From a virus, in IMG/VR virus record IMGVR_UViG_3300035704_000009, positions 1 through 60,893 of that record: DNA of 60,893 bases. One strand, written 5' to 3'. The notes beneath the pieces were generated by a model. The model saw nothing but the letters and a program-made list of their open reading frames with translations, was not told the origin of the DNA and did no database searches. Position numbers and translations under genes: made by a program. Positions 1-60,893 of this stretch are shown piece by piece (the first letter of the stretch is position 1; every line of letters begins with the position of its first letter).

Positions 1-170
1 TAGCGCACGGCACCGGAGGTGGCCATGCCGCCAGCACGGAGGACCGCGTCGACGATGAACTCGTTCTGGGTCATGTCCAAGATCAGGGCCGGGATGGTCA
101 GGGGGTCCTTCAGGAGCGCGTCAACGGTTACCCGGGGGCCGTCGAGGCTGGAATATGCGGGTGTGGGCAC
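1..170 (-). CDS. Major capsid protein, N-terminal 56 residues (cut by window edge)
   Basis: The minus strand reads from a GTG at 170 to the window edge without a stop. The peptide contains SLDGPRVTVDALLKDPLTIP and then ALILDMTQNEFIVDAVLRAG. This is the typical start of actinophage major capsid proteins ("LDGPRVTVDxLLKDP...I...D.V.R.GG"), recognised from memory. An AAAAAGGA ribosome-binding site lies about 12 nt upstream. It is last in the visible head operon, as expected after protease, scaffold and decoration genes. It is divergent from the RHH/TnpB pair at 230, whose insertion separates it from the rest of the head operon. Confidence 0.72.
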   Translation of the reverse strand, partial: MPTPAYSSLDGPRVTVDALLKDPLTIPALILDMTQNEFIVDAVLRAGGMATSGAVR

Positions 171-199
171 GGTGCGTACACATCCTTTTTGGGTCGCTC

Positions 200-232
200 A
201 TGCACCCACGGAGGGTGTATGATGGGTACATG
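200..232 (+). promoter_or_regulatory. Leaderless promoter and imperfect operator of RHH/TnpB pair 1
   Basis: A TATGAT -10 box (218-223) ends 6 nt before the ATG at 230, so the transcript would start at or next to the start codon. ATGCACCCA (200-208) and TGGGTACAT (223-231) form an inverted repeat matching at 8 of 9 positions across a 14-nt gap. The layout resembles the perfect repeat at 6877-6908 beside the second RHH gene, which suggests binding by the RHH protein itself. Confidence 0.5.
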
Positions 233-373
233 ACGAAGCACATCTCGCTGCGTGTGCCGGACGAGTTGCTAGCGCGGCTTCAGGCCGCTGCTGGGCGGGA
301 TCGGCGCTCGCTGAACAGCGAGGTTTTGTGGCTGCTGGAGCGCGGGCTAGATCAGGACGAGGCTGGCGAGTGA
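230..373 (+). CDS. Ribbon-helix-helix (Arc/CopG-like) protein paired with TnpB 1
   Basis: This 47-residue protein begins MTKHISLRVPDELLARL and continues with RRSLNSEVLWLLERGL, the beta strand-helix-helix pattern of Arc/CopG repressors. Its stop overlaps the GTG of TnpB 1 by 4 nt (GTGA), so the two are translationally coupled. It is closely similar to the 48-residue protein at 6907 beside TnpB 2 (shared LRVPD and RRSLNS cores). Known role of the fold: a dimeric DNA-binding repressor or antitoxin. Inferred role: repressor of its own operon and of tnpB. Confidence 0.8.
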   Translation: MTKHISLRVPDELLARLQAAAGRDRRSLNSEVLWLLERGLDQDEAGE

Positions 374-1572
374 GCCGGTTCCGCCTCTGCCCGACGCCTG
401 CTCAGGAGGCGATCCTCCGAGAGCACTGCGCGCATGCCCGGTTCGTGTGGAACCTGTGCGTCGAGCAGCAGACGTGGTGGCGCCCGGGCAGGGGCCCCGT
501 ACCCGGCTGGGCGGAGCGAAGCCGGCAGCTCACCGAGGCGAGAGCGGCCGAGCCGTGGCTTGCTGCCGGGAGCGCCATGGTGCAGCAGCAAGCACTGCGG
601 GACTACGGCCAGAGCATGGACATGTTCTATGGCGGTTCGTGCGGCAAGCCGTCATGGAGAAAGGCCAAGCGCAACGAGGGCTTCCGTATCGTGGGCGCAC
701 GCGGAAGCGTGCGGCACTGCTGCTGGGACGTCCGCCGTCTCTCGCGCCATGTCGGCGAGGTCCGTATCCCGAAGGTCGGGTGGGTCCGGTTCCGCTGGAG
801 CCGTGCCGTTCCGGATGCGAGGTCCTACCGGATCACGATGGATCGCGCTGGCCGCTGGCATGTCGCGTTCGCTGCGATCCCAAGCCCTGTCCCGGGTCCC
901 GGAACCGGGGAAGTGGTCGGCGTAGACCGTGGCGTGACTATAAGTGCGGCATTGTCCACGGGAGAAATGCTGACCGCGCCGCGCCTGAGTCCCGCACGAC
1001 AGCGACGGCATATCCGGCTTCAGCGCAGACTGGAGCACGCGAAGCGCGGCTCCAACAGCCGAGCCAAAATCCGTCTGCGCCTCGCAAGATTGCGAACCCG
1101 CGATCGTTGCGCCCGCAGAGACTGGGCCGAGAAGACGAGCACGGACATCGCCCGGCGGTTCGACCTGATCCGGATCGAGGATCTGCATGTTGAAGACATG
1201 ACCAGGAAGTCGGCACCCAGGCCCGACCCTGTTCGGCCAGGGGCCTTTCTCTCAAATCGCGCCAGCGCCAGGGCGGGACTCAACCGTGAGATCCGCGCCA
1301 GCGGCTGGGGCTTGCTCGCGCAACGGCTGGAAGAGAAGGCACCTGGCCGAGTTGAGAAGATCAACCCCGCCTACACGTCACAGACCTGCAATGCCTGCGG
1401 ACACTGCGAACCCGGGAACCGCGAGAGCCAAGCGTTCCTGTGTAAGCACTGCGGGCACACGGATCATGCTGACGTGAATGCGGCTAAGAACATCGCGGCA
1501 GGGCATGCCGTGACTGCGCGGGGAGGCTTCCGGGTTGCCGGGCCGTTGAACCGTGAACCTCGGGCTGCCTAG
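370..1572 (+). CDS. tnpB: TnpB 1, RNA-guided RuvC-like nuclease of an IS200/IS605-type element
   Basis: The protein has 400 residues from GTG 370, chosen because it overlaps the RHH stop and aligns with MSRYRLYP, the start of TnpB 2. All three RuvC acidic residues are present: D186 in VVGVDRG, E270 in IRIEDL and D368 in HADVNAAKN. The zinc ribbon has Cys340/343 and Cys358/361. It is therefore an active-type nuclease, not a degraded TnpB-like repressor. The family cuts DNA guided by an omega RNA encoded at the element's right end. No TnpA transposase is nearby, so it is either a mobilisable relic or a homing-type selfish gene. It points against the head operon it interrupts. Confidence 0.9.
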   Translation: MSRFRLCPTPAQEAILREHCAHARFVWNLCVEQQTWWRPGRGPVPGWAERSRQLTEARAAEPWLAAGSAMVQQQALRDYGQSMDMFYGGSCGKPSWRKAKRNEGFRIVGARGSVRHCCWDVRRLSRHVGEVRIPKVGWVRFRWSRAVPDARSYRITMDRAGRWHVAFAAIPSPVPGPGTGEVVGVDRGVTISAALSTGEMLTAPRLSPARQRRHIRLQRRLEHAKRGSNSRAKIRLRLARLRTRDRCARRDWAEKTSTDIARRFDLIRIEDLHVEDMTRKSAPRPDPVRPGAFLSNRASARAGLNREIRASGWGLLAQRLEEKAPGRVEKINPAYTSQTCNACGHCEPGNRESQAFLCKHCGHTDHADVNAAKNIAAGHAVTARGGFRVAGPLNREPRAA

Positions 1573-1612
1573 CAGCCCGGAATCCTCGGTCATGGCCCGG
1601 GGAGGATGCCAA
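1561..1612 (+). ncRNA. TnpB 1 right end and omega-RNA scaffold
   Basis: Two hairpins follow the tnpB end. CGGGCTGC (1561-1568) pairs with GCAGCCCG (1572-1579) across the stop codon. ATCCTC...GAGGAT then encloses a G/C stem. The 3' end GGAGGATGCCAA closely matches GCGAGGATGTCAA at the end of TnpB 2 (5594-5628). This is the usual right end of IS605-type elements in high-GC bacteria. By family logic the omega-RNA guide would be the roughly 16-20 nt after position 1612, starting AGCTCGCTCG. Confidence 0.6.
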
Positions 1613-1629
1613 AGCTCGCTCGATGGTCC

Positions 1630-1902
1630 TCAGTGTTCCTTGATGGTGACGTCGTAGAACTTCGTCGGATCGAAGGGTGGGTGGCTAATTGACGTGGCCG
1701 GACTGCCGCTGAAAGTAACCCTGACCATTACGGCGACTTGGTAGTCAGAGTTCAGGGCCCCGTACAACCACGTGATGTAGCCACCATCATCAGTAGTCGG
1801 ATCGGCGAGGTTTACGAACGACAAGACATTCCCGCTGGTGCCATCCGGGGCGCTATTGATATTGATGTGGGTGGCCGCAAGCACCACATCTCCGCTGGCC
1901 AT
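1630..1902 (-). CDS. Head-module protein of unknown function, 90 aa
   Basis: This is a beta-rich 90-residue protein without recognised motifs. Its ATG overlaps the stop of the decoration-like gene upstream (TGATG at 1902), so it is translated with it. Its place between decoration and capsid genes suggests a minor head or cement protein. Its 3' end abuts the TnpB 1 right end, so the TnpB element probably landed between this gene and the capsid gene. Confidence 0.6.
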   Translation of the reverse strand: MASGDVVLAATHININSAPDGTSGNVLSFVNLADPTTDDGGYITWLYGALNSDYQVAVMVRVTFSGSPATSISHPPFDPTKFYDVTIKEH

Positions 1903-2369
1903 CAGCCGAAGATGCGGGCTCGGCCCACGACGTTGGTGGCGACGACCACGCCGCCGGGCTGGGTGCAGCGGCCGATGATGGTCTCCGCGAGGGTGTCGGT
2001 GCCGCTGACCCAGGGGGTGACCTTGCCGCTGGCGGCGGACTTCAGGAGCGTCCCGAAGTCGCAGTCGATGGCGTAGGTGACGTGCATGTCGGCGCCGTGG
2101 TAGACGCTGACGTAGTCGGGCAGGACGCTGATGTCCACTAGCGGCTGGCCGTAGCCGGTGGTGTCGCCGGCCTGGTTGGGGATCGGCGCGGCGTCGTTCC
2201 CGGCCACGCCGAGGACGTTGAGCGCGCCGTGGCTGCTGGAACCGGCGCCGGCGACCGAGACCGTGGTGGCCGGGCTGGCGTCCGCGACGACCAGCTGGCC
2301 GCCGAGTACCTGCGCCGAGACCTGGTAGCTATCCGGGCCGTGCTTGACGTGGGGCAGAGAGCCGGGCAT
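1902..2369 (-). CDS. Head decoration / capsid cement-like protein, 155 aa
   Basis: This is a Gly/Ala/Val-rich beta protein beginning MPGSLPHVKHGPDSYQVSAQ. The C-terminal segment, with TLAETIIGRCTQPGGVVV, resembles small capsid-decoration proteins that precede capsid genes in tailed phages. ATG 2369 has AGGACGG upstream. A terminator lies between it and the previous gene. The assignment rests on order (protease, scaffold, this gene, capsid) and composition. Confidence 0.55.
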   Translation of the reverse strand: MPGSLPHVKHGPDSYQVSAQVLGGQLVVADASPATTVSVAGAGSSSHGALNVLGVAGNDAAPIPNQAGDTTGYGQPLVDISVLPDYVSVYHGADMHVTYAIDCDFGTLLKSAASGKVTPWVSGTDTLAETIIGRCTQPGGVVVATNVVGRARIFG

Positions 2370-2400
2370 CGTTCACCGTCCTGTTGCGGGTTTGGGCATG

Positions 2401-2425
2401 AAAAAAGCCCGCCAGGCGGACGGGC
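2401..2425 (-). terminator. Intrinsic terminator inside the head operon (minus strand)
   Basis: Read on the minus strand, GCCCG and CGGGC close a stem with inner CC/GG pairs and a one-base bulge (2407-2425). Six T residues follow (2406-2401). It lies after the 2450-2716 gene and before the decoration gene, so it probably tapers expression or insulates modules rather than ending the operon. Confidence 0.75.
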
Positions 2426-2449
2426 AGGGGTTTGGGATGAGGGGCTGGG

Positions 2450-2716
2450 CTAGTTGCTGGTGCCGACCTGGCCGCCTGTTTCCTGGACGGCGGACAGAGG
2501 CAGCAGGGCGTCCGCGTTGACGGTGGTGATCGCCGTGTACAGTTCCCCGCCGTCGTCCAGGACGATGGGCTGGCCCTTGGGGAACGTGGTGTCCTGCAGC
2601 TGGGTCCAGGTCGCCGGGTCGGTGGACGCGGAGCCGTTGCCGTTCAGGGCGTCCGGGACAGCCGTGCCGGCGGGGACCGTCACGTCAGCGGCGAGGGTGT
2701 AGGCGCCGATCGCCAT
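2450..2716 (-). CDS. Small head protein, possible decoration protein, 88 aa
   Basis: The 88 residues begin MAIGAYTLAADVTVPAGT and look like a compact beta protein. It starts three bases after the protease/scaffold stop without a strong ribosome-binding site, so it is probably translated by coupling. Its place directly after the scaffold is typical of lambda-D-like decoration proteins, but no diagnostic motif is visible. Confidence 0.55.
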   Translation of the reverse strand: MAIGAYTLAADVTVPAGTAVPDALNGNGSASTDPATWTQLQDTTFPKGQPIVLDDGGELYTAITTVNADALLPLSAVQETGGQVGTSN

Positions 2717-2719
2717 GGG

Positions 2720-3397
2720 CTAGAGGCCGTACTTGCCGGAGTGCACGATCTCGTTGACCAGGCCCTGCCGCTCGGCCACGGCGGCGTCCTCGGCGGCCTT
2801 CTCGGCCTCGGCGCTGAAGTCCAGCGGGGTGCCGAGCTCACCGGACAGGTCCAGCATCTTGACCGTCTTGCCGACCTCGGCGAAGACCTTGCGCATGATC
2901 GCGCCGGCGTCCACGGACGAGCCGTTGGCCAGTTCCACGACGTGGCCGTTCCCGCGCAGCAGCGGGCGGGCCAGGTCGGTGATCCGCGGCGGGATGCCGA
3001 ACTCGCGGGACAGGTGGCCGCGCTCCTTCTCGAACGCCGCGTCGTCCAGTGCGGAGGTGACCCGGGCCAGTTCCAGTTCGGTCTGCTCGGCGCGGGCGTT
3101 GGCCAGGTCGATCGCGGCCTGCTGCTCCGACGAGAACGCCGCGCCGGCCGTGGCAGGCACCTTGTCCTCCGCAGCCGGCTCCCCGTCCTCGCCGCCCTCG
3201 TCCTCATCCTCGGGGCCGTCCTCGGCGGGGAGGGAGTCGATGAGGGCCTGCAGTTCCTCGTCGGACAGCTCGTCCTCCGTGGCGCCTTCGGTGCCTTCCG
3301 GCGTGGTCTCGGCGGCGGCGAGGAGCGCGGTGAACTTGTCCTCGTCCAGGTCCAGCAGCCTGCCCAGCCGGGCTTCCTGCTCAGTGGTCAGGGCCAT
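2720..3397 (-). CDS. Nested in-frame scaffold protein, 225 aa
   Basis: Inside the protease gene, codon 205 is ATG (MALTTEQEARLGRLLDLDED). It is preceded by GGAGGAA and a 6-nt spacer, a far better ribosome-binding site than most in this operon. The shared C-terminal half is acidic and helical. This copies the lambda C/Nu3 and Mu I/Z arrangement, in which an internal start yields excess scaffold. The RBS is seen in the sequence; separate production is inferred. Confidence 0.7.
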   Translation of the reverse strand: MALTTEQEARLGRLLDLDEDKFTALLAAAETTPEGTEGATEDELSDEELQALIDSLPAEDGPEDEDEGGEDGEPAAEDKVPATAGAAFSSEQQAAIDLANARAEQTELELARVTSALDDAAFEKERGHLSREFGIPPRITDLARPLLRGNGHVVELANGSSVDAGAIMRKVFAEVGKTVKMLDLSGELGTPLDFSAEAEKAAEDAAVAERQGLVNEIVHSGKYGL

Positions 3398-4009
3398 ATC
3401 GTGTTCCTCCGTTGCGGGAGTGCCGGGGTCGGCTGGTGGTGTGTCCTGCGGTTCCGTCTTGCGGTGCTTCCCGGCCGTGGGACTTTCCGGGGCGGCGTAG
3501 TCGGTGTCGGTGAGGTCCAGGACTTCCCCGTCCTCGTTGGATGCCTCCACGGCCTGCCACGGGCGCATCCCGGTGATGCGGGGGTCCAGGGTGCCGAGGA
3601 CGTGCTGGAGGGCGATCCGGAAGTTCCGGCCGTCCGCGCGGGCATAGTCCTCCACGATCCGGGCCGACACGCCGAGGTGCGGGTTGGAGCGCAGCAGCGC
3701 GTCGCCGTCCTCGGTGGCCGCGACGATCACGTCCAGGCCGTCGTCGGTCATCTCGAGCGCCGCGACCTCGCCGCGGAAGCGCTCCGGGTCGTTGGAGTGG
3801 GAGTTGTCGCCCGGCGCGATCTGGAAGGGCACCTGGTCATAGGCGCGGTCCCGGAATGCCGCGGCCAGTTCGGTGAGGTACTGGCGGTCGAACCGGATCT
3901 TGCGGCCCTTGTAGTCAATGGTGCCTACGGGCAGGAGTTGCTTGCGCCAGATGCGCCGGCCCGCAGGCTGGGCGCTGCCCTTGTCATAGGGGGTCAGGAG
4001 CGCGGTCAT
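2720..4009 (-). CDS. Prohead protease fused to scaffold, 429 aa
   Basis: Residues 1 to about 150 look like a capsid maturation serine protease. They include a histidine segment (GDNSHSNDPERFRGEV), a serine segment (NPHLGVSARIVEDY) and a final LDPRITGMRPW, as in Mu gpI-like proteases. A linker follows. From about residue 205 there is an acidic, Glu/Ala-rich coiled region typical of scaffolds. The ATG overlaps the upstream stop (ATGA). An internal in-frame start at 3397 would make the scaffold alone. The product matures the prohead before DNA packaging. Confidence 0.78.
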   Translation of the reverse strand: MTALLTPYDKGSAQPAGRRIWRKQLLPVGTIDYKGRKIRFDRQYLTELAAAFRDRAYDQVPFQIAPGDNSHSNDPERFRGEVAALEMTDDGLDVIVAATEDGDALLRSNPHLGVSARIVEDYARADGRNFRIALQHVLGTLDPRITGMRPWQAVEASNEDGEVLDLTDTDYAAPESPTAGKHRKTEPQDTPPADPGTPATEEHDMALTTEQEARLGRLLDLDEDKFTALLAAAETTPEGTEGATEDELSDEELQALIDSLPAEDGPEDEDEGGEDGEPAAEDKVPATAGAAFSSEQQAAIDLANARAEQTELELARVTSALDDAAFEKERGHLSREFGIPPRITDLARPLLRGNGHVVELANGSSVDAGAIMRKVFAEVGKTVKMLDLSGELGTPLDFSAEAEKAAEDAAVAERQGLVNEIVHSGKYGL

Positions 4010-5187
4010 GCTGCCGCCTTCTGGTGCATCGCCGCAGCCCGCCTGGCCAGCGCTTCGGCCTGGGCGGGCTTCATGCCCTTGGCGATCAGCTTCTTGTAGA
4101 CGGCCTGGGCGTAGGGGGACAGGCCAGACGGACCGCCGCTGCCGGCTGGCTTCCCGCTTCCCATGGTGGTCACCCGGGGGCCGTCAGAGGATGAGGCATT
4201 CGACGTGACCGGGAGCGACCCGGCGAGGTCCACGGCCTTCCCGTCGTCGTTGCTCGCGGCCACGCCCATCTGCTGGGCGGGTACCATCGCGGTGCCGGAC
4301 TTCGAGCCAGCGGCGAGGCGGTTGTGCACGGCGATCAGCCCGGCCAGCGCACCCTGCTGCGAACCTGACGCGGGGGCCTTGACTCCCGAGGCGTGGGTGC
4401 CCTGGTAGCCGCGTCCCTTCGCGGCCAGGGTGCCGACCTTCATGCCGGTGCTCTTGTGCTGCACGGTGATGGTGCCGGGGCCGGAGCGGCTCATCTGCAC
4501 GTCGGCGGCACCGCGGACCTTCGGCATCCTGCGGGCTGCGGCCATCTCGATCACCTTCCCGTGTTCTGCGGCCAGGCGCGTGGTGGAGGCGCTCGCGAGC
4601 GATGCGCGCTGCGCCCGGGCGACCAGTGCCCGCCCGGCCGGCGTGCCGATGTCGGCTTTGGCGACGGCTGCGGCGCGGCCTTCCCGGGTGGACAGATCCG
4701 GTGCACTGGGGTGCGTGTGGTCAAGGTCGCCGCGCATCCGGTGCTGCTCGGCGTGGCCAGCCTGCAACTGGGCGATCGACGGGCTCTTGGGGCCGACCCG
4801 CCGGCCGCCAGCGGGAACCCCGCTGTGATGCTCGGTCATGTGCTGGACCAGCTGACCCTTGGTGCCCTCGAAGACCCAGCCGTGGCTGTAGCCCTTCGGG
4901 CCGGTCAGCTCGACGGCCGGGCCGTCGTTCGCTGCCTGGAATGCCCAGGTGCCCTTCACGCCCGGCGCGTTCGTGGCCTTGAGCTCCTTGGCCCGCTTGC
5001 GGATCAGCGCGGCGAGGGCCGGGCGCTTGGAGGCGGGAGCGCGGCCGACCGAGCGGATCGCGCGCTTGAGGTAGTCCACGTTGGGGATCGGGAAACTCGG
5101 CGGCGAGCCGGGCGCAGCGGGCAGCGCCTGTCCCATGGCCGCGAGCTTCCTGCGGCCTGCGGCGCGCTGCGGTGGCGGTGTCTTCAC
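4006..5187 (-). CDS. Head-associated protein of unknown function, 393 aa
   Basis: Start GTG 5187 is preceded by GGGAGG and a 7-nt spacer. The in-frame extension to 5586 is only the antisense of the + gene at 5221. An early segment, FPIPNVDYLKRAIRSVGRAP followed by LIRKRAKEL, is a motif often seen in actinophage head proteins (recalled, not searched). The rest is Ala/Gly/Ser-rich and ends in a basic helix (GMKPAQAEALARRAAAMH). It overlaps the protease start by 4 nt. A structural or internal head role is inferred from order. Confidence 0.6.
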   Translation of the reverse strand: MKTPPPQRAAGRRKLAAMGQALPAAPGSPPSFPIPNVDYLKRAIRSVGRAPASKRPALAALIRKRAKELKATNAPGVKGTWAFQAANDGPAVELTGPKGYSHGWVFEGTKGQLVQHMTEHHSGVPAGGRRVGPKSPSIAQLQAGHAEQHRMRGDLDHTHPSAPDLSTREGRAAAVAKADIGTPAGRALVARAQRASLASASTTRLAAEHGKVIEMAAARRMPKVRGAADVQMSRSGPGTITVQHKSTGMKVGTLAAKGRGYQGTHASGVKAPASGSQQGALAGLIAVHNRLAAGSKSGTAMVPAQQMGVAASNDDGKAVDLAGSLPVTSNASSSDGPRVTTMGSGKPAGSGGPSGLSPYAQAVYKKLIAKGMKPAQAEALARRAAAMHQKAAA

Positions 5188-5220
5188 TGCCCTGCCTCCC
5201 TGAGCCCTATCATCTGGCTT

Positions 5221-5487
5221 ATGCGGGAACGTCAGCGCCTCATGGTCAGCAGGCAGCACGGAGTCACTGCGCACACCGAGATCATTGATGATGACGCCGG
5301 CTTCGCGCAGCGGGCACGTGAGCTGAAAGACTGCGTGCCACCCGGCTTTGGTCCCGTCACGGGCCGGTTCATCGCTGTCACCTGCAACGGCTGCGGCGCT
5401 TCGGAGCGCCTGGACTTTGACCAGCCACAACTGCCCGGCAACTGGATCACGCGCGATTCCGGAGAGTTCTGTCCTGCCTGCCAGTGA
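5221..5487 (+). CDS. Counter-oriented Cys-rich small protein (moron-like), 88 aa
   Basis: An 88-residue protein with CNGCG and FCPAC near its C-terminus, a likely zinc ribbon. A TATCAT -10 box (5208-5213) ends 7 nt before the ATG, so the mRNA would be leaderless. It lies on the strand opposite to the flanking head genes and is divergent from the 5187 start by 33 bp, which fits a moron expressed independently from a lysogen. Function unknown. Confidence 0.65.
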   Translation: MRERQRLMVSRQHGVTAHTEIIDDDAGFAQRARELKDCVPPGFGPVTGRFIAVTCNGCGASERLDFDQPQLPGNWITRDSGEFCPACQ

Positions 5488-5593
5488 AGACCGGGGGTTA
5501 GGACGCCACTGCCAGCCGGTCACCCCGCGCCCAGGAGTATCCGGGCGGTGGAAGGGTCGTAGCCCGCACCTGCGGTCTGCGCTCACCCATCGC

Positions 5594-5628
5594 TTGACAT
5601 CCTCGCCAACCCTAAGGACGGCGATTCC
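5594..5628 (-). ncRNA. TnpB 2 right end and omega-RNA scaffold
   Basis: On the minus strand downstream of TnpB 2, GGAATCGCCG...GGCGAGGATGTCAA forms a hairpin. It matches the TnpB 1 end at 1579-1612 in both sequence and position after tnpB. The element probably ends at TCAA (5594). The guide would start GCGATGGGTGAGC, running into 5593 and below. Positions 5488-5593 hold no gene and read as host-element flank. Confidence 0.6.
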
Positions 5629-5636
5629 TGGTGTGC

Positions 5637-6878
5637 TTATGCAGCACTTTCCAGAGGTTCACGGACGCTCGGTGTCGCCCCTCCGGCATGCCCTGCCGCG
5701 ATGTTGATACTGGCGTTGAGATCCGCGTTGCAGGTGAAGCCACAGTTGGTGCAGACAAACTCGGCTTGGCTCTTGCGCGAGTTCTTGTCGATCCAACCGC
5801 AGCCGCTGCAACGCAGGCTGGTGTAGGCGGCCCTGACCTTCTCCACCCGGCCCGGCGCTTTGTCCTCGGTGCGCCGGGCCAGCATTCCCCAGCCCTGCGC
5901 AAGGATGGCCCGGGTTAGCCCGGATTTCTGCGCAACGTTCTTGCCTGGCCGCTGAATGGTGCCCTTGGCGCTGGCCGTCATGTTCACGATCCGCAGATCT
6001 TCAAAGCGGATCACATCAAATCGGCGGGCCAGTCCCGTGGAAGTCTTCTCTACCCAGTCCTTGCGGATGTCAGCGCTGCGGGCATGCAGCCGGCCAAGCT
6101 TGGCGTACTCGGCGGCCTTTGCCGGGGAATCCTTCGGCGCTCGCGCCGCACGCTGCTCGGCTTTCCGCAGCGCGGCTTCCTGCTGCACCGGGAGGCCGGG
6201 GCAGTGCAGGGTCTCGCCCGTTGATAGTGCGGCAGTGATTGCTATACCCCGGTCGATGCCTACGACCTCGCCCGTGCCGGGGCCTGGGATCGGTGCCGGA
6301 ATAACAGCGAAGCCCACGTGCCAGCGCCCGGACCGGTCCAGGGTTACCCGGAAGGACTTGCACTCAGGGACGGTGCGGGACCAGCGGAACCGGACCCAGC
6401 CGACCTTGGGGATCTTCACCTGGCCCCATCGGCGGTTGAGGCGCCGGGCATCCCAACTACAGCCCCCGCCGGGACCGCGCCTGCCCGTAATCCGGAAGCC
6501 TTCGTTCCGGTACTTCTTCCGGCGGCCGGGGTAGCCGTGCGTGCCAGCCAGAAAGTACCGGAAGGACTGCTCGAAATCCCGCAACGCCTGCTGCTGGACG
6601 TTCACCGAGCCTGCGGCTAGCCACTCAAACTCGGCACGCGCTTCGGTCAGCATCCGGCACTGTTCCATGAGTCCCGGTAGCGGGACGGTCGGACGCCGTT
6701 TCTGGTGAATGCAGGTGTTCCCGTCCCGATCCGTGCGACGGGAGGCGTTGCCGTAGGTTTCCAGTCGGCCGAAGTCATGCAGACTGGCGGCTAGGTTCCA
6801 TATGTACCGCGCATGCGCACAGTGCTGCCGCAGGATTGCCTCCTGCGGCACTGTCGGATACAGCCGGTACCTGGACAT
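5637..6878 (-). CDS. tnpB: TnpB 2, RNA-guided RuvC-like nuclease
   Basis: 413 residues, a clear relative of TnpB 1 (shared PQEAILRQHCAHAR and PKVGWVRFRWSR). RuvC residues D209 (VVGIDRG), E293 (IRFEDL) and D386 (CNADLNAS) are intact, as is the zinc ribbon with Cys357/360 and Cys376/379. A TAGAAT -10 (6890-6885) ends 6 nt before the ATG, so this mRNA would be leaderless. It is divergent from its RHH partner at 6907 through one shared operator. It shares the head operon's strand but has its own promoter. Confidence 0.9.
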   Translation of the reverse strand: MSRYRLYPTVPQEAILRQHCAHARYIWNLAASLHDFGRLETYGNASRRTDRDGNTCIHQKRRPTVPLPGLMEQCRMLTEARAEFEWLAAGSVNVQQQALRDFEQSFRYFLAGTHGYPGRRKKYRNEGFRITGRRGPGGGCSWDARRLNRRWGQVKIPKVGWVRFRWSRTVPECKSFRVTLDRSGRWHVGFAVIPAPIPGPGTGEVVGIDRGIAITAALSTGETLHCPGLPVQQEAALRKAEQRAARAPKDSPAKAAEYAKLGRLHARSADIRKDWVEKTSTGLARRFDVIRFEDLRIVNMTASAKGTIQRPGKNVAQKSGLTRAILAQGWGMLARRTEDKAPGRVEKVRAAYTSLRCSGCGWIDKNSRKSQAEFVCTNCGFTCNADLNASINIAAGHAGGATPSVREPLESAA

Positions 6879-6908
6879 GGGACCATTCTAGCGCAATTAT
6901 GGTCCCAT
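6877..6908. promoter_or_regulatory. Divergent leaderless promoters within a perfect inverted repeat
   Basis: ATGGGACCAT (6877-6886) and ATGGTCCCAT (6899-6908) are exact inverted repeats with a 12-nt spacer. Each arm covers the start codon of one gene: TnpB 2 on the minus strand and RHH 2 on the plus strand. Between them lie minus -10 TAGAAT (6890-6885) and plus -10 AATTAT (6895-6900), each followed by GGTCCC-ATG. One bound RHH dimer or tetramer would silence both genes. Confidence 0.72.
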
Positions 6909-7053
6909 GAAGCACGTCAACCTGCGTGTCCCCGACGACATCCACGCCGTGCTTGTGGCTGCCGCTGAGGCCGAACGCCGCTCGCTCAACAGCATGGTCA
7001 TCATCATGATCGAAGAAGCACTCCAACGCAGAGCGGATCACGCACAGGACTAG
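6907..7053 (+). CDS. Ribbon-helix-helix protein paired with TnpB 2
   Basis: A 48-residue Arc/CopG-like protein, MKHVNLRVPDDIHAVLVAAA then RRSLNSMVIIMIEEAL. It is a sister of the protein at 230. Here it is divergent from tnpB rather than upstream in the same operon, yet still adjacent. A leaderless start is inferred from AATTAT six bases upstream. Its 3' end overlaps the convergent head gene by 4 nt. It is too short for default gene calling and easily missed. Confidence 0.78.
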   Translation: MKHVNLRVPDDIHAVLVAAAEAERRSLNSMVIIMIEEALQRRADHAQD

Positions 7054-8621
7054 AGCGCAGCCACGGCGAGACGGTCTGCGGTGGTCCATTCAAAGCCAGG
7101 CGGGGGCAGTATGACTGATCGCATCGCCGCCCGTTGTGGGGCATCCATCGCGTTCACCGCCCGTGCGGCTTCCTCTGGCGTGTCGTGGCGGGTCAGGGAG
7201 GTCCGGGCGTGGAACTGGCCCCCCTCGCGCTTGCCGGGCGGGACACGCTCGGTGAGGGCCTCAGCGAACGCCATCTCGAGGAACCGTGTGCCGTCATCGC
7301 CGCCAGCCGCGAGCTTGATCGCCGCTGCCTGCTGGTCCAGCCCGGCCGCGTGGGCTTTCAGGGTCACCACCCGGGCCCGCAGCGTCTTGCGGGTAGCGCG
7401 CATCTGGGAGATCGTGGCCGTCTTCTTCGCCGCGGTCGCCGTGGTGCTCGCCGCGGTCGTGGTGGCCGCAGTCGTGGTGGCCGTGGTGCCCGCTGCGGTG
7501 GTCGTGGTGGTAGCAGCGGCAGGAGCGGTAGCGGCAGCCTTGACCGCAGTGGACGCCTTGGCGGTCGCGGACTTCTTGTTCGCCGCCGCTGCCTTCTGTG
7601 CCGCCGCCGCCTTGACTGCCGAGTGGATCGACGCGGTGAGGCTCGCGATCCGGGCGTTGATCGCCTTCGCCTTCGCCCGGTCGCCGGCGGCCTGCTTCAG
7701 GAGCCCGGCGCGCTTCTGGAGGGCCTGCTGGCGGGTCGCGGGCTTCGGGACTGGCTTGCCGGTCATCTTCGGCGAGGTCTTGGCGGGCTGCTTGGCTTTG
7801 GCGGGCTGCTTCGCTTTGGCGGGGGTCTTGGCCTTAGCCGGGGTCTTCGCGGCGGTCTTCGGTGGCGCGGCCTTGCTGGTGGCAGCCTTGCCGGCCGGGG
7901 CTTTCGCGGCAGCCTTCTTCGGGGCCGCCTTCTTTGCCGTGCTGGCTTTCGCGGTTTTTGCCGTGCTGGCCTTCCCGGTGCTCCCCGAGGAACTGGAGCC
8001 GCTGCCCTTCTTGGCGAACTGGCCGCCCGCGGAACTCCCGGCCGCGACATGCGGGTGCAGGGAGTCGGACGCGCCGCCGGTCGGCTGCTGCTTCCCGCCG
8101 CCGCCCTTGCCGCTGCTCTTCGCCCTCGGGCCGGTCGCACCCGTGGCGATGTTCACCTGCGCGGCGGTGGCCGGCTTCGCCGTCGCGGCTGGCTTGGCGC
8201 TCCTGGTGCCGCCTCCGCCACCGGGTGCCACCAGTGCCAGCTCCAGCCAGGAGCGGGCCATGGCCTCGCCGAGGTCACTGGACAGGTCCACGCCGTCACC
8301 GCCCTGGTTTGAGTGAGCATGAGCGCGGGCCTTCGCGGCTTCCCATTCGGCGAGAGCACGGGTGGCTGCGGCCTGGACATCCGGGTGGACGCGCTTGCCG
8401 TGCCCGGCGTCACCGGCCGCCCAGCGGCGGATTATGCCTACCGCCATCTCGATGGCAGTGCTCTCGTCCTTGGCGCTGCCGCTCCGCTGGAGAGCGTGCG
8501 CGACGTTCTGTATGTAGGCGGGCAACTGGAGGCCCTTGACCCGGAACAGGCCAGGGCCGGACGGGCTGCCGAACGGGTGATGCACCGTGGAGGCGGTCGC
8601 CGTCTGCGCGGTCAGGTCCAT
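7050..8621 (-). CDS. Ala/Lys/Thr-rich head-associated protein, 523 aa
   Basis: ATG 8621 overlaps the ParB-like stop (TGATG). Residues 10-110 are folded (LFRVKGLQLPAYIQNVAHAL, HPDVQAAATRALAEWEAAKA), as in actinophage head-maturation proteins. The middle is low complexity: PAKAK repeats like a histone H1 tail, then Thr/Ala runs. HPHVAAGSSAGGQFAKKG and VPPGKREGGQFHART carry a "GGQF" motif common in phage head proteins. It may be an internal DNA-condensing or scaffold-like virion protein. Function is inferred from composition and position only. Confidence 0.6.
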   Translation of the reverse strand: MDLTAQTATASTVHHPFGSPSGPGLFRVKGLQLPAYIQNVAHALQRSGSAKDESTAIEMAVGIIRRWAAGDAGHGKRVHPDVQAAATRALAEWEAAKARAHAHSNQGGDGVDLSSDLGEAMARSWLELALVAPGGGGGTRSAKPAATAKPATAAQVNIATGATGPRAKSSGKGGGGKQQPTGGASDSLHPHVAAGSSAGGQFAKKGSGSSSSGSTGKASTAKTAKASTAKKAAPKKAAAKAPAGKAATSKAAPPKTAAKTPAKAKTPAKAKQPAKAKQPAKTSPKMTGKPVPKPATRQQALQKRAGLLKQAAGDRAKAKAINARIASLTASIHSAVKAAAAQKAAAANKKSATAKASTAVKAAATAPAAATTTTTAAGTTATTTAATTTAASTTATAAKKTATISQMRATRKTLRARVVTLKAHAAGLDQQAAAIKLAAGGDDGTRFLEMAFAEALTERVPPGKREGGQFHARTSLTRHDTPEEAARAVNAMDAPQRAAMRSVILPPPGFEWTTADRLAVAAL

Positions 8622-9055
8622 CAGCCCGCCTGCCTGCTGTGCACCTGGTCCCACGGGCCGTTCGCCGTCTTCGCGGTGCCCACCCATGCCGTCACCGGCT
8701 GGCCGAGCGCCTGGCAGGCCAGGGCGCGGGTGTGACCGTCAACCAGGCGCAGGAGCTTCGTGCCGGGCCTGCGTACCGCGACCACGGGCTTGCGGGTGCC
8801 CGAGCGGATCCGGGCCACGAACGCGGCGATCTTCGGCTTGTCCTTCGCCGCGAGTGCCCAGTTCGGGTCGGCAGCGCTGCGGTCGATCTGGCCGAGGGGC
8901 ACCAGCACCGGGCCCGGTGTCCAGGTCAGGTCGTCCACCCAGGCAAGGGCGCCTGGCGGGTAGTCGCGGGCCAGCTGGAGCTTCACTTCCTGCGCCGTGG
9001 TCAGCTTCCCCGGCGTGGCCAGCGCGGCGTGCGGATCCGAGACGCCTGCGGCCAT
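8621..9055 (-). CDS. ParB/sulfiredoxin-like domain protein, 144 aa
   Basis: Start ATG 9055 was chosen because GGGGCGGTGAC precedes it and it lies inside a longer open frame. The C-terminal half has KPVVAVRRPGTKLLRLVDGH followed by TRALACQALGQPVTAWVG, which matches the ParB N-domain pattern (G-H-R-x-x-A...G). In actinophage head operons such proteins often sit by the Mu-F protein. Possible roles are nuclease, DNA binding or NTP-dependent loading. None can be fixed from the sequence. Confidence 0.6.
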   Translation of the reverse strand: MAAGVSDPHAALATPGKLTTAQEVKLQLARDYPPGALAWVDDLTWTPGPVLVPLGQIDRSAADPNWALAAKDKPKIAAFVARIRSGTRKPVVAVRRPGTKLLRLVDGHTRALACQALGQPVTAWVGTAKTANGPWDQVHSRQAG

Positions 9056-9084
9056 GTCACCGCCCCGGCGTAGCATGCGTGGGC

Positions 9085-9417
9085 GTGACGGAGCACACAA
9101 GCGCAAGACTCGCGCGGGCGCTGTCCGCGATCCCCGGCGTGCCCCGCGAGATGATCAGGCGGGCGGTCGACGGTCACTACGACGACTACCTGAGCGAGTT
9201 CACGTTCCCGCTGATGGCGCTGGTGCGGGACCTGTCCGCGCTCGCCGCGATACCAGCCACGCCACGGGACTCCCGGCCGCTGCTGCGTGACCTCATCCGG
9301 CAGGTCAAGGCCGGGGAGTTCCGAGGCAGCAACGAGGAGGCGCGAGCGTGGATGGCGTCACCGGAGGGGCTGGAGACGATGCGCGAGATGGCGGCGGGCG
9401 AACTGCCAGCCGGCTAG
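9085..9417 (+). CDS. Counter-oriented small protein (moron-like), 110 aa
   Basis: GTG 9085 lies 8 nt after TAGCAT (9071-9076), so a leaderless transcript is likely. The protein is helical (SARLARALSAIPGVPREMIRR; SNEEARAWMASPEG) with no known motif. The promoter overlaps the start of the divergent ParB-like gene. Its 3' end overlaps the convergent gene at 9414 by 4 nt. Function unknown. Confidence 0.6.
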   Translation: MTEHTSARLARALSAIPGVPREMIRRAVDGHYDDYLSEFTFPLMALVRDLSALAAIPATPRDSRPLLRDLIRQVKAGEFRGSNEEARAWMASPEGLETMREMAAGELPAG

Positions 9418-9731
9418 GACTCCTGGCGGGTCCGGTCGATGACGTCCTCCACCAGATCCAGCGCCTGGACGAGGCCGTGCAGCCGCTCATGGTCGGCGGC
9501 GATCAGCAGCTCCGACCGCTCGCGCCCCACGAGGCGGAACGGCTTGCCGTCATGCAGCCACCGGCCGCCGTCGTAGCGGCTCGCCCCGCAGGTGCAGCGC
9601 TCTGCGAACGAGCCCTCGGGCAGGTAGCCGGACATCGCGGTGCGGTGACGGCGCAGGAGGCAGCGGATCACATCACGCGGGCCGCGTGGCTGATAGGCGA
9701 AATACTCACCGTCGATGCCATCCACCAGCAC
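9414..9731 (-). CDS. Small protein between head genes, 105 aa
   Basis: GTG 9731 begins 7 nt after the head morphogenesis stop. The protein has a CTCG pair, a conserved-looking middle (RYDGGRWLHDGKPFRLVGRE) and a helical end rich in charged residues (ALDLVEDVIDRT). It is probably co-transcribed with head genes. Function unknown. Confidence 0.5.
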   Translation of the reverse strand: MLVDGIDGEYFAYQPRGPRDVIRCLLRRHRTAMSGYLPEGSFAERCTCGASRYDGGRWLHDGKPFRLVGRERSELLIAADHERLHGLVQALDLVEDVIDRTRQES

Positions 9732-9738
9732 AGGGTAA

Positions 9739-10383
9739 CTACGGCAGCACAGGAGCGCCAGGGTGCGGCGGGCCCGGGAAACAGCGGCAGTTGGGGTGCG
9801 TGGTGCCGGGGTAGCCGATCTTCGGCGGACGGTCCGCGTAAAAGGACTTCCCGTCCGCTGTCCGGCACTCCGGCGTACATCTCGGGTCGATCACGGCATT
9901 CCACGAGAGCAACGGCCCGTGCATGGCCGCCGCGCCGTCAACCGCTGCCGCTGCGGCCATCCTCTGCTGCCCGGCGGCCACGTGTGCATTGAACCAGCGC
10001 CGCTCATCCCCGAGTGCGTCCAGTGCCGCCTGCGTGACCGGCTGGCCCTGGGAGCGTGCCGCGACGACGGCCTGCTGCACACGCTTCGCCGCCGCCAGGA
10101 AGAAGCTCGCCCTCCTGGTGAGATTGGCCCTCACGGCCCATCGCGTGGCGGGGCCGGTCCCTTCCATCACCTCGTGCGGCCAGGAGGCTACGAGGGACGC
10201 CACGGCGGCAAGAGCGGCACCTGAGATGCCAGCGGCCTTGAACGGGGCGCGGAGGGCCGCCGTGAGAGCCTTCGCGGTGTAGTACGCGGCAAGCGCAGCG
10301 ATTATCAGCTCAATGAGCTGATAATCGGCAGGTCGTTGCTGGGGCGGAACGGCCTGCTGCTGAGGTGCCGCCTGTACTGGCAA
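9739..10383 (-). CDS. Mu-F-like head morphogenesis protein, 214 aa
   Basis: Start is TTG 10383, supported by GGAGGTG seven bases upstream. The C-terminus has the signature of phage minor head (SPP1 gp7/Mu gpF) proteins: DPRCTPECRTADGKSF...GYPGTTHPNCRCFP. The family usually follows the portal gene and enters the prohead. Here the TnpB 3 element separates it from the portal. A decayed second N-terminus lies beyond that element (11780-11884). A 29-bp palindrome sits in codons 19-28. Confidence 0.75.
   Translation of the reverse strand: MPVQAAPQQQAVPPQQRPADYQLIELIIAALAAYYTAKALTAALRAPFKAAGISGAALAAVASLVASWPHEVMEGTGPATRWAVRANLTRRASFFLAAAKRVQQAVVAARSQGQPVTQAALDALGDERRWFNAHVAAGQQRMAAAAAVDGAAAMHGPLLSWNAVIDPRCTPECRTADGKSFYADRPPKIGYPGTTHPNCRCFPGPPHPGAPVLP
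10299..10327. repeat. 29-bp palindrome inside the head morphogenesis gene
   Basis: CGATTATCAGCTCA (10299-10312) and TGAGCTGATAATCG (10314-10327) are exact inverted repeats around one base. The tract is AT-rich in a very GC-rich gene, encodes the DYQLIELII segment, and lies about 115 bp beyond the TnpB 3 stop. It could be a transposon-end hairpin, a protein-binding site or an mRNA hairpin near the gene start. Confidence 0.8.
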
Positions 10384-10443
10384 ACAGGCACCTCCGAATG
10401 AGAGCCCCGTTCAAGGTGACTCCGCCGTCTAGGGGACAGCTTC
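10384..10443 (-). other. TnpB 3 right-end region
   Basis: This short stretch after tnpB reads on the minus strand CTGTCCCCTAGACGGCGGAG, then TCACCTTGAACGGGG. It carries the ribosome-binding site GGAGGTG of the following head gene. It differs from the right ends of TnpB 1 and 2, so this is another subfamily. The exact boundary cannot be set from one sequence. Confidence 0.45.
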
Positions 10444-11679
10444 TCAGGCGGCTTCCGCTGCCTGAAGGGCCAGCCCGGCCCTGAGAATGTTGATTGCCGC
10501 GTTCACGTCGGCGTGGGCCTCGTGCCCGCACCCGAGACAGCAAAAAGCCCCCCCATCGCGATTCTCCTCGGCGATATGCCCGCACCGGGCGCACCGCTGC
10601 GAGGTGAAGGCGGGGTTCACTGCGATGATCATCCGGGCAGCTTCTTCCGCTTTCTCGGCGAGGACTCGCAGGAACACCCCCCATCCCGCGTCGAGAATCG
10701 ATCTGTTAAGCCCCGATTTGGCCGCCGCACCGTTCGGCTCCCACGAGCCGTCTTCCGCCGGACGCGGCCTCGGGCGGCGGGTCATGTTCGTGACTTGGAG
10801 TGCCTCATGCGCTACAACGTCGTTCTCGCGGACGAGGCGGAGTGCGGTCTTATGGGCGTGGTCCAAGCGCTGTCGGCGGATCTTGGTATGCAGACGGGAA
10901 ACCTTCATCGCAGCGACGCGGTGTTTGCGCGTCCGATCTTGTGCCCTGCGCTGAGGGAATCCCGCTAGGGACTGCTGTGCCGCCGCAAGTTTGTCTGCCG
11001 TTGCTGCGCCGTACCTTGGGTTGGGGACGTGCTTCCCGGTCGAGGTAGACAGGAAGTGCGTCACGCCCATATCGATGCCAACCACCGCGCCCGTGGCCGG
11101 GAGCGGCTCGGCGGGAACGTCGTCGCACGCCAGGATCACGTACCAGCGATTGCCCTCGCGCTTGGCGGTGATGGTCTTCACGCGCCCCTTCACGGTCCGG
11201 TGCTGGTGGACCCGGACGTGGCCGATGCCGAGGAAGCGGACGCGCGTCACGGTTGGGTGCGGGACAGAATCCCAGCAGGCACCGGCCTTTACAGCGGCCC
11301 ACTCCAGCGAATCGAACCGGCCTCGGCTCTTGAATCGTGGATACCCGGATCGCTCTCCGGCCTTTATGCGGCGGAAGAACGCCGCAAATGCCCAGTCAAG
11401 ACGGCGGATGGCGGCGCGCTCACAGGCGAAGGCCCATCGGCCGACACCGTTTGGGTCGGCCAGGCGGATCTCCTGAAGCTGAGCATCCTGGCTGTAGAAG
11501 GTGACCTGGCGATGGCCCATCCGCCACGCCTCCCGCCGCTCCTCAAGGGCGGCGTTGTACAACTGCCTCGTGTCCTCCAGGCACGCCTCAAGTGCAGTGA
11601 CCTGCTTAGAGGTCGGCCGCAGGAGGAACTTGTATGCTCGGAACATCTGCACCGGGTGTTGGTAGTCGGTGTGGGTCAC
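10444..11679 (-). CDS. tnpB: TnpB 3, RNA-guided RuvC-like nuclease of a different subfamily
   Basis: 411 residues from GTG 11679. An ATG twelve codons in (11646) giving MFRAYKFLLRPT is an equally likely start by family length. RuvC residues are D203 (VVGIDMG), E292 (VVAHEAL) and D391 (HADVNAAINI). The zinc ribbon has Cys363/366 and Cys381/384. It has no RHH partner and no TnpA. It sits between the portal and head morphogenesis genes on their strand. Confidence 0.9.
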   Translation of the reverse strand: MTHTDYQHPVQMFRAYKFLLRPTSKQVTALEACLEDTRQLYNAALEERREAWRMGHRQVTFYSQDAQLQEIRLADPNGVGRWAFACERAAIRRLDWAFAAFFRRIKAGERSGYPRFKSRGRFDSLEWAAVKAGACWDSVPHPTVTRVRFLGIGHVRVHQHRTVKGRVKTITAKREGNRWYVILACDDVPAEPLPATGAVVGIDMGVTHFLSTSTGKHVPNPRYGAATADKLAAAQQSLAGFPQRRAQDRTRKHRVAAMKVSRLHTKIRRQRLDHAHKTALRLVRENDVVAHEALQVTNMTRRPRPRPAEDGSWEPNGAAAKSGLNRSILDAGWGVFLRVLAEKAEEAARMIIAVNPAFTSQRCARCGHIAEENRDGGAFCCLGCGHEAHADVNAAINILRAGLALQAAEAA

Positions 11680-11779
11680 CGGCCCCGGACGTTCGCCCGT
11701 CGCGGGGCCACTTCTGGAAAAGCTTACCCGGTCAGTGCCGACAGCTGCCCGTATGACACCCCTGCATGCCCCCTGTTTT

Positions 11780-11884
11780 TCACGCCCCGTGTGAGGGCCT
11801 GGGCGGTGAAGTACGCGCCGAGGGCGGCGAGGATGGCGGCTGCCGCTGGGGCTGCTGTGGTGGTGCCTGGGTGGCAGTTGGCAT
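11780..11884 (-). pseudogene. Decayed N-terminal copy of the head morphogenesis gene
   Basis: ATG 11884 follows GAGGTGACCTG, a good ribosome-binding site, and opens MPTATQAPPQQPQ. The true frame is then lost. One frame over reads AILAALGAYFTAQALTRG, matching IIAALAAYYTAKALTAAL in the intact protein at 10383. This is the 5' end of a homologous head gene, broken by a frameshift and by the TnpB 3 element. It shows that the element disrupted, or recombined at, this gene. Confidence 0.62.
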
Positions 11885-11914
11885 CAGGTCACCTCGCGGC
11901 TAGCGTCAGAGCCA
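11878..11914 (+). promoter_or_regulatory. Strong leaderless promoter of the 11914 moron
   Basis: TTGGCA (11878-11883), a 17-nt spacer and TAGCGT (11901-11906) form a near-consensus housekeeping promoter. The ATG follows 7 nt after the -10 box. The -35 region overlaps the start of the divergent decayed head gene. Confidence 0.75.
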
Positions 11915-12201
11915 TGACCACGGCCACGCCGCTTGAAGATCCGGCTTACCAGCCCCGGTACCCACCCGCTGGCGGGCTGCCGCCGGACGTCGTGGCCAAG
12001 TGGGGCCCGCGCAGCCAGGTCCGGTGGTTCGACCGCTATCGCGGGCAACTGCGGCGCGCGCCGTCTGCCTTCTGGGACCGCTTCTACTGCACCACGACCG
12101 CGCATCGCGGGAACTGCTGCACCAGTTGCGAGAGCGACTGGCTCATGGGCTACGCGGAAGACATGGAAAGGTGCTGCTGCCGGGCCTACCCGGAGGAATA
12201 G
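11914..12201 (+). CDS. Counter-oriented Cys-rich small protein (moron-like), 95 aa
   Basis: The protein contains CCTSCESDW and RCCCRAYPEE near the C-terminus, a likely metal site. The ATG is leaderless behind TTGGCA-N17-TAGCGT. Its stop is 3 bp from the convergent portal stop. The clear promoter and opposite strand suggest expression when head genes are silent. Function unknown. Confidence 0.7.
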   Translation: MTTATPLEDPAYQPRYPPAGGLPPDVVAKWGPRSQVRWFDRYRGQLRRAPSAFWDRFYCTTTAHRGNCCTSCESDWLMGYAEDMERCCCRAYPEE

Positions 12202-12204
12202 CAC

Positions 12205-13737
12205 CTAGGCCTTCGGGACACCCTGGATAGGCACGCTGAACGGCTCGTTGATGTCCTCCGGCAGCGGTGCCTTCGACCCGCGCACCAGAGCCTGCTGCGC
12301 GACCTTCGCCGCCGCGTTCACCCCGCCGGCGAGGTGGCCGAGCTGCGCCGCTGCCTTCGGCGGCATCCCCGGCGGTGCCTGCGCGGTGGCCTGCGCCTCG
12401 CGGTCCTTCGCGCCCTGCTGCACGATCGCCGCCACCGCGTCGACGTCCAGGTCCAGCACCGTCGCCAGCCGTTCGGTGATCAGGTCCAGGATCGCGGGCG
12501 GCACCTGCAGGGATGGCGCGACGGCGAGGGACTGGAACAAGCCCACCAGCGACGCCTGGCTCTCATCGGTCAGGGCGCCGAACTTGAACGTGGGGAAGCT
12601 CGCGCCCGGGCCGAAGTTCAGCGTCACCAGGGGGGCGATGACGTCGTGGGTGATCGTCTCGGCGATCTCCTGGCTGATGGCCTGCCGGGACTTGAGGAAG
12701 AACGCGCTCTGGTCCTGGGACAGCGCCAGCGAGCCGCGGCCGAGAGAGGCGAGGGAGGCGAGGCCGGTGAACCCGGCCAGGACGCTCCCCGTCTGCCACG
12801 TCTCGAGGAAGCTGAGGGCGTCGGCGAACTGCCCGGCACCCTTGCCGTCGCTGGCCAGGACCTCGAAGGTCTTGGCCCCGGCCGGGTCGCGGGCGAAGCC
12901 CACCACGCCGGAGGACCGCAGCGAGGCGATGTCGTCAGCCTTCGCGTTGGCCTCGCGCTGGTCCTGGCCGTACACGATGACCTTGGGGAGGCTCTGGGAT
13001 TCCAGGAACTGATACCACAAAAAAATTAGCTTGGTCTTCGTGCGGTACGCCCAGTGGCACAGTTCCAACTCGGACGTGCCGGTCAGCGGCTGGCGGTGCT
13101 TCCCGTTGATGTGGATCAGCGAACGGATACGGCTCACATCCACGTAACCGGGCAGTTTGCTCTGCTTCTGCTGGGCGAGTTGGGCACCCCACAACCAGGT
13201 TTGCTGGCGGAACCCGGTGATCGCGCCGTTCTTCGGGTCGCGCTTCAGTTCGCAGGTCGCGGCGGGGCGGAACGCCAGCTTGTCGTAAACGATCTTGCCG
13301 TCATCCCGGATCGTGAAGACTTTTTCATGGAACGATTTGCGGTAGATCTGGGCACCCGTTACCTGGCCGACCACTTCCGACATGGGCGTCTTCATGCCGC
13401 CCGAGGTGTGCGGGTCCATCAGCACCGAGTTGCAGAACTCCGCCTCGCCCTTGTCGCCCTTCGCCGGCTCGATCGCGCGGGCCGCCTGCCGGATGGGCAG
13501 GGTCAGGACGGCTTCCAGGGCAGCGGCTTGTCCATCCCTCTCGATCATGACCTGGAAGTCCCGGGAAGTGACCTGGCCATAGTCGAACACCGAGCCATCG
13601 GTGCCGAACAGGCCGAACATGCGGTTGCCCAGAAGATCGAACTCGGACCCGATCTCCGCGCCGAGCAGTTGCTTCCGTGTCGCTGGCTTCAGGTCGGGGA
13701 AGGCGACGATCCGGGCGGTCTGCGGGTCAGGAGCCAC
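12205..13737 (-). CDS. Phage portal protein, DUF935/Mu gp29-like, 510 aa
   Basis: Start GTG 13737 with GGAGG about 11 nt upstream. The length and layout fit DUF935 portals: an N-terminal region with LPIRQAARAIEP, a central TWLWGAQLAQ and LCHWAYRTKTKLIFLWYQFL, then SKIVYGQ-like and QEIAETITHDVIAPLVTLNF segments, and a long Ala-rich tail. The portal dodecamer is the DNA gate of the head and binds terminase. It sits downstream of terminase and upstream of the Mu-F protein, as expected. Confidence 0.82.
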   Translation of the reverse strand: MAPDPQTARIVAFPDLKPATRKQLLGAEIGSEFDLLGNRMFGLFGTDGSVFDYGQVTSRDFQVMIERDGQAAALEAVLTLPIRQAARAIEPAKGDKGEAEFCNSVLMDPHTSGGMKTPMSEVVGQVTGAQIYRKSFHEKVFTIRDDGKIVYDKLAFRPAATCELKRDPKNGAITGFRQQTWLWGAQLAQQKQSKLPGYVDVSRIRSLIHINGKHRQPLTGTSELELCHWAYRTKTKLIFLWYQFLESQSLPKVIVYGQDQREANAKADDIASLRSSGVVGFARDPAGAKTFEVLASDGKGAGQFADALSFLETWQTGSVLAGFTGLASLASLGRGSLALSQDQSAFFLKSRQAISQEIAETITHDVIAPLVTLNFGPGASFPTFKFGALTDESQASLVGLFQSLAVAPSLQVPPAILDLITERLATVLDLDVDAVAAIVQQGAKDREAQATAQAPPGMPPKAAAQLGHLAGGVNAAAKVAQQALVRGSKAPLPEDINEPFSVPIQGVPKA

Positions 13738-13768
13738 TGGATGCGCTCCCTCCGGTTACGCTGCGGGA

Positions 13769-14143
13769 ATGGAGCCGCCGAGCGTTATCGACATCACCCG
13801 CCGCGAGGGCTGGTTCATCGCCTGGTGCCCGGAGTGCGGCCTGGAGCGGGAACTACCGCACGGCTGGCAGGACATCCTGCGGGCCTCGATGCCGCCCGCC
13901 GAGGCCCTGACATGGGACGGCGTGATGCGGTGCCGGGAGCATGGCCGGCAGGAGATGACGCTCACCGAGTTCGCCCTGCACCCGGAGCGCGGCGGCCTGC
14001 CGGTGATCCACCTTGTCCGCGACGATGACCGGGCCAGGACCGCATGCACTGGGGCGCCATGGCAGCCGCCGCCCCACGCCTTCCGGCCGCACCTGCCGAG
14101 GATGCAGTGCCAGGCTTGCTACCGGCTCGTCATCGGCCGCTGA
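13769..14143 (+). CDS. Counter-oriented Cys-rich small protein (moron-like), 124 aa
   Basis: The ATG lies 6 nt after TACGCT (13757-13762), so it is likely leaderless. The protein has CPECG near residue 20, CREH in the middle and CQAC at the end, suggesting two zinc-binding knuckles. Its stop directly abuts the convergent stop at 14144. It is divergent from the portal gene. Function unknown. Confidence 0.65.
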   Translation: MEPPSVIDITRREGWFIAWCPECGLERELPHGWQDILRASMPPAEALTWDGVMRCREHGRQEMTLTEFALHPERGGLPVIHLVRDDDRARTACTGAPWQPPPHAFRPHLPRMQCQACYRLVIGR

Positions 14144-14374
14144 TCAGTTCGACACCCCGACCTTGATGCCGGGCTGCCCTCGCAAAACGTTCGCCGGCGT
14201 CGTGTTGTCCACAGAATCCGGGTCAGCGACCGCGATCTTGCCCGCAGCCAGGAGTGCGATGGTGGACGGCTTGGCCGGGTCCAGCGGCAGCACGTTCCCG
14301 GCCGGGCATGGCCACGAGGCGATCACCGAGGAGACCTCAAGGTCCACGAGCGCCGTGTAGAGGATGGTGGCCAC
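14144..14374 (-). CDS. Small protein between portal and methyltransferase, 76 aa
   Basis: GTG 14374 has GGGAGG with a 6-nt spacer. The protein begins MATILYTALVDLEVSSVIAS and looks like a small beta-rich domain. Its strong ribosome-binding site and place in the operon make it a real gene. Function unknown. Confidence 0.6.
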   Translation of the reverse strand: MATILYTALVDLEVSSVIASWPCPAGNVLPLDPAKPSTIALLAAGKIAVADPDSVDNTTPANVLRGQPGIKVGVSN

Positions 14375-14390
14375 GGCTACCTCCCGCTGC

Positions 14391-15059
14391 TCAGGCGAGC
14401 ACCATCTGGCTGAGGCGGCGGGCTGCTTGCTCGGCGTAGCGTTCGTCGATCTCGATGCCGATCGCGCGGCGGCCGAGGTTGCGCGCGGCGACGAGAGTGC
14501 TGCCTGAGCCGGCGAACGGGTCCGCGATCACCCCTGGCGGGCAGGCCGCGATCAGAGTCTCCATCACGTCGACGGGCTTCGCGTGCGGGTGGCCGTGGCG
14601 GATCGCTAGACCGTAGGTGCTCGCCACGCCCCGGGCTCCGGTCGTCAGGATGCTCGACTGGCCCCCGATACCGCTGCCCCATGGGCCGACGAGGTAGACC
14701 GCTTCCGCGTCCCGGCGGAAACCACCTGTTGCCCCCCTGACTCCCGCGCCCTGCGGCTTGGCGTACACCATGACCTGCTTGGTCCCAGCGGGCGGCGCCA
14801 GCATCAGGTCACCGAAGACGACAGCGCACCCACCGCCCCAGAGCGTCAGGGCCTCGTCACGAGTAGTGGTGCCTTCGTCGCCTGCGATGCCACCAATGGC
14901 ATTGTTCGGGCAGCGGTAGAGCTTGCCGGTATCCCCCTGCTTCCAGTTCCGCCCGTACGGCGGGTCGGTCACGAGCACGTCAGCGGCCAGCCACTCGGCA
15001 ACTTCCCGGCAGTCGCCGTGATACAGCGTCACGAGGTCGTCGGACCAGTACGGCTCCAA
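14391..15059 (-). CDS. Beta-class DNA methyltransferase (N4-cytosine or N6-adenine), 222 aa
   Basis: Start TTG 15059 follows AGGAGG by 4 nt and lies just after the upstream stop. DPPY at residues 32-35 is catalytic motif IV. The SAM-binding motif DPFAGSGSTLVAARN comes near the C-terminus. This order defines the beta class. It has no partner nuclease, so it is probably an orphan enzyme that modifies phage DNA against host restriction. Its place inside the packaging module suggests late expression. Confidence 0.85.
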   Translation of the reverse strand: MEPYWSDDLVTLYHGDCREVAEWLAADVLVTDPPYGRNWKQGDTGKLYRCPNNAIGGIAGDEGTTTRDEALTLWGGGCAVVFGDLMLAPPAGTKQVMVYAKPQGAGVRGATGGFRRDAEAVYLVGPWGSGIGGQSSILTTGARGVASTYGLAIRHGHPHAKPVDVMETLIAACPPGVIADPFAGSGSTLVAARNLGRRAIGIEIDERYAEQAARRLSQMVLA

Positions 15060-15067
15060 CGGGCCTC

Positions 15068-15412
15068 CTAGCCGCTCACCAGCCCGGCACCATGCCCGTT
15101 GCCCGCGCTGGCCGGAACTTCCAGCAGCTTCTTCCGTGCCGCGGCCAGCTCGTCCAGGCACATGCCCACCGCGGCGGACAGGGTCGCGTCGTCGGGCCAG
15201 GCGTCGGGGATGAGCTGGGCGTGGGCCATGCGGGGCGGGACGAGGACCGGGGAACGGCAGGAGATGATCACCATGTAGCCGGCGGTGAAGCCCTGCGGGC
15301 CGGGAACGAGTGAGGGGCCCACGTCGTAGCCGTAGTCCTCGGCGGGGCAGCGCTCGGCCAGCGCGCGGGCGACGGCGGCGCGGAGCTTGTCCCGGCGGTC
15401 GGTCGCGGTCAT
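15068..15412 (-). CDS. Hypothetical protein upstream of the methyltransferase, 114 aa
   Basis: GGGAGGTGCC precedes the ATG at 15412. It contains DKLRAAVARALAERCP and a beta segment (GFTAGYMVIISCRSPVLVPP), then a helical C-terminus. Its stop is 8 bp before the methyltransferase start, so the two are co-translated. Function unknown. Confidence 0.6.
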   Translation of the reverse strand: MTATDRRDKLRAAVARALAERCPAEDYGYDVGPSLVPGPQGFTAGYMVIISCRSPVLVPPRMAHAQLIPDAWPDDATLSAAVGMCLDELAAARKKLLEVPASAGNGHGAGLVSG

Positions 15413-15429
15413 GGCACCTCCCGTAGCGC

Positions 15430-15470
15430 TTGACAGGGTGGTATTGCCACCGCTAGAGTGGTACTACCAC
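15430..15470 (+). promoter_or_regulatory. Promoter with two operator palindromes (copy 1)
   Basis: TTGACA (15430-15435), an 18-nt spacer and TAGAGT (15454-15459). The spacer holds palindrome GGTGGTATTGCCACC (15437-15451). A second, GTGGTACTACCAC (15458-15470), overlaps the -10. Centres are 20 bp apart, about two helical turns. The same arrangement recurs at 44473-44513, implying one shared repressor. Confidence 0.75.
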
Positions 15471-15488
15471 CTAGAGAGAGAGCACGGG

Positions 15489-15689
15489 ATGACCAGGCAG
15501 CAGATCCTCGCCCAGCTAAAAGACCGCCACCAGATCGACCCGTGCATGGGTTCCCGCTGGCTGGAGACCAGCGACATCGAGGAAGCCGTGGACGTCGCGT
15601 GCATCCGTGGTCATGCGTACCTGAATGACGAAGTCATCACCTGGAGCAACGGTGCTGGCTATGGCTTCACCAAAGACGGTCATGCCTAG
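15489..15689 (+). CDS. Small protein behind the double-operator promoter, 66 aa
   Basis: Begins MTRQQILAQLKDRHQIDP with a helical N-terminus and a Gly/Asn-rich end. A purine-rich GAGAGAGAG leader precedes the ATG. It is the first gene of a two-gene + unit with the 15682 frame. Its tightly repressed-looking promoter suggests a toxin, regulator or moron, but no motif decides this. Confidence 0.6.
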   Translation: MTRQQILAQLKDRHQIDPCMGSRWLETSDIEEAVDVACIRGHAYLNDEVITWSNGAGYGFTKDGHA

Positions 15690-15873
15690 CCAGCACAAGC
15701 ACCCGCCGATCGCCTTCCGTCCACCGGAGGGCGATCGTGCGCTGCTGCTCAGGCACGCAGCCGAGACGGGCAAGCCGGTCAACCGCATCCTCGCCGAGGC
15801 GCTGTCGGCATACCTGAAGGCCGCAGGGCTTGACGCTCAGCCCAGCCCGCCAGTTCCGCACCGGGGGCAGTAG
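15682..15873 (+). CDS. RHH/Arc-like small protein, 63 aa
   Basis: The ATG at 15682 overlaps the end of the preceding gene. The core PIAFRPPEGDRALLLRHAAE then GKPVNRILAEALSAYLKAAG fits a ribbon-helix-helix protein, with the basic pattern (F-R-P-P...N-x-I-L) of Arc-like antitoxins. Its 3' end overlaps the convergent gene at 15837 by 37 bp. It is a candidate binder of the double operator upstream. Confidence 0.6.
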   Translation: MPSQHKHPPIAFRPPEGDRALLLRHAAETGKPVNRILAEALSAYLKAAGLDAQPSPPVPHRGQ

Positions 15874-16094
15874 GAGCCGTTCTTCTGCCGCACGCCCTTC
15901 GGGTGCGGGCACGGAGGGCGCACGTGCCGTCCGGGTGGCTCCGTCGCGGCCTCGATGACTGGCTCGGTCACCGGGGACAGCCGCAGGCCGATCGCGCCCA
16001 GGATCCACGCTGAGCGGGATTCCTCGCCGCGCACCTCGTCGATGGCCGCGAGCACTGGTTCCGGGACGCTGAGCCGTACTACAGGTGAGGCCAT
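15837..16094 (-). CDS. RHH protein with C-terminal zinc motif, 85 aa
   Basis: Start ATG 16094 has GGAGG with a 9-nt spacer. Residues 1-40 (VVRLSVPEPVLAAIDEVRGE then SRSAWILGAIGLRL) are RHH-like. The tail has CPHP and CPRCG, a likely zinc knuckle. It is last in the minus-strand run after terminase. The 107 bp to the terminase stop hold no gene that I can see. Confidence 0.6.
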   Translation of the reverse strand: MASPVVRLSVPEPVLAAIDEVRGEESRSAWILGAIGLRLSPVTEPVIEAATEPPGRHVRPPCPHPKGVRQKNGSYCPRCGTGGLG

Positions 16095-16201
16095 GGTGCT
16101 CAGCCTCCGTTTAGGCCGCAGTGCCGTGGCCTGCACGGTCCTTGATCACAGTTGCCAGGCCCCACCGGCCGGCAAGCACGAGCACCGCTAGCCGCCTCCG
16201 G

Positions 16202-17743
16202 TTAGCGCCACGCCCGGACGTTCGGGCGCTCCGGCCTGCCGTCGTCGTCTTGCGGTGCCCACGAGTCCAGGCTGTCCCAGCCGCCGTCGCGGTCACGGCC
16301 GCCGAGGCGGGCACGGAGCTTCGCTGCCGGGTCCTGCCCCATCTGCTCCAGTTCGGCAGCGGCGGCCCAGCGGCGAGGGCCGGGCGGCTGGCGGCTGGCG
16401 GACAGGTCGAAGTCGTGCTCCAGGAACGGCGTGCAGGCCCACACGAGGGAGTCGAGGCGGTCGGGTGACCGCTCACCGGCCGCGCCCGTGAAGGTGACCG
16501 CCTGGTCCTCAAGCTCGACGTGCGGGCCGCGGGCGTGCCGCACGATGCCCCGCTCATACAGCGCAGCGACCGGCTCGGCGCGGGTCCGCTTGGCCTGGCT
16601 GGCGTGCACCACCATGTACGGGACGGAGACGCTCATGTCCCGCATCACCTGGCGCAGCGTGGCCTCCAGGTAGGCGCCGCCGTGGTTCTTCTCCAGCACC
16701 ACCGTGCCGTGCCAGTTGTCAGCCGCGGAAACTACGCGCTTGAGGAACGGCACCGCGCCGATCCGGCCGCCCCACGACTCGGGGACGTGCAGTCGGCGGT
16801 CCATGCCCATGCCGCACACCGTGTAGGCGCACTCGTCGGACTCCTCGGAGCCGTCCGAGGGGTCAGCGCCGACGTAGACCTGCGACAGCCGGGCATCCGG
16901 GCCGCCGGGGATGTCGTCTTCCTGGATGGACTCCAGCAGATCCCGGGTCCAGAGGGCGTTCTCGACGTCATCGAGGAGCTCGCCCTCAAGCTCCTGCCGC
17001 TCCAGCCGGGTGCCCGTGGCGCGGGCCACGACGGACTGGACGAAGGCCGGCGCGAGGTTGGCGATGTTGTCGATCGTGCGGAGCCGGGTGACGACGGTCC
17101 CCGAGCCCTCATCGCGGATGAGGCGCCGGATCAGTTTCGCGGCGGGGCGGGAGATCTTCGGGGTGGCCGTGGCAACGATCCGCGCGGCACCGTGGCGGAC
17201 GGCGTAGGCGATCGACTCATCCCAGGCCACCTGCCACCGCTGCCACAGGCCCAGCTCATCCGCCCACAGGCCGCGCAGGTTGTGGCCCTGGACGCGCAGC
17301 GCGCCATCGTCGGCGGAGTCGACGCGGATCACGTGCCCGTTGCGCAGCCTGATCTCGCCGTACGAGCGGTGCGCGTACTCCACCACGCTGCTGGTGTGGT
17401 TCTTGACCTCGGCCTCGCTGGTGCCGAGGGCCTGCAGGATGCCCGCTTCGCCGGCGACACAGACCGTCCAGGCATCCCGGTAGGTCGGCGCGCAGATACC
17501 CCACTCGCCGGGCTCCGGGTCGCTCAGAATCCAGTCAGCGAGGGTGCTGGAGCCCGCCTTTGTCTTGCCGCTCCCCCTGCCCCCCCTGACGAGCCACGTT
17601 CTCCAGGTCCCCGGGGGGGGCAGCTGGTCGGGGCGCGCGGTGCGCCGCCAGGCCAGCCGCGGGTCACGGGGCGCCGCTTCAAGCCGGTCGGCCAGCCGGC
17701 CGAGCAGCGGGTCAGACGGCGCGCAGGTGGCGGGTGAAGGCAT
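16202..17743 (-). CDS. terL: Terminase large subunit, 513 aa
   Basis: Walker A GGRGSGKT at residues 54-61 and Walker B LWADEL with the acidic pair at 162-163 form the packaging ATPase. The nuclease acidic residues are D294 (VGADPSDG), E351 (LEKNHGG) and D431 (DRLDSLVW). It packages DNA into the prohead by binding the portal, and cuts unit lengths. It overlaps the small-terminase-like gene by 32 bp, the usual order. Confidence 0.93.
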   Translation of the reverse strand: MPSPATCAPSDPLLGRLADRLEAAPRDPRLAWRRTARPDQLPPPGTWRTWLVRGGRGSGKTKAGSSTLADWILSDPEPGEWGICAPTYRDAWTVCVAGEAGILQALGTSEAEVKNHTSSVVEYAHRSYGEIRLRNGHVIRVDSADDGALRVQGHNLRGLWADELGLWQRWQVAWDESIAYAVRHGAARIVATATPKISRPAAKLIRRLIRDEGSGTVVTRLRTIDNIANLAPAFVQSVVARATGTRLERQELEGELLDDVENALWTRDLLESIQEDDIPGGPDARLSQVYVGADPSDGSEESDECAYTVCGMGMDRRLHVPESWGGRIGAVPFLKRVVSAADNWHGTVVLEKNHGGAYLEATLRQVMRDMSVSVPYMVVHASQAKRTRAEPVAALYERGIVRHARGPHVELEDQAVTFTGAAGERSPDRLDSLVWACTPFLEHDFDLSASRQPPGPRRWAAAAELEQMGQDPAAKLRARLGGRDRDGGWDSLDSWAPQDDDGRPERPNVRAWR

Positions 17744-18305
17744 GTGCGGCCCTGTCCTGCTCCTCCAGGCCGAGCCCGGTGTCTGCCAGCGCGGCCCGCA
17801 GCGCCTTCTCCATGAGCTCCAGTTGCGCCTCGGAGACCCTGGCCATCCGCTCGCCGATGTTCAGCCGGGCCATCACCGCGAGGACACTCACGGTGTCGCG
17901 GAGGGCCTGCTGGTAGGCGGACAGTTCGGCGCGGACCTGCTCTGTGCCTTCCGCGGACAGGGTACGGATCTGGGTCAGGCGCTCCACATGCTCGCGGAGG
18001 GCGTCCTTGACGGCGACCAGTTCACCCGCGACCGCGGCGAGCTGGGCCAGCGGGTCGGCGACGGGCTCGAAGCCGAGCCGCATCACCTCGTCGCGGGCCT
18101 GCTCCTTGGCGGCGGCGGTCCGGCCGTTGCGCGTGCTGCCGGCATGGTTGGAGCAGTTGCCTGTGCCCAGGTGGTCGGTGCCCTTGCCGGCGGTGTTCCC
18201 GCACCGGCCGCCGTCTCGGTTCGTGCCGCCGCACTTCGGGCGCATTCCATGGCCTACGGCGGTGAGGCGGGGGTTCATGGCCTGCCCGTTGATCTCAGGC
18301 AGCAC
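17712..18305 (-). CDS. Small terminase-like DNA-binding protein, 197 aa
   Basis: The N-terminus has a Cys/His cluster (KCGGTNRDGGRCGN, then GTDHLGTGNCSNHAG), a zinc finger seen in actinophage terminase small subunits. The rest is long helices suited to oligomerisation. GTG 18305 directly follows the upstream stop. An ATG nine codons in (18278) is a fair alternative. It lies immediately before the large terminase. The small-terminase role is inferred. Confidence 0.65.
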   Translation of the reverse strand: MLPEINGQAMNPRLTAVGHGMRPKCGGTNRDGGRCGNTAGKGTDHLGTGNCSNHAGSTRNGRTAAAKEQARDEVMRLGFEPVADPLAQLAAVAGELVAVKDALREHVERLTQIRTLSAEGTEQVRAELSAYQQALRDTVSVLAVMARLNIGERMARVSEAQLELMEKALRAALADTGLGLEEQDRAAHAFTRHLRAV

Positions 18306-18782
18306 TCAGGCCGAGGGTGCGGGCGGGGACGTCAGGGCGGTCACGCTGGACACGGACGAGTCGAGCGACGACGCGGTGTCCTGCGCCGCACTCACGGCCG
18401 CGTTCAGCGCGGTGGTGTCCACGCCGGCGGGCAGCGCGGCGAGGGCAGCCTGGATGGCGGGGACGTCCACGTTGACGAGCTGGGCCACGTTCGTGGCCAC
18501 GTCGCCGGTCAGGGCGGTCAGGGCAGCGGTCGCGGCGTCGATGTCGGACTGTGAGCTCATGATTTTCTCCTGGTTGGCGAGGATCCTGGCGAGGGCCGTG
18601 ATGATCTGCTGCCCGATGTCAGGCAGCGCAGGCGGGCATCTGGAGAGCCGCTCGCAGAAGATGTCCGCAGCGTGCAGGACCATCTCCCCGTCGCAGTCCT
18701 CCCGCACGGCGTACAGCTGCACGGCCAGGGCGAGGGCCTGGGGATAGGCGGCCGGGAGCGGTGCAGCGTCAGCCACGGTCAC
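18306..18782 (-). CDS. Helical protein with possible nested start, 158 aa
   Basis: GTG 18782 (or 18776) opens the frame. An internal in-frame ATG at 18560 (MSSQSDIDAATAALTAL) has AGGAGA with a 5-nt spacer, so the Ala/Thr-rich coiled C-terminal 84 residues may also be made alone. That half resembles short phage coiled-coil structural proteins. The N-terminal half is helical with several Cys. Function unknown. Confidence 0.55.
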   Translation of the reverse strand: MTVADAAPLPAAYPQALALAVQLYAVREDCDGEMVLHAADIFCERLSRCPPALPDIGQQIITALARILANQEKIMSSQSDIDAATAALTALTGDVATNVAQLVNVDVPAIQAALAALPAGVDTTALNAAVSAAQDTASSLDSSVSSVTALTSPPAPSA

Positions 18783-18798
18783 GCTCCCGCCCGGGGGG

Positions 18799-18966
18799 TC
18801 AGGCTGCGGCTTCGAGTTCCGGTTCCGGCTCCTCAGGCTCGCCGGGCTCGTCCGCGCGGGGCTCTTCGAGGTGCTTCTGGGCGCGGGCCTGGACGATGAC
18901 CACGATCACGGCGAAGGCGATCCAGGCGGCGGCGATGGCGATGTAGACGAGCGCGTGCGAGGGCAT
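18799..18966 (-). CDS. Single-span membrane protein with acidic tail, 55 aa
   Basis: MPSHALVYIAIAAAWIAF begins a hydrophobic span to about residue 25. A Gln/Arg segment follows, then an acidic Pro/Glu tail (ADEPGEPEEPEPELEAAA). It fits exactly between neighbours on the minus strand. The ribosome-binding site is weak, so confidence is moderate. Confidence 0.5.
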   Translation of the reverse strand: MPSHALVYIAIAAAWIAFAVIVVIVQARAQKHLEEPRADEPGEPEEPEPELEAAA

Positions 18967-19037
18967 GGCGGGGAGACCTGACGTGCGGCTGACCAGGGAG
19001 GGAGCGCCGGAATGGCGGCATTCCCACCCTATCGTGC

Positions 19038-19244
19038 TCAGGCTGCCTCGCTGCGGCGCAGGGCCGCCTCAACCGTGGCGATCTCGTTGAAGTCGTACGC
19101 CGGCCAGCGGCCGAGGTTCCCGAGCGGCTCAAGACCGTAGCGGTGAATCCAGGAACGCACCGTGACGGGGTTGACGGCCAGCATCCTGGCCGCCTGGGTG
19201 GGCGTCACCAGGTCCCCGGGCTCAAGGGTGCGCCTGGGGGCCAT
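19038..19244 (-). CDS. MerR/excisionase-type helix-turn-helix protein, 68 aa
   Basis: ATG 19244 follows GGGGGTGG. The sequence LVTPTQAARMLAVNPVTVRS then WIHRYGLEPL is a MerR-like HTH used by small excisionase or BldC-type regulators. It follows the terminator at 19264, so it may have its own promoter. A role as local activator or excisionase is possible. Confidence 0.7.
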   Translation of the reverse strand: MAPRRTLEPGDLVTPTQAARMLAVNPVTVRSWIHRYGLEPLGNLGRWPAYDFNEIATVEAALRRSEAA

Positions 19245-19263
19245 GATCCACCCCCGGGGCATG

Positions 19264-19289
19264 AAAAAACCCACCGGGAGCCGGGAGGG
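19264..19289 (-). terminator. Probable intrinsic terminator (minus strand)
   Basis: The minus strand shows CCCTCC and GGTGGG pairing with one mismatch around a short loop, followed by TTTTTT (19269-19264). The flank TTTTTTCATGCCC is the same as at the terminator at 2401. It separates the transfer-like module upstream from the packaging module. Confidence 0.5.
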
Positions 19290-19359
19290 CTGCCAGCGGG
19301 CATGCGTATCTAGGGCCGTAGCGTTGCATATCAGGTTTACCCCGGTCAAGCCGGGCCTG

Positions 19360-20262
19360 TCAGGACGCCTTGCCGAGGCTCTCGAGCTGCACCTGGTAGG
19401 CGCGGCCCATGAGCAGCTCGTACCTGGGGCCGCTGTAGACGTTCGGGCAGTTCGTGCACTTCACGACCGGGTCCCAGCCGCCGTCGCGGGCCTCGTACTG
19501 GACCAGGGTCTTCGCCTTGCAGTCATCGCAGGGAACCTCGGTGATGCGGCGGCGCTGGCGGGAGATGCCGAGCATGCCGCGGGCCCGGCCGTTCAGCGCG
19601 AGGAACTCCAGCGCCGCGGCGGTGCCGTCCAGGGTGACGTTCTCCCACGCATCGCCGGAGGTGTCGTAGCGGATCAGGTTCGAGCCGGTCTCGTCGCCGT
19701 GCTCCTCGATGACCTGGTCTACCCGCCTGCGGGTGGCCGGGCGGACCAGGTCGCAGGGACCGAGGTTCAGCAGCGCCTCGAAGTTGATGTCCAGCGTCTT
19801 GCAGGCCGCGGCGAGCTGCACAGAATCCCGGCGCCTGCCGTCCGGGTAGTCCGATGACCGGGCCGCGGTCCGGACGACCTCTTCCCAGGAGCACGCTATG
19901 AGGAGGATCTCCCGCATGAACTCCTGGACGTCCGCGGCGAGGGGCATCGGCGGCTCGCGGGAACCGGACACGCGCTCCCCGGCCTGCTCGGTGCGGGCCA
20001 GCAGGGTGCGCACCTCGATGTAAGTCCGGGGCAGATCGGTGATAGCGCGGCGGATGTAGCGGGAGTCGGTCTCGCAGAACGTCCGCGGGCCGCATCTGGC
20101 GTTGCCCTGATAGTCGCGCTCTTCGCAGCGGATCCCGCGGGCGCAGGGATCCCCGGCCCCGTCCGTGACTGCGGCCTGGTCCTGGTGCTCGCCGCGGAAA
20201 CTGAACTGCCAGCCTTTGCGTCCCACCGGCCACCTCCGCTCCCTGGTGCGGACGGTGCCCAT
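19360..20262 (-). CDS. Cys-rich DNA-binding-like protein, 300 aa
   Basis: ATG 20262 was chosen where conserved-looking sequence starts (MGTVRTRERRWPVGRKGWQF). The N-terminus has spaced cysteines (CARGIRCEERDYQGNARCGP). The C-terminus has a zinc ribbon (PCDDCKAKTLVQ and KCTNCPNVYSG). Proteins of this shape commonly precede a small HTH gene in Streptomyces elements, as here. Probably a nucleic-acid binding protein. Confidence 0.6.
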   Translation of the reverse strand: MGTVRTRERRWPVGRKGWQFSFRGEHQDQAAVTDGAGDPCARGIRCEERDYQGNARCGPRTFCETDSRYIRRAITDLPRTYIEVRTLLARTEQAGERVSGSREPPMPLAADVQEFMREILLIACSWEEVVRTAARSSDYPDGRRRDSVQLAAACKTLDINFEALLNLGPCDLVRPATRRRVDQVIEEHGDETGSNLIRYDTSGDAWENVTLDGTAAALEFLALNGRARGMLGISRQRRRITEVPCDDCKAKTLVQYEARDGGWDPVVKCTNCPNVYSGPRYELLMGRAYQVQLESLGKAS

Positions 20263-20299
20263 TGTGGCACCAGGAGACGGGTGGTTCAGGACGGGGCGC

Positions 20300-20740
20300 T
20301 CACCGCAGGAGGTTCCTGGCGAAGTTCCCGAGGATCTGGGCCTCTGACGGCCCGTCGACCGTCTCCCGCTCGGGGCCTCCGATGGCCACGACGCCCTCAC
20401 CGACTGAGATGGTGGCTACGCACTCCCCCGACTCGTACTCGCCGCCGCAGTGCACCTTGAGCAGCATCGACGGGGCGATGTGGACGAGCTTGCGCAGTTC
20501 GTCCGCCACGTCCTGCACGGAGTAGTCCCGCTCGGCGAGGTTGCCGCAGCGGCTCACCTGCTCCGCCGGCCAGTCACCAAGGCCGCACAGGCTGGGGCTG
20601 TCCAGGCTGAACGACAGCGGGCCGAAGTGATCCAGGGCCGCGTCGCCCGGCTCATAGGTGTAGCCGAGCCATGCACGGAGCGCCGCCGCGCCGGCTGCGC
20701 TCATCGTGCCGGTCACGTTCACGGTGCGCCAGTTGCCCAT
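20300..20740 (-). CDS. Hypothetical protein after the SpdB-like gene, 146 aa
   Basis: The ATG overlaps the upstream stop (TGATG at 20740). The fold looks alpha/beta, with VQDVADELRKLVHIAPSMLL and a Cys/Gly segment (VHCGGEYESGECVATISVGE). It is translationally coupled to the membrane protein before it. Function unknown. Confidence 0.6.
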   Translation of the reverse strand: MGNWRTVNVTGTMSAAGAAALRAWLGYTYEPGDAALDHFGPLSFSLDSPSLCGLGDWPAEQVSRCGNLAERDYSVQDVADELRKLVHIAPSMLLKVHCGGEYESGECVATISVGEGVVAIGGPERETVDGPSEAQILGNFARNLLR

Positions 20741-21747
20741 CACGTCACATCCCCATCGGTGCGCTCGCCGCCCGCCGGTTCTTTCTTCGCGGCTTTGGCG
20801 AGCCGGGCGACATAGCGACCGTAGCTGTCGCTCTTGCCGGCCAGGACACCCGCCTCGGAAGCACTGTGGCCCCCGGCGATGAGCGCGAGGATCCGGGCGT
20901 CGGTCGGGCTCTTGCCCTCCTCGATGAGCGCCAGGAGCGTCGCCTCAGCGTCCACGTCGAGCACATCTTCCGGGGCGGAACTTCCGGCGGAACCGGGGGC
21001 CGGTTCCGGTGCGGTTCCGGCCGGCTGGTTCCGGGCGGAAGTAGTGGCCGGCTTCCGGGCGGAAGTACGGCGCCGCTTCCGGGCGGAAGTAGCCTTCTCG
21101 CGGAGCGCTTCCGCGGTCGCATTCGCGGCGGTCAGTTCCGTGCTCAGGCGGGCCAGTTCCGCCTCCATCGCGGCCCGCATCTCATCTGCTTCCGCGTGTG
21201 CCTGCTCCGCCACGCGGGCCTCTGCCGCGGCGACCGCTTCCGCCATCTCCCCTGCGGCGTCGCGGGCTTCCTCCGCGCGCTCGGCCGCGCGGCGGCGCTC
21301 CCGCTCGGTGAGGATGATCCACAAGCCGGTGAGCGCCGCGGCGTCGAGCACGATGCCGAACAGCCACGCCATGCCCAGGCCGAGCCACCCGGCGGGGTAG
21401 GACGGCCGGAGGACGTTGGCGACGGCGCTGGCGGACAGGAGCATCGCGCCGCCCATGATCGCGAAGGTGACCCTGCGGAACACCTTCCCGCCGTCGAACC
21501 GGGCCCCGGCTTCGGAGATGAACATGGCGGCGAGGACCGGCGCGAATCCTCTCAGGCCGGCGATCAGCCAGAACATCGGCGACGCGGCGTGGGTGGCGTC
21601 CCAGAAGTTCAGGGTGATGGACGTGCCGCCCATGGTGATGAGCACGGCCCAGGCCGGGACCTTGGCGCTGGACTTGCCCGGTGCGGTCTTGCGGTGATCA
21701 GCCATGGGGGTCATCTTCGGGGTATCCCTCTCTGGAATCGGGCTCAT
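20740..21747 (-). CDS. DUF2637/SpdB-like membrane protein with coiled-coil tail, 335 aa
   Basis: Residues about 25-150 hold four hydrophobic spans (AWAVLITMGGTSITLNFWDA, LRGFAPVLAAMFISEAG, VTFAIMGGAMLLSASAVANV, MAWLFGIVLDAAALTGLWII). This is the DUF2637 layout of spread/transfer proteins on Streptomyces plasmids. A long Ala/Glu coiled coil, a basic TSARK repeat and a final HTH-like helix pair follow. The start is uncertain (21747, 21714 or 21705). It lies one tiny gene and a repeat array away from the FtsK/TraB gene. Confidence 0.7.
   Translation of the reverse strand: MSPIPERDTPKMTPMADHRKTAPGKSSAKVPAWAVLITMGGTSITLNFWDATHAASPMFWLIAGLRGFAPVLAAMFISEAGARFDGGKVFRRVTFAIMGGAMLLSASAVANVLRPSYPAGWLGLGMAWLFGIVLDAAALTGLWIILTERERRRAAERAEEARDAAGEMAEAVAAAEARVAEQAHAEADEMRAAMEAELARLSTELTAANATAEALREKATSARKRRRTSARKPATTSARNQPAGTAPEPAPGSAGSSAPEDVLDVDAEATLLALIEEGKSPTDARILALIAGGHSASEAGVLAGKSDSYGRYVARLAKAAKKEPAGGERTDGDVT
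20968..21088. repeat. Repeats of TTCCGGGCGGAA in the SpdB-like gene
   Basis: TTCCGGGCGGAA occurs at 21029, 21053 and 21077, an exact 24-bp period. Variants lie at 20968 and 20982. They encode repeated SARK/SARN units in a basic tail. The near-palindromic units could also be a binding site, but codon-level repetition explains them. Confidence 0.7.
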
Positions 21748-21793
21748 CGGCTCATGGCGTGACGGGAGTCAGCGGGAGTGGCTGGTGTGCCGG

Positions 21794-21916
21794 TCATCGC
21801 CCGCGCCAGAAACAGAACGCGGCGGCGGCGAGGGCCACGCCGGTGACCAGGCCGGGCGGGACATTGAACACCAGGGCGGCGAGGACCAGCACGCCGACCG
21901 CAGCGGCGAATCTCAT
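21794..21916 (-). CDS. Tiny membrane protein, 40 aa
   Basis: MRFAAAVGVLVLAALVFNVP, then GLVTGVALAAAAFCFWRGR: two hydrophobic spans with a basic C-terminus. It lies between the translocase and the SpdB-like gene. Small spread-type membrane proteins are usual there in actinomycete transfer modules. Confidence 0.6.
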   Translation of the reverse strand: MRFAAAVGVLVLAALVFNVPPGLVTGVALAAAAFCFWRGR

Positions 21917-21949
21917 CAGCCTGTCCCCCACTCTCCGTCACCGTTTGCT

Positions 21950-22064
21950 GTTCGTTGATCTTGTTCGCGGGGTGTTCGCGGGTGTTCAGCGAACACGTCT
22001 CCCTCGCGCGCGCCTACGCGCGTAGGGGCGGGGGCGGGTGGCCGCGCCGACTGTTCGCGAACAG
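21950..22064. repeat. GTTCG repeat array with palindromes beside the translocase
   Basis: GTTC repeats start at 21950, 21963, 21974 and 21984, spaced 13, 11 and 10 bp. The last forms palindrome GTGTTC-AGC-GAACAC. CTACGCGCGTAG (22013-22024) and the perfect CTGTTCGCGAACAG (22051-22064) follow. The 163-bp gap holds no gene. By analogy with TraB recognition repeats near traB, this may be the transfer locus or an operator. Confidence 0.65.
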
Positions 22065-22079
22065 TGTCACGCATAGTGA

Positions 22080-24212
22080 TCAAACCCCGGCCATCTGGCG
22101 GGCCTCGGCGGCAAGATCATCACCGTCGCGGCGGATCTTCTCCATAGCCGCCCACACATCGGCGGTGGCCGAGTACAGCCCATCCCCCGCCTTGATCACT
22201 GCACTGGCGGCGATCAGGGCGTTGAGCTGCTGGTGGATGAAGGTCCGGCCCATCCCCGAGGCCTTGAGCTGAGCGGGCGTGATCCCCGAAGGCGCGCCCG
22301 GCGCACCCTGGAGCAGGGCGGCGAAGCGGCGCCGGCCATGGTCCCGCTTGCTCCCGAGGTCGATCGGCGCACCGCGGTCAGTGGCAGCATGGCGGGCGCG
22401 CAGGATATCGGCATCGCTGACGTCCGGGTCCTCGTCCACCTCGGCGTTGATGCGCTCTGCCTCGGGGTGCTCGGGCCTGAAGTTGATCTTGTTCGCGGGC
22501 ATCGCGTCATCCTCCGGGGGAGCGGGGTTGTCCGGCCCGGACGCCTGCGGAGCGTCACGGCGGAACTCGGCCGGGAGGCGCGACCAGCGTTCGTCGTAGA
22601 CCTGCTGCCACGTGGGGGCGCCGGGCTCACTGCTGACGGGCTGGGCGCCGCAGTACAGCCGCAGCGGCCGGTCGTGCAGGCCAGTGAGCTCCGCGTTGCG
22701 GATCGCGGTCGGCCGGCACAGCGAGTGCGGGAAGTGCGGGGCGCGAATCTGCTCCAGCGAGGTTTTCGCGTCCGCGCGGAAGTAGAACGTGCCCTTCTGG
22801 GTCAGCTTCGTGGTGTCGACGCTGTCGCGGGCGTCCTCGCCCAGCGCAAAGGTGCCATGGTCGCGGTGCTCGGTCTGGAAACACATCCGCCCGTTCAGGT
22901 TGGAGCGGGTCTGCTCGGTACGCACCGTCGTGTCCAGTGCCCCGTACTGGCTCATCACGACCGGGTAGATCTCCAGGCCCTGCCCGGCTCCAGAGATGGC
23001 GGCAAGGTCAGCCGCGCACTTGGCGTCGCCGCGCTGCTCGGAAGTGACCAGGAAGGCTTCGTCAATGAACACGAACAGGGTGGGCACCTCGTCGGTCGGG
23101 TCGAGCTGCTCCTCGCCGTTGTAGGCGTACATGCCGCGGGCGGCTGTCTCGGCGGTCATGCAGCCCAGGACAAGCCGGGCTTCCTGGATCGTGGTGGCTA
23201 CCCAGTCGATGGCCGGCAGCCATGGCCGGGACGCCCGGCCGCCCTTGGGGTCGATCAGCAGCGCGCGGGCGTTCCGGCACCGGGTGATCTTGGCGAGCAT
23301 CACCGATTCCTCGTTGGACTTCCCAGCCCGGCTACGGCCGATGACGAACCAGCCTTTCCGCAGGCTGGTGCGCTTCCAGCCGCCGGTCTCGCGCATGCCG
23401 AGCGGCGCAGGATCGCGGATGTCGCCGGAGGCCATCGAGTCGTCCCATTCGATGGCCTCGCGGAGCGGGTCCTCGCGCTTGAGGTGGATCCACACCTGGG
23501 ACGGGTTGATTTTGTTGATCTCGGAGCGGGTCATGCCGTGGTGGACGTAGCCGCCGAGCGCGGATTCCAGCAGCGGGAGCAGGGCCTTGATGGTGCCGTG
23601 GGTCTGCTTGCCGCCCCACAACTGCACCAGCCAGGATTCCAGCCCGTCATGGTCGTGCACATCGACGATCCCTGAGCCGCCCGCGCTCCACCCGGGGGCG
23701 TTCATCTGCCACCACATGTTCAGGTCCTGCACGCGGCGCTCGTGCCGCCTGCGGGCTTTCCGGTCCCGGGGGCGCTTGTGCCACCAGAACAGGCCACCCC
23801 ATGCCGCGCACAGCGCCGCGAGCATCAGTTCCAGCCACGTCTGGCCTGGGCCGAACATCGCCGCGAGGAATAGCCAGAGCGTGGAGCCGCCCGCAGTGCT
23901 GCGGGCGTAGGCAACCTCGGAGGTCCACCGCCAGTCCTTGATCCGCGGTTCAGGTGACCATTTCGACGGGGCCGTGAACCAGGTAGTCACGGAGATCGCC
24001 GCACCGGCAACGCCTGCCTCGAACCCGGCGTGCTCCGCAGCCAGGACCGCGCCGGCGACCAGCATGCCGGCCGGGACGACGAGGGGGATGGTGACATGCC
24101 GGTTGCGGGCGGCGAACCGCCACATCCGCAGCTGCGTACGGACCAGTTCCGCCTCGGTCTCATACGGGACCAGGGGCGGGGCCGGCGGAGGGCCCGGGGA
24201 TTGTGCTGGCAT
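22080..24212 (-). CDS. FtsK/SpoIIIE/TraB-like DNA translocase, 710 aa
   Basis: Four N-terminal hydrophobic spans (about residues 40-82 and 110-145) anchor it in the membrane. Walker A is GRSRAGKS at 292-299. Walker B is LFVFIDEA at 379-386. A C-terminal winged-helix-like segment (PAQLKASGMGRTFIHQQLNA) follows, as the DNA-recognising gamma domain does in TraB. Single-protein TraB hexamers move double-stranded plasmid DNA between mycelia in actinomycetes. Its start overlaps the membrane protein upstream by one base. Confidence 0.85.
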   Translation of the reverse strand: MPAQSPGPPPAPPLVPYETEAELVRTQLRMWRFAARNRHVTIPLVVPAGMLVAGAVLAAEHAGFEAGVAGAAISVTTWFTAPSKWSPEPRIKDWRWTSEVAYARSTAGGSTLWLFLAAMFGPGQTWLELMLAALCAAWGGLFWWHKRPRDRKARRRHERRVQDLNMWWQMNAPGWSAGGSGIVDVHDHDGLESWLVQLWGGKQTHGTIKALLPLLESALGGYVHHGMTRSEINKINPSQVWIHLKREDPLREAIEWDDSMASGDIRDPAPLGMRETGGWKRTSLRKGWFVIGRSRAGKSNEESVMLAKITRCRNARALLIDPKGGRASRPWLPAIDWVATTIQEARLVLGCMTAETAARGMYAYNGEEQLDPTDEVPTLFVFIDEAFLVTSEQRGDAKCAADLAAISGAGQGLEIYPVVMSQYGALDTTVRTEQTRSNLNGRMCFQTEHRDHGTFALGEDARDSVDTTKLTQKGTFYFRADAKTSLEQIRAPHFPHSLCRPTAIRNAELTGLHDRPLRLYCGAQPVSSEPGAPTWQQVYDERWSRLPAEFRRDAPQASGPDNPAPPEDDAMPANKINFRPEHPEAERINAEVDEDPDVSDADILRARHAATDRGAPIDLGSKRDHGRRRFAALLQGAPGAPSGITPAQLKASGMGRTFIHQQLNALIAASAVIKAGDGLYSATADVWAAMEKIRRDGDDLAAEARQMAGV

Positions 24213-24814
24213 CAGTTCCCGCCGTTCAGCTGGCTGCTGTGCGGCGCGCGGCGCGGGGAGTCAGCCAGTTCGCCCACGGTCGCGCCGATCAGCGACAGGA
24301 GCAGGGCGTCCGCCTCGGCGAGGCGCATCCCCGCGGAACTGCACTGGGAGCCGCCGCTCATGAATGGCTCAAAGATCTCCGGGCCGTAGTCCTTGTCCGG
24401 CTCCCCGAGCCGCTGGCCGAGACGCCGCAGGGCACTGCCCATGCCGGTAGTGGCCTGCGAAAGCGTGGCGGCCACGCGGCGGACGGCCTTGATGTCGCCA
24501 TGCGACGCCTCGGCCACCAGGGCGTCGATCGCGTACAGCAGGTCGCTCTGCGCACCACCCGCTGACGGTGTCCCGGCGGGAGCGCCGGTCTCGGGAGGAG
24601 GCAGCGTGGCCGGGGGCGGCGGGAGCGGCGCAGGGGGCGCGGCTGCTGCCGCGGCGGCCCCGGGGTCATCGGCGGGTGCTGTGGCCAGGCGGTCGCGGAC
24701 GCGATCCCACCACTGGAGCAGCGGCTCGAGGAAGGCAGCACCCTTCCCGCGGTACTGCCACCAGAGGAAGACCCCGGCGGCCAGGACGATGAGGATGACG
24801 AGGAACCAGCCCAT
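24212..24814 (-). CDS. Membrane-anchored protein with Pro-rich linker, 200 aa
   Basis: An N-terminal span (FLVILIVLAAGVFLWWQY) is followed by a basic/aromatic segment, a long Ala/Pro linker (residues 50-85) and a helical C-terminal domain. It is translated just before the translocase (overlapping ATG/TGA) and may be its partner at the envelope. GGGAG lies 11 nt upstream of the ATG. Confidence 0.6.
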   Translation of the reverse strand: MGWFLVILIVLAAGVFLWWQYRGKGAAFLEPLLQWWDRVRDRLATAPADDPGAAAAAAAPPAPLPPPPATLPPPETGAPAGTPSAGGAQSDLLYAIDALVAEASHGDIKAVRRVAATLSQATTGMGSALRRLGQRLGEPDKDYGPEIFEPFMSGGSQCSSAGMRLAEADALLLSLIGATVGELADSPRRAPHSSQLNGGN

Positions 24815-24829
24815 GATTCAGTGCTCCCT

Positions 24830-24982
24830 TTAGTGTCCGACAGAGTGAACGGCGGTGACCAGCCACGACGGCAGCGGGAGGATCAGCGCGCCCGCCAGGG
24901 CCGGCGCGAAGCCGAGCCACGTCCAGCGGACGAGCACGACCCCCGCGCCGATGAGCGCGAGCGCCAGGACGGTGGCGGCCAT
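24830..24982 (-). CDS. Tiny two-span membrane protein, 50 aa
   Basis: MAATVLALALIGAGVVLVRW then LGFAPALAGALILPLPSWLV: two hydrophobic spans. The ATG follows directly on the transglycosylase stop. It belongs to a run of tiny membrane proteins typical of transfer modules. Confidence 0.6.
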   Translation of the reverse strand: MAATVLALALIGAGVVLVRWTWLGFAPALAGALILPLPSWLVTAVHSVGH

Positions 24983-25483
24983 TCAGTACCAGCCCAGTTT
25001 CAGTTCGTGAGCCCACGCCTGGCAGGGCGTGTGCGTGTGGTAGGGGGTGTCCGCGATGTATCCCAGGCCCCAACTGATCTGGGCGCGGGCGTCCGACTCC
25101 GGCGGGTTGGCCGGGCCGGCCGGGTACTGGTTCGTGGGGCCGTGACCGAGGGCCTGCGCGATTCCGTAGGCACCGGACTTCGGGTTCTCGGCCTTGCGTG
25201 ACCAGCCGGACTCGCGGGTCCATAGCCAGTCCAGGCAGTTCCACTGGGAGCCCGTCCAGCCCGACTGAGCAGCCATCTGCTTGCCCAGGGCGGCGTACCC
25301 GGTCGCGGGCGTGGCTGCGGCGGCAGGCGGGGCGTGGTGGTGGTGATGATGCGTGGCCTGCCCGAGGCCGGACGCCATGCCGGACGCCACGAGCACGGCG
25401 GCACCGATGGCGACCGGGCGGGGCACCGTACCGCGGGATGGCCGGTACCAGCTCCGGTAGCGGGCGCTGTAGCGGTAGGTCAT
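24983..25483 (-). CDS. Lytic transglycosylase-like protein with natural His6, 166 aa
   Basis: A basic, aromatic N-terminus and one membrane span (about residues 24-42) precede six histidines (45-50) and an Ala/Pro linker. The SLT-like domain has WTRESGW with catalytic Glu91 and AYGIAQALG. It would cut peptidoglycan outside the membrane, for DNA transfer or virion exit. It overlaps the LspA-like gene by 4 nt. The NlpC/P60 protein at 26554 has the same layout. Confidence 0.78.
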   Translation of the reverse strand: MTYRYSARYRSWYRPSRGTVPRPVAIGAAVLVASGMASGLGQATHHHHHHAPPAAAATPATGYAALGKQMAAQSGWTGSQWNCLDWLWTRESGWSRKAENPKSGAYGIAQALGHGPTNQYPAGPANPPESDARAQISWGLGYIADTPYHTHTPCQAWAHELKLGWY

Positions 25484-25950
25484 GGTGTCACCGCCGCCTG
25501 CGTGCGGCGCGTGCGCGGGTGCAGGATGACCGTGACCATCAGCATCCCGCCGCAGAGCATCGCCACGTCAGCCAGGTTGAAAGCGAGGGGCAGGTGCGCC
25601 GGCCAGATCCAGTCCACGACGTAGCCGAAGAGGCGGCTCTCACCCTCGTTGCCGATGGCAGCGCCGGCCAGCAGCCCGAGAGCCACCGCCCGCCGCGCTC
25701 CCGGCTGGCGCCGGGTGAGGAACGCCAGGACTGCGATCTGCACGGCGGCACCGACTGCGAACACGTCCGGGGCGATCGTCCCCGCGCCCAGGCCGCCAAT
25801 GACGCCGTTGTTGTGCACCACCTGCAGCGCCCACCCGCCGGGCAGGAAGACGGGCCCCCGCCAGGCGGACAGCGCCACGGCGATGAGCTGGGTGAACGCG
25901 TTGACGGCAGCCACGAGCGCGGCGACGGTGAACAGCAGTCGGTACCTCAT
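25480..25950 (-). CDS. LspA-like protein with altered active site, 156 aa
   Basis: Four hydrophobic spans and the signatures of lipoprotein signal peptidase II are present: HNNGVIGGLGAG (47-57), GNEGESRLFGYVVDW (100-114) and AFNLADVA (123-130). In the family the first block reads GNxxDR. Aligned, the catalytic Asp is Glu104 and the Arg is Ser. The second Asp (128) is kept. The ATG 25950 overlaps the upstream stop (ATGA). It may be an altered or non-cleaving LspA that handles a lipoprotein of the element. Confidence 0.65.
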   Translation of the reverse strand: MRYRLLFTVAALVAAVNAFTQLIAVALSAWRGPVFLPGGWALQVVHNNGVIGGLGAGTIAPDVFAVGAAVQIAVLAFLTRRQPGARRAVALGLLAGAAIGNEGESRLFGYVVDWIWPAHLPLAFNLADVAMLCGGMLMVTVILHPRTRRTQAAVTP

Positions 25951-26240
25951 TGCGCGTACCACTCGCCGGTCTTGGGGTCTGGGGGGTGACCCATCCCCTT
26001 CTGTGTCCAGAGCGTGCGCTTGTGCCACTTCGTCGCGAGACGGCCAACCTTCATGCCGGCGAAACCTCCCGGCATCCCAGGCGCGGTGAAGTCCGCGCCG
26101 GTCGCATACAACTCGTCGCGGAACTCCACGGCCTGCCGCTTCAGCCTGAGGCCGTAGGCGATGACCGGGATGCCCGAGGATGCCTGCACCACCTTCCAGC
26201 CGGTGCGGACCTTGCGGATCTCCAGCGGGTGAGCCGCCAT
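25947..26240 (-). CDS. Hypothetical protein, 97 aa
   Basis: Basic and mixed alpha/beta (MAAHPLEIRKVRTGWKVVQA), ending KTGEWYAQ. The ATG overlaps the stop of the membrane protein upstream (TGATG). No motif seen. Confidence 0.55.
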   Translation of the reverse strand: MAAHPLEIRKVRTGWKVVQASSGIPVIAYGLRLKRQAVEFRDELYATGADFTAPGMPGGFAGMKVGRLATKWHKRTLWTQKGMGHPPDPKTGEWYAQ

Positions 26241-26428
26241 CAGCGGGTCACCCCCACCAGCGCGGCGGTGAGGATGGACAGGACGCCCAGGGTGAAGGGG
26301 ATGCCGCTGCCGGTCGCAGCGCCGAGCATGATCAGCAGGGCACCGATGGCGACCAGGGAAGGTACCGGGCTCAGCCTGCGGCGCTTCCGCTGAGGCTGGC
26401 TGGCGCGGGGGGCGGTCCGGGTGGCCAT
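26240..26428 (-). CDS. Small two-span membrane protein, 62 aa
   Basis: A basic N-terminus (PQRKRRRLSP) precedes spans SLVAIGALLIMLGAATGSGI and FTLGVLSILTAALVGV. It is coupled to both neighbours by TGATG overlaps. Confidence 0.6.
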   Translation of the reverse strand: MATRTAPRASQPQRKRRRLSPVPSLVAIGALLIMLGAATGSGIPFTLGVLSILTAALVGVTR

Positions 26429-26550
26429 CAGCCTGTCACCCCCGCGAACACGGCCAAACTGGCGGCGAGCATGATCAGCACCAGCACTGCGCCAACGATC
26501 ACCTGTCCGTTGCCACGGTCGGGATTCCAGGTCAGCAACAGGACGAGCAT
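26428..26550 (-). CDS. Tiny membrane protein, 40 aa
   Basis: MLVLLLTWNPDRGNGQVIVG then AVLVLIMLAASLAVFAGV. It is coupled downstream by TGATG and lies 3 bp after the NlpC/P60 stop. Real by context, too short for default gene calling. Confidence 0.55.
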   Translation of the reverse strand: MLVLLLTWNPDRGNGQVIVGAVLVLIMLAASLAVFAGVTG

Positions 26551-26553
26551 GGG

Positions 26554-27111
26554 TCACGCACCTCCTGGGCGGGCGTAGCCGAGCGGGTCTGTGTCCCCGG
26601 GGGCGGACGCCGGGGTGCCGTACTGGGAGATCCGGATGGCGAAGCCCGTCGCGTAGGCCTCGATCATCGTGTGGCGGCCGATCACCAGCCCGACATGGCC
26701 AGGCGAGGTCGTCGTGCCGTCCGATCCGGCGAAGAACACGAGGTCGCCGGGCTCCTGCTGGCCGGAGGGGATGTGCGGCAGGCCAGTCCACTGCTCCTCC
26801 GAGGTACGCAGGCCGGGCGGGAGACCATAGGCCTCGTACGGCAAGCCGGAGCAGTCGTAACAGGACGGCCCGGTGCCGCCCCAGCAGTACGGGAGCCCGA
26901 GCCGGTGCCGCTCATACCTGATCGCCTGCGCCGCCGCTGCCGACCGCGCCGGGGACCCGTGGTGATGATGGGTCCCGGCGCGGGCGGTCACGGCGTGGCT
27001 GGCCCCCGCGAGCGCAGCAGCCACGCCGACAGCCACTACCGCCTTACCGAGCGGCATGGAGCCGCGCCGGTAACGCCGCAGGTAACGGCGGGGAGGGCGG
27101 TACGCGGGCAT
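26554..27111 (-). CDS. NlpC/P60-type peptidoglycan endopeptidase, 185 aa
   Basis: A basic N-terminus, one membrane span (22-42) and a THHHHGS stretch precede an NlpC/P60 domain. Catalytic Cys87 is in YDCSGL and His139 in PGHVGLVIG. YCWGGTGPSCYD fits the family. It would cleave cell-wall stem peptides at the surface. Together with the transglycosylase it forms a wall-opening pair in the transfer-like module. Confidence 0.85.
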   Translation of the reverse strand: MPAYRPPRRYLRRYRRGSMPLGKAVVAVGVAAALAGASHAVTARAGTHHHHGSPARSAAAAQAIRYERHRLGLPYCWGGTGPSCYDCSGLPYEAYGLPPGLRTSEEQWTGLPHIPSGQQEPGDLVFFAGSDGTTTSPGHVGLVIGRHTMIEAYATGFAIRISQYGTPASAPGDTDPLGYARPGGA

Positions 27112-27117
27112 GGGGGC

Positions 27118-27357
27118 TTACCTTCCGTTGGTGCGGGTGGCGTAGCCGAACCCGCCAGACTTCTGGTCCTGCTGCTTCCTGCTGCGCGTAATGGCGCACA
27201 GGATCAGGCAGGCGATGATGGCGGACACGATGACGAGTCCGGTCGTGGTCTCCTTGGCCGTCTGGGTTGCGTTCGCGAAGGCCTTCGACTCCATGTACGC
27301 GCCGAGCGCAAAGGCCGCGCCGAACGCCGGGAGCATCCTGAAGATGGTTCTCACCAT
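27118..27357 (-). CDS. Two-span membrane protein, 79 aa
   Basis: Start ATG 27357 has GGAGGTG with an 8-nt spacer. A hydrophobic N-terminus (MLPAFGAAFALGAYM) and a second span (TGLVIVSAIIACLILCAI) end in a basic tail. Function unknown. Confidence 0.6.
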   Translation of the reverse strand: MVRTIFRMLPAFGAAFALGAYMESKAFANATQTAKETTTGLVIVSAIIACLILCAITRSRKQQDQKSGGFGYATRTNGR

Positions 27358-27364
27358 GGGGTTT

Positions 27365-27622
27365 TCACCTCCCCTCGTCTTCGTCGGGAGCGGGGCCCAC
27401 AGTCCAGGCGGCGCCTGAGTCGGGCACATCGTCGGTGTACTCGTCCAGGTCAGGACGGGCCGGGGGAAGTGCTGGCTGGGCGTCGGTGATGCAGACCGCG
27501 TGGATGACCTCAGCGGGCGGTACGGGACGGCGGGCGAGGCGGGCCAGGTACAGCACGCCGAGGACCACGGCCCAGACGCCCAAGCCGAGGCCGAGCACGA
27601 CCGGCCAGGGGAGACCCTTCAC
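27365..27622 (-). CDS. Single-span membrane protein with acidic tail, 85 aa
   Basis: GTG 27622 has GGAGG eight bases upstream. The span is LPWPVVLGLGLGVWAVVLGV. The tail is acidic (DLDEYTDDVPDSG, PAPDEDEGR). It overlaps the upstream stop by 4 nt. Confidence 0.6.
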   Translation of the reverse strand: MKGLPWPVVLGLGLGVWAVVLGVLYLARLARRPVPPAEVIHAVCITDAQPALPPARPDLDEYTDDVPDSGAAWTVGPAPDEDEGR

Positions 27623-27849
27623 GCTGCTGCCCTCCGTGCCCACCTGCGGGCCGCGGCGGCCTTCCGCGAGGCCTGTGAAGGCCGGACGACCGCCGAGCTG
27701 AGGTGAAGCCAGCCACGGCAGCGGTAGACGTACATCCGGGTGGACGGGTAGAGCAGGCGACCTGCGGTCTTCGCACCGCGCCGGGAGCGGTAGCGCCACT
27801 TGCCGCAGTCCGGGCAGCGGCCATGCTGGAGATGCGCCACGGGGCTCAT
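27619..27849 (-). CDS. Small basic zinc-knuckle protein, 76 aa
   Basis: ATG 27849 overlaps the WhiB stop (TGATG). It has HLQHGRCPDCGKWRYRSRR near the N-terminus and a very basic C-terminus. Possibly a nucleic-acid binding partner expressed with WhiB. Confidence 0.6.
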   Translation of the reverse strand: MSPVAHLQHGRCPDCGKWRYRSRRGAKTAGRLLYPSTRMYVYRCRGWLHLSSAVVRPSQASRKAAAARRWARRAAA

Positions 27850-28196
27850 CACACGGCCTCGCGCTTCATCCGGCGCCGCTCGCGCTCCGACAATCCACCC
27901 CAGATGCCGAAGGCTTCGCTGTGCTCAAGCGCGTACTCCAGGCATTCCACGCGGACCTCACAGCCCCGGCAGACCTTCTTGGCCTCCCGGGTGGAGCCAC
28001 CCTTCTCCGGGAAGAAGGCCTCCGGATCGGTCTCTGCACAGAGCGCCTTGTCCTGCCAGCCCGGATCCTCGGCGTCGTCTGCGCCGATCCCGAACCCAAC
28101 GGGGGCCAGCGGGACAATGACGTCGGTGACGACGCTTAGCAGGGGACCGGCCGCGCCGTCGCTCCACTGGAGACCGGGACGGATGCGGGCGGTCAC
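27849..28196 (-). CDS. WhiB-like iron-sulfur transcription regulator, 115 aa
   Basis: Four cysteines in Wbl spacing: Cys53 (ALCAETDPEAFFP), Cys76 and Cys79 (VCRGC), Cys85 (VECLEYAL). These are followed by GIWGG and a basic end (SERERRRMKREAV). They bind a 4Fe-4S cluster, and the family works with the main sigma factor. GTG 28196 has AAGGGG upstream and overlaps the surface-protein stop by 4 nt. Probably regulates the module or host development. Confidence 0.92.
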   Translation of the reverse strand: MTARIRPGLQWSDGAAGPLLSVVTDVIVPLAPVGFGIGADDAEDPGWQDKALCAETDPEAFFPEKGGSTREAKKVCRGCEVRVECLEYALEHSEAFGIWGGLSERERRRMKREAV

Positions 28197-28876
28197 AGCA
28201 ACCCCTTCCGGCGGAGGAACATCAGGGCGCCGAGCACGACGGCGGCGATGATGGCGTCCGGGACGTACTTGCGGGCCTTCGCGGGGATCAGCTGCCCCTT
28301 CGGGTGCTTGCCCGCACTGGCTGCCGGGTGGGCGGACTTCGCGGGACTGGCCTGCTTCACGCCCGGGGTCACGCAGGCGGCGTGCCGGGCCGGGCTGCCG
28401 ACCTTGGCGACGGTGAACTCCAGGTAGGTGAACGCCTCGGCGCCGAAGTTGGCCTTGCCCGCGGTGCCGCTCCCGGCAGGGGCCGCGCCGATCCAGGCCA
28501 CGTAGCGGCCTGGGGCAGCCGCGGAGGGCACGGCCAGCGAGGCGGGGACGGGCGCCGTGGCGCCGGGACCGAGAGGCACCGAGGACTGGCTGAGCACCAG
28601 CCACTTGCGCGGGTAGGTGAACGTCACCCACGACGGCGGGACCGGCCTGCCGGGCATCGTGCCGTGGCCTGCGGGCTTCTGGATGTGCAGGGCGATGCTC
28701 TCGCCGCCGCTGCCGGTGTCCTGCACGGTGACCGGCGGGAGGGCGCGGGCAGCCCCCGGGTGGATCGTCGTGGCGAGGCACACCGGGCCCGGCTGTATGC
28801 CGGTACCGGTACTGGCCGGGCTGCCCGCGAGGGCGAGCATTGCCGGGACGGACGCGAGCGCCTGGAGGCCGGTCAT
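28193..28876 (-). CDS. Secreted, membrane-anchored surface protein, 227 aa
   Basis: A signal-like N-terminus, a beta-rich extracellular part with two Cys, an Ala/Pro/Lys-rich linker, and a C-terminal span (DAIIAAVVLGALMFL) followed by RRKG. This is a cell-surface type I protein. Possibly for entry exclusion or contact. AGGTG precedes the ATG. The upstream gap contains a large hairpin. Confidence 0.6.
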   Translation of the reverse strand: MTGLQALASVPAMLALAGSPASTGTGIQPGPVCLATTIHPGAARALPPVTVQDTGSGGESIALHIQKPAGHGTMPGRPVPPSWVTFTYPRKWLVLSQSSVPLGPGATAPVPASLAVPSAAAPGRYVAWIGAAPAGSGTAGKANFGAEAFTYLEFTVAKVGSPARHAACVTPGVKQASPAKSAHPAASAGKHPKGQLIPAKARKYVPDAIIAAVVLGALMFLRRKGLL

Positions 28877-28901
28877 GACGCATCACCTGCGGGGATGGGG
28901 A

Positions 28902-28957
28902 CGCAGCGGGGCGCCCTGGCATAGGAAGGCACCCGGTTGGGTGCACGCCCCGCTGCG
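28902..28957. other. Nested hairpin in a 97-bp intergenic gap
   Basis: CGCAGCGGGGCG (28902-28913) pairs perfectly with CGCCCCGCTGCG (28946-28957). Inside, GCACCC (28929-28934) pairs with GGGTGC (28939-28944) around GGTT. There is no U-run, so it is not a clear terminator. It lies in the leader of the surface-protein gene and could attenuate, stabilise or process the mRNA. Confidence 0.65.
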
Positions 28958-28973
28958 CCGTTCGTGGGGGTCA

Positions 28974-29153
28974 TCAGGCGGCGTCCTGGAGGGCGCGACG
29001 AGGACGCGCGAGCCCAGTTGCCGCACGCCTCGCCGCGCCGCTTATGGGGGCAGCAGGACGAGGATGGAGGGCCTCGTACAGCGCTACCCAGGCGTCATGC
29101 TCGGTGTCCCGGCCGGCCTCAACCCAGGCGGTCACGGGATCGGTGGTGGCCAT
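28974..29153 (-). CDS. Small hypothetical protein, 59 aa
   Basis: ATG 29153 overlaps the upstream stop (TGATG). Begins MATTDPVTAWVEAGRDTEHD, helical, with a basic Ala-rich tail. The tail's DNA resembles the sequence just downstream (28944-28976 versus about 29022-29057), which suggests a local duplication. Confidence 0.5.
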   Translation of the reverse strand: MATTDPVTAWVEAGRDTEHDAWVALYEALHPRPAAPISGAARRAATGLARPRRALQDAA

Positions 29154-29491
29154 CACACGCCACCGCCGGCTTTCAGGGACCGGAACGCCTCGCGCTCGGC
29201 CGGGGTCCACAGCCGGGCGGCGAGGGCCTCGCAGGCGATCTCGTCGGAGCGGCGGACTGCGGCGGTGATGATCGCATCCGGACGCGGAGCGAGGTGGCCG
29301 GTGACCATCTCGCGGCGCAGGCTGGCCATGAAGACGTCAAAGCGGGAGCGGCGTGGGTGGCGGAGACGGGTGGCGATGTAGGGCAGGATGCTCATGGCGA
29401 TTCCGGGCCTTCGTGAGAGGTTCGGGGCTGCTGGAGCCCCCGCGTAGCCGCTCGAACGGCTGCCGGGGGCGTAATTCGTTACGGGGGTCAT
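29153..29491 (-). CDS. Hypothetical protein, 112 aa
   Basis: The ATG at 29491 overlaps the HTH stop (TGATG). Basic (YIATRLRHPRRSRFDVFMA) then helical (TPAEREAFRSLKAGGG). An internal ATG at 29395 is an alternative start. Function unknown. Confidence 0.5.
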   Translation of the reverse strand: MTPVTNYAPGSRSSGYAGAPAAPNLSRRPGIAMSILPYIATRLRHPRRSRFDVFMASLRREMVTGHLAPRPDAIITAAVRRSDEIACEALAARLWTPAEREAFRSLKAGGGV

Positions 29492-29700
29492 CAGGCCACC
29501 GCCTCGGCCAGTTCGGCCCTGAGGGCCAGGACGTCGGCCTCGCGGTAGCGGCCATGGCCGCCAGCAGTGCGCTGGACCGGCTTGAGCACGCCTGCCTTGC
29601 GGTAGTTCCAGAGCGTGGTCGCGCAGATCCCGAGAAGCGCCTGGACCTCGATGGGCCGCAGGAGCTTCTCACCGAGAGCGAGCCCTGAAAGTTTCGGCAT
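29491..29700 (-). CDS. BldC/MerR-like helix-turn-helix regulator, 69 aa
   Basis: LLRPIEVQALLGICATTLWN, then KPVQRTAGGHGRYREADVLAL, matches the BldC-type MerR HTH and its wing (GGHxRYxExxV). Length is as for BldC. It is the first gene of the long minus-strand run, so it may be that operon's activator and the lysis/lysogeny or transfer switch. Confidence 0.85.
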   Translation of the reverse strand: MPKLSGLALGEKLLRPIEVQALLGICATTLWNYRKAGVLKPVQRTAGGHGRYREADVLALRAELAEAVA

Positions 29701-29738
29701 GTCCGTCCGTATCGCAGCGGTTGATCGTTTTGAACGTC

Positions 29739-29773
29739 TGAAGACACTGTTCCACTCTCTAGTCAGACTGTCA
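29739..29773 (-). promoter_or_regulatory. Probable promoter of the minus-strand operon
   Basis: On the minus strand TTGACA (29773-29768), a 17-nt spacer and AACAGT (29751-29746) lead to a start near 29739, with GGACGGAC before the ATG at 29700. The spacer holds TGACTAG, the motif repeated at 54764-55400. The 152-bp gap otherwise shows no gene. Confidence 0.55.
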
Positions 29774-29852
29774 AGAAGGGAAGGCGAGGGCGTGTGCTGT
29801 ACCGTGTCTGCTGAGTGTGCAGTGATGCGCAGAGTGCCGGAGGGACGTGGAT

Positions 29853-30257
29853 GTGAGCAGGCAGGGCGTGCCGATATACCGGCGCACCGCAGACGAGATC
29901 CTCGCCATGATCGCGTCTGGCAAGCTCGGGCAGGAGTTCACTGTCCCCGAGGCGGCGAAGCTCGCCGGGGTGAAGGACTGGGCCGCGCGGAAGGCTGCGG
30001 AGCACCTCGCGGAGCGGGGGCTCATCGAGCCCTATCAGGGGTCCGGGTACCGCTCGCTGGTCACGCCCGAGGAAGCGGCGGCCAGCAGCGTGGACGACCG
30101 GCCCATGCGGGAGCAGGTCACCGAGCTCCAGAAGGAACTGGCCGAACTGCGCCAGAGGACCGGGCGCATCGAGGCCCGCCTGGCAACCCTCGCCGGGCAG
30201 TCGCGCGGAGGCAAGCGTGAGCAGGCAAACACGGCAGCCAGCGATGGCCGGCGGTAG
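29853..30257 (+). CDS. GntR-like winged-helix regulator, 134 aa
   Basis: GTG 29853 lies 9 nt after GGAGG; GTG 29847 is too close. The N-terminus VPIYRRTADEILAMIASGKL and the wing GLIEPYQGSGYRSLV fit a GntR-type winged helix. A coiled coil (EQVTELQKELAELRQRTGRI) follows for dimerisation. It is first in the plus-strand run and divergent from the BldC-like gene, so it probably controls the switch. Confidence 0.75.
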   Translation: MSRQGVPIYRRTADEILAMIASGKLGQEFTVPEAAKLAGVKDWAARKAAEHLAERGLIEPYQGSGYRSLVTPEEAAASSVDDRPMREQVTELQKELAELRQRTGRIEARLATLAGQSRGGKREQANTAASDGRR

Positions 30258-31020
30258 CGCCGAGGTCGTCAGCATCGGGATCGGCGGCAACCGCCGGCCC
30301 GACTACTCCCGCATCGCCTGCGGCCAGGTGGCCGCAGCACGCCATCAGCTCGGCCTGGACCGTGAGGACTTCGCCCGGTACATCAGGGAAGTGACCGGCT
30401 GGGATGTGCTGCCGGAAGGCATCGAGGCGTGGGAAGACAACGTGACGCCCCCCGGTGACGTGGTGCTCGCCTGCTCGGACGCCGTGGCGGGGATGCTCCC
30501 CCTCGCGCCGCCGCTGCTGGCCGCGGTGCCGCCCGCCTTCCCCGCTGAGGCACTCTCCGGGCCCTGGGTGACCAGTTACGGGTTCATGCACGCCGGGCGA
30601 CCGCACTACCACGCGGACGTTGCCTGGATCAGCGCCGAGTCCGAGAGCCGGGTCCGGGCCGTGAACCATCCGCCCGAGCCCCGCAGCCAGGGCCGCGGGC
30701 GGCCATTCCGCAACGAGATCGAGGCCCGGCTCGCCGGCCGCCATCTCGTCGGCGAGTGGGCGAACACGTCTGACACCCGCTACTGCGGGAGCCTGCAGCT
30801 GGCCGTCCTTCCCGGCGAGATGGTCATGGAGGGCCACTACACCGGGGTCGGCTCAGACATCGAGGTCTCGCAGGGCATCTGGAAGTGGGTCCGGCTCGAG
30901 CCGGACCCCGGCCTTAAGGGGATCATCCTGCGGGAGCCGGCCGGACTGCATGACCTTGTGATGTCACATTCGCAACCTGACGTGCCCCTGACCCTGGCCG
31001 ACGTGAGAGAGGACGCCTGA
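30217..31020 (+). CDS. XRE-like regulator with C-terminal sensor-like domain, 267 aa
   Basis: GTG 30217 has GGAGG upstream and overlaps the previous gene. An N-terminal HTH-like part (AARHQLGLDREDFARYIREV) is followed by a large C-terminal alpha/beta domain. That domain has SDTRYCGSLQLAVLPGEMVM and IWKWVRLEPDPG, a pattern common in Streptomyces XRE regulators on mobile elements. Confidence 0.6.
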   Translation: MSRQTRQPAMAGGSAEVVSIGIGGNRRPDYSRIACGQVAAARHQLGLDREDFARYIREVTGWDVLPEGIEAWEDNVTPPGDVVLACSDAVAGMLPLAPPLLAAVPPAFPAEALSGPWVTSYGFMHAGRPHYHADVAWISAESESRVRAVNHPPEPRSQGRGRPFRNEIEARLAGRHLVGEWANTSDTRYCGSLQLAVLPGEMVMEGHYTGVGSDIEVSQGIWKWVRLEPDPGLKGIILREPAGLHDLVMSHSQPDVPLTLADVREDA

Positions 31021-31022
31021 CG

Positions 31023-31436
31023 GTGCCGACCAAGGATGAAGCCCGCGAAGTCCTGGACACCTACATCCGGGCGTGGGAGACGCAGGACCCCAGCCTGATA
31101 GTGACGATCTTCACCGAGGGCGCCACCTACGCCGAGCGGGTGATGGGGGATCCGATCCCGGACCGCGAGGCGATCCGCGCCTACTGGGAGACCAAGGTCG
31201 TCCAGGATCAGGCGAACATCCAGGTCGAACTGCTGAACGTCTACCTGGATGGCGAGACGGTGATCGCCGAGTGGCTCGCGGAATTTGACGACATGGCCCA
31301 GGGCGTGCGCAAGCGCATGCAGGAGATCGCGGTGCTTGAGTTCGAGGGCGGCCTGATCGCGAGCCTGCGGGAGTACTGGGCGTCCGAGCAGGTCGGGCAC
31401 CTGGCCCCGGCCCTGGGCAACGGGAACGCGCGCTAG
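31023..31436 (+). CDS. NTF2/SnoaL-like fold protein, 137 aa
   Basis: The layout is typical: helix VLDTYIRAWETQDPSLIVTI, FTEGATYAER, then DREAIRAYWETKV and beta strands ending LREYWASEQVG. Such folds bind small ligands or act as isomerases; no catalytic set is clear. It follows the XRE gene by 2 bp, so may serve the same response. Confidence 0.75.
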   Translation: MPTKDEAREVLDTYIRAWETQDPSLIVTIFTEGATYAERVMGDPIPDREAIRAYWETKVVQDQANIQVELLNVYLDGETVIAEWLAEFDDMAQGVRKRMQEIAVLEFEGGLIASLREYWASEQVGHLAPALGNGNAR

Positions 31437-31507
31437 CGCCCCGGGTAGGCATCCTCTCCCCGCCGCGCCCCTATGCAGCGCCGCCTTCATGACGGAGAGT
31501 GGCGGGC

Positions 31508-31873
31508 ATGGCAAACGTGTGGCTGAAAGCACTGGACGGGCAGGTCATCCGCGCCGAGCGGATCACTGCGCTGACCGCGGCGAGGGTGCCGCGCCAGGGC
31601 TGGACCGTGATCGCGGAACTGGGCCGCGGGCGGCCGGTGCACCTGGCGGCGCTGGGGCTGGGCGGCCGGGCGAGAGGTGGCGCGCACCGGCTCTGCAATG
31701 AGCTGCCGCAGGCGATCACCGCAGCGGACAAGGGCGTCACTGTGGCGTTCGTCCGGGCCGGCTACCCGAAGGGCGGAGGACAGTGGTCGACTCTGGCCGC
31801 CCCGCTCGCGGCGGTGCGGAAGATCCCTGTGACGCCACCGGGGGAGCCCCGGCAGCGACGGGGCACTGGCTGA
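31508..31873 (+). CDS. Hypothetical protein, 121 aa
   Basis: ATG 31508 follows GGAGAG about 9 nt upstream. Begins MANVWLKALDGQVIRAERIT and has a small beta-rich N-domain and basic C-terminus. The 71 bp before it hold no gene. Function unknown. Confidence 0.55.
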   Translation: MANVWLKALDGQVIRAERITALTAARVPRQGWTVIAELGRGRPVHLAALGLGGRARGGAHRLCNELPQAITAADKGVTVAFVRAGYPKGGGQWSTLAAPLAAVRKIPVTPPGEPRQRRGTG

Positions 31874-31882
31874 GCGCGTGGC

Positions 31883-32131
31883 CTACTCCCGCTGAGGCCT
31901 GTCCTCGGGATACGTGGGAAAGACGCCCAGCCCCCTCACCGAGCGCGTCAGCCCCTCTTCCCGCAGGACATCCATGGCCTTTTGAGCGGTGTTGGCCGCG
32001 ACCTGGTATTCGGCTCGCAGCGCCCGCTTGCTGGGCAGGGGCTGCGTGGGCGGGATCTCGCCGGAGAGGATTTTCTCCCGCAGGATCCCGGCCAGCTGGA
32101 CATACAGCGGGACATCACTTCGCTCAACCAT
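31883..32131 (-). CDS. GntR-family winged-helix regulator, 82 aa
   Basis: VPLYVQLAGILREKILSGEI, LPSKRALRAEYQVAANTAQK and GLTRSVRGLGVFP are the full GntR winged helix. It is only the DNA-binding domain, like the short YtrA/KorSA type. KorSA-type proteins repress transfer and replication genes in actinomycete elements. Convergent with 31508, divergent from 32314. Confidence 0.85.
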   Translation of the reverse strand: MVERSDVPLYVQLAGILREKILSGEIPPTQPLPSKRALRAEYQVAANTAQKAMDVLREEGLTRSVRGLGVFPTYPEDRPQRE

Positions 32132-32244
32132 GGCGGCACCGCAGGCGTGCCGGTGAGGATGCCAGATCGCTGGGCTCGATCTTCATCATGGCCGCAAACT
32201 GTAGGGCTACTCCGGGGCATCGCCTACTTACCCCTCGTCACTCT

Positions 32245-32294
32245 GGGTTAACCCGGGACAACCTACTGGCGTCCGCGATATGCGGGGTTTACCC
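32245..32294. promoter_or_regulatory. Two GGGTTWACCC sites in the 182-bp divergent gap
   Basis: GGGTTAACCC (32245-32254, perfect palindrome) and GGGTTTACCC (32285-32294) lie between the GntR gene and 32314. They are good operator candidates for the adjacent GntR protein. No gene is visible in 32132-32313. Confidence 0.5.
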
Positions 32295-32313
32295 TGCTGG
32301 AGTGGATGCAGCC

Positions 32314-32679
32314 ATGGGGAGGCGCCCGTCCCCGCGCGATAGCCGGGAACAGGCGGGCAGTGAGACGGCAGGCGCGGATTACGATGTGGCGGCGGCCCGG
32401 CCCGCTGCGGCTGCATCCGGGAGCGGCCGGGCCGTCCCGGACCCCCTCGCTGATGCGCTGGAACTGGACGAGGCGGTCACGAGGGACTGGATGGACACCG
32501 CCCGGGACATCTCCATCGACTTCCCCGGCTGGGACATCGGCCATGACCTGCAGGGCTACGTGGCGGGCCGGCGTGATGAGCGGACCGGGGACTGGGACAT
32601 CGCCCGCGCGGCCAGCCCGGACGGGCTGCGGGCCATCCTCGGCGCGAAGCGGCTCCCGCCCGGGGACGGTGCGCGGTGA
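32314..32679 (+). CDS. Hypothetical protein, 121 aa
   Basis: The N-terminus is Ala/Arg-rich and disordered. The C-terminal half has DPLADALELDEAVTRDWMDT and WDIGHDLQGYVAGRRDE. Overlaps the next gene by GTGA. Function unknown. Confidence 0.55.
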   Translation: MGRRPSPRDSREQAGSETAGADYDVAAARPAAAASGSGRAVPDPLADALELDEAVTRDWMDTARDISIDFPGWDIGHDLQGYVAGRRDERTGDWDIARAASPDGLRAILGAKRLPPGDGAR

Positions 32680-32981
32680 GCGAGGCCTTCACGGCCCGCT
32701 GGGAGCGGGGGAGCACGGCGCTGGCCGTGTCCTGCCCGCACGGGCGGGCCTGGGCCTATCCCGTCGTCCCGGTCGGCGATAAGCCCCTGCCGCACTTCCT
32801 CTGGGATACCCCCTGGATGGTGTGCCCCGGCGGCGGGTGGAGCAGTGACGACGACATCACCTGGACGGCCGCGGTGGTCCCCGTGTCCAGCGCCGCGGCG
32901 GCGGAACTGTTCGCCCCGGACAGTGCGCTCTTACCTCCGGGCCAGCCGACAGTGGCCCGCGCGGGAACGTATCCGGGCTGA
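32676..32981 (+). CDS. Hypothetical protein, 101 aa
   Basis: GTG start overlaps the previous stop. Trp- and Pro-rich, with LAVSCPHGRAWAYPVVPVG and TPWMVCPGGGWSSDD. Two cysteines. Function unknown. Confidence 0.5.
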   Translation: MSEAFTARWERGSTALAVSCPHGRAWAYPVVPVGDKPLPHFLWDTPWMVCPGGGWSSDDDITWTAAVVPVSSAAAAELFAPDSALLPPGQPTVARAGTYPG

Positions 32982-33306
32982 GAAGCTCCTAAGATCATCG
33001 CCGCCAGGGCAGCACCGGCGGGCAGAGACGTCACGGCGGGGGCGGCAAGCGGACCCCTGGGCTATGGGATAACGCGAGCCGCTCCCCGCCGTGGCATTTT
33101 TCCAGACCTGTAACTTTCCCGGCACGCGGAGTAAACCTTTCGCTAAAATCAGGCGTCTTATCCTGTAACCCAGCCCAGGGGAAACAGGGGCCACGCGGCC
33201 GTCACCGCGCCACTCACGGCGCATGGCGTGCACGGGGCCCCGCAGTATTGCGGTATGAGAGCGATCACGCGCGCCCGGGCAGTCGGCCGCGCCCTGGGGA
33301 GGAACT
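32982..33306. other. 325-bp gap without a gene
   Basis: The stretch 33095-33170 is AT-rich for this window and holds CCTGTAAC twice (33107-33114 and 33162-33169). TAAAAT (33144-33149) could be a -10. It may hold promoters, a small RNA or a binding site. No open frame is convincing. Confidence 0.5.
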
Positions 33307-33651
33307 GTGCGGAACAGGCTGCGGGCCGCGGGGACAGGGATCGCCGCAGGCGGGGCGTGGGCGCTGGCGTGGCTCGTACCGGGGGTGCGGGCGGAGATCC
33401 TGGCGTCCTTCGCGGCGCTGACGCTCACCCTGGCCGCGCTGGGGCTCCTGGTGCTGCCGTCGAGGTTTTCGTGCTTCATGGCCGGGCTGAGGGGCGCGGA
33501 GATCCTCTCGGGGCGCGCCGAGGACAGCGCCGGGCCGGGCGGGGACGGCCCGATCCTGACGATGCTCCGGGACGCCACCCGCGGCCGGTTAGAGCGCTAC
33601 GCAGACGCCGAGCACGAGGACCCCGAGGCACACGCCGCCGGGCTGGCCTGA
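33307..33651 (+). CDS. Membrane protein, 114 aa
   Basis: GTG 33307 follows GGGGAGGAACT. Two spans (GIAAGGAWALAWLVPGV, EILASFAALTLTLAALGLLV) precede a cytoplasmic helical tail. Its 3' end overlaps the convergent gene at 33589 by 63 bp. Function unknown. Confidence 0.6.
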   Translation: MRNRLRAAGTGIAAGGAWALAWLVPGVRAEILASFAALTLTLAALGLLVLPSRFSCFMAGLRGAEILSGRAEDSAGPGGDGPILTMLRDATRGRLERYADAEHEDPEAHAAGLA

Positions 33652-34557
33652 GGCCGGCGGGGACGCGCTGACCGACACCAGCGGCGAGGACAGGACGCTC
33701 TTCACGGGCGAGGTCACCGGGGCCAGCACCGAGGGGACCAGCCCGGGCGGGGGCGGGGACGGGGACGGGGTATCAGCCGGCAGCGGGGAGGGCGACGGCT
33801 CATCGGACTGGGTACCCTCGCGGTCCCGGCGGCGGCGCACAGCGGCCGGGGGCTGGTGGAAGCGGCGGGCGTGGCGGTGGTGGCGCACCGCGGCGGCGGG
33901 CGGGCCGTGCGTCCCGGACGGGGCGGGGGACGTGGCGGGCATGAGCACGAACGCCGCTCCGGCGACCACGGCGGTTAACGACGCGCCGGCGAGGGCGGCA
34001 TGCCCGGCGTGGGCGCGGGAGATCCCGAGCGCCCGGCGGGCGAACCTCACCACCCCGGCCGCTACCGCTACCACGGTGGCGGGGCGCAGGCGGGAGGCAC
34101 GGTGGGCCATCCGCAGCGTCCGGCGGCGGTGACCGGGCGGCAGGGCAGCGGACAGGATCAGGTCCCGGCCGTCGCTGTCGTCCGGCACCGACAGGGCGAG
34201 CAGGCCGGCCGGGAGGGCGCGGGCGAACACGCGCACCGCCCCCGGTGTCCCCGCGGCGGCACGGCGCGCTGGCCCCGGGTCAGCCGGTGCCGACGCCGTG
34301 GTGATGGCGTCCCACACCTCGCCCGGGGAGCCTCCCGGGCCGACGACGGCGATCACGCCGCGCCCCAGCCGGACCACCTGGCCGTCCCCGGGGGCGTTGG
34401 CCAGGGCGTGCACCAGGACCGGCGGCACTCCCGCCACGGTGACCACGGGTGCCTGTCCCTGCGCCTCGGCGAGCTGGGCCTCAAGCTCGGTGATCCGCCG
34501 GCGCGCCTCCTCGAGCGCGCGGGCAAGGCTGCCTGGCTGCTGCGCGGCGTCGCGCAT
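33589..34557 (-). CDS. Coiled-coil, single-span protein with Pro-rich exterior, 322 aa
   Basis: GGGAGG lies 5 nt before the ATG. An N-terminal coiled coil (ALEEARRRITELEAQLAEAQ), a folded middle, a hydrophobic span (GHAALAGASLTAVVAGAAFV) and a long Pro/Ser exterior follow. It may be an anti-sigma-like or surface protein. Function unknown. Confidence 0.55.
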   Translation of the reverse strand: MRDAAQQPGSLARALEEARRRITELEAQLAEAQGQAPVVTVAGVPPVLVHALANAPGDGQVVRLGRGVIAVVGPGGSPGEVWDAITTASAPADPGPARRAAAGTPGAVRVFARALPAGLLALSVPDDSDGRDLILSAALPPGHRRRTLRMAHRASRLRPATVVAVAAGVVRFARRALGISRAHAGHAALAGASLTAVVAGAAFVLMPATSPAPSGTHGPPAAAVRHHRHARRFHQPPAAVRRRRDREGTQSDEPSPSPLPADTPSPSPPPPGLVPSVLAPVTSPVKSVLSSPLVSVSASPPASGQPGGVCLGVLVLGVCVAL

Positions 34558-34595
34558 TGCCCCTCCCTTTGGTGAGTCCCTGCCGCCTTCAGATC

Positions 34596-35201
34596 TCAGG
34601 CCTTACGCGCCTGCCCCCAGTTGCTTTCATCTCCGGGATTGCTGCGGGCCGCGGGTGGCAGCGGGCCGCGGGCGTCCAGGTCCCCGGCGTCGAGCAGGCC
34701 GAGCTGCTCGTAGACCTCGCGGGCGTTCACGCCGAGCTCGGCGGCGATGACGCGGGCCTCGCGGGCCGTGATGTCGGCCGGGGCCTTCATGCGTGAGTCA
34801 CGGTGCCAGCCAAGGTGACGGAACAGTGCCTCCGCGTCATCCAGGGGCCTGCCCTGGGCGCGCATCCGGGCGGCGACCCACACCATGACGTCGGTCATCG
34901 GCCTCGGTGCCGGTGCGGGCTCGGGCCGCCCGTCCGCGGGCATCAGCTCGCCGCCGTCAAGGAAGGCCTCGATGGAGCCGGGCTCCAGCCCGTAGATCAC
35001 CTCGGCGAGGGTCAGCGTCTCGTCCGCGTACAGGCCGGGCCGCTCGCCGTGCTCGAGCCGGGAGAGGGTCTTGGCGGACAGTTTCCCGCCGCGGTCGCGG
35101 GCGAACGTGCCGCGCTGGCGGAACCCGTAGCCCAGCTGCCCGCGCCTTTTGCGCAGCGCGGCGCCGAGCCGTTCCCAGGCTTCTGGCGGGTATTTGCCCA
35201 T
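34596..35201 (-). CDS. XRE-family repressor, 201 aa
   Basis: ATG 35201 opens MGKYPPEAWERLGAALRKRR. The helix-turn-helix continues through KLSAKTLSRLEHGERPGL. The C-terminal half is helical. Divergent from the Cro-like gene at 35438, it is the best candidate for an immunity repressor. Confidence 0.75.
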   Translation of the reverse strand: MGKYPPEAWERLGAALRKRRGQLGYGFRQRGTFARDRGGKLSAKTLSRLEHGERPGLYADETLTLAEVIYGLEPGSIEAFLDGGELMPADGRPEPAPAPRPMTDVMVWVAARMRAQGRPLDDAEALFRHLGWHRDSRMKAPADITAREARVIAAELGVNAREVYEQLGLLDAGDLDARGPLPPAARSNPGDESNWGQARKA

Positions 35202-35437
35202 GACTGTCCCGTCTGTGGCGCTCCGGTACTCATGCTGACGGACATAACGAGCCCCGTCAACCCTGACGGCCCATGAGCGTACAGGCAGTGTCTTCGCCGG
35301 GCCGGTCATGTCCGGCAGTGGCCGCCGGCATGTCTCCCGATAGCCGTAAGACCCCCGTGTCCCGTCCCGGAGAACTCGTGTCCCTTAGTGGCCGGCAAGA
35401 GCTTGCTATGCCCGGAGATAGCCGGTAGCGTGGCGGC
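35202..35437. promoter_or_regulatory. Divergent control region between XR-type repressor and Cro-like gene
   Basis: TTGCTA (35403-35408), 17 nt and TAGCGT (35426-35431) form the rightward promoter, with ATG 35438 leaderless. TGTCCC motifs near 35207, 35359 and 35389, and ATAGCCG at about 35341 and 35418, are candidate operators. No gene in the 236 bp. Confidence 0.6.
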
Positions 35438-35758
35438 ATGAACGAGACACCAGCGGACACCGCGAGACCCGTTCGCAAGGGTGGCCGGCCCCGCAGCCCC
35501 ATCATCCAGAACGGTGACGCGATCCGCAGTCTCCGCGAGAAGGACGGCTCGACGCAGGGCGAGTTCGCCGCGGCGGTCGGCATCAGCCAGGCCGCGCTGT
35601 CGAACATCGAGAACGAGAAGAAGGCCGCTGGGCGGCTCACGCTCAACCAGATCGCCCGGGCGCTGTGCGTGCCCACGCGGGCTGTCATGGCCTGCCCGCC
35701 AGTACGTGAGGCAGAGCCAGCCGAGGCGGAAGACAGCCCGCACGAGGTAGCCGCCTAG
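35438..35758 (+). CDS. XRE-family Cro-like regulator, 106 aa
   Basis: The HTH is GEFAAAVGISQAALSNIENE followed by RLTLNQIARALCVPTR. The N-terminus is basic and short, the C-terminus acidic. A leaderless start behind TTGCTA-N17-TAGCGT. First gene of the plus-strand DNA-metabolism run, so it may act as the early switch protein. Confidence 0.8.
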   Translation: MNETPADTARPVRKGGRPRSPIIQNGDAIRSLREKDGSTQGEFAAAVGISQAALSNIENEKKAAGRLTLNQIARALCVPTRAVMACPPVREAEPAEAEDSPHEVAA

Positions 35759-35769
35759 GAAAACACCAA

Positions 35770-35800
35770 GCCCCCCTGCGCCGAGCAAGCAGAGGGGGGC
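35770..35800 (+). terminator. GC-rich hairpin after the Cro-like gene
   Basis: GCCCCCCTGC (35770-35779) and GCAGAGGGGGGC (35789-35800) pair with a two-base bulge. No U-run follows on the plus strand, so it may attenuate or end transcription weakly. It lies 12 bp after the Cro-like stop. Confidence 0.4.
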
Positions 35801-35802
35801 CG

Positions 35803-36222
35803 GTGGAGGCAAAGCACCTTCACCGCCCAGCATACAGAAAGCAGGCAAAGTCCTTGAGTATCACCGCACTCACGGCGCGCCCGGCCCCGACCGTGACGCC
35901 CGATCCGGCCACCGGGACCGCAGTGCAGCGGGCCGCCCTGGCTCAGGGCCTGGTCGACCTGGCCGCGCTGATCACCGCGCACCCGGACGCCCCGATCGTC
36001 AGCTTCGGCGGCGTGCACACCGACTTCACCTACTGGCCGCAGGGGACCGCTGACTACAAGCGCGCCGAGGTGGACCGCGTTGCCGCGATCCTCGGCCAGT
36101 CCGCGCACTACGAGGCCTACGGGGCGCTGTACGTGACCGAGCGGAACTTCGGGCTCGTGTCCTACCGGGCCGTCGCCCTCCTGCGGGAGAACAAGCCAGA
36201 CGCCGGAAGGACCGCGGCATGA
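35803..36222 (+). CDS. Hypothetical early protein, 139 aa or shorter
   Basis: The frame opens at GTG 35803. A TTG near 35853 after a purine-rich stretch is an alternative, giving a protein that starts LSITALTARPAPTV. Contains APIVSFGGVHTDFTYWPQGT. Its stop overlaps the next ATG. Function unknown. Confidence 0.5.
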   Translation: MEAKHLHRPAYRKQAKSLSITALTARPAPTVTPDPATGTAVQRAALAQGLVDLAALITAHPDAPIVSFGGVHTDFTYWPQGTADYKRAEVDRVAAILGQSAHYEAYGALYVTERNFGLVSYRAVALLRENKPDAGRTAA

Positions 36223-36518
36223 TGACGATCTTCACCGACACCATGGACTCCGACCCGGAGCGCTACGAGTGGCTGTTCGGGAAGGCACCCTGCCCGTACC
36301 CCCTGCCGAGTGCGGAAGCGGCGCAGGAGGCCGCAGAGGCGGAAAGCGGCAGCGAGGACGAGCGCGCCCCCGCTGAGGCGCAGGACGCCGCACCGGAGGC
36401 CGAGCCCGGGGACAGCGCACCGGCTGAGACCGGGGACGCGGAGCCGCACGAGCCCGAGCACGCTGCCGAGGTTCCCGCCGCCGTACTGGCTGAGCACCCG
36501 CTGGACGGTGCCCGGTGA
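36219..36518 (+). CDS. Acidic small protein, 99 aa
   Basis: A short folded N-terminus (TMDSDPERYEWLFGKAPCPY) then a long Ala/Glu/Pro-rich acidic tail, possibly a DNA-mimic or disordered region. Overlaps both neighbours by 4 nt. Confidence 0.5.
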   Translation: MMTIFTDTMDSDPERYEWLFGKAPCPYPLPSAEAAQEAAEAESGSEDERAPAEAQDAAPEAEPGDSAPAETGDAEPHEPEHAAEVPAAVLAEHPLDGAR

Positions 36519-36808
36519 GCCTTGAGGAAGCGCCCTATTACTGGGTTGAGTGCGACGGCTGCGGCGACCGCTGCGAGTACGGCGACTTCTCTGCCTACGC
36601 CGACTCCGGCATGGCGATCGACGGGGCACTGGAAGCCGACTGGACCACGGACGGCACGAAGCACCACTGCCCCAGTTGCCCGACGCTCACCACGTGCGAC
36701 AACTGCAGCAAGCCCGCAGGCGATGACGCTGCCGACCGGGACGGCCTCTGTGCCGCCTGCCATGCGGACGCCGAGGCGGACGCATGGAACCCGGCGGTGA
36801 TCCCGTGA
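36515..36808 (+). CDS. Cys-rich zinc protein, 97 aa
   Basis: CDGCGDRC, HHCPSC, CDNC and CAAC form two likely zinc sites. GTG start overlaps upstream stop. Probably nucleic-acid or protein binding. Confidence 0.6.
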   Translation: MSLEEAPYYWVECDGCGDRCEYGDFSAYADSGMAIDGALEADWTTDGTKHHCPSCPTLTTCDNCSKPAGDDAADRDGLCAACHADAEADAWNPAVIP

Positions 36809-37026
36809 CCGACCTCGGGCAGCACGCGAGCATCGCCCGGCGGATGTCCCTGCACCGCAGGGTGGCCCGCAAGATCCTCCCGCTGCCTGTCCGGCTCGCG
36901 TTCGTACGGGCCGCTGACGCACGGCAGCCGCCGGGCGGCAGGCACCACAAGGGCCAGCCGGCCATCACCGCATCACAGACCAACGGGACGGCCGCGGGGG
37001 CCGTGCAGAAGACGGGGGAGTTCTAG
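36805..37026 (+). CDS. Small basic protein, 73 aa
   Basis: GTG 36805 overlaps the previous stop (GTGA). Basic (ARRMSLHRRVARKILPLPVR), disordered C-terminus. It ends 2 bp before the exonuclease ATG, with GGGGGAG near its stop serving that gene. Confidence 0.5.
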   Translation: MTDLGQHASIARRMSLHRRVARKILPLPVRLAFVRAADARQPPGGRHHKGQPAITASQTNGTAAGAVQKTGEF

Positions 37027-37028
37027 AG

Positions 37029-38189
37029 ATGACGGCACAGCGCACCGAGGACGAGTACGGCAGCCGATGGTATGAGTACCCGCCGACCGGCGAGCTGCTC
37101 GACTCGGTCACGACCGTGATCAGCGGGACGGACTCCAAGCCGTGGATCGCCTCCTGGCATGGCCGCACGTCGATGGCCTGGGCGGTGGACCACCTGGAAG
37201 CCGTCGCGCGGGCCAAGGTCCTCAAGGGCCGCCAGGCCGCGATCGACCTGGGGAAGGACGAGGCCGAGCACCTCCGCGACATCAAGCGGGACGCCGGGAC
37301 CTACGTCCACGACGTGCAGGAAAAGCTGATCCTGTGGGCCGCCTCACCAGGGCGCACCGGGGCCGACATCACGCTGCCGGTCCTCCCTGATCATCTGCTG
37401 GACGCCCTGTATGACGGTGAGCCGCTCACCGAGGTCGTGGACTTCATGGTGGACGGGTTCATCCGGTTCGTCTCCGACTTCAATCCGCAGTTCGTGGCGA
37501 CCGAGATGAGGGTGTTCAACCAGCCGCTCGGCTATGGCGGCACCCTGGACATGATCATCACCCTGGACGGGTACGCGATCAGCTTTGGCACGAGCCCGCG
37601 CGGCGACGATGAGATCGTTGCCAGTCCTGGCGCCGGCCTGGTTCCCTGCATCGACACGAAGACCGGCAGGAATCCCGAGGGCACCTGGAAAGAGCAGATG
37701 GCGGCCTACCGCCGAGCCCGCGAATGCCTGCTGCCGCTCGGTGAGATCTGCCCCATGCCGGCCACCGACTGCGCCATGGTCCTGCACCTGCGGCCGGAAT
37801 ACCCGGACGGCTACCTGCTGATGCTGGTCTCCGCGGCCGAGGACGAGGCGGCGTGGGCCCGGTTCGAGCGCGCGGTCAGCATCTACCGCGAGCGGCAGGC
37901 CGTGAAGGGCAAGCCCGGGACGTCCATCCGGCCGCTGAGGGCGGACGGCACGATGCCGGGCCCGCGGCTGTGCGACCTGGCCGCCGAAGGCTACGGCCAC
38001 GCCCTGGCCCCGCTGCGTAAGGCACTGGGTGCCGCGACCGAGCTGGAAGACCTGGCCCGCTTCACCGAGGCAGAGATCCGCAGGGTCAAGGGGGTTGGCC
38101 CGAAGCTCATCGTCACCATCCGGCAGATGCTCGCCGACCACGGCCTGTGCCTCGCGGGCGAGCAGGCTCTGGCCGGGAAGGCGGCCTGA
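37029..38189 (+). CDS. PD-(D/E)XK (RecB/Cas4-like) nuclease with helix-hairpin-helix tail, 386 aa
   Basis: The nuclease core shows GGTLDMIITLDG (170-181) and PCIDTKTGRN (206-215), with Glu159 upstream: the D...DxK pattern of phage RecB-like exonucleases. The last 60 residues (FTEAEIRRVKGVGPKLIVTI) form a helix-hairpin-helix. Likely a recombination or repair exonuclease used with SSB. Confidence 0.8.
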   Translation: MTAQRTEDEYGSRWYEYPPTGELLDSVTTVISGTDSKPWIASWHGRTSMAWAVDHLEAVARAKVLKGRQAAIDLGKDEAEHLRDIKRDAGTYVHDVQEKLILWAASPGRTGADITLPVLPDHLLDALYDGEPLTEVVDFMVDGFIRFVSDFNPQFVATEMRVFNQPLGYGGTLDMIITLDGYAISFGTSPRGDDEIVASPGAGLVPCIDTKTGRNPEGTWKEQMAAYRRARECLLPLGEICPMPATDCAMVLHLRPEYPDGYLLMLVSAAEDEAAWARFERAVSIYRERQAVKGKPGTSIRPLRADGTMPGPRLCDLAAEGYGHALAPLRKALGAATELEDLARFTEAEIRRVKGVGPKLIVTIRQMLADHGLCLAGEQALAGKAA

Positions 38190-38190
38190 C

Positions 38191-39309
38191 ATGGCCATCC
38201 TGGATATCCAGCGCCGTGGCCAGCAGATCGGCCGCATCCGCATAGGCCAGCAGGTCGCCACGGGCAGCGGCAAGATGCGCCCGGCCCGGCTCGACACCTT
38301 CCGCTTCACCACGGGCAGCAGGGTCAGCGCCGACGCCATCGCCGAGCTTTACGGCGGGACCGTCCGGGACTGGGAAGGCCAGTTCGAGGTCATCACGAAG
38401 CAGAACGCCATCGGCGTGACCGTCCCGCCGCGGGACCAGGTCGTCTCCCAGTGGTACGAGATGTGGAACAAGGGCGGCTGCCTGCGGCGCTGCGACTCGC
38501 AGACCGAGACGATCAGCAACGGCCCGTGCCAGTGCCCCCACGCCGAGGACCCCTCCGACGCCGGGGCGGTGGCGAACGCGGCGGCGAAGCGTGCCGCGAT
38601 GGCGAAGAGCAACCCGCCGCAGGCGTGCAAGCTGGTCACCCGCATCTCCGTCATGATCCCCGACCTGCCCGGCCTGGGCGTGTTCCGGCTGGACTCCGGC
38701 TCCTATTACGCCGCCGTGGAGATCGGGGACTCCGCCGCCCTCATGCAGATGGCGCGCGACAAGGGCATCTTCCTGCCGGCCATGCTGCGGATCGAGCAGC
38801 GCAAGCGTGTCGCGGGCGGCACAACCACGCCCTACCCGGTGCCGGTGCTTGAGGTGCTGGCCACGTTCCGGGACATCGCCACCGGCGCGATCGAGGCGGC
38901 CGGGATCGCGGCGCAGCTTCCCCCGGCTCCCGGGGAGCGGCGCGCGATCACCAGCGGCCAGCCCGCGCCAGCGCACGCAGCGCAAGTGCCAAGCGACCCC
39001 GGGCGGGATGGCGAACTGGACCTGCTCGCCCAGCAGATAGCTGACCTGGTGCCGCTCGCCACCGAGCGCGAGGACGTGACCAAGCTCGCGGAGCGGGCCA
39101 AGGCGGCGGGCGTATTCCAGCGGCCGGTGTGCACCGACAAGCGGCTGGACGTGTGGGAGGACCTGCATAACTTCCTTGACGCCCGGTGGCGGAAACTGCC
39201 AAGGCACGGACGCGGGCCCGCAGCGGGCCCGGCGCCAGTGGCCGCCGACCAGGACCCGGGGCCAGATGAGGGCGAGTGGCTGGGGGTGCCTGATGACCCG
39301 GCCGTATGA
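38191..39309 (+). CDS. Recombination directionality factor, phiC31 gp3-like, 372 aa
   Basis: LDIQRRGQQIGRIRIGQQVA, RPARLDTFRFTT, VSQWYEMWNKGGCLRRCDSQ and IPDLPGLGVFRLDSGSYYAA match, from memory, the phiC31/phiBT1 RDF family that switches a serine integrase to excision. It is longer than phiC31 gp3 (about 244 aa), with a C-terminal helical extension. The integrase must lie outside the window. Confidence 0.75.
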   Translation: MAILDIQRRGQQIGRIRIGQQVATGSGKMRPARLDTFRFTTGSRVSADAIAELYGGTVRDWEGQFEVITKQNAIGVTVPPRDQVVSQWYEMWNKGGCLRRCDSQTETISNGPCQCPHAEDPSDAGAVANAAAKRAAMAKSNPPQACKLVTRISVMIPDLPGLGVFRLDSGSYYAAVEIGDSAALMQMARDKGIFLPAMLRIEQRKRVAGGTTTPYPVPVLEVLATFRDIATGAIEAAGIAAQLPPAPGERRAITSGQPAPAHAAQVPSDPGRDGELDLLAQQIADLVPLATEREDVTKLAERAKAAGVFQRPVCTDKRLDVWEDLHNFLDARWRKLPRHGRGPAAGPAPVAADQDPGPDEGEWLGVPDDPAV

Positions 39310-39688
39310 GCCCGCCACGCCGGTCAGCGCCGAGCAGGCCCTGGACGAGTTCAAGGCCGGCCTGGACCGCGCCGAGCAGGCACTGACGAAGGCCCGCAAT
39401 GACGAGCTTGAGGCCGAGAACGCCCGCGACCGGGCCAAGGCCGCAGCGCTGCTGTCCGATCACTGCCCGAGGACCGGGGTGTTCGCCGGGGTCCGGGTGA
39501 CCGTGGCCGAGCGTGACGCCTGGGTGGCCCGGGAGATCGAGCCTCTTGAGCTGGAGTTCCGGGCGGCCCGCGAGGTGCGCCGGGCGGCGTCGCTGCGGTT
39601 CGACAAGATCCGCAAGCAGGGCTCGTTTCAGCAGTCCATCAACACCAACGCCCGCGAGTCCTACCGCGGTTACGGGGGCCGGTCATGA
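39293..39688 (+). CDS. Coiled-coil protein, 131 aa
   Basis: ATG 39293 overlaps the RDF end by 17 bp, with GGGGGTGCC upstream. Long helices (FKAGLDRAEQALTKARNDEL), then a basic end. Possibly a recombination accessory. Function unknown. Confidence 0.55.
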   Translation: MTRPYEPATPVSAEQALDEFKAGLDRAEQALTKARNDELEAENARDRAKAAALLSDHCPRTGVFAGVRVTVAERDAWVAREIEPLELEFRAAREVRRAASLRFDKIRKQGSFQQSINTNARESYRGYGGRS

Positions 39689-40068
39689 AGCGCAGCACTC
39701 CGCTCGGCCGGAGCAAGCCGCTGGCGCGCCGTACGTCGCTGACAGCCAGGACCCCGCTGAAGGCCAAGAGTGCGCCGATGCGGAGGACGCCGATGCCGCA
39801 GGTGAGCAGGAAGCGGGCCAGGGAGATCCGCGAGCGCCGAGCGATGCTCCAGGCGAAGTATCCCGGCATCACCTTGTGCGAGGTGCCGTTCTGCAACTGG
39901 GTCGCCGATGACGCGCACGAGCCGCTGACCCGCGCCCGCGGCGGGTCGATCACCGACTCCTCGAACGTGAAGGCCGTTTGCCGGCCGCACCACGACGAGA
40001 TCACGTTCGAGGAGCCCGAGTGGGCTTACGAACTGGGTTTCCTTCGGCACTCCTGGGAGGCGGCGTGA
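39685..40068 (+). CDS. HNH endonuclease, 127 aa
   Basis: A basic repeat-like N-terminus (MKRSTPLGRSKPLARRTSLT) precedes an HNH core: Cys65, Cys70, His78 (HEPLTRARGG), Asn94 and CRPHHDEIT. Many phage HNH enzymes nick near cos or in replication. It overlaps neighbours on both sides. Confidence 0.85.
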   Translation: MKRSTPLGRSKPLARRTSLTARTPLKAKSAPMRRTPMPQVSRKRAREIRERRAMLQAKYPGITLCEVPFCNWVADDAHEPLTRARGGSITDSSNVKAVCRPHHDEITFEEPEWAYELGFLRHSWEAA

Positions 40069-40319
40069 TGGACACCGGATGGCGCTGCGAGGCCGGGTGG
40101 CGTGGCTGCCCGCATGGCTGCGCCGACACAGCCCAGGGAAGATACCGGCGCACCTGCACGCACGGCCACACCTACGAGGGCTACTTGTGCGCGGAGCACG
40201 CGAAGCCGCCGGCTAGCGCCTGGTGCCGCTCCTGCCATGACGAAGGACACCGCTGCGAGCTTGACCTGACCCGCATCAGTGCCGCGCCGGGCACCCCGGC
40301 CACGGTAGGTGCAGCGTGA
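40068..40319 (+). CDS. Cys/His-rich protein, 83 aa
   Basis: CEAGWRGCPHGC, CTHGHTY, CAEH and CRSCHDEGHRC suggest zinc knuckles. ATG overlaps the HNH stop. Function unknown. Confidence 0.55.
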   Translation: MDTGWRCEAGWRGCPHGCADTAQGRYRRTCTHGHTYEGYLCAEHAKPPASAWCRSCHDEGHRCELDLTRISAAPGTPATVGAA

Positions 40320-40579
40320 ACACCTTCTGGGGTGCCATCGCCAGCGGCGCACTGCGGGGCGCGGAGCCGGAGCGCAAGCGCTGGAAGATCACCATGCGCG
40401 ATGACAACGCCGAGCATCAGATCCGCATCAGGCTCGTCACGGGCGGCCCGGAGATCGCCGTGTCCTGCGTATGCCGCGACCGCGCCGGCGAAGGCCCGCT
40501 CGCCGCCCGGACCCGCTGGGAACCGGACGAGCCCATTGCGCTCTGGCGCGAGCACATGGCCGCCGCAAGTGCCGCATGA
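40316..40579 (+). CDS. Hypothetical protein, 87 aa
   Basis: Begins MNTFWGAIASGALRGAEPER and has a beta segment HQIRIRLVTGGPEIAVSCVC. GTG overlap with upstream stop. Confidence 0.5.
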   Translation: MNTFWGAIASGALRGAEPERKRWKITMRDDNAEHQIRIRLVTGGPEIAVSCVCRDRAGEGPLAARTRWEPDEPIALWREHMAAASAA

Positions 40580-40977
40580 AGCCCCGCCAGCCCGTCAGCC
40601 CCCGCCGCGCTGCTGCCGTCACGGCCGCCGACTTCACCGCCTGCGCCATCACCGCCCTGGCGCTGGCCGGTACCCGTCCCGCGCTCGCGTTCGGTGCCTG
40701 CCTCGCGCTCAACGCGGGTGCCGCCGTGGCCCTGCCAGCCCCCGGGGTGACCTGGGCGGCGCGGCTGGCCGGCCGGATGACCCCCCGCCGGGTGAAGCGG
40801 CTGCTGCGCGTCCCGGTGGCGATCCTGCGCACTATCGCTGACCTGCTGCGCATGGCCGCCTGGGATGTGCCCGGCGCGGCCCGCCTCCGGGGCAGGCGGC
40901 AGCACCGTCACTGCCGTCTGAGCGATACCGAGATCGCCGTGTTCTGGCGCGATGAGGCGCGGAGGGCCCGGCCATGA
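40576..40977 (+). CDS. Membrane protein, 133 aa
   Basis: Hydrophobic N-terminal half (FTACAITALALAGTRPALAF, GACLALNAGAAVALPA), basic helical C-terminal half. ATGA overlaps on both ends. Confidence 0.5.
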   Translation: MKPRQPVSPRRAAAVTAADFTACAITALALAGTRPALAFGACLALNAGAAVALPAPGVTWAARLAGRMTPRRVKRLLRVPVAILRTIADLLRMAAWDVPGAARLRGRRQHRHCRLSDTEIAVFWRDEARRARP

Positions 40978-41219
40978 ACCGCCGCGCCGTCGCTGCTGCT
41001 GTCGTCGCGGCTGCCACTGCGGGAGCTACCGCCGCATGGCTGCAGGCAGCCGAGCGGAACAGCCGCCGGCTGCTGGGGATGCCCGCGCATCACCCGGAGC
41101 ATGTGGCCCGGCCGTACCTGCACGGGCGATGGAACGTGCTGCAGGTGCGGCTGTGGCCGGGCCAGGAGTACGTGGACGTCATCGAGGAAGAGCGGCGCGG
41201 GCGGGGTGGATACCAGTGA
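40974..41219 (+). CDS. Small protein with hydrophobic N-terminus, 81 aa
   Basis: MNRRAVAAAVVAAATAGATA resembles a signal anchor. The rest is soluble (PYLHGRWNVLQVRLWPGQEY). Function unknown. Confidence 0.5.
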   Translation: MNRRAVAAAVVAAATAGATAAWLQAAERNSRRLLGMPAHHPEHVARPYLHGRWNVLQVRLWPGQEYVDVIEEERRGRGGYQ

Positions 41220-41473
41220 TCGCCCTTGCCGTCCTCGCCGCCGCAGGACAGGCCATCCACGAGGCCCTGATGCTGGCCGCCTTCGCCGCTGGTGCCCTGG
41301 TGCTGCTGGCCGTGGTCCTCGCCGTGGCGGCCATCGCGGGCAGGCGGGACCGGAAGCCGCGCCGGCTGGACGAGGCCCTGCACGGCCCTCCCAGCTTCGA
41401 GGAGCAGGCCCTCCTGGACGCCATCAAACGGGGGGACATTCGGGGCCCCGACGAGACAGGGAGCGATGAGTGA
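41216..41473 (+). CDS. Single-span membrane protein, 85 aa
   Basis: GTG 41216 overlaps upstream stop. LAAFAAGALVLLAVVLAVAA is the span, then a basic stretch and a cytoplasmic tail. Confidence 0.5.
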   Translation: MIALAVLAAAGQAIHEALMLAAFAAGALVLLAVVLAVAAIAGRRDRKPRRLDEALHGPPSFEEQALLDAIKRGDIRGPDETGSDE

Positions 41474-41730
41474 ACACCGGAGAGACGGTACTGACGATCA
41501 CCGAGGCGGGAGCGTTCGCTTTCGCCGCGCTGGCCATCATGCGGGAGGCGGTGAAGCGGCCCTGGGTGCGGTTCAGCGTCTCGTGGAGCTTCGCCATCCT
41601 GCCCGCTGACAAGCGTGACCCGGCACCAAGGAAGGGACGCCCTGAGACACCTGCCGTGGCTGCTGGTGCAAACCCGGCAGTCACGGCGGGCCAGGACCCG
41701 GCACAGACGATCAGGACGGCGGCGGCGTGA
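41470..41730 (+). CDS. Hypothetical protein, 86 aa
   Basis: A hydrophobic N-terminal helix (TITEAGAFAFAALAIMREAV) and a disordered Ala/Pro tail. GTG overlap. Confidence 0.45.
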   Translation: MNTGETVLTITEAGAFAFAALAIMREAVKRPWVRFSVSWSFAILPADKRDPAPRKGRPETPAVAAGANPAVTAGQDPAQTIRTAAA

Positions 41731-42017
41731 GCGACGTCCCCGGACTCGTGATCGTGCGTGAGGACGGCCCGCGGGAGTCCCTGGCCGTCCTGCACGCCCC
41801 CTCGGGTGTCGCCGTCATCTGCGACCTGGCCGGGCCGGCGACCGCGCAACTGGCCGCCGAGGACCTCGGCGGGATCGAGGGCCTGGACTGGACGATGAGC
41901 GCCGCAGAGGTCGCGGACACCGCCGACTTGCTGCTGCACGTGGGGACCGCCGTGGACGCCATAGCGCGCAAACACGCCGGCACCACCCTGGGCTCCCAGG
42001 CGGTGTACGCCGCGTGA
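41727..42017 (+). CDS. Hypothetical alpha/beta protein, 96 aa
   Basis: VPGLVIVREDGPRESLAVLH, SGVAVICDLAGPA and LLLHVGTAVDAIA give a regular alpha/beta pattern. GTG overlap. Confidence 0.5.
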   Translation: MSDVPGLVIVREDGPRESLAVLHAPSGVAVICDLAGPATAQLAAEDLGGIEGLDWTMSAAEVADTADLLLHVGTAVDAIARKHAGTTLGSQAVYAA

Positions 42018-42328
42018 CCTCATCCCCCGATCGTGCTGCCGCCCGGCCACCCGGTGAGCCCCCGCCCCGGGTGAGCGTGGCAGCACAGCCGGCCGTGCCC
42101 GCTCCTCCCCCCCATGCGGGCACGGCCGGCACCCCTGGCTCACTTCCGGTGCGGCCACCGCGCTGCGCAGGTACGGCTACGGGGACGCCGGACGGCATCT
42201 GCGGGCACGGCGAGGCTTCCCACGACATCCGCGCCAGGGACGGAGCCCGGACGGTCTGCTCGGTGCTCCTGGGGCCGCGCGGGAAGCGGTGCGGGTGCAA
42301 GGCGTACGTGGCGGGTGAGGGCGGATGA
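42014..42328 (+). CDS. Pro-rich protein with Cys-rich C-terminus, 104 aa
   Basis: The N-terminal half is Pro/Ala-rich. The C-terminus (GICGHGEASHDIRARDGART, then CSVLLGPRGKRCGCKAY) looks like a zinc motif. GTG overlap, then overlaps the methyltransferase ATG. Confidence 0.55.
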   Translation: MTSSPDRAAARPPGEPPPRVSVAAQPAVPAPPPHAGTAGTPGSLPVRPPRCAGTATGTPDGICGHGEASHDIRARDGARTVCSVLLGPRGKRCGCKAYVAGEGG

Positions 42329-43968
42329 GCCTGCGCACCGGGAGTCTCTGCTCCGGCTACGACGGCCTCTGGCTGGCCATCGAGTCGGTGCTCGGCGGTG
42401 AGCTCGCCTGGGTCGCCGACAATGACCCGGGAGCGGCGGCGATCCTCGCCCACCACTTCCCCGCAGTGAAGAACCTCGGGGACATCACGCTCACCGACTG
42501 GGCCGGCGTGGAGCCGGTCGACGTCCTGTGTGCAGGCTTCCCGTGCCAGGACGTTTCGGCGGCCGGTAAGCGTGCCGGACTCAAGGCAGGCAGCCGGTCC
42601 GGCGTGTGGCTGGAGATCGGGACTGCCATCGCGGCCCTCCGCCCCTCGCTGGTCGTGATCGAGAACGTCCGCGGGCTCCTGACAGCGCGCGGCGACGACC
42701 CCACTGCCGAGCACCTGGCCGCCGAGGCAACCCGGGACGCGGCCGTCCGCTTGCTGGCATGGCTGGAAACAGAGCACAACCTGGCGATCATCAAGGGGGA
42801 CAGCCGCCGTGCGAGACAGTGCATCACGCGAACCATCCGCGTCATGGGACTCCGGAAGCGGGCAGTGGCTCGATGCCAGTGGCACGAGCGGCGACTTGTT
42901 CGGGCTATCGGTACCGTTCTCGGGTCGCTGGCCGGCCTCGGGTATGACGCGCAATGGGTTCTTGTATCCGCGAGCGATGCCGGGGCACCACACCGCCGCG
43001 AGCGCGTCTTCATCCTCGCCTGGCCTGCTGCCGACGCCGCGAACGGCGGACGGGATGCACTCCACGATGGAGGCCAACCGGTGGCGGATGGCCCGCCACC
43101 GGGAGTCCGGGGCCAGGGCATGGCGGGGGACGATCGAGGAAGCCGTGTCCCTGCTGCCAACGCCGGCGGCCACGGACGGGAAGGGGGCGAGCCGGCCGGA
43201 TGGGCGGGTGAGACCGGACGGCCGGGTACGGAAACCGGGCGACTCGGATCTGCCGGAAGTAGTCCAGTTGCTCAAGACACCGACTGCACAACTGGCAGTG
43301 AATGGCGGGAGCCAGCACCCGGACAAGCGCCGGGACGGCGGCCACGGGCCGACACTGGCCGATCAGGTGGAGCACCAGCTCCTGCCGACGCCGAACGCGA
43401 CGGACAGCCAGGGAGGGCCCCGGGCGGTGCCCGAGAGGCGCACCAGCCGCGGGAAGGATCACGGCCCGCGGCTGAGGGATGTGGCACCGACGCTCCTGCC
43501 AACCCCAGCAGCGAGGGACGGAAAGGGCCGGGACATGCCGGGCCGGGACGGGGGGCGGTCGCTGCCAGACCTGCTCCTGGCGACGCCGAGGGCGTCGGAC
43601 GGTGGCTGGGGGGGCGACGAGAACGGGAAGGGTGCGAGAGCGAGCAGCTCCGGGTGGGGACTGCGGAACGAGACCCGGGCGATAGCCAGCCAGTCACCTG
43701 GGGAGCCTACGAGCCCGCCATCCGCCGCTGGGAAGCAATCCTCGGCCGCCCAGCACCCCGGCCAACTGAGCCTGGACGGACTGGAGAGCGACTGAGCCCT
43801 CGGTTCGTCGAGTGGCTCATGGGCCTGCCTGACGGGTGGGTCACGGACGTCCCCGGGCTGACCCGCAACGCCCAACTCAAAGCCCTGGGGAACGGCGTGG
43901 TGCCACAGCAGGCCGCGATGACCCTGCGGCTCCTCCTCGGTGCGGTTGAAGCGGGAGCGGCTGCATGA
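42325..43968 (+). CDS. C5-cytosine DNA methyltransferase, 547 aa
   Basis: Motif I LRTGSLCSGYDG, motif IV GFPCQDVS with catalytic Cys74, motif VI IENV (112-115), motif VIII APHRRERVF, and C-terminal GNGVVPQQA near residue 525. Residues 238 to about 455 are a low-complexity Gly/Arg/Ala spacer where the target domain would be. A +1 frame there is open for 328 codons. Orphan enzyme: no restriction partner seen, so likely self-protection. Confidence 0.9.
   Translation: MSLRTGSLCSGYDGLWLAIESVLGGELAWVADNDPGAAAILAHHFPAVKNLGDITLTDWAGVEPVDVLCAGFPCQDVSAAGKRAGLKAGSRSGVWLEIGTAIAALRPSLVVIENVRGLLTARGDDPTAEHLAAEATRDAAVRLLAWLETEHNLAIIKGDSRRARQCITRTIRVMGLRKRAVARCQWHERRLVRAIGTVLGSLAGLGYDAQWVLVSASDAGAPHRRERVFILAWPAADAANGGRDALHDGGQPVADGPPPGVRGQGMAGDDRGSRVPAANAGGHGREGGEPAGWAGETGRPGTETGRLGSAGSSPVAQDTDCTTGSEWREPAPGQAPGRRPRADTGRSGGAPAPADAERDGQPGRAPGGAREAHQPREGSRPAAEGCGTDAPANPSSEGRKGPGHAGPGRGAVAARPAPGDAEGVGRWLGGRREREGCESEQLRVGTAERDPGDSQPVTWGAYEPAIRRWEAILGRPAPRPTEPGRTGERLSPRFVEWLMGLPDGWVTDVPGLTRNAQLKALGNGVVPQQAAMTLRLLLGAVEAGAAA
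42809..43795 (+). CDS. Overprinted frame inside the methyltransferase gene, 328 aa
   Basis: GTG 42809 has AAGGGGG about 10 nt upstream. The +1 frame is open to 43795. It encodes repeated LLPTPxATDG-type units: LLPTPRTADG, LLPTPAATDG, LLPTPNATDS, LLPTPAARDG, LLATPRASDG. Preceding it is SGRWPASGMTRNGFLYP. I recall this type of text in proteins linked to phage C5 methyltransferases. Whether it is translated is unknown; both frames look protein-like. Confidence 0.4.
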   Translation: MRDSASREPSASWDSGSGQWLDASGTSGDLFGLSVPFSGRWPASGMTRNGFLYPRAMPGHHTAASASSSSPGLLPTPRTADGMHSTMEANRWRMARHRESGARAWRGTIEEAVSLLPTPAATDGKGASRPDGRVRPDGRVRKPGDSDLPEVVQLLKTPTAQLAVNGGSQHPDKRRDGGHGPTLADQVEHQLLPTPNATDSQGGPRAVPERRTSRGKDHGPRLRDVAPTLLPTPAARDGKGRDMPGRDGGRSLPDLLLATPRASDGGWGGDENGKGARASSSGWGLRNETRAIASQSPGEPTSPPSAAGKQSSAAQHPGQLSLDGLESD

Positions 43969-43973
43969 GCGCG

Positions 43974-44243
43974 TCAGCCCGCAGTCTCCCGCTCCCGCTT
44001 CTCGCGGATGGCCTCGATGATGACCGCCGACCGGGGGCGGCCCTGCCGGTCGATCCATGCCAGCAGTTCGGGCGGGATGCGCACCGGCACGGGGGCGTCC
44101 TTGTGGTAGTCGGGGCGGCCGGGACGGCTCCCAGTGGCCTGCTCAGCCGTGGCCTGATCAGTCGCCTCCGTGGCGGACAGGCCGCGCATGATCAGCGTGT
44201 TAATGCGCCGGTTCAGTTCGGGCGATTCAGTGCGGCCGGTCAC
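43974..44243 (-). CDS. RHH-type DNA-binding protein, 89 aa
   Basis: The C-terminal half has APVPVRIPPELLAWIDRQGR then PRSAVIIEAIREKRE, a ribbon-helix-helix. The N-terminal half is helical. GTG 44243 follows the upstream gene by 3 bp. Likely autoregulator of the double-operator promoter at 44473. Confidence 0.7.
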   Translation of the reverse strand: MTGRTESPELNRRINTLIMRGLSATEATDQATAEQATGSRPGRPDYHKDAPVPVRIPPELLAWIDRQGRPRSAVIIEAIREKRERETAG

Positions 44244-44246
44244 GGC

Positions 44247-44453
44247 TCAGGCTGCCTGAAGGTGCCGGCGGATGGCGATGCCCGTGGGGCTGGCGGCCAC
44301 CATGGCGGACTGGGTGAGCCAGCCCTTGGCTGCCAGTTCCCGGGTCTGCGCCCGGTGCTTGCGCGAGCGGCAGAACCAGACCTCGTCGCTGGTGCCGCGC
44401 CGGTAGCAGACTTCGGTACCGGGCTGGCCGCATTCGCAGGTCTTCGTCTTCAT
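44247..44453 (-). CDS. Small zinc and HTH-like protein, 68 aa
   Basis: MKTKTCECGQPGTEVCYRRG, a Cys pair region, and a helical end (LTQSAMVAASPTGIAIRRHL). ATG 44453 has GGGAG eight bases upstream. First gene behind the double-operator promoter. Confidence 0.6.
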   Translation of the reverse strand: MKTKTCECGQPGTEVCYRRGTSDEVWFCRSRKHRAQTRELAAKGWLTQSAMVAASPTGIAIRRHLQAA

Positions 44454-44472
44454 CTCGCTGCTCCCTCGCTGT

Positions 44473-44513
44473 CTGGTAATACCAGCATAGCGGCTGGTAT
44501 TACCAGCCGTCAA
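44473..44513 (-). promoter_or_regulatory. Promoter with two operator palindromes (copy 2)
   Basis: On the minus strand TTGACG (44513-44508), an 18-nt spacer and TATGCT (44489-44484). CTGGTAATACCAG (44494-44506) fills the spacer. CTGGTATTACCAG (44473-44485) overlaps the -10. Both are perfect palindromes. Same plan as 15430-15470. Confidence 0.78.
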
Positions 44514-44559
44514 GAGGGAGGCGATGGCCGCATGAGCCCTGTGACCGCTGCCCTGGTTC

Positions 44560-44598
44560 TTCCCGCCCTGGTCCCCGCCTCCTGGGCCAGGGCGGGAA
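44560..44598 (-). terminator. 12-bp perfect hairpin, probable U-less terminator
   Basis: TTCCCGCCCTGG (44560-44571) pairs with CCAGGGCGGGAA (44587-44598) around 15 nt. It lies just after the minus-strand HTH gene (ends 44622). No U-tract follows, as is common for actinomycete terminators. Confidence 0.55.
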
Positions 44599-44621
44599 CT
44601 GGCGTCTGCGTGACGGAAGGG

Positions 44622-44924
44622 TCAGGAACGCTCCGCGCGCTTCTCCTGCGCCTCGAGGTAGCGCTTCGTGGGAAGGATCTCGCCGCGGCGGATCTTCTCG
44701 TCCTCGACGTAGCGCCGGATCGTCTCGCGGGTGTATCCCGTGGCCTCCACCAGGTCCCGCTGCCGGACGCCGGCCTTATTCGCCTCATACAGCGCCTCGG
44801 CAACCTTCAGCAGGCGTTCCGGCTGCGCGTTGACGTCCGCCACTGCTTCCAGGAGTTCCGTCATGGCCTTATCCCTGTCCTCCACGCGCTCATGCTGCCA
44901 CGCGAATGTGGCCACTGCCACCAT
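44622..44924 (-). CDS. Helix-turn-helix protein, 100 aa (or 80 from 44864)
   Basis: LYEANKAGVRQRDLVEATGY then TRETIRRYVEDEKIRRGEI is an HTH. The N-terminus LLEAVADVNAQPERLLKVAE is helical. The start may be ATG 44924 or 44864. It is divergent from the TnsA-like gene across an inverted repeat, probably its operator. Confidence 0.65.
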   Translation of the reverse strand: MVAVATFAWQHERVEDRDKAMTELLEAVADVNAQPERLLKVAEALYEANKAGVRQRDLVEATGYTRETIRRYVEDEKIRRGEILPTKRYLEAQEKRAERS

Positions 44925-44942
44925 ACACCACTAGCCTACTTG

Positions 44943-44982
44943 AGTTGGCCTTCTTTACAGTGCCAACTCTATGTGGCATAGT
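44943..44982 (+). promoter_or_regulatory. Promoter with inverted repeat before the TnsA-like nuclease
   Basis: AGTTGGC (44943-44949) and GCCAACT (44962-44968) are exact inverted repeats. TTTACA (44954-44959), 17 nt and CATAGT (44977-44982) make a promoter. The HTH gene next door is the likely regulator. Confidence 0.5.
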
Positions 44983-45027
44983 CGGGCAGGCACCACGAAC
45001 CCCACTGACAGCGAAAGGGCACCTCTG

Positions 45028-45594
45028 GTGGCCAAGCTCATCAAGCCCATACCGACCTGGTATGACGGCGTGCTGCACAGGTCTGGCCTTGAGGCCAGGT
45101 ACGCGGTGCTCTTCAAGGAACTCGGCATCAAGGCGGACTGGGAGCCGCAGGGCTTTGATGCTGACGGCACCTGGTACCGGCCCGACTTCCTCGCCTTCCC
45201 CGCCCTGGGGATGCTCTGGGCCGAGGTAAAGCCGGAGTGGGACAACGACCCTGAGGGCGTGGCCCGCTGGCGCACGTTTTCCCTTTGGCGCCCGATGCCC
45301 TCCCGCTCGGCACTCCTGGTTGGGGTGCCAGCGATCGGCAACAGGCCGCTAGTACTGGGCGGCGACCCGGAAGACGAGAACCCCTCGGCCGGCGTCTGGG
45401 AAGACGACACCCACGAGTGGCGCCCCTGCCCGTCCGGCCACCACTTCGACCTCGCGTGGCCCGGCCGCTTCCGGTCCAGGTTCGCGGAGGACGACTGCCC
45501 GTACACCGACCAGGAGGGCCACGGCCAGGACAGGCTTGAGCGCGCCATAGCGGCTTCCCGCTCGGAGCGCTTCAGTAAGAGCAAGGCGGCGTAG
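45028..45594 (+). CDS. TnsA/VRR-like PD-(D/E)XK nuclease, 188 aa
   Basis: GTG 45028 has AAAGGG eight bases upstream. Catalytic set: Glu22 (GLEARYA), Asp53 (YRPDF), Glu66 and Lys68 (WAEVKP). This is the compact PD-(D/E)XK core of TnsA-like phage nucleases. Its neighbour, the replication initiator, starts right at its stop. A role in replication or recombination is likely. Confidence 0.75.
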   Translation: MAKLIKPIPTWYDGVLHRSGLEARYAVLFKELGIKADWEPQGFDADGTWYRPDFLAFPALGMLWAEVKPEWDNDPEGVARWRTFSLWRPMPSRSALLVGVPAIGNRPLVLGGDPEDENPSAGVWEDDTHEWRPCPSGHHFDLAWPGRFRSRFAEDDCPYTDQEGHGQDRLERAIAASRSERFSKSKAA

Positions 45595-46500
45595 GTGCCA
45601 GCGGGGGAGATCTACGTGCCGATTCCGGTGAACTTTGCCGATGAACCGGCCGTTGCTGCCCTGCGCCGGTATGGCCGTGACGCCCGCGGGCTGCGCGACC
45701 TCTACGTCCAGATGCACTGCTACTGCAAGCGCACCCTCTCGGACGGCTTCGTTCCCGCCGAGCAGATCGGGCTGCTGGTCTATCCCGACCCGCCGAAGTC
45801 GGGTGAGCGTGACGTGAAGCGCCTGATTGAGGCGCACCTGGTCACGGTTGCGGTCGGCGGGTACTTCGTTCCGGCCTACCTTGAGCGCAACCCGACCCGC
45901 GCCAAGGTGGAGAAGACGTCAGCGGACAAGGCCAGAGGCGTGCTGAGCGGGAACCACCAGCGCTGGCATGTGGAGCGGAACGAGTCGGATCCAGGCTGCC
46001 CGCTCTGCCAGGAGGCGAGTCAGAACAACGGTCAGTACGAGGGTCAGATAACTGATGACCGCATGACACCCGCACTGCTCAGTGCGGGTGTCAATGCGGA
46101 CGGCGCACCTGACTCCACAAGACAAGACAAGACAAGACAACATACTGGTAACCCCCCCGCGGCACGCCGCGGACGAGGGCGAGATCCCGACCCCGACGAC
46201 GATCCCGACTTCACGGCGTTCTGGGCCGTCTACCCGCGCAAACGCGACAAGAAGCCGGCCTTCAAGGCGTGGCGGCAGGCCCTGAACCGCAAGGCGGACC
46301 CGAAGGACATCATCGCCGGGGCCGAGGTCTACGCCGCCGAATGCGTCGCGACGTCACGTCTCCCGAGGCACACCAAACTCCCGGCCACGTGGCTCAACGC
46401 CGACTGCTGGACCAACGACGACGAATCCGAGCAGGAGCGCGAACGCCAGCACGCCGGGCGCTTCGAGTATCCCGATTCGCCGTACGACAGGGGGAACTGA
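45595..46500 (+). CDS. DnaD-like replication initiator / helicase loader, 301 aa
   Basis: The N-terminus (YVPIPVNFADEPAVAALRRY, DLYVQMHCYCKRTLSDGFVP) is a winged-helix replisome-organiser domain. The C-terminus (FWAVYPRKRDKKPAFKAWRQ...TWLNADCW) is the typical end of phage initiators. Start GTG 45595 abuts the nuclease stop. GTG 45616, after GGGGGAG, is an alternative. The linker DNA holds repeats of a candidate origin. Confidence 0.75.
   Translation: MPAGEIYVPIPVNFADEPAVAALRRYGRDARGLRDLYVQMHCYCKRTLSDGFVPAEQIGLLVYPDPPKSGERDVKRLIEAHLVTVAVGGYFVPAYLERNPTRAKVEKTSADKARGVLSGNHQRWHVERNESDPGCPLCQEASQNNGQYEGQITDDRMTPALLSAGVNADGAPDSTRQDKTRQHTGNPPAARRGRGRDPDPDDDPDFTAFWAVYPRKRDKKPAFKAWRQALNRKADPKDIIAGAEVYAAECVATSRLPRHTKLPATWLNADCWTNDDESEQERERQHAGRFEYPDSPYDRGN
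46019..46172. other. Candidate replication origin inside the initiator gene
   Basis: GTCAG repeats at 46019, 46031 and 46043 are exactly 12 bp apart. A perfect 13-bp hairpin follows (GACACCCGCACTG 46065-46077, CAGTGCGGGTGTC 46080-46092). Five ACAAG/ACAAC units occupy 46117-46141 (AT-rich). CCGCGGC-AC-GCCGCGG lies at 46157-46172. This resembles lambda, whose origin lies inside gene O. Confidence 0.55.
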
Positions 46501-46502
46501 TC

Positions 46503-48113
46503 ATGGACGTTCTGCGGGAAATCCTGCTCCCGAAGCTCGAGGCCGTGAAGTACTCGGGCGGCTCGTGGATGGCGCGCTGCCCGGCCGCGGGTCACGACGA
46601 CGCGAAGGCGAGCTTGCACATCTCGCGCGGGAACAAGCACCCCGTCGTCCTGCAATGCCACGCAGGCTGCACTCCCGAGAGTGTCCTCGCGGGCGTCGGG
46701 CTTACGTGGAAGACACTCTGCGTGGAGGACGGCGAGCGTCCGGTCCGCGGCGAGTGGACGCCGGCAGGCGAAGCCGTGGCGGTCTACGACTACACCGACG
46801 AGGCCGGAACCCTGCTGTTCCAGGTGCTCCGCACGGCGGACAAGCAGTTCCGCCAGCGCACCCCGGACTCCTCACGCAAGAGCGGGTGGCTCTGGAACCT
46901 TGAAGGCGTCCGCCGTGTCCTGTACCGGCTGCCCAAGGTCATCGAGGCGGTCAAGGACGGCTACCCGATCTACGTCTGCGAAGGCGAGAAGGACGTCCAG
47001 GCGATCGAGGGAGCCGGCGGGGTCGCCACGTGCAACTCCGGGGGCGCCGGGAAGTGGCGGCCGGAGTACTCCGAGTTCCTGCGGGACGCCATCATCATCA
47101 TCGTGGCCGACCGGGACAAGCCCGGCCAGGCGCACGCCCGGCAGGTCGCTGCGGCGCTTGACGGCTCGGCCCGTGCGGTTGAGATCGTTGAGGCCGCCGG
47201 CGAGGGCCAGGATGCGCGCGAGCTCAAGGATGCCGCCGACCACTTCGCGGCCGGGCACACGCTCGCGGACTTCGTGACCACGTGGCAGTCCGCCGAGCCG
47301 GCGCCTGCTGACCTTGCACCGGACCTGCACGAGTTCCTGGCCGGTACGGACGCCCCCTACGAATGGGTCATCGAGGGAATCCTTGAGCGCGGCGACCGGC
47401 TCATCTGGACCGGCGAGGAGGGCCTCGGCAAGACCACGGCCGGTCGCATGCTCGCCGTCGCCGCGGCGTGCGGAGTCCACCCGTTCCACAACGGGCTCGC
47501 GGAACCGCAGCGCGTGCTCTGGGTCGACTGCGAGAACTCGGCCCGGCAGGGACGGCGCCACTTCCGCAAGCTGGAGCGCATCTCGGTCGCGAAAGGGCGG
47601 CGTGTCCCCGATGGCGGGATGCGGCTGATCCACCGGCCCGAAGGCGTCGACCTCACCCGGGACGAGGACGCGTCCTGGTTCCTTGAGCGCGTCCATGCCC
47701 ACCGCCCCGACCTGCTCTACGTCGGCCCGCTGTACCGGCTGCATGCCGCGGACATCAACGACGAGACGGCGGCCCGGCAGGTGACCGCAGTGCTGGACAT
47801 GGCCCGCGTGAAGGCGGACTGCGCACTCATCATCGAAGGCCACTCGCCTCACGGCAACGGTGAGACCCGGCCAATCCGGCCGATCGGCTCGAGCCTGTTC
47901 CGCCGCTGGCCCGAGTTCGGGTACGGCATCTCGCCGGCGATGGACGGCGACCCGTGCAAAGAGGTGCGCGTCCGGTCCTGGCGCGGCGCCCGTGATGAGC
48001 GCCACTGGCCCAAGTTCCTCATGTGGGGCACCAAGCCCGACGACTGGCCATGGGTTGACCCGGATCACAAGGCTTCCCATGGCTTCCCCTACTCCGTTCC
48101 CGATGCGTCCTAG
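46503..48113 (+). CDS. Primase-helicase, 536 aa
   Basis: A zinc motif (Cys26, His31, Cys52, Cys56) as in CHC2 primases, a TOPRIM domain (YVCEGEKD with Glu160, VADRDKPG) and a RecA-like ATPase (Walker [10 protein letters not shown] 304-312; LLYVGP strand). This is a bifunctional phage primase/helicase, following its initiator by 2 bp. Confidence 0.9.
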
Positions 48114-48124
48114 GAGACAGGCAG

Positions 48125-48565
48125 ATGGCAGGCGACACCCTCATAACGATCATCGGGAACCTGACGGCAGACCCGGAGATGCGCTACACCCCGCAGGGCC
48201 TTCCCGTGGCCAGGTTCACGGTGGCGTCCACCCCGCGGATATTCGACAAGCAGGCGAACGAATGGAAGGACGGCGACAGCCTCTTCCTGTCCTGCAACGC
48301 CTGGCGCCAGCTGGCCGAGAACGCCGCAGAGTCCCTCCAGCGGGGCACGCGCGTCATCGTGACCGGCCGGCTGAAGCAGCGGTCATACGAGACCCGCGAA
48401 GGCGAGAAGCGCACCGTCTACGAGATCGAGGTGGACGAGGTGGGCCCGTCGCTGCGGAACGCCACGGCCAAGGTGATCAAGGCCGGGCGCACCAAGCCCG
48501 CAGAGGCCCCGGCTGGCGACGACCCGTGGGCGAAGGAGACGGGCGATGACAAGCCGCCGTTCTAG
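48125..48565 (+). CDS. ssb: Single-stranded DNA-binding protein, 146 aa
   Basis: An OB fold with [34 protein letters not shown] and [20 protein letters not shown]. The acidic tip ends DDKPPF, as in bacterial SSB that recruits partners. AGGAGACAG precedes the ATG. Confidence 0.95.
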
Positions 48566-48734
48566 CGTCACGCCGGCCAGGGCGTGCCCTGACTGCGGCG
48601 AATACCTGCCGCACGCCTGCGCCGGCATCGTGCAACTCCCGCAGCGCCTGCCGCCCGTCTCGCGCCGCCGCGCCCTCCTGAACAAGGCCATCCTCCGGGC
48701 AGCCGTGACCACGAGAAGGCAGCGTGCAGCATGA
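48546..48734 (+). CDS. Small zinc-knuckle protein, 62 aa
   Basis: [12 protein letters not shown] then a basic tail ([20 protein letters not shown]). Overlaps the ssb end by 20 bp and the next ATG by 4 nt. Confidence 0.5.
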
Positions 48735-48886
48735 CCGCCCCCAAGCGCGACCGCCTCGAGCGCTACGCAGAGTTCCGCACCCACGGCGAGGACCAGCAGT
48801 GCGCAGCCCTCCGTGTCCGGGTAAGCCGCAGGACTGCCCGCCGCTACGAGGCCGATCTCAGGACGCTACGGACAGGACGATCATGA
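48731..48886 (+). CDS. Small HTH-like protein, 51 aa
   Basis: [20 protein letters not shown], then CAALRVRVSRRTARRYEADL, an HTH-like helix pair. Overlaps neighbours by ATGA and TGA. Confidence 0.5.
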   Translation: MTAPKRDRLERYAEFRTHGEDQQCAALRVRVSRRTARRYEADLRTLRTGRS

Positions 48887-49563
48887 CCGCGACCACGGAC
48901 GCCCCCGCCTACCCCTGCACGTGCCGGCCGGGCTGCCCCGAGACGATGGCCACGCCCGCGGGATATGCACGAGGCTGGGCGGACGCCTGCTACCGCCGCT
49001 GGCAGCGCGCGGGAAAGCCGGACTGCGGCCCCCCGGCGCCGAGGGCGGTCACCGGCCACGCCCGGATCACGAAGGCGGAAGCCGCGAAGCGCATGGAGCG
49101 GTTCAGCGCCCTGCGTGCCCGGGGCCTCACCGTCGCCGTGATCGCCGCGAAGATGGGCGTGAGCCTCACGGCCGCCGAGCACTACGCGGTGATCTTCAGG
49201 CAGCAGCTGAGGGACGAGCTCGCGGAGACTCCCATCGACTGGCCCGTGCCCGCCTCCCCGGTGCCGGGAGTTTCGCACTGGTCCGGCGCAGCGGCGTGCC
49301 GGGGTCACCAGGACCTGTTCTACGCCCCTGACGGGACGGAGGGCGAGCGGGCGAGAGAGGTCCGGGAGGCGAAGGCGAAGAGCCTGTGTGCCGCCTGCCC
49401 GGTGCGGAGGCCGTGCGGGGATGAGGCAGCGAAGGGCCCCGGCCGGTGGGGGACGTGGGCCGGGATGTCCGAGGAAGACCGGGAGCGCGACAGGAAGCAG
49501 CGGGCGAACGCATCCCGCCGCTCCGCCGCCCGCCGTGAGCACGACAGCGAGGTTGCGGCTTGA
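48883..49563 (+). CDS. WhiB-domain protein with N-terminal zinc and HTH parts, 226 aa
   Basis: Residues 10-40 have several cysteines (CTCRPGCPETMATPAG), 62-110 an HTH (LTVAVIAAKMGVSLTAAEHY), and 130-226 a WhiB domain: Cys139, Cys169, Cys172, Cys178, then WGTWAGMSEED and a basic end. A fused Wbl is unusual, as Wbl proteins usually lack an added DNA-binding domain. Confidence 0.8.
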   Translation: MTATTDAPAYPCTCRPGCPETMATPAGYARGWADACYRRWQRAGKPDCGPPAPRAVTGHARITKAEAAKRMERFSALRARGLTVAVIAAKMGVSLTAAEHYAVIFRQQLRDELAETPIDWPVPASPVPGVSHWSGAAACRGHQDLFYAPDGTEGERAREVREAKAKSLCAACPVRRPCGDEAAKGPGRWGTWAGMSEEDRERDRKQRANASRRSAARREHDSEVAA

Positions 49564-49592
49564 GCGCCGCCGGAAACGAGAGGAACGAAACG

Positions 49593-50087
49593 ATGGCCGA
49601 CCTGATCACAGTCCGCAGGGACCACCTGGAAACCATGCTGGCCTACCTGGCCTCAGGACCCTGGACGCCCTCAGACAAGCCAGAGGTATCTGAGGCGTGG
49701 AAAGGGCTCACCGAGGCGAAGGACGCGAGCCAGGACGCGGAGTCCGCCGCGGACCCGGGCCTGCCGCCCGGTGAGTTCGCCACCGTCCACGTGATGGGAC
49801 ATGACCAGGTGACCGGATGGGTCAGCGACGGCACCAGGGCCGGGGTCCCCGTCATGGTCGTCCGCGACTGGGACGGCCAGGTCCTGCGGGAGATCCCGGG
49901 GCATGCGCTGTACCAGTTCGTCCCGCTGCCCACCCCGCTGCGGCGGCCGGAGCCGCTGCCGTTCCCTGACGCCACCATGGCACTCCCGGTCGCTGAGGCC
50001 TACGAGGACGGGGATCCCTGGCAGCCCGCCACCGATGCCGAGGCGGACGCGTTCGCTGGCCGCACCGACCCGGACATGCCCTTCTGA
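49593..50087 (+). CDS. Hypothetical protein, 164 aa
   Basis: ATG 49593 has AGAGGAA upstream. It begins MADLITVRRDHLETMLAYLA and has a beta-rich middle (GEFATVHVMGHDQVTGWVSD). It ends DPDMPF, an acidic/Phe tip reminiscent of SSB. Confidence 0.55.
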   Translation: MADLITVRRDHLETMLAYLASGPWTPSDKPEVSEAWKGLTEAKDASQDAESAADPGLPPGEFATVHVMGHDQVTGWVSDGTRAGVPVMVVRDWDGQVLREIPGHALYQFVPLPTPLRRPEPLPFPDATMALPVAEAYEDGDPWQPATDAEADAFAGRTDPDMPF

Positions 50088-50233
50088 TGGCCGCCACCAC
50101 CCGCCAGGGCTACGCGCTGGCCCACCCGCTCAACGAGGCGCTCGTCCGCGCTGGCGCGCTTGAGCCCTACCAGGCTGCCCGCAAGCACGCGACCGGCCTG
50201 CTGATCATGACAATCCTGGCGGTGGACCGTTGA
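50087..50233 (+). CDS. Small hypothetical protein, 48 aa
   Basis: MAATTRQGYALAHPLNEALV, helical, with the ATG overlapping the upstream stop (TGATG). Real by context. Confidence 0.5.
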   Translation: MAATTRQGYALAHPLNEALVRAGALEPYQAARKHATGLLIMTILAVDR

Positions 50234-50257
50234 CAGCGCATAAACGCCGGGCTGCCC

Positions 50258-50509
50258 GTGTGGCACGTCTCGGTCAGCGCCTGGTCGAGGCGCGAGGTGA
50301 AGTCCTCCCAGCCCGTCATCTGCGAGCGGGAAGCCGTGAAGCTCCTGCGCGGAGTCGGCGGGGACCGGGAGTGGTGGTGGTTCAACCCGGAGACGCTGAT
50401 CGGCCACCTGAGGGTGTCGGTCACCGGGGCCGAGCACGAGGCGATGCCGGAAGGGGCAGCAGTCGATGACGCAGGGGAGACCGGGCCGGAGCGGCCACGG
50501 ACACGCTAG
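50258..50509 (+). CDS. Hypothetical protein, 83 aa, start uncertain
   Basis: WHVSVSAWSRREVKSSQPVI and REWWWFNPETLIGHLRVSVT look conserved. The frame opens just upstream at an ATA (50240) followed by NAGLPVWHVSVS, so the true start may be ATA or GTG 50258. Confidence 0.5.
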   Translation: MWHVSVSAWSRREVKSSQPVICEREAVKLLRGVGGDREWWWFNPETLIGHLRVSVTGAEHEAMPEGAAVDDAGETGPERPRTR

Positions 50510-50523
50510 CGGGAGGACCGACC

Positions 50524-51048
50524 ATGCCTGATGCAGCCAGGGCCCAGGAGATCCGGGCCGAGCTTGAGAAGTTGGCCCCCTACCCAGCCAACGGCGACGT
50601 GACCGCGCGGGGGCTGGCTCGCTGGATGGCGATGGAGTCCCAGTTGGCGTGGGCGCGCATGACCGGTATGGACCATCCGATCACCATGACGGACGTCGCG
50701 ATCCTTCAGGGCAACTTCGCCGCCGCCCATGCCTTGCTGGCGCTCGCCACCGCGGAGCCGGCGGACGCGGATGCGGTCGCCGGCGAGATCCGCGAGGCGT
50801 TCGACCCTCCCGGCATCGGTGAGTGGCTGTATGAGCACCTGGGCGACGACGCGGAGCAGATCGCTGCTCTCGCTGAGGAACTGGCCAAGGCCACGGTGGC
50901 CGACGCCAGAGTGGTCGTCAGCCAGGCAGACCTGCGGGTGCTCATGCGGCTCGCGGAGGGCTACGCGAGCCGGGACCCCCTGCGCCTGCCGCCGAACGAT
51001 TCCTGCCGTGAGGCGCTGGACCGGCTCGCTGCGGCGGTGAAGCCATGA
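50524..51048 (+). CDS. Hypothetical helical protein, 174 aa
   Basis: GGGAGG lies 7 nt before the ATG. Almost all helical, with an acidic middle (EWLYEHLGDDAEQIAALAEE). Function unknown. Confidence 0.6.
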   Translation: MPDAARAQEIRAELEKLAPYPANGDVTARGLARWMAMESQLAWARMTGMDHPITMTDVAILQGNFAAAHALLALATAEPADADAVAGEIREAFDPPGIGEWLYEHLGDDAEQIAALAEELAKATVADARVVVSQADLRVLMRLAEGYASRDPLRLPPNDSCREALDRLAAAVKP

Positions 51049-51383
51049 CCGGCACCGGGAACGAAGACCCGGCCGTTGCCTGGGAAGCATGGCTGAACGA
51101 GCCCATCCCCCGGTGGACCTGCACGCGCGGCGAGCTGATCGAGGCGCTCACCCACCTGAGGGCGGAGTTCCCGTGGCCGCCGCCGATCCAGCGGGACGGG
51201 ACACTCGCCATCAACGCCGAGACGATGGCCGACTCCATCCTGGCGGGACTGACGCCTGCTGCTGATGGCGTCACGGTCAGCATGCCGGACCTCGTGGCCG
51301 TCCTCGCCGAGGCGGAGGGCTTCATTGGCGGCAAGGACAATGCGGCGTTCACCCGGCTCGCCGAGGCGGCAGGTGTCTCATGA
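51045..51383 (+). CDS. Hypothetical protein, 112 aa
   Basis: ATGA overlap with previous gene. Two repeated helical units (RGELIEALTHLRAEF; MPDLVAVLAEAEGFI), like the C-terminus of the next protein (RDQLADALTRLDV), suggesting related domains. Confidence 0.55.
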   Translation: MTGTGNEDPAVAWEAWLNEPIPRWTCTRGELIEALTHLRAEFPWPPPIQRDGTLAINAETMADSILAGLTPAADGVTVSMPDLVAVLAEAEGFIGGKDNAAFTRLAEAAGVS

Positions 51384-51736
51384 CCGGGACCGGGCCCGAG
51401 ACCGGGAGCGCCCCGCCTCCCCTCCCGCCGCTGCCGCAGTACACCTGCGGATCGTGCCACCAGGAGTTCGGCTCGAACTGCGACCCCGACGACATCATGT
51501 GCGCCTGGTGTGAGGCGCAGCGCTGCCCTCACTGCCACGCATGGTTCGGCGGCGAGGAGGGAGTCGTTTCCCCGGACCCCGGTCGGGTCACGGTCACCCG
51601 GGACCAGCTCGCGGACGCACTCACCCGCCTGGACGTCAGCGTGCTTACTAGTGGCCCGGCGGCAGGCATGATCAACGCCGACTCCATGGCGGGCGCGATC
51701 CTGGAAGCGCTCGCTGCTGCGGAGGTGACCGGGTGA
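51380..51736 (+). CDS. Zinc-ribbon protein, 118 aa
   Basis: CGSCHQEF, CAWC and CPHCHAWFG are three Cys pairs. The C-terminal INADSMAGAILEALAAAE matches INAETMADSILAGL in the protein before it. Probably a duplicated domain. Confidence 0.6.
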   Translation: MTGTGPETGSAPPPLPPLPQYTCGSCHQEFGSNCDPDDIMCAWCEAQRCPHCHAWFGGEEGVVSPDPGRVTVTRDQLADALTRLDVSVLTSGPAAGMINADSMAGAILEALAAAEVTG

Positions 51737-52119
51737 GCTACGACGGAATCCGTTTCGTGCTCGCTCCTGCAGCCAGCTACATCGTGCGCGAGGTGGATGC
51801 TCACCTGGACGCGAACACCAGCCAGCCGTACAGGGACCAGCCGCTGGCCGGCCACTGGGCCCGGGTCACGAAGGTCTGCGAAGAGGCCGGCGAGGTCTGG
51901 CGCGCCCTGAGCAAGTTGACCGGCGAGAACCCGCGCAAGGGCGTCTGCGGCACCGAGGATGAGTTGCTCGGCGAGCTGGCCGACACGGCGATGGCAGCGA
52001 TCTGCGGCATCCAGCACCTGACGAAGGACACCGAGCGCACGCAGGCGGTGCTAGCCGAAGCGGTGAACAAGGCGGCTGAGCGTGTGCGCAAGCATGCAGG
52101 GACGGGTGATCCCGGGTGA
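51733..52119 (+). CDS. MazG-like NTP pyrophosphohydrolase-type protein, 128 aa
   Basis: KVCEEAGEVWRALSK (Glu50, 51, 54) and LGELADTAMAA (Glu81, Asp84) match the metal-binding pattern of MazG-like proteins. Such enzymes adjust nucleotide pools or ppGpp during phage growth. Confidence 0.75.
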   Translation: MSYDGIRFVLAPAASYIVREVDAHLDANTSQPYRDQPLAGHWARVTKVCEEAGEVWRALSKLTGENPRKGVCGTEDELLGELADTAMAAICGIQHLTKDTERTQAVLAEAVNKAAERVRKHAGTGDPG

Positions 52120-52808
52120 GCGTCCCCAGCGATGCGGTGCTGCTCGGCCGGGCCTACGACGAGGTGCAGCGCCTCCGCGCAGAGCTTGAGGAAGCCAGAC
52201 GCGAGGCCCTGCTCTCCCTCGCTGCCGGGATTGAGGCCCTGAACGACTGGCCGAAGCTCGAAAGCATCACCGAGGAGACGCACCAGTACGCCAGGGGCGT
52301 CATCAAGGGCATCGCCGAGATGGCTCGCAGGCAGGCACAGCAGGGCCAGGGCAGCCCGTCAGGCTCTCCCGGGATACCTGGGGAGACCCCGGGACCTCAG
52401 GGGCTTAGCGTTGACCTGAGGGCCGCAGGCGAGATCCCGGCCGAAGTGGTCGCCGCCGCACTGCGGGCCGACCACGAGGAGGGCGTCCGGGACGGCAGGA
52501 GCTACCACCAGGTAGCGGAGCACCAGGTGCGCCGCCTCATCGCTGGCGCTGTCGCGGCCGAGCGGGAGCGCATCTACGCCCACCTCGGCAACGACCACTA
52601 CGTGACCTTCACCGAGGACGGCTGGACCACCGAGCACTCTGCGGAGTGCCGCCTGTCCGGCCAGATGGGCGACTGTGACTGGCTCGCGGCGGTCAGGGTG
52701 ATCGCGGCCTGGTTCGACCCGGGCATGCTCGGCCGCTGGCGCATCACGGGGATCAGCGAGGGCCTGCCGGACCTGGAGCGGGCAGAGCCGGAGGCAGACG
52801 ATGGCTGA
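52116..52808 (+). CDS. Coiled-coil protein with C-terminal domain, 230 aa
   Basis: An N-terminal coiled coil (VQRLRAELEEARREALLSLA), a linker with GIPGETPGPQG, then a domain with Cys (SAECRLSGQMGDCDW). Function unknown. Confidence 0.55.
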   Translation: MSVPSDAVLLGRAYDEVQRLRAELEEARREALLSLAAGIEALNDWPKLESITEETHQYARGVIKGIAEMARRQAQQGQGSPSGSPGIPGETPGPQGLSVDLRAAGEIPAEVVAAALRADHEEGVRDGRSYHQVAEHQVRRLIAGAVAAERERIYAHLGNDHYVTFTEDGWTTEHSAECRLSGQMGDCDWLAAVRVIAAWFDPGMLGRWRITGISEGLPDLERAEPEADDG

Positions 52809-53172
52809 CAACACGCTCGGCCAGGTGGGATTCGAGGCCTTCCTCAAGGCCATCGACCACAGGTGTGACGCCGCCGCATCGTGGCGGCTCGCCCCGCCAG
52901 AGTTCCGCGCCGCCTGGGAGGCCGCAGCCGGCGGTGCCGCTGAAACCGAGCGGGAGCGCATCACGGCACTCCTGCGGCGCGCTGCCGCTGGCCGCCGCGA
53001 GTACGCCGGGCATGAGGACGACGGCAGCGAGGCCCGGGCGATCCTGCTCAAGAGCGCCGAGCACTACGAGTCGGCGGCGTGGCTGCTGGAGGACCCGCGC
53101 AACATGCTGGACGTCATGCCCTCGTGGATGTGGACGGACGAGGAGCATGCGTTGCTGAGGGAGCGGCCGTGA
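52801..53172 (+). CDS. Hypothetical helical protein, 123 aa
   Basis: VGFEAFLKAIDHRCDAAASW and SAEHYESAAWLLEDPRNMLD. Repeats a helical pattern seen in the gene before. Function unknown. Confidence 0.5.
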   Translation: MADNTLGQVGFEAFLKAIDHRCDAAASWRLAPPEFRAAWEAAAGGAAETERERITALLRRAAAGRREYAGHEDDGSEARAILLKSAEHYESAAWLLEDPRNMLDVMPSWMWTDEEHALLRERP

Positions 53173-53426
53173 GCGCGTTCTGGGCCGTCCGGGCGCATCC
53201 CCCGGCCGCTCCTGCCCCGCCGCCAGAGGCCGGGCCACCCCCGGAGCCCTGCGACTGCGTGGTCATCCTGACCTTCCCGGTAGACCGCAGGCAGCTCGCC
53301 AGCGCGACCCTGATGACCGCGGCCGAGGCGGAAACGGAGGCGGACATGTGGCGGAAGCTAAGGCCGGAGCCGCTGCGCCCCGGGCCGTCCGGTGCCGAGG
53401 TGTTCAGGCTGGTGAGGGTGACATGA
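53169..53426 (+). CDS. Hypothetical protein, 85 aa
   Basis: GTG 53169 overlaps upstream stop. Pro-rich N-terminus and VVILTFPVDRRQLASATLMT. Function unknown. Confidence 0.45.
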   Translation: MSAFWAVRAHPPAAPAPPPEAGPPPEPCDCVVILTFPVDRRQLASATLMTAAEAETEADMWRKLRPEPLRPGPSGAEVFRLVRVT

Positions 53427-53785
53427 CCGCCCCGGCTGCCGATCCCCTGACCGCCCCCTGCTCGTGGTGCGGGGCGAAGGTCGGCGAGCGCTGCGGGACG
53501 CTCAGCGACTGGGCCCGCAAGCCGCACGCCGTCCGGGCGAAACTGGCGCTGGCTCTCGCCGCCCACGCCGACCCCGCCCTCGATGCGTTCTTCGCCCGGC
53601 GCGGGCAGTGCGCGTTGTGCGCCGAGCCGGGACTTGACCAGCGGCACCGGGTGGTCGATGCCATTGCCGGGATGCTGGAAGCCGGGGAGGATGCCGCCGA
53701 CGTCGCCAGTGAGTACGGACTGAGCCTGGATGCCGTGTACGCCGTCTCGGCCTGGGCGGCACGGTGGCCGGGAGCGTGGTCCTGA
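53423..53785 (+). CDS. Zinc-finger protein with HTH-like tail, 120 aa
   Basis: CSWCGAKVGERCGTLSDWAR then KPHAVR is the small zinc finger seen in actinophages. CALCAEPGLDQRH follows. The C-terminus (AADVASEYGLSLDAVYAVSA) is HTH-like. Confidence 0.6.
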   Translation: MTAPAADPLTAPCSWCGAKVGERCGTLSDWARKPHAVRAKLALALAAHADPALDAFFARRGQCALCAEPGLDQRHRVVDAIAGMLEAGEDAADVASEYGLSLDAVYAVSAWAARWPGAWS

Positions 53786-54018
53786 TGGACGAGCGCGAGT
53801 TCACCGAGCGGACCCGCAGGCGCCTGCGGGGGCCGAACGCGGACAAGGCCGCCGCCGCGATCACCGACGACGCCCGCGAATGGGTGGCGGCCACAGTGGA
53901 GGAAGTCTGTCATCCCGCCTACCCGCCACGGCTGGCGAGAGCCCTGCGGCCCCGTACGCCGTCCTGGGCGGATGAGCCGGATGCCGAGGTCACGGAAATG
54001 CCCGGGGGTGAGCGGTGA
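53785..54018 (+). CDS. Hypothetical protein, 77 aa
   Basis: MDEREFTERTRRRLRGPNAD, helical. TGATG overlap upstream. Confidence 0.45.
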   Translation: MDEREFTERTRRRLRGPNADKAAAAITDDAREWVAATVEEVCHPAYPPRLARALRPRTPSWADEPDAEVTEMPGGER

Positions 54019-54392
54019 GCAGCATCCTCCAGTTCGTGTGCCTCTTCGGATCGCTCCCGTTCAGCACGCTCGGCACGATAAGCATGCTCCAGAGGTGGTT
54101 CTTCCGCGGCGGCCCCGAAGCGGAGCACCGGGCTGACGGCCTGTTTGCCATTGCCGACCTGCTGCTGGCGGCGGCCTTCGCGCTGATGCGGCTCTGGCCC
54201 CTCGCCGCATTCTTCGCCCTGCTGGGCATCGTGCTCGCGGTGAACTGGTGGCGGAAGCGCAAGCGCCGCAAGCGGAGCCCGAAGGCTATGGGAGCCAAGA
54301 GCCGCGCTCTCCTCGCTGCGCTTGTCCGCAAGGCCAGGGAAGCCGCACGTCCCCGCCCCGTGCTCCGTCCGCTGCCGGGAGGTGCCCAGTGA
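54015..54392 (+). CDS. Membrane protein, 125 aa
   Basis: Two or three spans (ILQFVCLFGSLPFSTLGTIS, LWPLAAFFALLGIVLAVNWW) and a basic tail (WRKRKRRKRSPK). GTG overlap. Confidence 0.55.
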   Translation: MSSILQFVCLFGSLPFSTLGTISMLQRWFFRGGPEAEHRADGLFAIADLLLAAAFALMRLWPLAAFFALLGIVLAVNWWRKRKRRKRSPKAMGAKSRALLAALVRKAREAARPRPVLRPLPGGAQ

Positions 54393-54538
54393 GCGGGCAG
54401 GAGGCCTGGGGCTACCCGCTGGCCGGGCTGCCGCAGGAATCCCGCCGGGGAGTGCGGCCGGTGGTGCTCGCGGCGGCGGCAGGGCTTGTGGCCGGACTGG
54501 TGCTGCTGCGGTGGTCAAGATCAAAGGCTCGGCGATGA
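54389..54538 (+). CDS. Single-span small membrane protein, 49 aa
   Basis: RPVVLAAAAGLVAGLVLLRW ends with a basic tail. GTG overlap with the gene before. Confidence 0.5.
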   Translation: MSGQEAWGYPLAGLPQESRRGVRPVVLAAAAGLVAGLVLLRWSRSKARR

Positions 54539-54543
54539 GGGGG

Positions 54544-54741
54544 TCAGCCCTGGATCTCGCGGCCGTGAGCGCGGGCCCATCGCTCGACATCGGCGCGCCA
54601 CCAGACCTTGCCCATGGCCAACTGGTCAAACGGCTTGGGGAAGTCATCTCGCGAGATGAGCTGCTGGACCCGCTGACGGCTGACGCCGAGCATCTGGCCG
54701 ATCTCAGCCGACCCCACGAGTTCACCCACGGCGAGAAGCAT
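54544..54741 (-). CDS. AlpA/excisionase-like HTH protein, 65 aa
   Basis: LVGSAEIGQMLGVSRQRVQQ, then FPKPFDQLAMGKVWWRADVE, is an AlpA-type HTH. A leaderless ATG lies 7 nt after TAGCAT (54754-54749), with TTGCCC 17 nt further. It is the only minus-strand gene in this stretch and the likely binder of TGACTAG operators. Confidence 0.75.
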   Translation of the reverse strand: MLLAVGELVGSAEIGQMLGVSRQRVQQLISRDDFPKPFDQLAMGKVWWRADVERWARAHGREIQG

Positions 54742-54756
54742 AGTCAGCATGCTACT

Positions 54757-54807
54757 GGTCACTTGACTAGTGGGCAAGGAATGCGCAAGGGTAGTCGTGT
54801 GACTAGT
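54757..54807. promoter_or_regulatory. Divergent leaderless promoters with TGACTAG operators
   Basis: TGACTAGT at 54764-54771 and 54800-54807. The minus promoter TTGCCC-N17-TAGCAT overlaps the first. On the plus strand TAGTGG (54768-54773) ends 7 nt before ATG 54781. GTCACTTGACTAGTG matches GTCACCTGACTAGTG at 55386-55400 at 14 of 15 positions. Confidence 0.65.
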
Positions 54808-55353
54808 CCAGCAAAACCCGTCGGTCCTGGCCACAACGGGCCCGGGAAGATTTGCCATCACCGTGCGGTCTACGGGATGCCTTGCGAGGAGTACGAGGCG
54901 CTGCGTGCCCGCGCTGCCGGCCACTGTGAGCTTTGCAAGATCCCTGAGGCGCTGACGCGGCGCGGCTTCCTGGTGATCGACCACTTCCACGGCATCAAGG
55001 GCACCTCGTTCATCCGGGGCCTGCTTTGCGACTGGTGCAATCAGAGCGTCATGCAGTGCCTCGATGGGCTCAAGCCGTGGGGCGCGAACCGGGAATGGGA
55101 GGCTGCGGCGCGCGAGTACGAGCGCCACCCGTGGCATCAGCCATCCGAGTCGGCTCTCCGCCAGTTGGCGGCCAGAACCGAGATGCTGCCTGTCCGAGCT
55201 CAGCGTCGGCGGGACATAAGCCGGGCTACGGTAGTCACCCTCCCGTCCCGGCGCGGCCTCGACGCGATGGCGGCCCGCCTGCGGGAATACCTGCCCGCAG
55301 ATGAGCTGGCCGCGCTCGGCGCGCTGCTACTGGATGGCAAGGCAGACCAATGA
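54781..55353 (+). CDS. Endonuclease VII-like HNH nuclease, 190 aa
   Basis: Cys49/Cys52 and Cys83/Cys86 flank IDHFHGIKGTSFIRGLLCDW, the beta-beta-alpha-metal core of recombination endonuclease VII. The family resolves branched DNA before packaging. The start ATG 54781 was chosen because of its leaderless promoter; GTG 54799 is possible. Confidence 0.8.
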   Translation: MRKGSRVTSPAKPVGPGHNGPGKICHHRAVYGMPCEEYEALRARAAGHCELCKIPEALTRRGFLVIDHFHGIKGTSFIRGLLCDWCNQSVMQCLDGLKPWGANREWEAAAREYERHPWHQPSESALRQLAARTEMLPVRAQRRRDISRATVVTLPSRRGLDAMAARLREYLPADELAALGALLLDGKADQ

Positions 55354-55373
55354 AACGATGCCCTCCTAGTCTC

Positions 55374-55408
55374 TTGACTAGAGCTAGTCACCTGACTAGT
55401 GTGAACCT
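55374..55408 (+). promoter_or_regulatory. Leaderless promoter with three TGACTAG motifs
   Basis: TTGACT (55374-55379), 17 nt, TAGTGT (55397-55402), then 6 nt to the ATG. TGACTAG (55375-55381), its inverse CTAGTCA (55384-55390) and TGACTAGT (55393-55400) cover the -35, spacer and -10. Confidence 0.72.
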
Positions 55409-55657
55409 ATGAGCAACACCGACATCCTCAACACCGAGACGACCTGCTGGGCCGACCCGCTGACCCGGGCCGAGCGCCGCGTCCTGCGCGAGAAGCTGGC
55501 CCGGTCATGCAAGCGTTTCTACGACGCCGCAACCACGACGCGCGGTCAGCGGCGGCTCACGACCCGCGAGGTTATCCACTCGGCGCTGCTCGCTTCCGCC
55601 GAGATGTCCGACCTGCACCTGGACGTGACCGAGCGGGCAGAGGTGCCGGCACGATGA
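55409..55657 (+). CDS. Hypothetical helical protein, 82 aa
   Basis: RAERRVLREKLARSCKRFYD and TREVIHSALLASAEMSDLHL. First gene of the last operon, behind the TGACTAG promoter. Confidence 0.6.
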   Translation: MSNTDILNTETTCWADPLTRAERRVLREKLARSCKRFYDAATTTRGQRRLTTREVIHSALLASAEMSDLHLDVTERAEVPAR

Positions 55658-55884
55658 GCCAGCCAGCGCGGATGCCGAAGGGCGTCATGGACTACCTGGA
55701 GAACGGCACCACGCCTGCCGAGCAGGTAGTGGCCGAGGCTGAGTCCGCCCTCGGTGACCCGCGCAGTTATGAGCGCGCCGTCGCATGGCAGGCCGAGCGT
55801 CCCCGCGCCGTCCACCAGACCGGCCGCCCCATCATGACCATGCTCGCGGACGCGCTCAGCAGCGACGACGAGCCGGAGGCCTGA
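55654..55884 (+). CDS. Hypothetical protein, 76 aa
   Basis: ATGA overlap. MSQPARMPKGVMDYLENGTT, then SYERAVAWQAERP. Function unknown. Confidence 0.5.
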   Translation: MSQPARMPKGVMDYLENGTTPAEQVVAEAESALGDPRSYERAVAWQAERPRAVHQTGRPIMTMLADALSSDDEPEA

Positions 55885-55887
55885 GCA

Positions 55888-56124
55888 ATGCCCAGCAGCA
55901 TTGGCCAGACGCCGTTCGTCCTCGCCGAGATTGCCGACCCCGCCGCGACCGGCGCGAGCGTCCGATACTCACAGGGCTGGAACTGCTCAGGCACCGACGA
56001 TCACGAGGTCATGCAGGTTGTCCGTCACCCTGACGGTGCCGAGCATCGCTACGTCATCATGCGGGGGCTCTCCTCGGCCAAGGCTGCGGCCATCGTGATG
56101 ATCCTGAACGCCCCGGAGGCCTGA
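55888..56124 (+). CDS. Hypothetical protein, 78 aa
   Basis: A small alpha/beta unit (MQVVRHPDGAEHRYVIMRGL). It is separated by 3 bp from each neighbour. Function unknown. Confidence 0.5.
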   Translation: MPSSIGQTPFVLAEIADPAATGASVRYSQGWNCSGTDDHEVMQVVRHPDGAEHRYVIMRGLSSAKAAAIVMILNAPEA

Positions 56125-56127
56125 GCG

Positions 56128-56358
56128 ATGCCCCGTGCAGACGTCATCAACCTGCTGGCCCAGTATCACGAGTGCCCGGCAGGTGCCATGACCGCCATCT
56201 GGGACCAGACACTCGCCGCGTTCAGGCAGGCGATGGCCGAGTTCGGGATCGGCGAGCACCCCGGCGGCTGCTGCCCTGACCCTGCCTGCCAGTGCTGCTC
56301 GCTGGAGCCGCTGATTAGCGCGCGGGCCTTTGAACTGCTCGGCATCGAGGAGGGCTGA
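56128..56358 (+). CDS. Hypothetical protein with Cys cluster, 76 aa
   Basis: MPRADVINLLAQYHECPAGA, then GGCCPDPACQCCSLEPLIS, a possible metal site. Confidence 0.5.
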   Translation: MPRADVINLLAQYHECPAGAMTAIWDQTLAAFRQAMAEFGIGEHPGGCCPDPACQCCSLEPLISARAFELLGIEEG

Positions 56359-56361
56359 CCG

Positions 56362-56718
56362 ATGACGCCGACCTACCGCTTCCGTGGCGTGAACCCCAAG
56401 GGCGTGTCCAGCTTCGGCCGGTTCGTGACCAGCGACCTGCCCGCGCACACCGAGATGCGGTTCCGGCAGGGCTGGCGCTCGCTGCTGATCTGCTCAGGCG
56501 ATGGCCCGGTCCCGCCCGCACCTGACGACGGGCACAAGGTGGCCGGGATCGAGCGGCACCCGGAGACGGGCAAGCGCACCTGGTGGGCCGAGAGCATCCC
56601 GGGCACCATGACCTGCGACCGCCACGGCGAGGTCCCTTACGAGCACGCCTGCCGACGTCCCGGCGAGTCCCCCATGGAGTTCACCGGCCGCGTGCTGGGC
56701 GAGAGGCAGTGCGGGTGA
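56362..56718 (+). CDS. Hypothetical protein, 118 aa
   Basis: TYRFRGVNPKGVSSFGRFVT and HKVAGIERHPETGKRTWWAE look like a compact beta fold. Function unknown. Confidence 0.5.
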   Translation: MTPTYRFRGVNPKGVSSFGRFVTSDLPAHTEMRFRQGWRSLLICSGDGPVPPAPDDGHKVAGIERHPETGKRTWWAESIPGTMTCDRHGEVPYEHACRRPGESPMEFTGRVLGERQCG

Positions 56719-56948
56719 TGGCCATGGCCGCGAACGACATCCTCCTCGCCGCCACGCCTGAGGCCCAGGACCCTGCCGCCGAAGTCCGCGAGCGCACTGA
56801 GCAGATCCGCGCCATCCTTTCCGGCCAGGAGGTCGACGTGCCCCTGGTCCTGACAGCCGGGGTGCCGGTCGTGCTGGACGGGGCGGACCCGGATGCGGAC
56901 CTTGCCTATGCGGCCGAGCGTGCCGACTACGACCCGGGGGAGCGCTGA
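56718..56948 (+). CDS. Hypothetical protein, 76 aa
   Basis: ATG 56718 sits on the previous stop (TGATG). Acidic, with VRERTEQIRAILSGQEVDVP. Function unknown. Confidence 0.45.
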   Translation: MAMAANDILLAATPEAQDPAAEVRERTEQIRAILSGQEVDVPLVLTAGVPVVLDGADPDADLAYAAERADYDPGER

Positions 56949-56951
56949 GGG

Positions 56952-57362
56952 ATGACTGACATCAAGGTAGGCGACGAGGTCCGGGTGCTGCCGACTCGCC
57001 ACACCCTCCGCAGGCAGCCGCAGTGGAGACTCTCGGCCGAGGGCTATCGCGGGACAGTGATCAGGACCGGCAAGAAGTACGCCACCGCCACCTACGAGTA
57101 CATCTGGACGGTTGACGGCACGGAGACGCGCCGCACAGGCGAGATCGTGTTCGACATGGAGAGCGGCTGCCAGCGCGGGAGCAATGAGTTCTACGTGCGG
57201 ACGCCGGAGCAACTCGCCCGCACTGAACGTCTGAAGACCGCCCTGTTCCACCTCGAAAACGTGGGCGTTGAGGTGAGTTCCGCTGCCCGGCTCTTGCTCA
57301 CCGTTGAGCAGATCGAGGCGCTGGCCGAGGTAGCCAAGACCTTCACCGAGCAGGAGGGCTGA
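56952..57362 (+). CDS. Hypothetical protein, 136 aa
   Basis: Starts with a KOW/SH3-like beta unit (IKVGDEVRVLPTRHTLRRQP; YRGTVIRTGKKYATATYEYI), then a helical C-terminus. Possibly RNA binding. Confidence 0.5.
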   Translation: MTDIKVGDEVRVLPTRHTLRRQPQWRLSAEGYRGTVIRTGKKYATATYEYIWTVDGTETRRTGEIVFDMESGCQRGSNEFYVRTPEQLARTERLKTALFHLENVGVEVSSAARLLLTVEQIEALAEVAKTFTEQEG

Positions 57363-57364
57363 TC

Positions 57365-57952
57365 ATGGACGCCTTTGAAATCGACACCGAGTACGACCAG
57401 GACCACTCCGACGACGGGGTGAGCCGCTACGGCTCCTACGTCCGGGACCGGATGAGCGCCTTCGCCGAGGCCTGGGATGGCACCTGGGACGACGGCACGG
57501 TGCCGTTCGCCTGCACGGCGTGGCGCACCGCAACCGGCCCCGTGATGGCCCCGGGCTACGTCCGCCGCCATCCCCGCATCCTCTCGGCGCAGATCGTCCG
57601 GAACGAGTGGGACGGATCACTGGCCGCCGACGTCAGCCTGATCACCGGCTGGCCTTCGGCGCTCCTGAAGCTCACGGCGTGGTACGACTGGCCGTCCGAA
57701 CACAGCTTCCTCAGCGACCGCGAGGTGTTCACCGAGCCCAGCGGCGAGGACGTGATCAGGCACCAGTTCCTGCTGCCCAGCGCGCGGCTGTGCTTCTCCA
57801 TGCCGGTCGCCCAGGCCGCCTTGCCGCTTCCTGCCGAGTCCTGGGCCAGGGGCCATGTCGTCGAGGAGGCCGCCCGGCAGGCCGTGGCCATCCTCGTCCG
57901 TGGCCTGAACGCCATCACCGGCCCGGTGCTCAGGCGTATCGAGGAAGGCTGA
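57365..57952 (+). CDS. Hypothetical protein, 195 aa
   Basis: A mixed alpha/beta protein (ISRY-free core; WDDGTVPFACTAWRTATGPV, LLKLTAWYDWPSEHSFLSDR). No motif recognised. Confidence 0.5.
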   Translation: MDAFEIDTEYDQDHSDDGVSRYGSYVRDRMSAFAEAWDGTWDDGTVPFACTAWRTATGPVMAPGYVRRHPRILSAQIVRNEWDGSLAADVSLITGWPSALLKLTAWYDWPSEHSFLSDREVFTEPSGEDVIRHQFLLPSARLCFSMPVAQAALPLPAESWARGHVVEEAARQAVAILVRGLNAITGPVLRRIEEG

Positions 57953-57953
57953 C

Positions 57954-58355
57954 ATGCCTGCCCCGGCCCGCTCCCCGGATGCCCGGACTGCCGCCGCCGC
58001 GATCCCCGAGGCGGTCCGCGTCCTCGCCGCTCTCACGGACGGCGACCCGGGGGACGTACTCGGCGACCCGGCTGCGGCTGGCGCGGTGATCGCGGACCTG
58101 CACCTGGCCGCCCAGCGGACACAGCACGTCCTGGACCAGATCGCCCGGAAGCTCACCGCCGGCTACGAGGCGGCCCGGGACGGGAAGGCAGGCGATGGCT
58201 CCGGCCCGGCCCGGTACGCCCTGGACCAGGCCACCTCGGGGCTGTGGGACGCCGCCGCCGACGCAGCCCAGATCATGACCCACCTGGCGCGTGCGGCTGC
58301 CGCGGTCAGGGACATGGACTCACCGCGCCGCGATGAGAAGGAAGATGACCGATGA
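57954..58355 (+). CDS. Hypothetical helical protein, 133 aa
   Basis: Ala-rich helices (AVIADLHLAAQRTQHVLDQI) and an acidic end. GTG/ATG coupling with next gene. Confidence 0.5.
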   Translation: MPAPARSPDARTAAAAIPEAVRVLAALTDGDPGDVLGDPAAAGAVIADLHLAAQRTQHVLDQIARKLTAGYEAARDGKAGDGSGPARYALDQATSGLWDAAADAAQIMTHLARAAAAVRDMDSPRRDEKEDDR

Positions 58356-58789
58356 CCGCCACCACCGAGACCGCCGCCGCCACCCGCACCTGCCCGCCGA
58401 GCGCCATAGCCGATCAGATCATCCGCTGGGACGAGGTGCGCGAAGGGGACGCCGTGCTCCACAGCGGCCACCTTTCGCCGGTCGAGCAGTGGCACCTGCA
58501 TGTGAACCGGCCCGATCTCTACGTGACCGTCAGGATCGAGGGCCTGTGGTCCACCGTCCAGCGGGACTGGCTCACCGCCGTCCGCCGCTACAGCGAGAGC
58601 AGCGACGATGACGCTCTCGTTCTCGCCGCCCTGGACGAGGCTGCGGAGGACCGGACCGAGCGTGCCTCCCGCTGGTGCACGGACTGCACCGAGACAGGGG
58701 AGGGGCCTTGCGCTTGCCAGCGTGACCACCTGGACCGGGCCAGCCAGTACCGGGAACTGCGGGACAGGCTGGAGGCTGGCCGTGGCTGA
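58352..58789 (+). CDS. Hypothetical protein, 145 aa
   Basis: CTDCTETGEGPCACQRDH at the C-terminus suggests a metal site; the N-half has a beta unit (LYVTVRIEGLWSTVQRDWLT). ATGA overlap. Confidence 0.5.
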   Translation: MTATTETAAATRTCPPSAIADQIIRWDEVREGDAVLHSGHLSPVEQWHLHVNRPDLYVTVRIEGLWSTVQRDWLTAVRRYSESSDDDALVLAALDEAAEDRTERASRWCTDCTETGEGPCACQRDHLDRASQYRELRDRLEAGRG

Positions 58790-59219
58790 GTCGATCGTGG
58801 TCACGCGCACCGGCCGCGCGCTCACTGAGGACCAGGAGCGCCGGCTGGCTATCGCGGCCTTCTATGGCGTCACCGCCAGCGTGGAGCGGTCGCTGCCGTC
58901 GCTGGAGCGGCGCGGGCTGGCCGAGCGGTACTGGCACAAGACATCGGGCCGCCGCTGGCGCTCGTGGCGCGTCACAGCCGCCGGACGGGCCACCGCCCTC
59001 CGTTTGCGCTATGACCGGGCGGGCCGGTACCCGGTCTACTGCGCACTGTGCGGCGAGGGGCTTGACCGCTGGTATTTCGGCGGCCGTGCGCCGATGTGCC
59101 CCGCTTGTCACGGCAAGCGCGGGCCAGTGCTCCACCCCGCACGTTGGGAGATGGACCCAGCGCGAGTCCGGCCGGCTGCCTATGCGGTCTGGGTGGAGTG
59201 GGCAGGTGATCCCCGGTGA
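58782..59219 (+). CDS. Winged-helix and zinc-ribbon protein, 145 aa
   Basis: TASVERSLPSLERRGLAERY and SWRVTAAGRATALRLRY form a winged helix. CALCGEGL and CPACHG form a zinc ribbon. Probably DNA binding. Confidence 0.6.
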   Translation: MAESIVVTRTGRALTEDQERRLAIAAFYGVTASVERSLPSLERRGLAERYWHKTSGRRWRSWRVTAAGRATALRLRYDRAGRYPVYCALCGEGLDRWYFGGRAPMCPACHGKRGPVLHPARWEMDPARVRPAAYAVWVEWAGDPR

Positions 59220-59725
59220 CCACCGACCCCCAGCCTCCGGCCGACGAGGTAACCCTGCGCCTCCAGCACCTCCGCGCGATGCTCGGCGACCTGGACGGGT
59301 ACATCCAGCGCCGCGCCGAGGACCTGGCTGTGCCGATAGTCCGGGACGCCGAGGCACGGGCCCGGCTGGCGGTCACCGACGCGGCGGGGGAGACCCAGCG
59401 GCTGCGGGACCTCGTGGAGGAACTGCGGAAGCGCATCGCGGTCGCGGACCGGCAGCGGGACGAGATGAACGCGGCCCGCCGCATCCTCGCCGCCGCCCTG
59501 GGGGAGCCAGCGGGCGCGCTGCCACTGTCCTACTTTGCCGATCGCGTCACCGGGGCCCTGACCGTCCACCAGTGCCCCGCCATCGGCATCATGACCCTCC
59601 CCTGCTGTGGCAGGGATGCGGGCGAGATACGGGAGCCCATCCGGGTGTCCACCGACCCGGGGAAGGTCACCTGTGAGGGCAAGAGCAGCAGCGAGGAGAG
59701 CAGTGATGGCACAGACGAGAGCTGA
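59216..59725 (+). CDS. Coiled-coil protein with Cys pair, 169 aa
   Basis: Long helices (AGETQRLRDLVEELRKRIAV), then CPAIGIMTLPCCGRD and an acidic Ser/Glu end. Overlaps the next gene by 20 bp. Confidence 0.5.
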   Translation: MTTDPQPPADEVTLRLQHLRAMLGDLDGYIQRRAEDLAVPIVRDAEARARLAVTDAAGETQRLRDLVEELRKRIAVADRQRDEMNAARRILAAALGEPAGALPLSYFADRVTGALTVHQCPAIGIMTLPCCGRDAGEIREPIRVSTDPGKVTCEGKSSSEESSDGTDES

Positions 59726-59930
59726 GCACCTGAAGTGGGCCAAGGACCGCGCCCTTGAGTACGCCGACCAGGGCGACGTGGCCCAGGCGATGGCCTCGCT
59801 GGGTTCCGACCTGAACAAGCATCCGGAGACCAAGGATCACAGCGGCATGGAACTGATGATGCTGCTCGCCATGTCCGGCCGCCTGGATGCGCCGGGTGAG
59901 CTGCGGAAGTTCATTGAGGGGTTCCAGTGA
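59706..59930 (+). CDS. Small conserved-type phage protein, 74 aa
   Basis: HLKWAKDRALEYADQGDVAQ, then AMASLGSDLNKHPETKDHSG, resembles a small protein recurrent in actinophages (recalled). Function unknown. A 12-codon frame at 59930 lies between it and the next gene. Confidence 0.55.
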   Translation: MAQTRAEHLKWAKDRALEYADQGDVAQAMASLGSDLNKHPETKDHSGMELMMLLAMSGRLDAPGELRKFIEGFQ

Positions 59931-59964
59931 TGAGCGAGGCCACCCCAGATCAGGTGACCGCCCA

Positions 59965-60357
59965 GTGATCACGCAGCGCCTGATCCTCGACGGCGGGTAC
60001 CCGGACGGCACCTGGACCTGTCCCGGCTGCCGTTCACCGCTCACCGAGGGCCTGATCCAGCACCCGGACGACTGCCAGGAACTGCGACGCGGGAACGCGC
60101 CCGGCCCGCTGCCATCGGTGGCTCAGGCTGAATCGTGGATGCTGAATCGCGGCTGGGAGCCTGACCGGCCTGGGCTGCACGGAAGGCTCTGGCGGCCACC
60201 CGGCCGGCCAGAGGATGCCGTGGCTGTCCTGTTCACCGGCGATGGCGTCGAATTCCCCGGCTCGCTGGAACGCATCACCAAGAGGTCCGGCCTTCCGTTC
60301 GGTGAGGTGCTGGCCGGGATGCGGGCTACCGGGGTGGGGGAGAGCAGCGATGGCTGA
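59965..60357 (+). CDS. Hypothetical protein, 130 aa
   Basis: GTG 59965. CPGCRSPLTEGLIQHPDDC is a zinc-like motif. The C-half (VAVLFTGDGVEFPGSLERIT) is alpha/beta. Confidence 0.5.
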   Translation: MITQRLILDGGYPDGTWTCPGCRSPLTEGLIQHPDDCQELRRGNAPGPLPSVAQAESWMLNRGWEPDRPGLHGRLWRPPGRPEDAVAVLFTGDGVEFPGSLERITKRSGLPFGEVLAGMRATGVGESSDG

Positions 60358-60877
60358 GCACTGGCCGGTCCTGACTGTTCGCCAGCCCTGGTGCTGGGCC
60401 ATCGTGCACGGCGGCAAGCCGGTCGAGAACCGCTCCTGGGCGGTGCGGTACAGAGGGCCGGTCTGGCTGCACGCCGGAGCGCGGTCGCGGTGGGACCCGG
60501 CCGGCGGCCAGAGCCCGCTGATGCGCCAGCAGTGGAAGCGGTGGCTGCGGGCCAGCGTGCCGGACTGGCCCGGCCTCCCGGCCTCCGATGTCACCCTTGG
60601 CCGCAGGACCACCCTGATGCCGTTCGGTGCCGTGGTGGCCCTGGCGCACGTCGCTGGCTGCCACCCGTCAGAGCGCTGCCAGCAGCCCCCCGCGCACCGG
60701 TTCGCGCTGCCTACGTTCTGCTCACCGTGGGCCATCGCCGGCCAGTGCCACGTCGTGCTGAGGGGTATCTGCCCGCTCCCTGAGGCCGTCCCCTGCAAGG
60801 GCGCGCTCGGCCTCTGGCGTCTCCCTGACGAGGTGGAGAAGGCCGTACGGGAGCAACTGGAGGACAGCCGTGCCTGA
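60350..60877 (+). CDS. ASCH/EVE-like (PUA-fold) domain protein, 175 aa
   Basis: LTVRQPWCWAIVHGGKPVEN then RSWAVRYRGPVWLHAGA is the ASCH start, with the GxKxxExR motif. A later LMPFGAVVALAHVAGCHPSE completes the barrel. ASCH proteins bind RNA or modified nucleosides. Confidence 0.75.
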   Translation: MAEHWPVLTVRQPWCWAIVHGGKPVENRSWAVRYRGPVWLHAGARSRWDPAGGQSPLMRQQWKRWLRASVPDWPGLPASDVTLGRRTTLMPFGAVVALAHVAGCHPSERCQQPPAHRFALPTFCSPWAIAGQCHVVLRGICPLPEAVPCKGALGLWRLPDEVEKAVREQLEDSRA

Positions 60878-60893
60878 CAAGCTCCCGCACGGT
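60870..60893 (+). CDS. Start of a further gene (cut by window edge)
   Basis: GTG 60870 overlaps the ASCH stop and reads VPDKLPHG to the edge. It shows that the operon continues to the right. Confidence 0.4.

Follow-up and report, generated by a model that had tools for sequence, protein, structure and literature searches.

Small Arc/Mnt-like ribbon-helix-helix proteins as probable built-in autorepressors of TnpB elements in Actinobacteria and a phage

Little is established about the control of TnpB expression, although a free nuclease must be costly. In the 60,893-nt record of an actinobacterial phage (IMGVR_UViG_3300035704_000009; the window is this whole stretch), a sequence-only reading had placed an Arc/CopG-like ribbon-helix-helix (RHH) gene beside each of two related tnpB genes, and had suggested that the two form a functional unit, such as repressor plus RNA-guided nuclease, comparable to a toxin-antitoxin pair. 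Both neighbours were confirmed. The frames lie where they had been placed (Table 1), RHH1 and RHH2 score 26.8 and 27.5 bits against Pfam Arc PF03869 (curated cut-off 20.4), and all TnpBs exceed the cut-off of NCBIfam NF040570, 'RNA-guided endonuclease TnpB'. In pair 1, the rhh1 stop and the tnpB1 start overlap by 4 nt (GTGA); in pair 2, 28 nt lie between the divergent start codons. As had also been claimed, neither pair has a TnpA: the Y1 HuH transposase that defines autonomous IS200/IS605 elements was not found anywhere in the 60.9-kb record. An Rfam scan of positions 1-12500 gave no family, and the first 25 kb has no near relative among sequenced phages. The major head protein (capsid) gene begins 29 nt from the predicted rhh1 operator, which lies directly upstream of it.

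Table 1. Features of the two RHH-TnpB units and of the third tnpB gene in the window
Feature	Position	Strand	Details
rhh1, 47-aa Arc/Mnt-like RHH protein	230..373	+	First in tandem pair; ATG 230, TGA 373
tnpB1, RNA-guided endonuclease TnpB	370..1572	+	GTG start at 370; NF040570 205.7 bits; RuvC D-E-D intact
Predicted RHH1 operator, CATGCACCCAC-N12-ATGGGTACATG	199..232	.	Arms 9/11 complementary; covers rhh1 -10 box and start codon
tnpB1 omega-RNA (reRNA) 3' end	1488..1612	+	Terminates GGGGAGGATGCCAA; aligned with 17 relatives
Predicted guide of tnpB1 omega-RNA, AGCTCGCTCGATGGTCCTCAGTGT	1613..1636	+	Directly after conserved right-end CAA
Diverged second copy of the C-terminal tail of phage gene 7050-8687	5498..5593	-	AMGERRPQVRATTLPPPGYSWARGDRLAVAS, then stop; right-end side of tnpB2 unit
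Predicted guide of tnpB2 omega-RNA, GCGATGGGTGAGCGCAGACCGCAG	5570..5593	-	Within second copy of the upstream phage gene's tail
tnpB2 omega-RNA 3' end	5594..5718	-	Terminates GGCGAGGATGTCAA; alignment with relatives, consensus structure
tnpB2, RNA-guided endonuclease TnpB	5637..6878	-	ATG at 6878; NF040570 192.9 bits; D-E-D intact
Predicted RHH2 operator, CATGGGACCAT-N12-ATGGTCCCATG	6876-6909	.	34 nt; perfect 11-bp inverted repeat
rhh2, 48-aa Arc/Mnt-like RHH protein	6907..7053	+	Divergent from tnpB2; ATG 6907, TAG 7053
Third TnpB	10444-11679	-	No RHH partner

The nucleases appear to be active ones. The RuvC D-E-D residues are present in 56 of 58 aligned TnpBs, TnpB1 and TnpB2 included, and the omega-RNA 3' structure, which includes both window copies, has 16 consensus pairs, 11 of them with compensatory change. 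With catalytic residues and omega-RNA ends intact, tnpB1 and tnpB2 probably encode catalytically competent omega-RNA-guided nucleases. The right end is present at both window copies; the left-end hairpin of the chromosomal relatives was not recognisable next to either, so that mobility of these two copies is doubtful. The predicted tnpB1 guide extends into phage gene 1630-1902 at that gene's 3' end. The predicted tnpB2 guide lies in a second gene tail whose local alignment with the tail of gene 7050-8687 scores 82, a value reached by none of 20000 shuffles. Relatives of that gene (L187, L188 and L191) are contiguous with the next gene and TnpB-free, but their tail sequence differs. Exact 20-mer matches to the tnpB1 and tnpB2 guides were absent from IMG/VR, and thus no direct empty site or target was found.

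The RHH proteins resemble the P22 repressors Mnt and Arc in sequence and fold. The best PDB sequence match was Mnt (1mnt, E 1.2e-6), with Arc next, and the DNA-contact pattern is H-x-N-x-R, as in Mnt. The AlphaFold2 model of RHH2 (pLDDT 90; helices 10-22 and 27-47) is all RHH fold, with no extra toxin-binding domain seen; it is a monomer model, and the RHH strand forms only in the dimer. Its best Foldseek match was the Arc-operator complex 1par (TM 0.79), and 3qoq was also matched (TM 0.82-0.89), with E-values that are weak (0.02) because RHH2 is short; the RHH antitoxins CopASO, TacA and KacA were among the matches. Many TnpB-linked RHHs have 47-55 aa, the minimal Arc size. The RHH genes are under purifying selection, with a median dN/dS of 0.41 and values below 1 in 37 of the 40 closest pairs. 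Mnt and Arc control phage immunity genes, whereas the RHHs described here sit on a nuclease/transposon-derived unit.

To what extent the pairing recurs was asked with an RHH profile run against 392 + 299 (about 690) Streptomycetales/Streptosporangiales genomes. Because the profile was seeded with TnpB-adjacent RHHs, close relatives are ascertained for adjacency, and it is with this reservation that a tnpB gene adjoined 18/18 matches of at least 70 bits, all divergent and head-to-head. At 50 bits or more tnpB adjoined 51 of 53, always in the same divergent head-to-head orientation, so that RHH partners do stand beside other TnpBs of the clade; below 45 bits it adjoined only 9/25. The partners were found with TnpBs of three groups or more, whose identity to TnpB1/2 is 24-64%, including groups outside the profile seed (24-35%). 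The same layout occurs in annotated records (Streptomyces NBC_00564 and NBC_01689, and Thermobispora plasmids). A plasmid search with the RHH2 query gave nothing, and other RHH queries gave matches. In one genome, two copies share a 1489-bp match that is exactly tnpB plus RHH and ends there, which places the RHH inside the mobile unit. The RHH is nonetheless dispensable, since it is missing beside 44/59 TnpBs of the clade. The two arrangements noted earlier are both present in the phage, but they are not of equal standing: divergent genes are the norm, and the only tandem case in the sample, pair 1, is probably derived. Y1 TnpA genes occur elsewhere in several of the surveyed genomes, and RHH-like candidates are abundant in every genome. 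On one Thermobispora plasmid the RHH-TnpB unit adjoins a major capsid gene. Annotations label the RHH partners simply 'Arc family DNA-binding protein' or 'YlcI/YnfO family protein' where they do not miss them altogether, and the pairing is easily overlooked.

Where, then, might the RHH proteins bind? Intergenic inverted repeats overlap the start codons and -10 boxes of tnpB and RHH genes. The tnpB and rhh transcripts are apparently leaderless; a TAnnnT -10 box lies 6-7 nt upstream of the tnpB start in 22/23 cases, that of tnpB2 being TAGAAT, 6 nt before the ATG, and rhh1 likewise has TATGAT at 218-223 with its ATG 6 nt further on. The predicted RHH2 operator spans the rhh2 and tnpB2 start codons and the tnpB2 -10 box. 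The sequence-only reading had named 6877-6908 as this site; the location was correct, with a perfect 11-bp inverted repeat, but the extent is 34 nt (6876-6909). The symmetric core of this repeat, CATNNNNCCAT-N12-ATGGNNNNATG, is found only once in the whole window and was produced by 0/100 shuffles, and the predicted RHH1 operator has the identical arm spacing of 12 nt. Across elements, arms matching at 9/11 or more positions were found in 21/63, versus 8.7% for arms paired across different elements, a null that controls for the trivial CAT/ATG of the start codons. A significant palindrome at the tnpB start was present in 5/14 RHH-bearing relatives versus 2/40 of those lacking RHH. A clean full palindrome is seen in only about a third of RHH-bearing loci. 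Arm sequences vary between elements, often still palindromic, and covary with three predicted DNA-contact residues, which we take to be the positions of Arc Q9/N11/R13 and Mnt H6/N8/R10. These residues carry information on arm sequence over and above that in backbone similarity (partial rank r 0.26; 0/2000 permutations).

Readings other than promoter repression must be weighed against these data. An antitoxin-like RHH, as the toxin-antitoxin comparison implies, would bind TnpB or the TnpB-omega-RNA complex directly and block cleavage, in addition to repressing transcription; the tight linkage of a small RHH gene to a potentially toxic nuclease, and the antitoxins among the Foldseek matches, are in keeping with this. 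We consider it unlikely, however, given proteins that barely exceed the DNA-binding core, top matches (Arc and Mnt) that are pure repressors, and partner TnpBs only about 25-35% identical to TnpB1/2, which would be served more easily through a promoter than by protein contact. It is also quite improbable that the RHH is a transposition or DNA-end factor, binding element ends or controlling a TnpA that acts in trans, and that its promoter position is incidental. The RHH does lie within the mobile unit, near the left end, and Y1 TnpA is found elsewhere in several genomes, but the symmetric site and the residue covariation are located at the promoter, RHH-less relatives retain left and right ends without the symmetric site, and the phage, which lacks TnpA, retains the operators though a left end is not recognisable.

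The capsid genes beside the RHH1 operator and the Thermobispora unit could suggest that the RHHs have been taken over for the control of phage genes and that TnpB is only a passenger. This is very improbable: the capsid side of the RHH1 operator has no -10 box at the leaderless position, and the pairing is general in chromosomes and plasmids where no capsid gene is nearby. The numerous RHH-like candidates per genome would allow two of them to happen beside TnpB by chance, a notion to which we give almost no credence, with 51/53 strong matches TnpB-adjacent in one relative orientation and two same-genome copies sharing exact mobile boundaries; chance adjacency is refuted by the genome survey.

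The closest precedent is provided by the Arc_1/Arc_2 genes of type V-K CASTs, which encode Arc-like RHH proteins of 53-72 aa and lie upstream of cas12k in reverse orientation (PMC9938897); there too a small Arc-like RHH gene is divergent from a TnpB-derived effector. In V-K CASTs, leaderless transcripts were demonstrated for cvkR and cas12k, and the shared promoter region was shown to hold a palindromic site for the repressor CvkR, a MerR-type protein (PMC9938897). The partner there is Cas12k of CRISPR-guided, Tn7-like cyanobacterial elements, whereas the present partner is omega-RNA-guided TnpB, with catalytic residues intact, and the elements are small, TnpB-only ones from Actinobacteria and a phage. 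The elements resemble the IS1341 type of the IS200/IS605 family in TnpB, the left-end hairpin (chromosomal relatives), the right-end omega-RNA ending at the conserved CAA and the lack of TnpA; IS1341 is described as coding for TnpB only (PMC9956272), and the present elements additionally carry an RHH gene. TldRs, going by PMC13418256 and general background, are TnpB-like, nuclease-dead prophage repressors that have lost the catalytic residues and repress by RNA guidance. On that description the likeness lies in phage-borne TnpB relatives, and the difference in that D-E-D is intact here and repression is attributed to a protein other than TnpB. The arrangement had been thought undescribed. For TnpB with an RHH/Arc-family repressor, no description was found in the open-access literature searched, but the identical layout has been published with Cas12k in V-K CASTs.

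The proposal of a functional unit is well supported: the pairing recurs, the two genes move together, the RHH is under purifying selection, a palindrome overlaps the start codon, and operators covary with contact residues. We think it likely, judging from sequence, that each TnpB element carries in its RHH a dedicated transcriptional repressor, which acts both on its own gene and on that of an active TnpB; given recurrent pairing and a matching palindrome over the shared promoter, the nuclease very probably brings its own off-switch. The binding, repression, timing and benefit that we infer would be as follows. RHH dimers would sit on the two palindrome arms, which overlie the -10 box and start codon at both tnpB and rhh, and would shut off both genes together. 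A cell or phage that the element newly enters would hold no repressor, and a burst of TnpB and omega-RNA could cut element-free alleles and so favour copying or retention of the element; RHH would build up later and curb nuclease activity that is toxic or wasted. Pair 1 would be a rearranged unit, an rhh-tnpB operon with one RHH-controlled promoter, the operator being retained upstream of rhh1. More tentatively, and as less likely than not, the elements may belong to a widespread class, as yet without a name, of TnpB elements that regulate themselves in Actinobacteria and their phages, with co-mobilised RHH and a nuclease that fires only when a naive genome is entered (zygotic induction). Both phage units might then be homing cassettes, regulated and RNA-guided, that sit between structural genes; the guide would match the gene tail that was displaced, and a diverged tail, which escapes the guide, would restore the gene.

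A repressor borne by the element itself, whose operators can be read and related to its contact residues by a code, makes the control of TnpB directly testable, and TnpB tools could take their switches ready-made from RHH-TnpB pairs. The pairing also connects TnpB elements with V-K CASTs, which are regulated too, and suggests that Arc-type repressors have been recruited repeatedly by TnpB-derived effectors.

Two related TnpB genes in the window each lie beside a gene for a small ribbon-helix-helix (RHH) protein, and the sequence-only reading had proposed these as functional units of repressor plus RNA-guided nuclease. Family searches bore out the gene assignments. In tandem pair 1, RHH1 and tnpB1 share a GTGA overlap; in pair 2 the genes are divergent, with start codons 28 nt apart. 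As had been claimed, TnpA is missing, no Y1 transposase being found across the 60,893-base virus record. A third TnpB has no RHH partner; it adjoins a head morphogenesis gene, and the three TnpBs share a ~12-kb stretch of head genes.

Coordinates of pair genes and associated features (tails are homologous, diverged copies of the 3' part of gene X)
Feature	Position	Strand	Remarks
RHH1	230-373	+	Pfam Arc family, above curated cut-off
tnpB1	370-1572	+	NCBIfam NF040570
RHH2	6907-7053	+	Pfam Arc family, above curated cut-off
tnpB2	5637-6878	-	NCBIfam NF040570
Third TnpB	10444-11679	-	~30% identical to TnpB1/2
Head morphogenesis gene	9739-10383
Predicted operator, pair 1	199-232		12-nt spacing, as in pair 2
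Predicted operator, pair 2	6876-6909		CATGGGACCAT-N12-ATGGTCCCATG
Gene X (phage gene)	7050-8687
Gene X tail	7050-7160	-	flanks tnpB2 unit
Second gene X tail	5498-5593	-	flanks tnpB2 unit, past tnpB2 right end
Short frame (MRERQRLMVSRQHG...CNGCGASERL...CPACQ)	5221-5487	+	between displaced gene X tail and next head gene

Relatives of TnpB1 and TnpB2 were drawn from viral contigs and genomes, and their flanks were searched with an RHH profile. Scores were bimodal: intact RHH-positive loci gave 54-90 bits, and the remaining flanks gave no notable match except two decayed divergent remnants (L055 and L072; 39 and 18 bits), which suggest repeated partner loss. On a tree of 70 TnpBs the RHH label changed 8 times, versus 13.9 in shuffles; RHH is present in 7/8 of the TnpB2 clade, patchy around TnpB1, and absent from a large branch of mostly Frankia-type genomes. 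In the reverse survey, of 691 Streptomycetales and Streptosporangiales genomes, tnpB adjoined, head-to-head, 51 of 53 RHH matches of at least 50 bits and 18/18 of at least 70 bits, so that the pairing recurs beside other TnpBs. Among the adjoining TnpBs are some with no more than 24-35% identity to TnpB1/2, which were not among the profile seeds. The only same-strand order found was pair 1. Annotated Streptomyces records place an Arc family protein beside a 'transposase' (NBC_00564) and a YlcI/YnfO family protein beside TnpB (NBC_01689), and a public Thermobispora bispora record has the same RHH-TnpB neighbourhood.

Two copies in one genome (L056 and L074) share 95.5% identity over 1377-2865, with unrelated flanks. 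Because this identity is confined to left end, RHH, tnpB and right end, the RHH gene travels with tnpB. Purifying selection acts on the RHH coding sequences, with a median dN/dS of 0.41 over the 40 closest pairs; loci retrieved twice are shared among some of these pairs. Several RHHs carry a C-terminal peptide like TPDRPGGDPAT past the core (L097, L115, L116, L120, L142, L144, L122 and others), which alternates with an ERRSAQEA tail in L009, L114 and L119; the recurrent peptide may be a motif of the protein, or may reflect a constraint on the left end at the level of DNA. The possibility that the TnpBs are dead TldR-like proteins was ruled out, since the RuvC D-E-D is kept in 56/58 aligned TnpBs, both window proteins included, and both window copies preserve a right end of GGAATCCCC-hairpin-GGGGAGGATGTCAA; in 18 aligned right ends, 11 of 16 pairs show compensatory change.

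A TAnnnT box precedes the tnpB start codon by exactly 6-7 nt in 22/23 loci, with none at upstream control positions, and in 36/40 RHH-less relatives; this is the position expected of leaderless transcription. The exception is tnpB1, second gene of its operon, where rhh1 carries the box (TATGAT, 218-223). At RHH-positive loci an inverted repeat covers the promoter from one start codon into the other. For pair 2 the sequence-only reading had proposed RHH binding at 6877-6908; the limits of the predicted operator are corrected to 6876-6909. Arms vary among elements (GGGACCAT, GGTCCCAT, GCCGTCAT, GACGGCAT, GATGTTAT and others), and symmetry is often retained, 21/63 matching at least 9 of 11 positions, versus 8.7% when arms were taken from different elements. 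The tnpB-start arm is significantly palindromic at 5/14 RHH-positive versus 2/40 RHH-negative relatives. The solved proteins closest to the RHHs are Mnt (E 1.2e-6) and Arc. The arm sequence is predicted by the RHH residues that correspond to Arc Q9/N11/R13; with backbone similarity removed, the partial rank correlation is 0.26 (0/2000 permutations). The L169 and L173 RHHs, of unlike backbones, both have K-T-R at these positions and GCCGTCA arms. In pair 1, the operator arm expected toward a divergent tnpB instead faces the capsid (major head protein) gene and lacks a -10 box where leaderless transcription would need one, and tnpB1 sits downstream of rhh1; from this layout we read the tandem order as probably derived.

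The closest published case is V-K CAST, in which 22 Arc_1 and 11 Arc_2 RHH genes lie upstream of cas12k in reverse orientation, and both cas12k and the MerR-type cvkR are leaderless (PMC9938897). Reverse RHH genes are common to both cases, as an apparently leaderless effector would be here; the partner there is cas12k and here TnpB. The claim that the arrangement was undescribed thus holds for TnpB in the open-access literature searched, a scope outside which key TnpB surveys fall, but not for cas12k.

Both units lie among head genes, and in a Thermobispora bispora ZC4 plasmid (L200, 2986-4664), as at pair 1, the immediate neighbour of an RHH-TnpB pair is a phage major capsid gene; such units may settle preferentially among head genes. 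Pair 2 separates gene X from the next gene; the two are fused as one frame in L187, and no TnpB separates them in L188 or L191. The second gene X tail begins at the first base of the predicted omega-RNA guide (alignment score 82; 0/20000 shuffles as high), and the tnpB2 element appears to have entered the gene X tail. Beyond its first bases the guide is unmatched by the diverged tail now ending gene X, as if the interrupted gene had been repaired with a foreign 3' end. Exact 20-mer searches of IMG/VR found no target or empty site for the guides, and the left-end hairpin was not recognisable at either window copy. The pair 2 context would suit an immobilised, homing-endonuclease-like unit. The short frame near the second tail runs opposite in strand to the head genes and had no match in PHROG.

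A promoter-spanning repeat whose arms covary with RHH contact residues is the pattern of an autorepressor that would close both promoters. RHH would bind the predicted operator and repress tnpB and rhh, and the benefit may be a burst of TnpB in naive genomes and silence afterwards.
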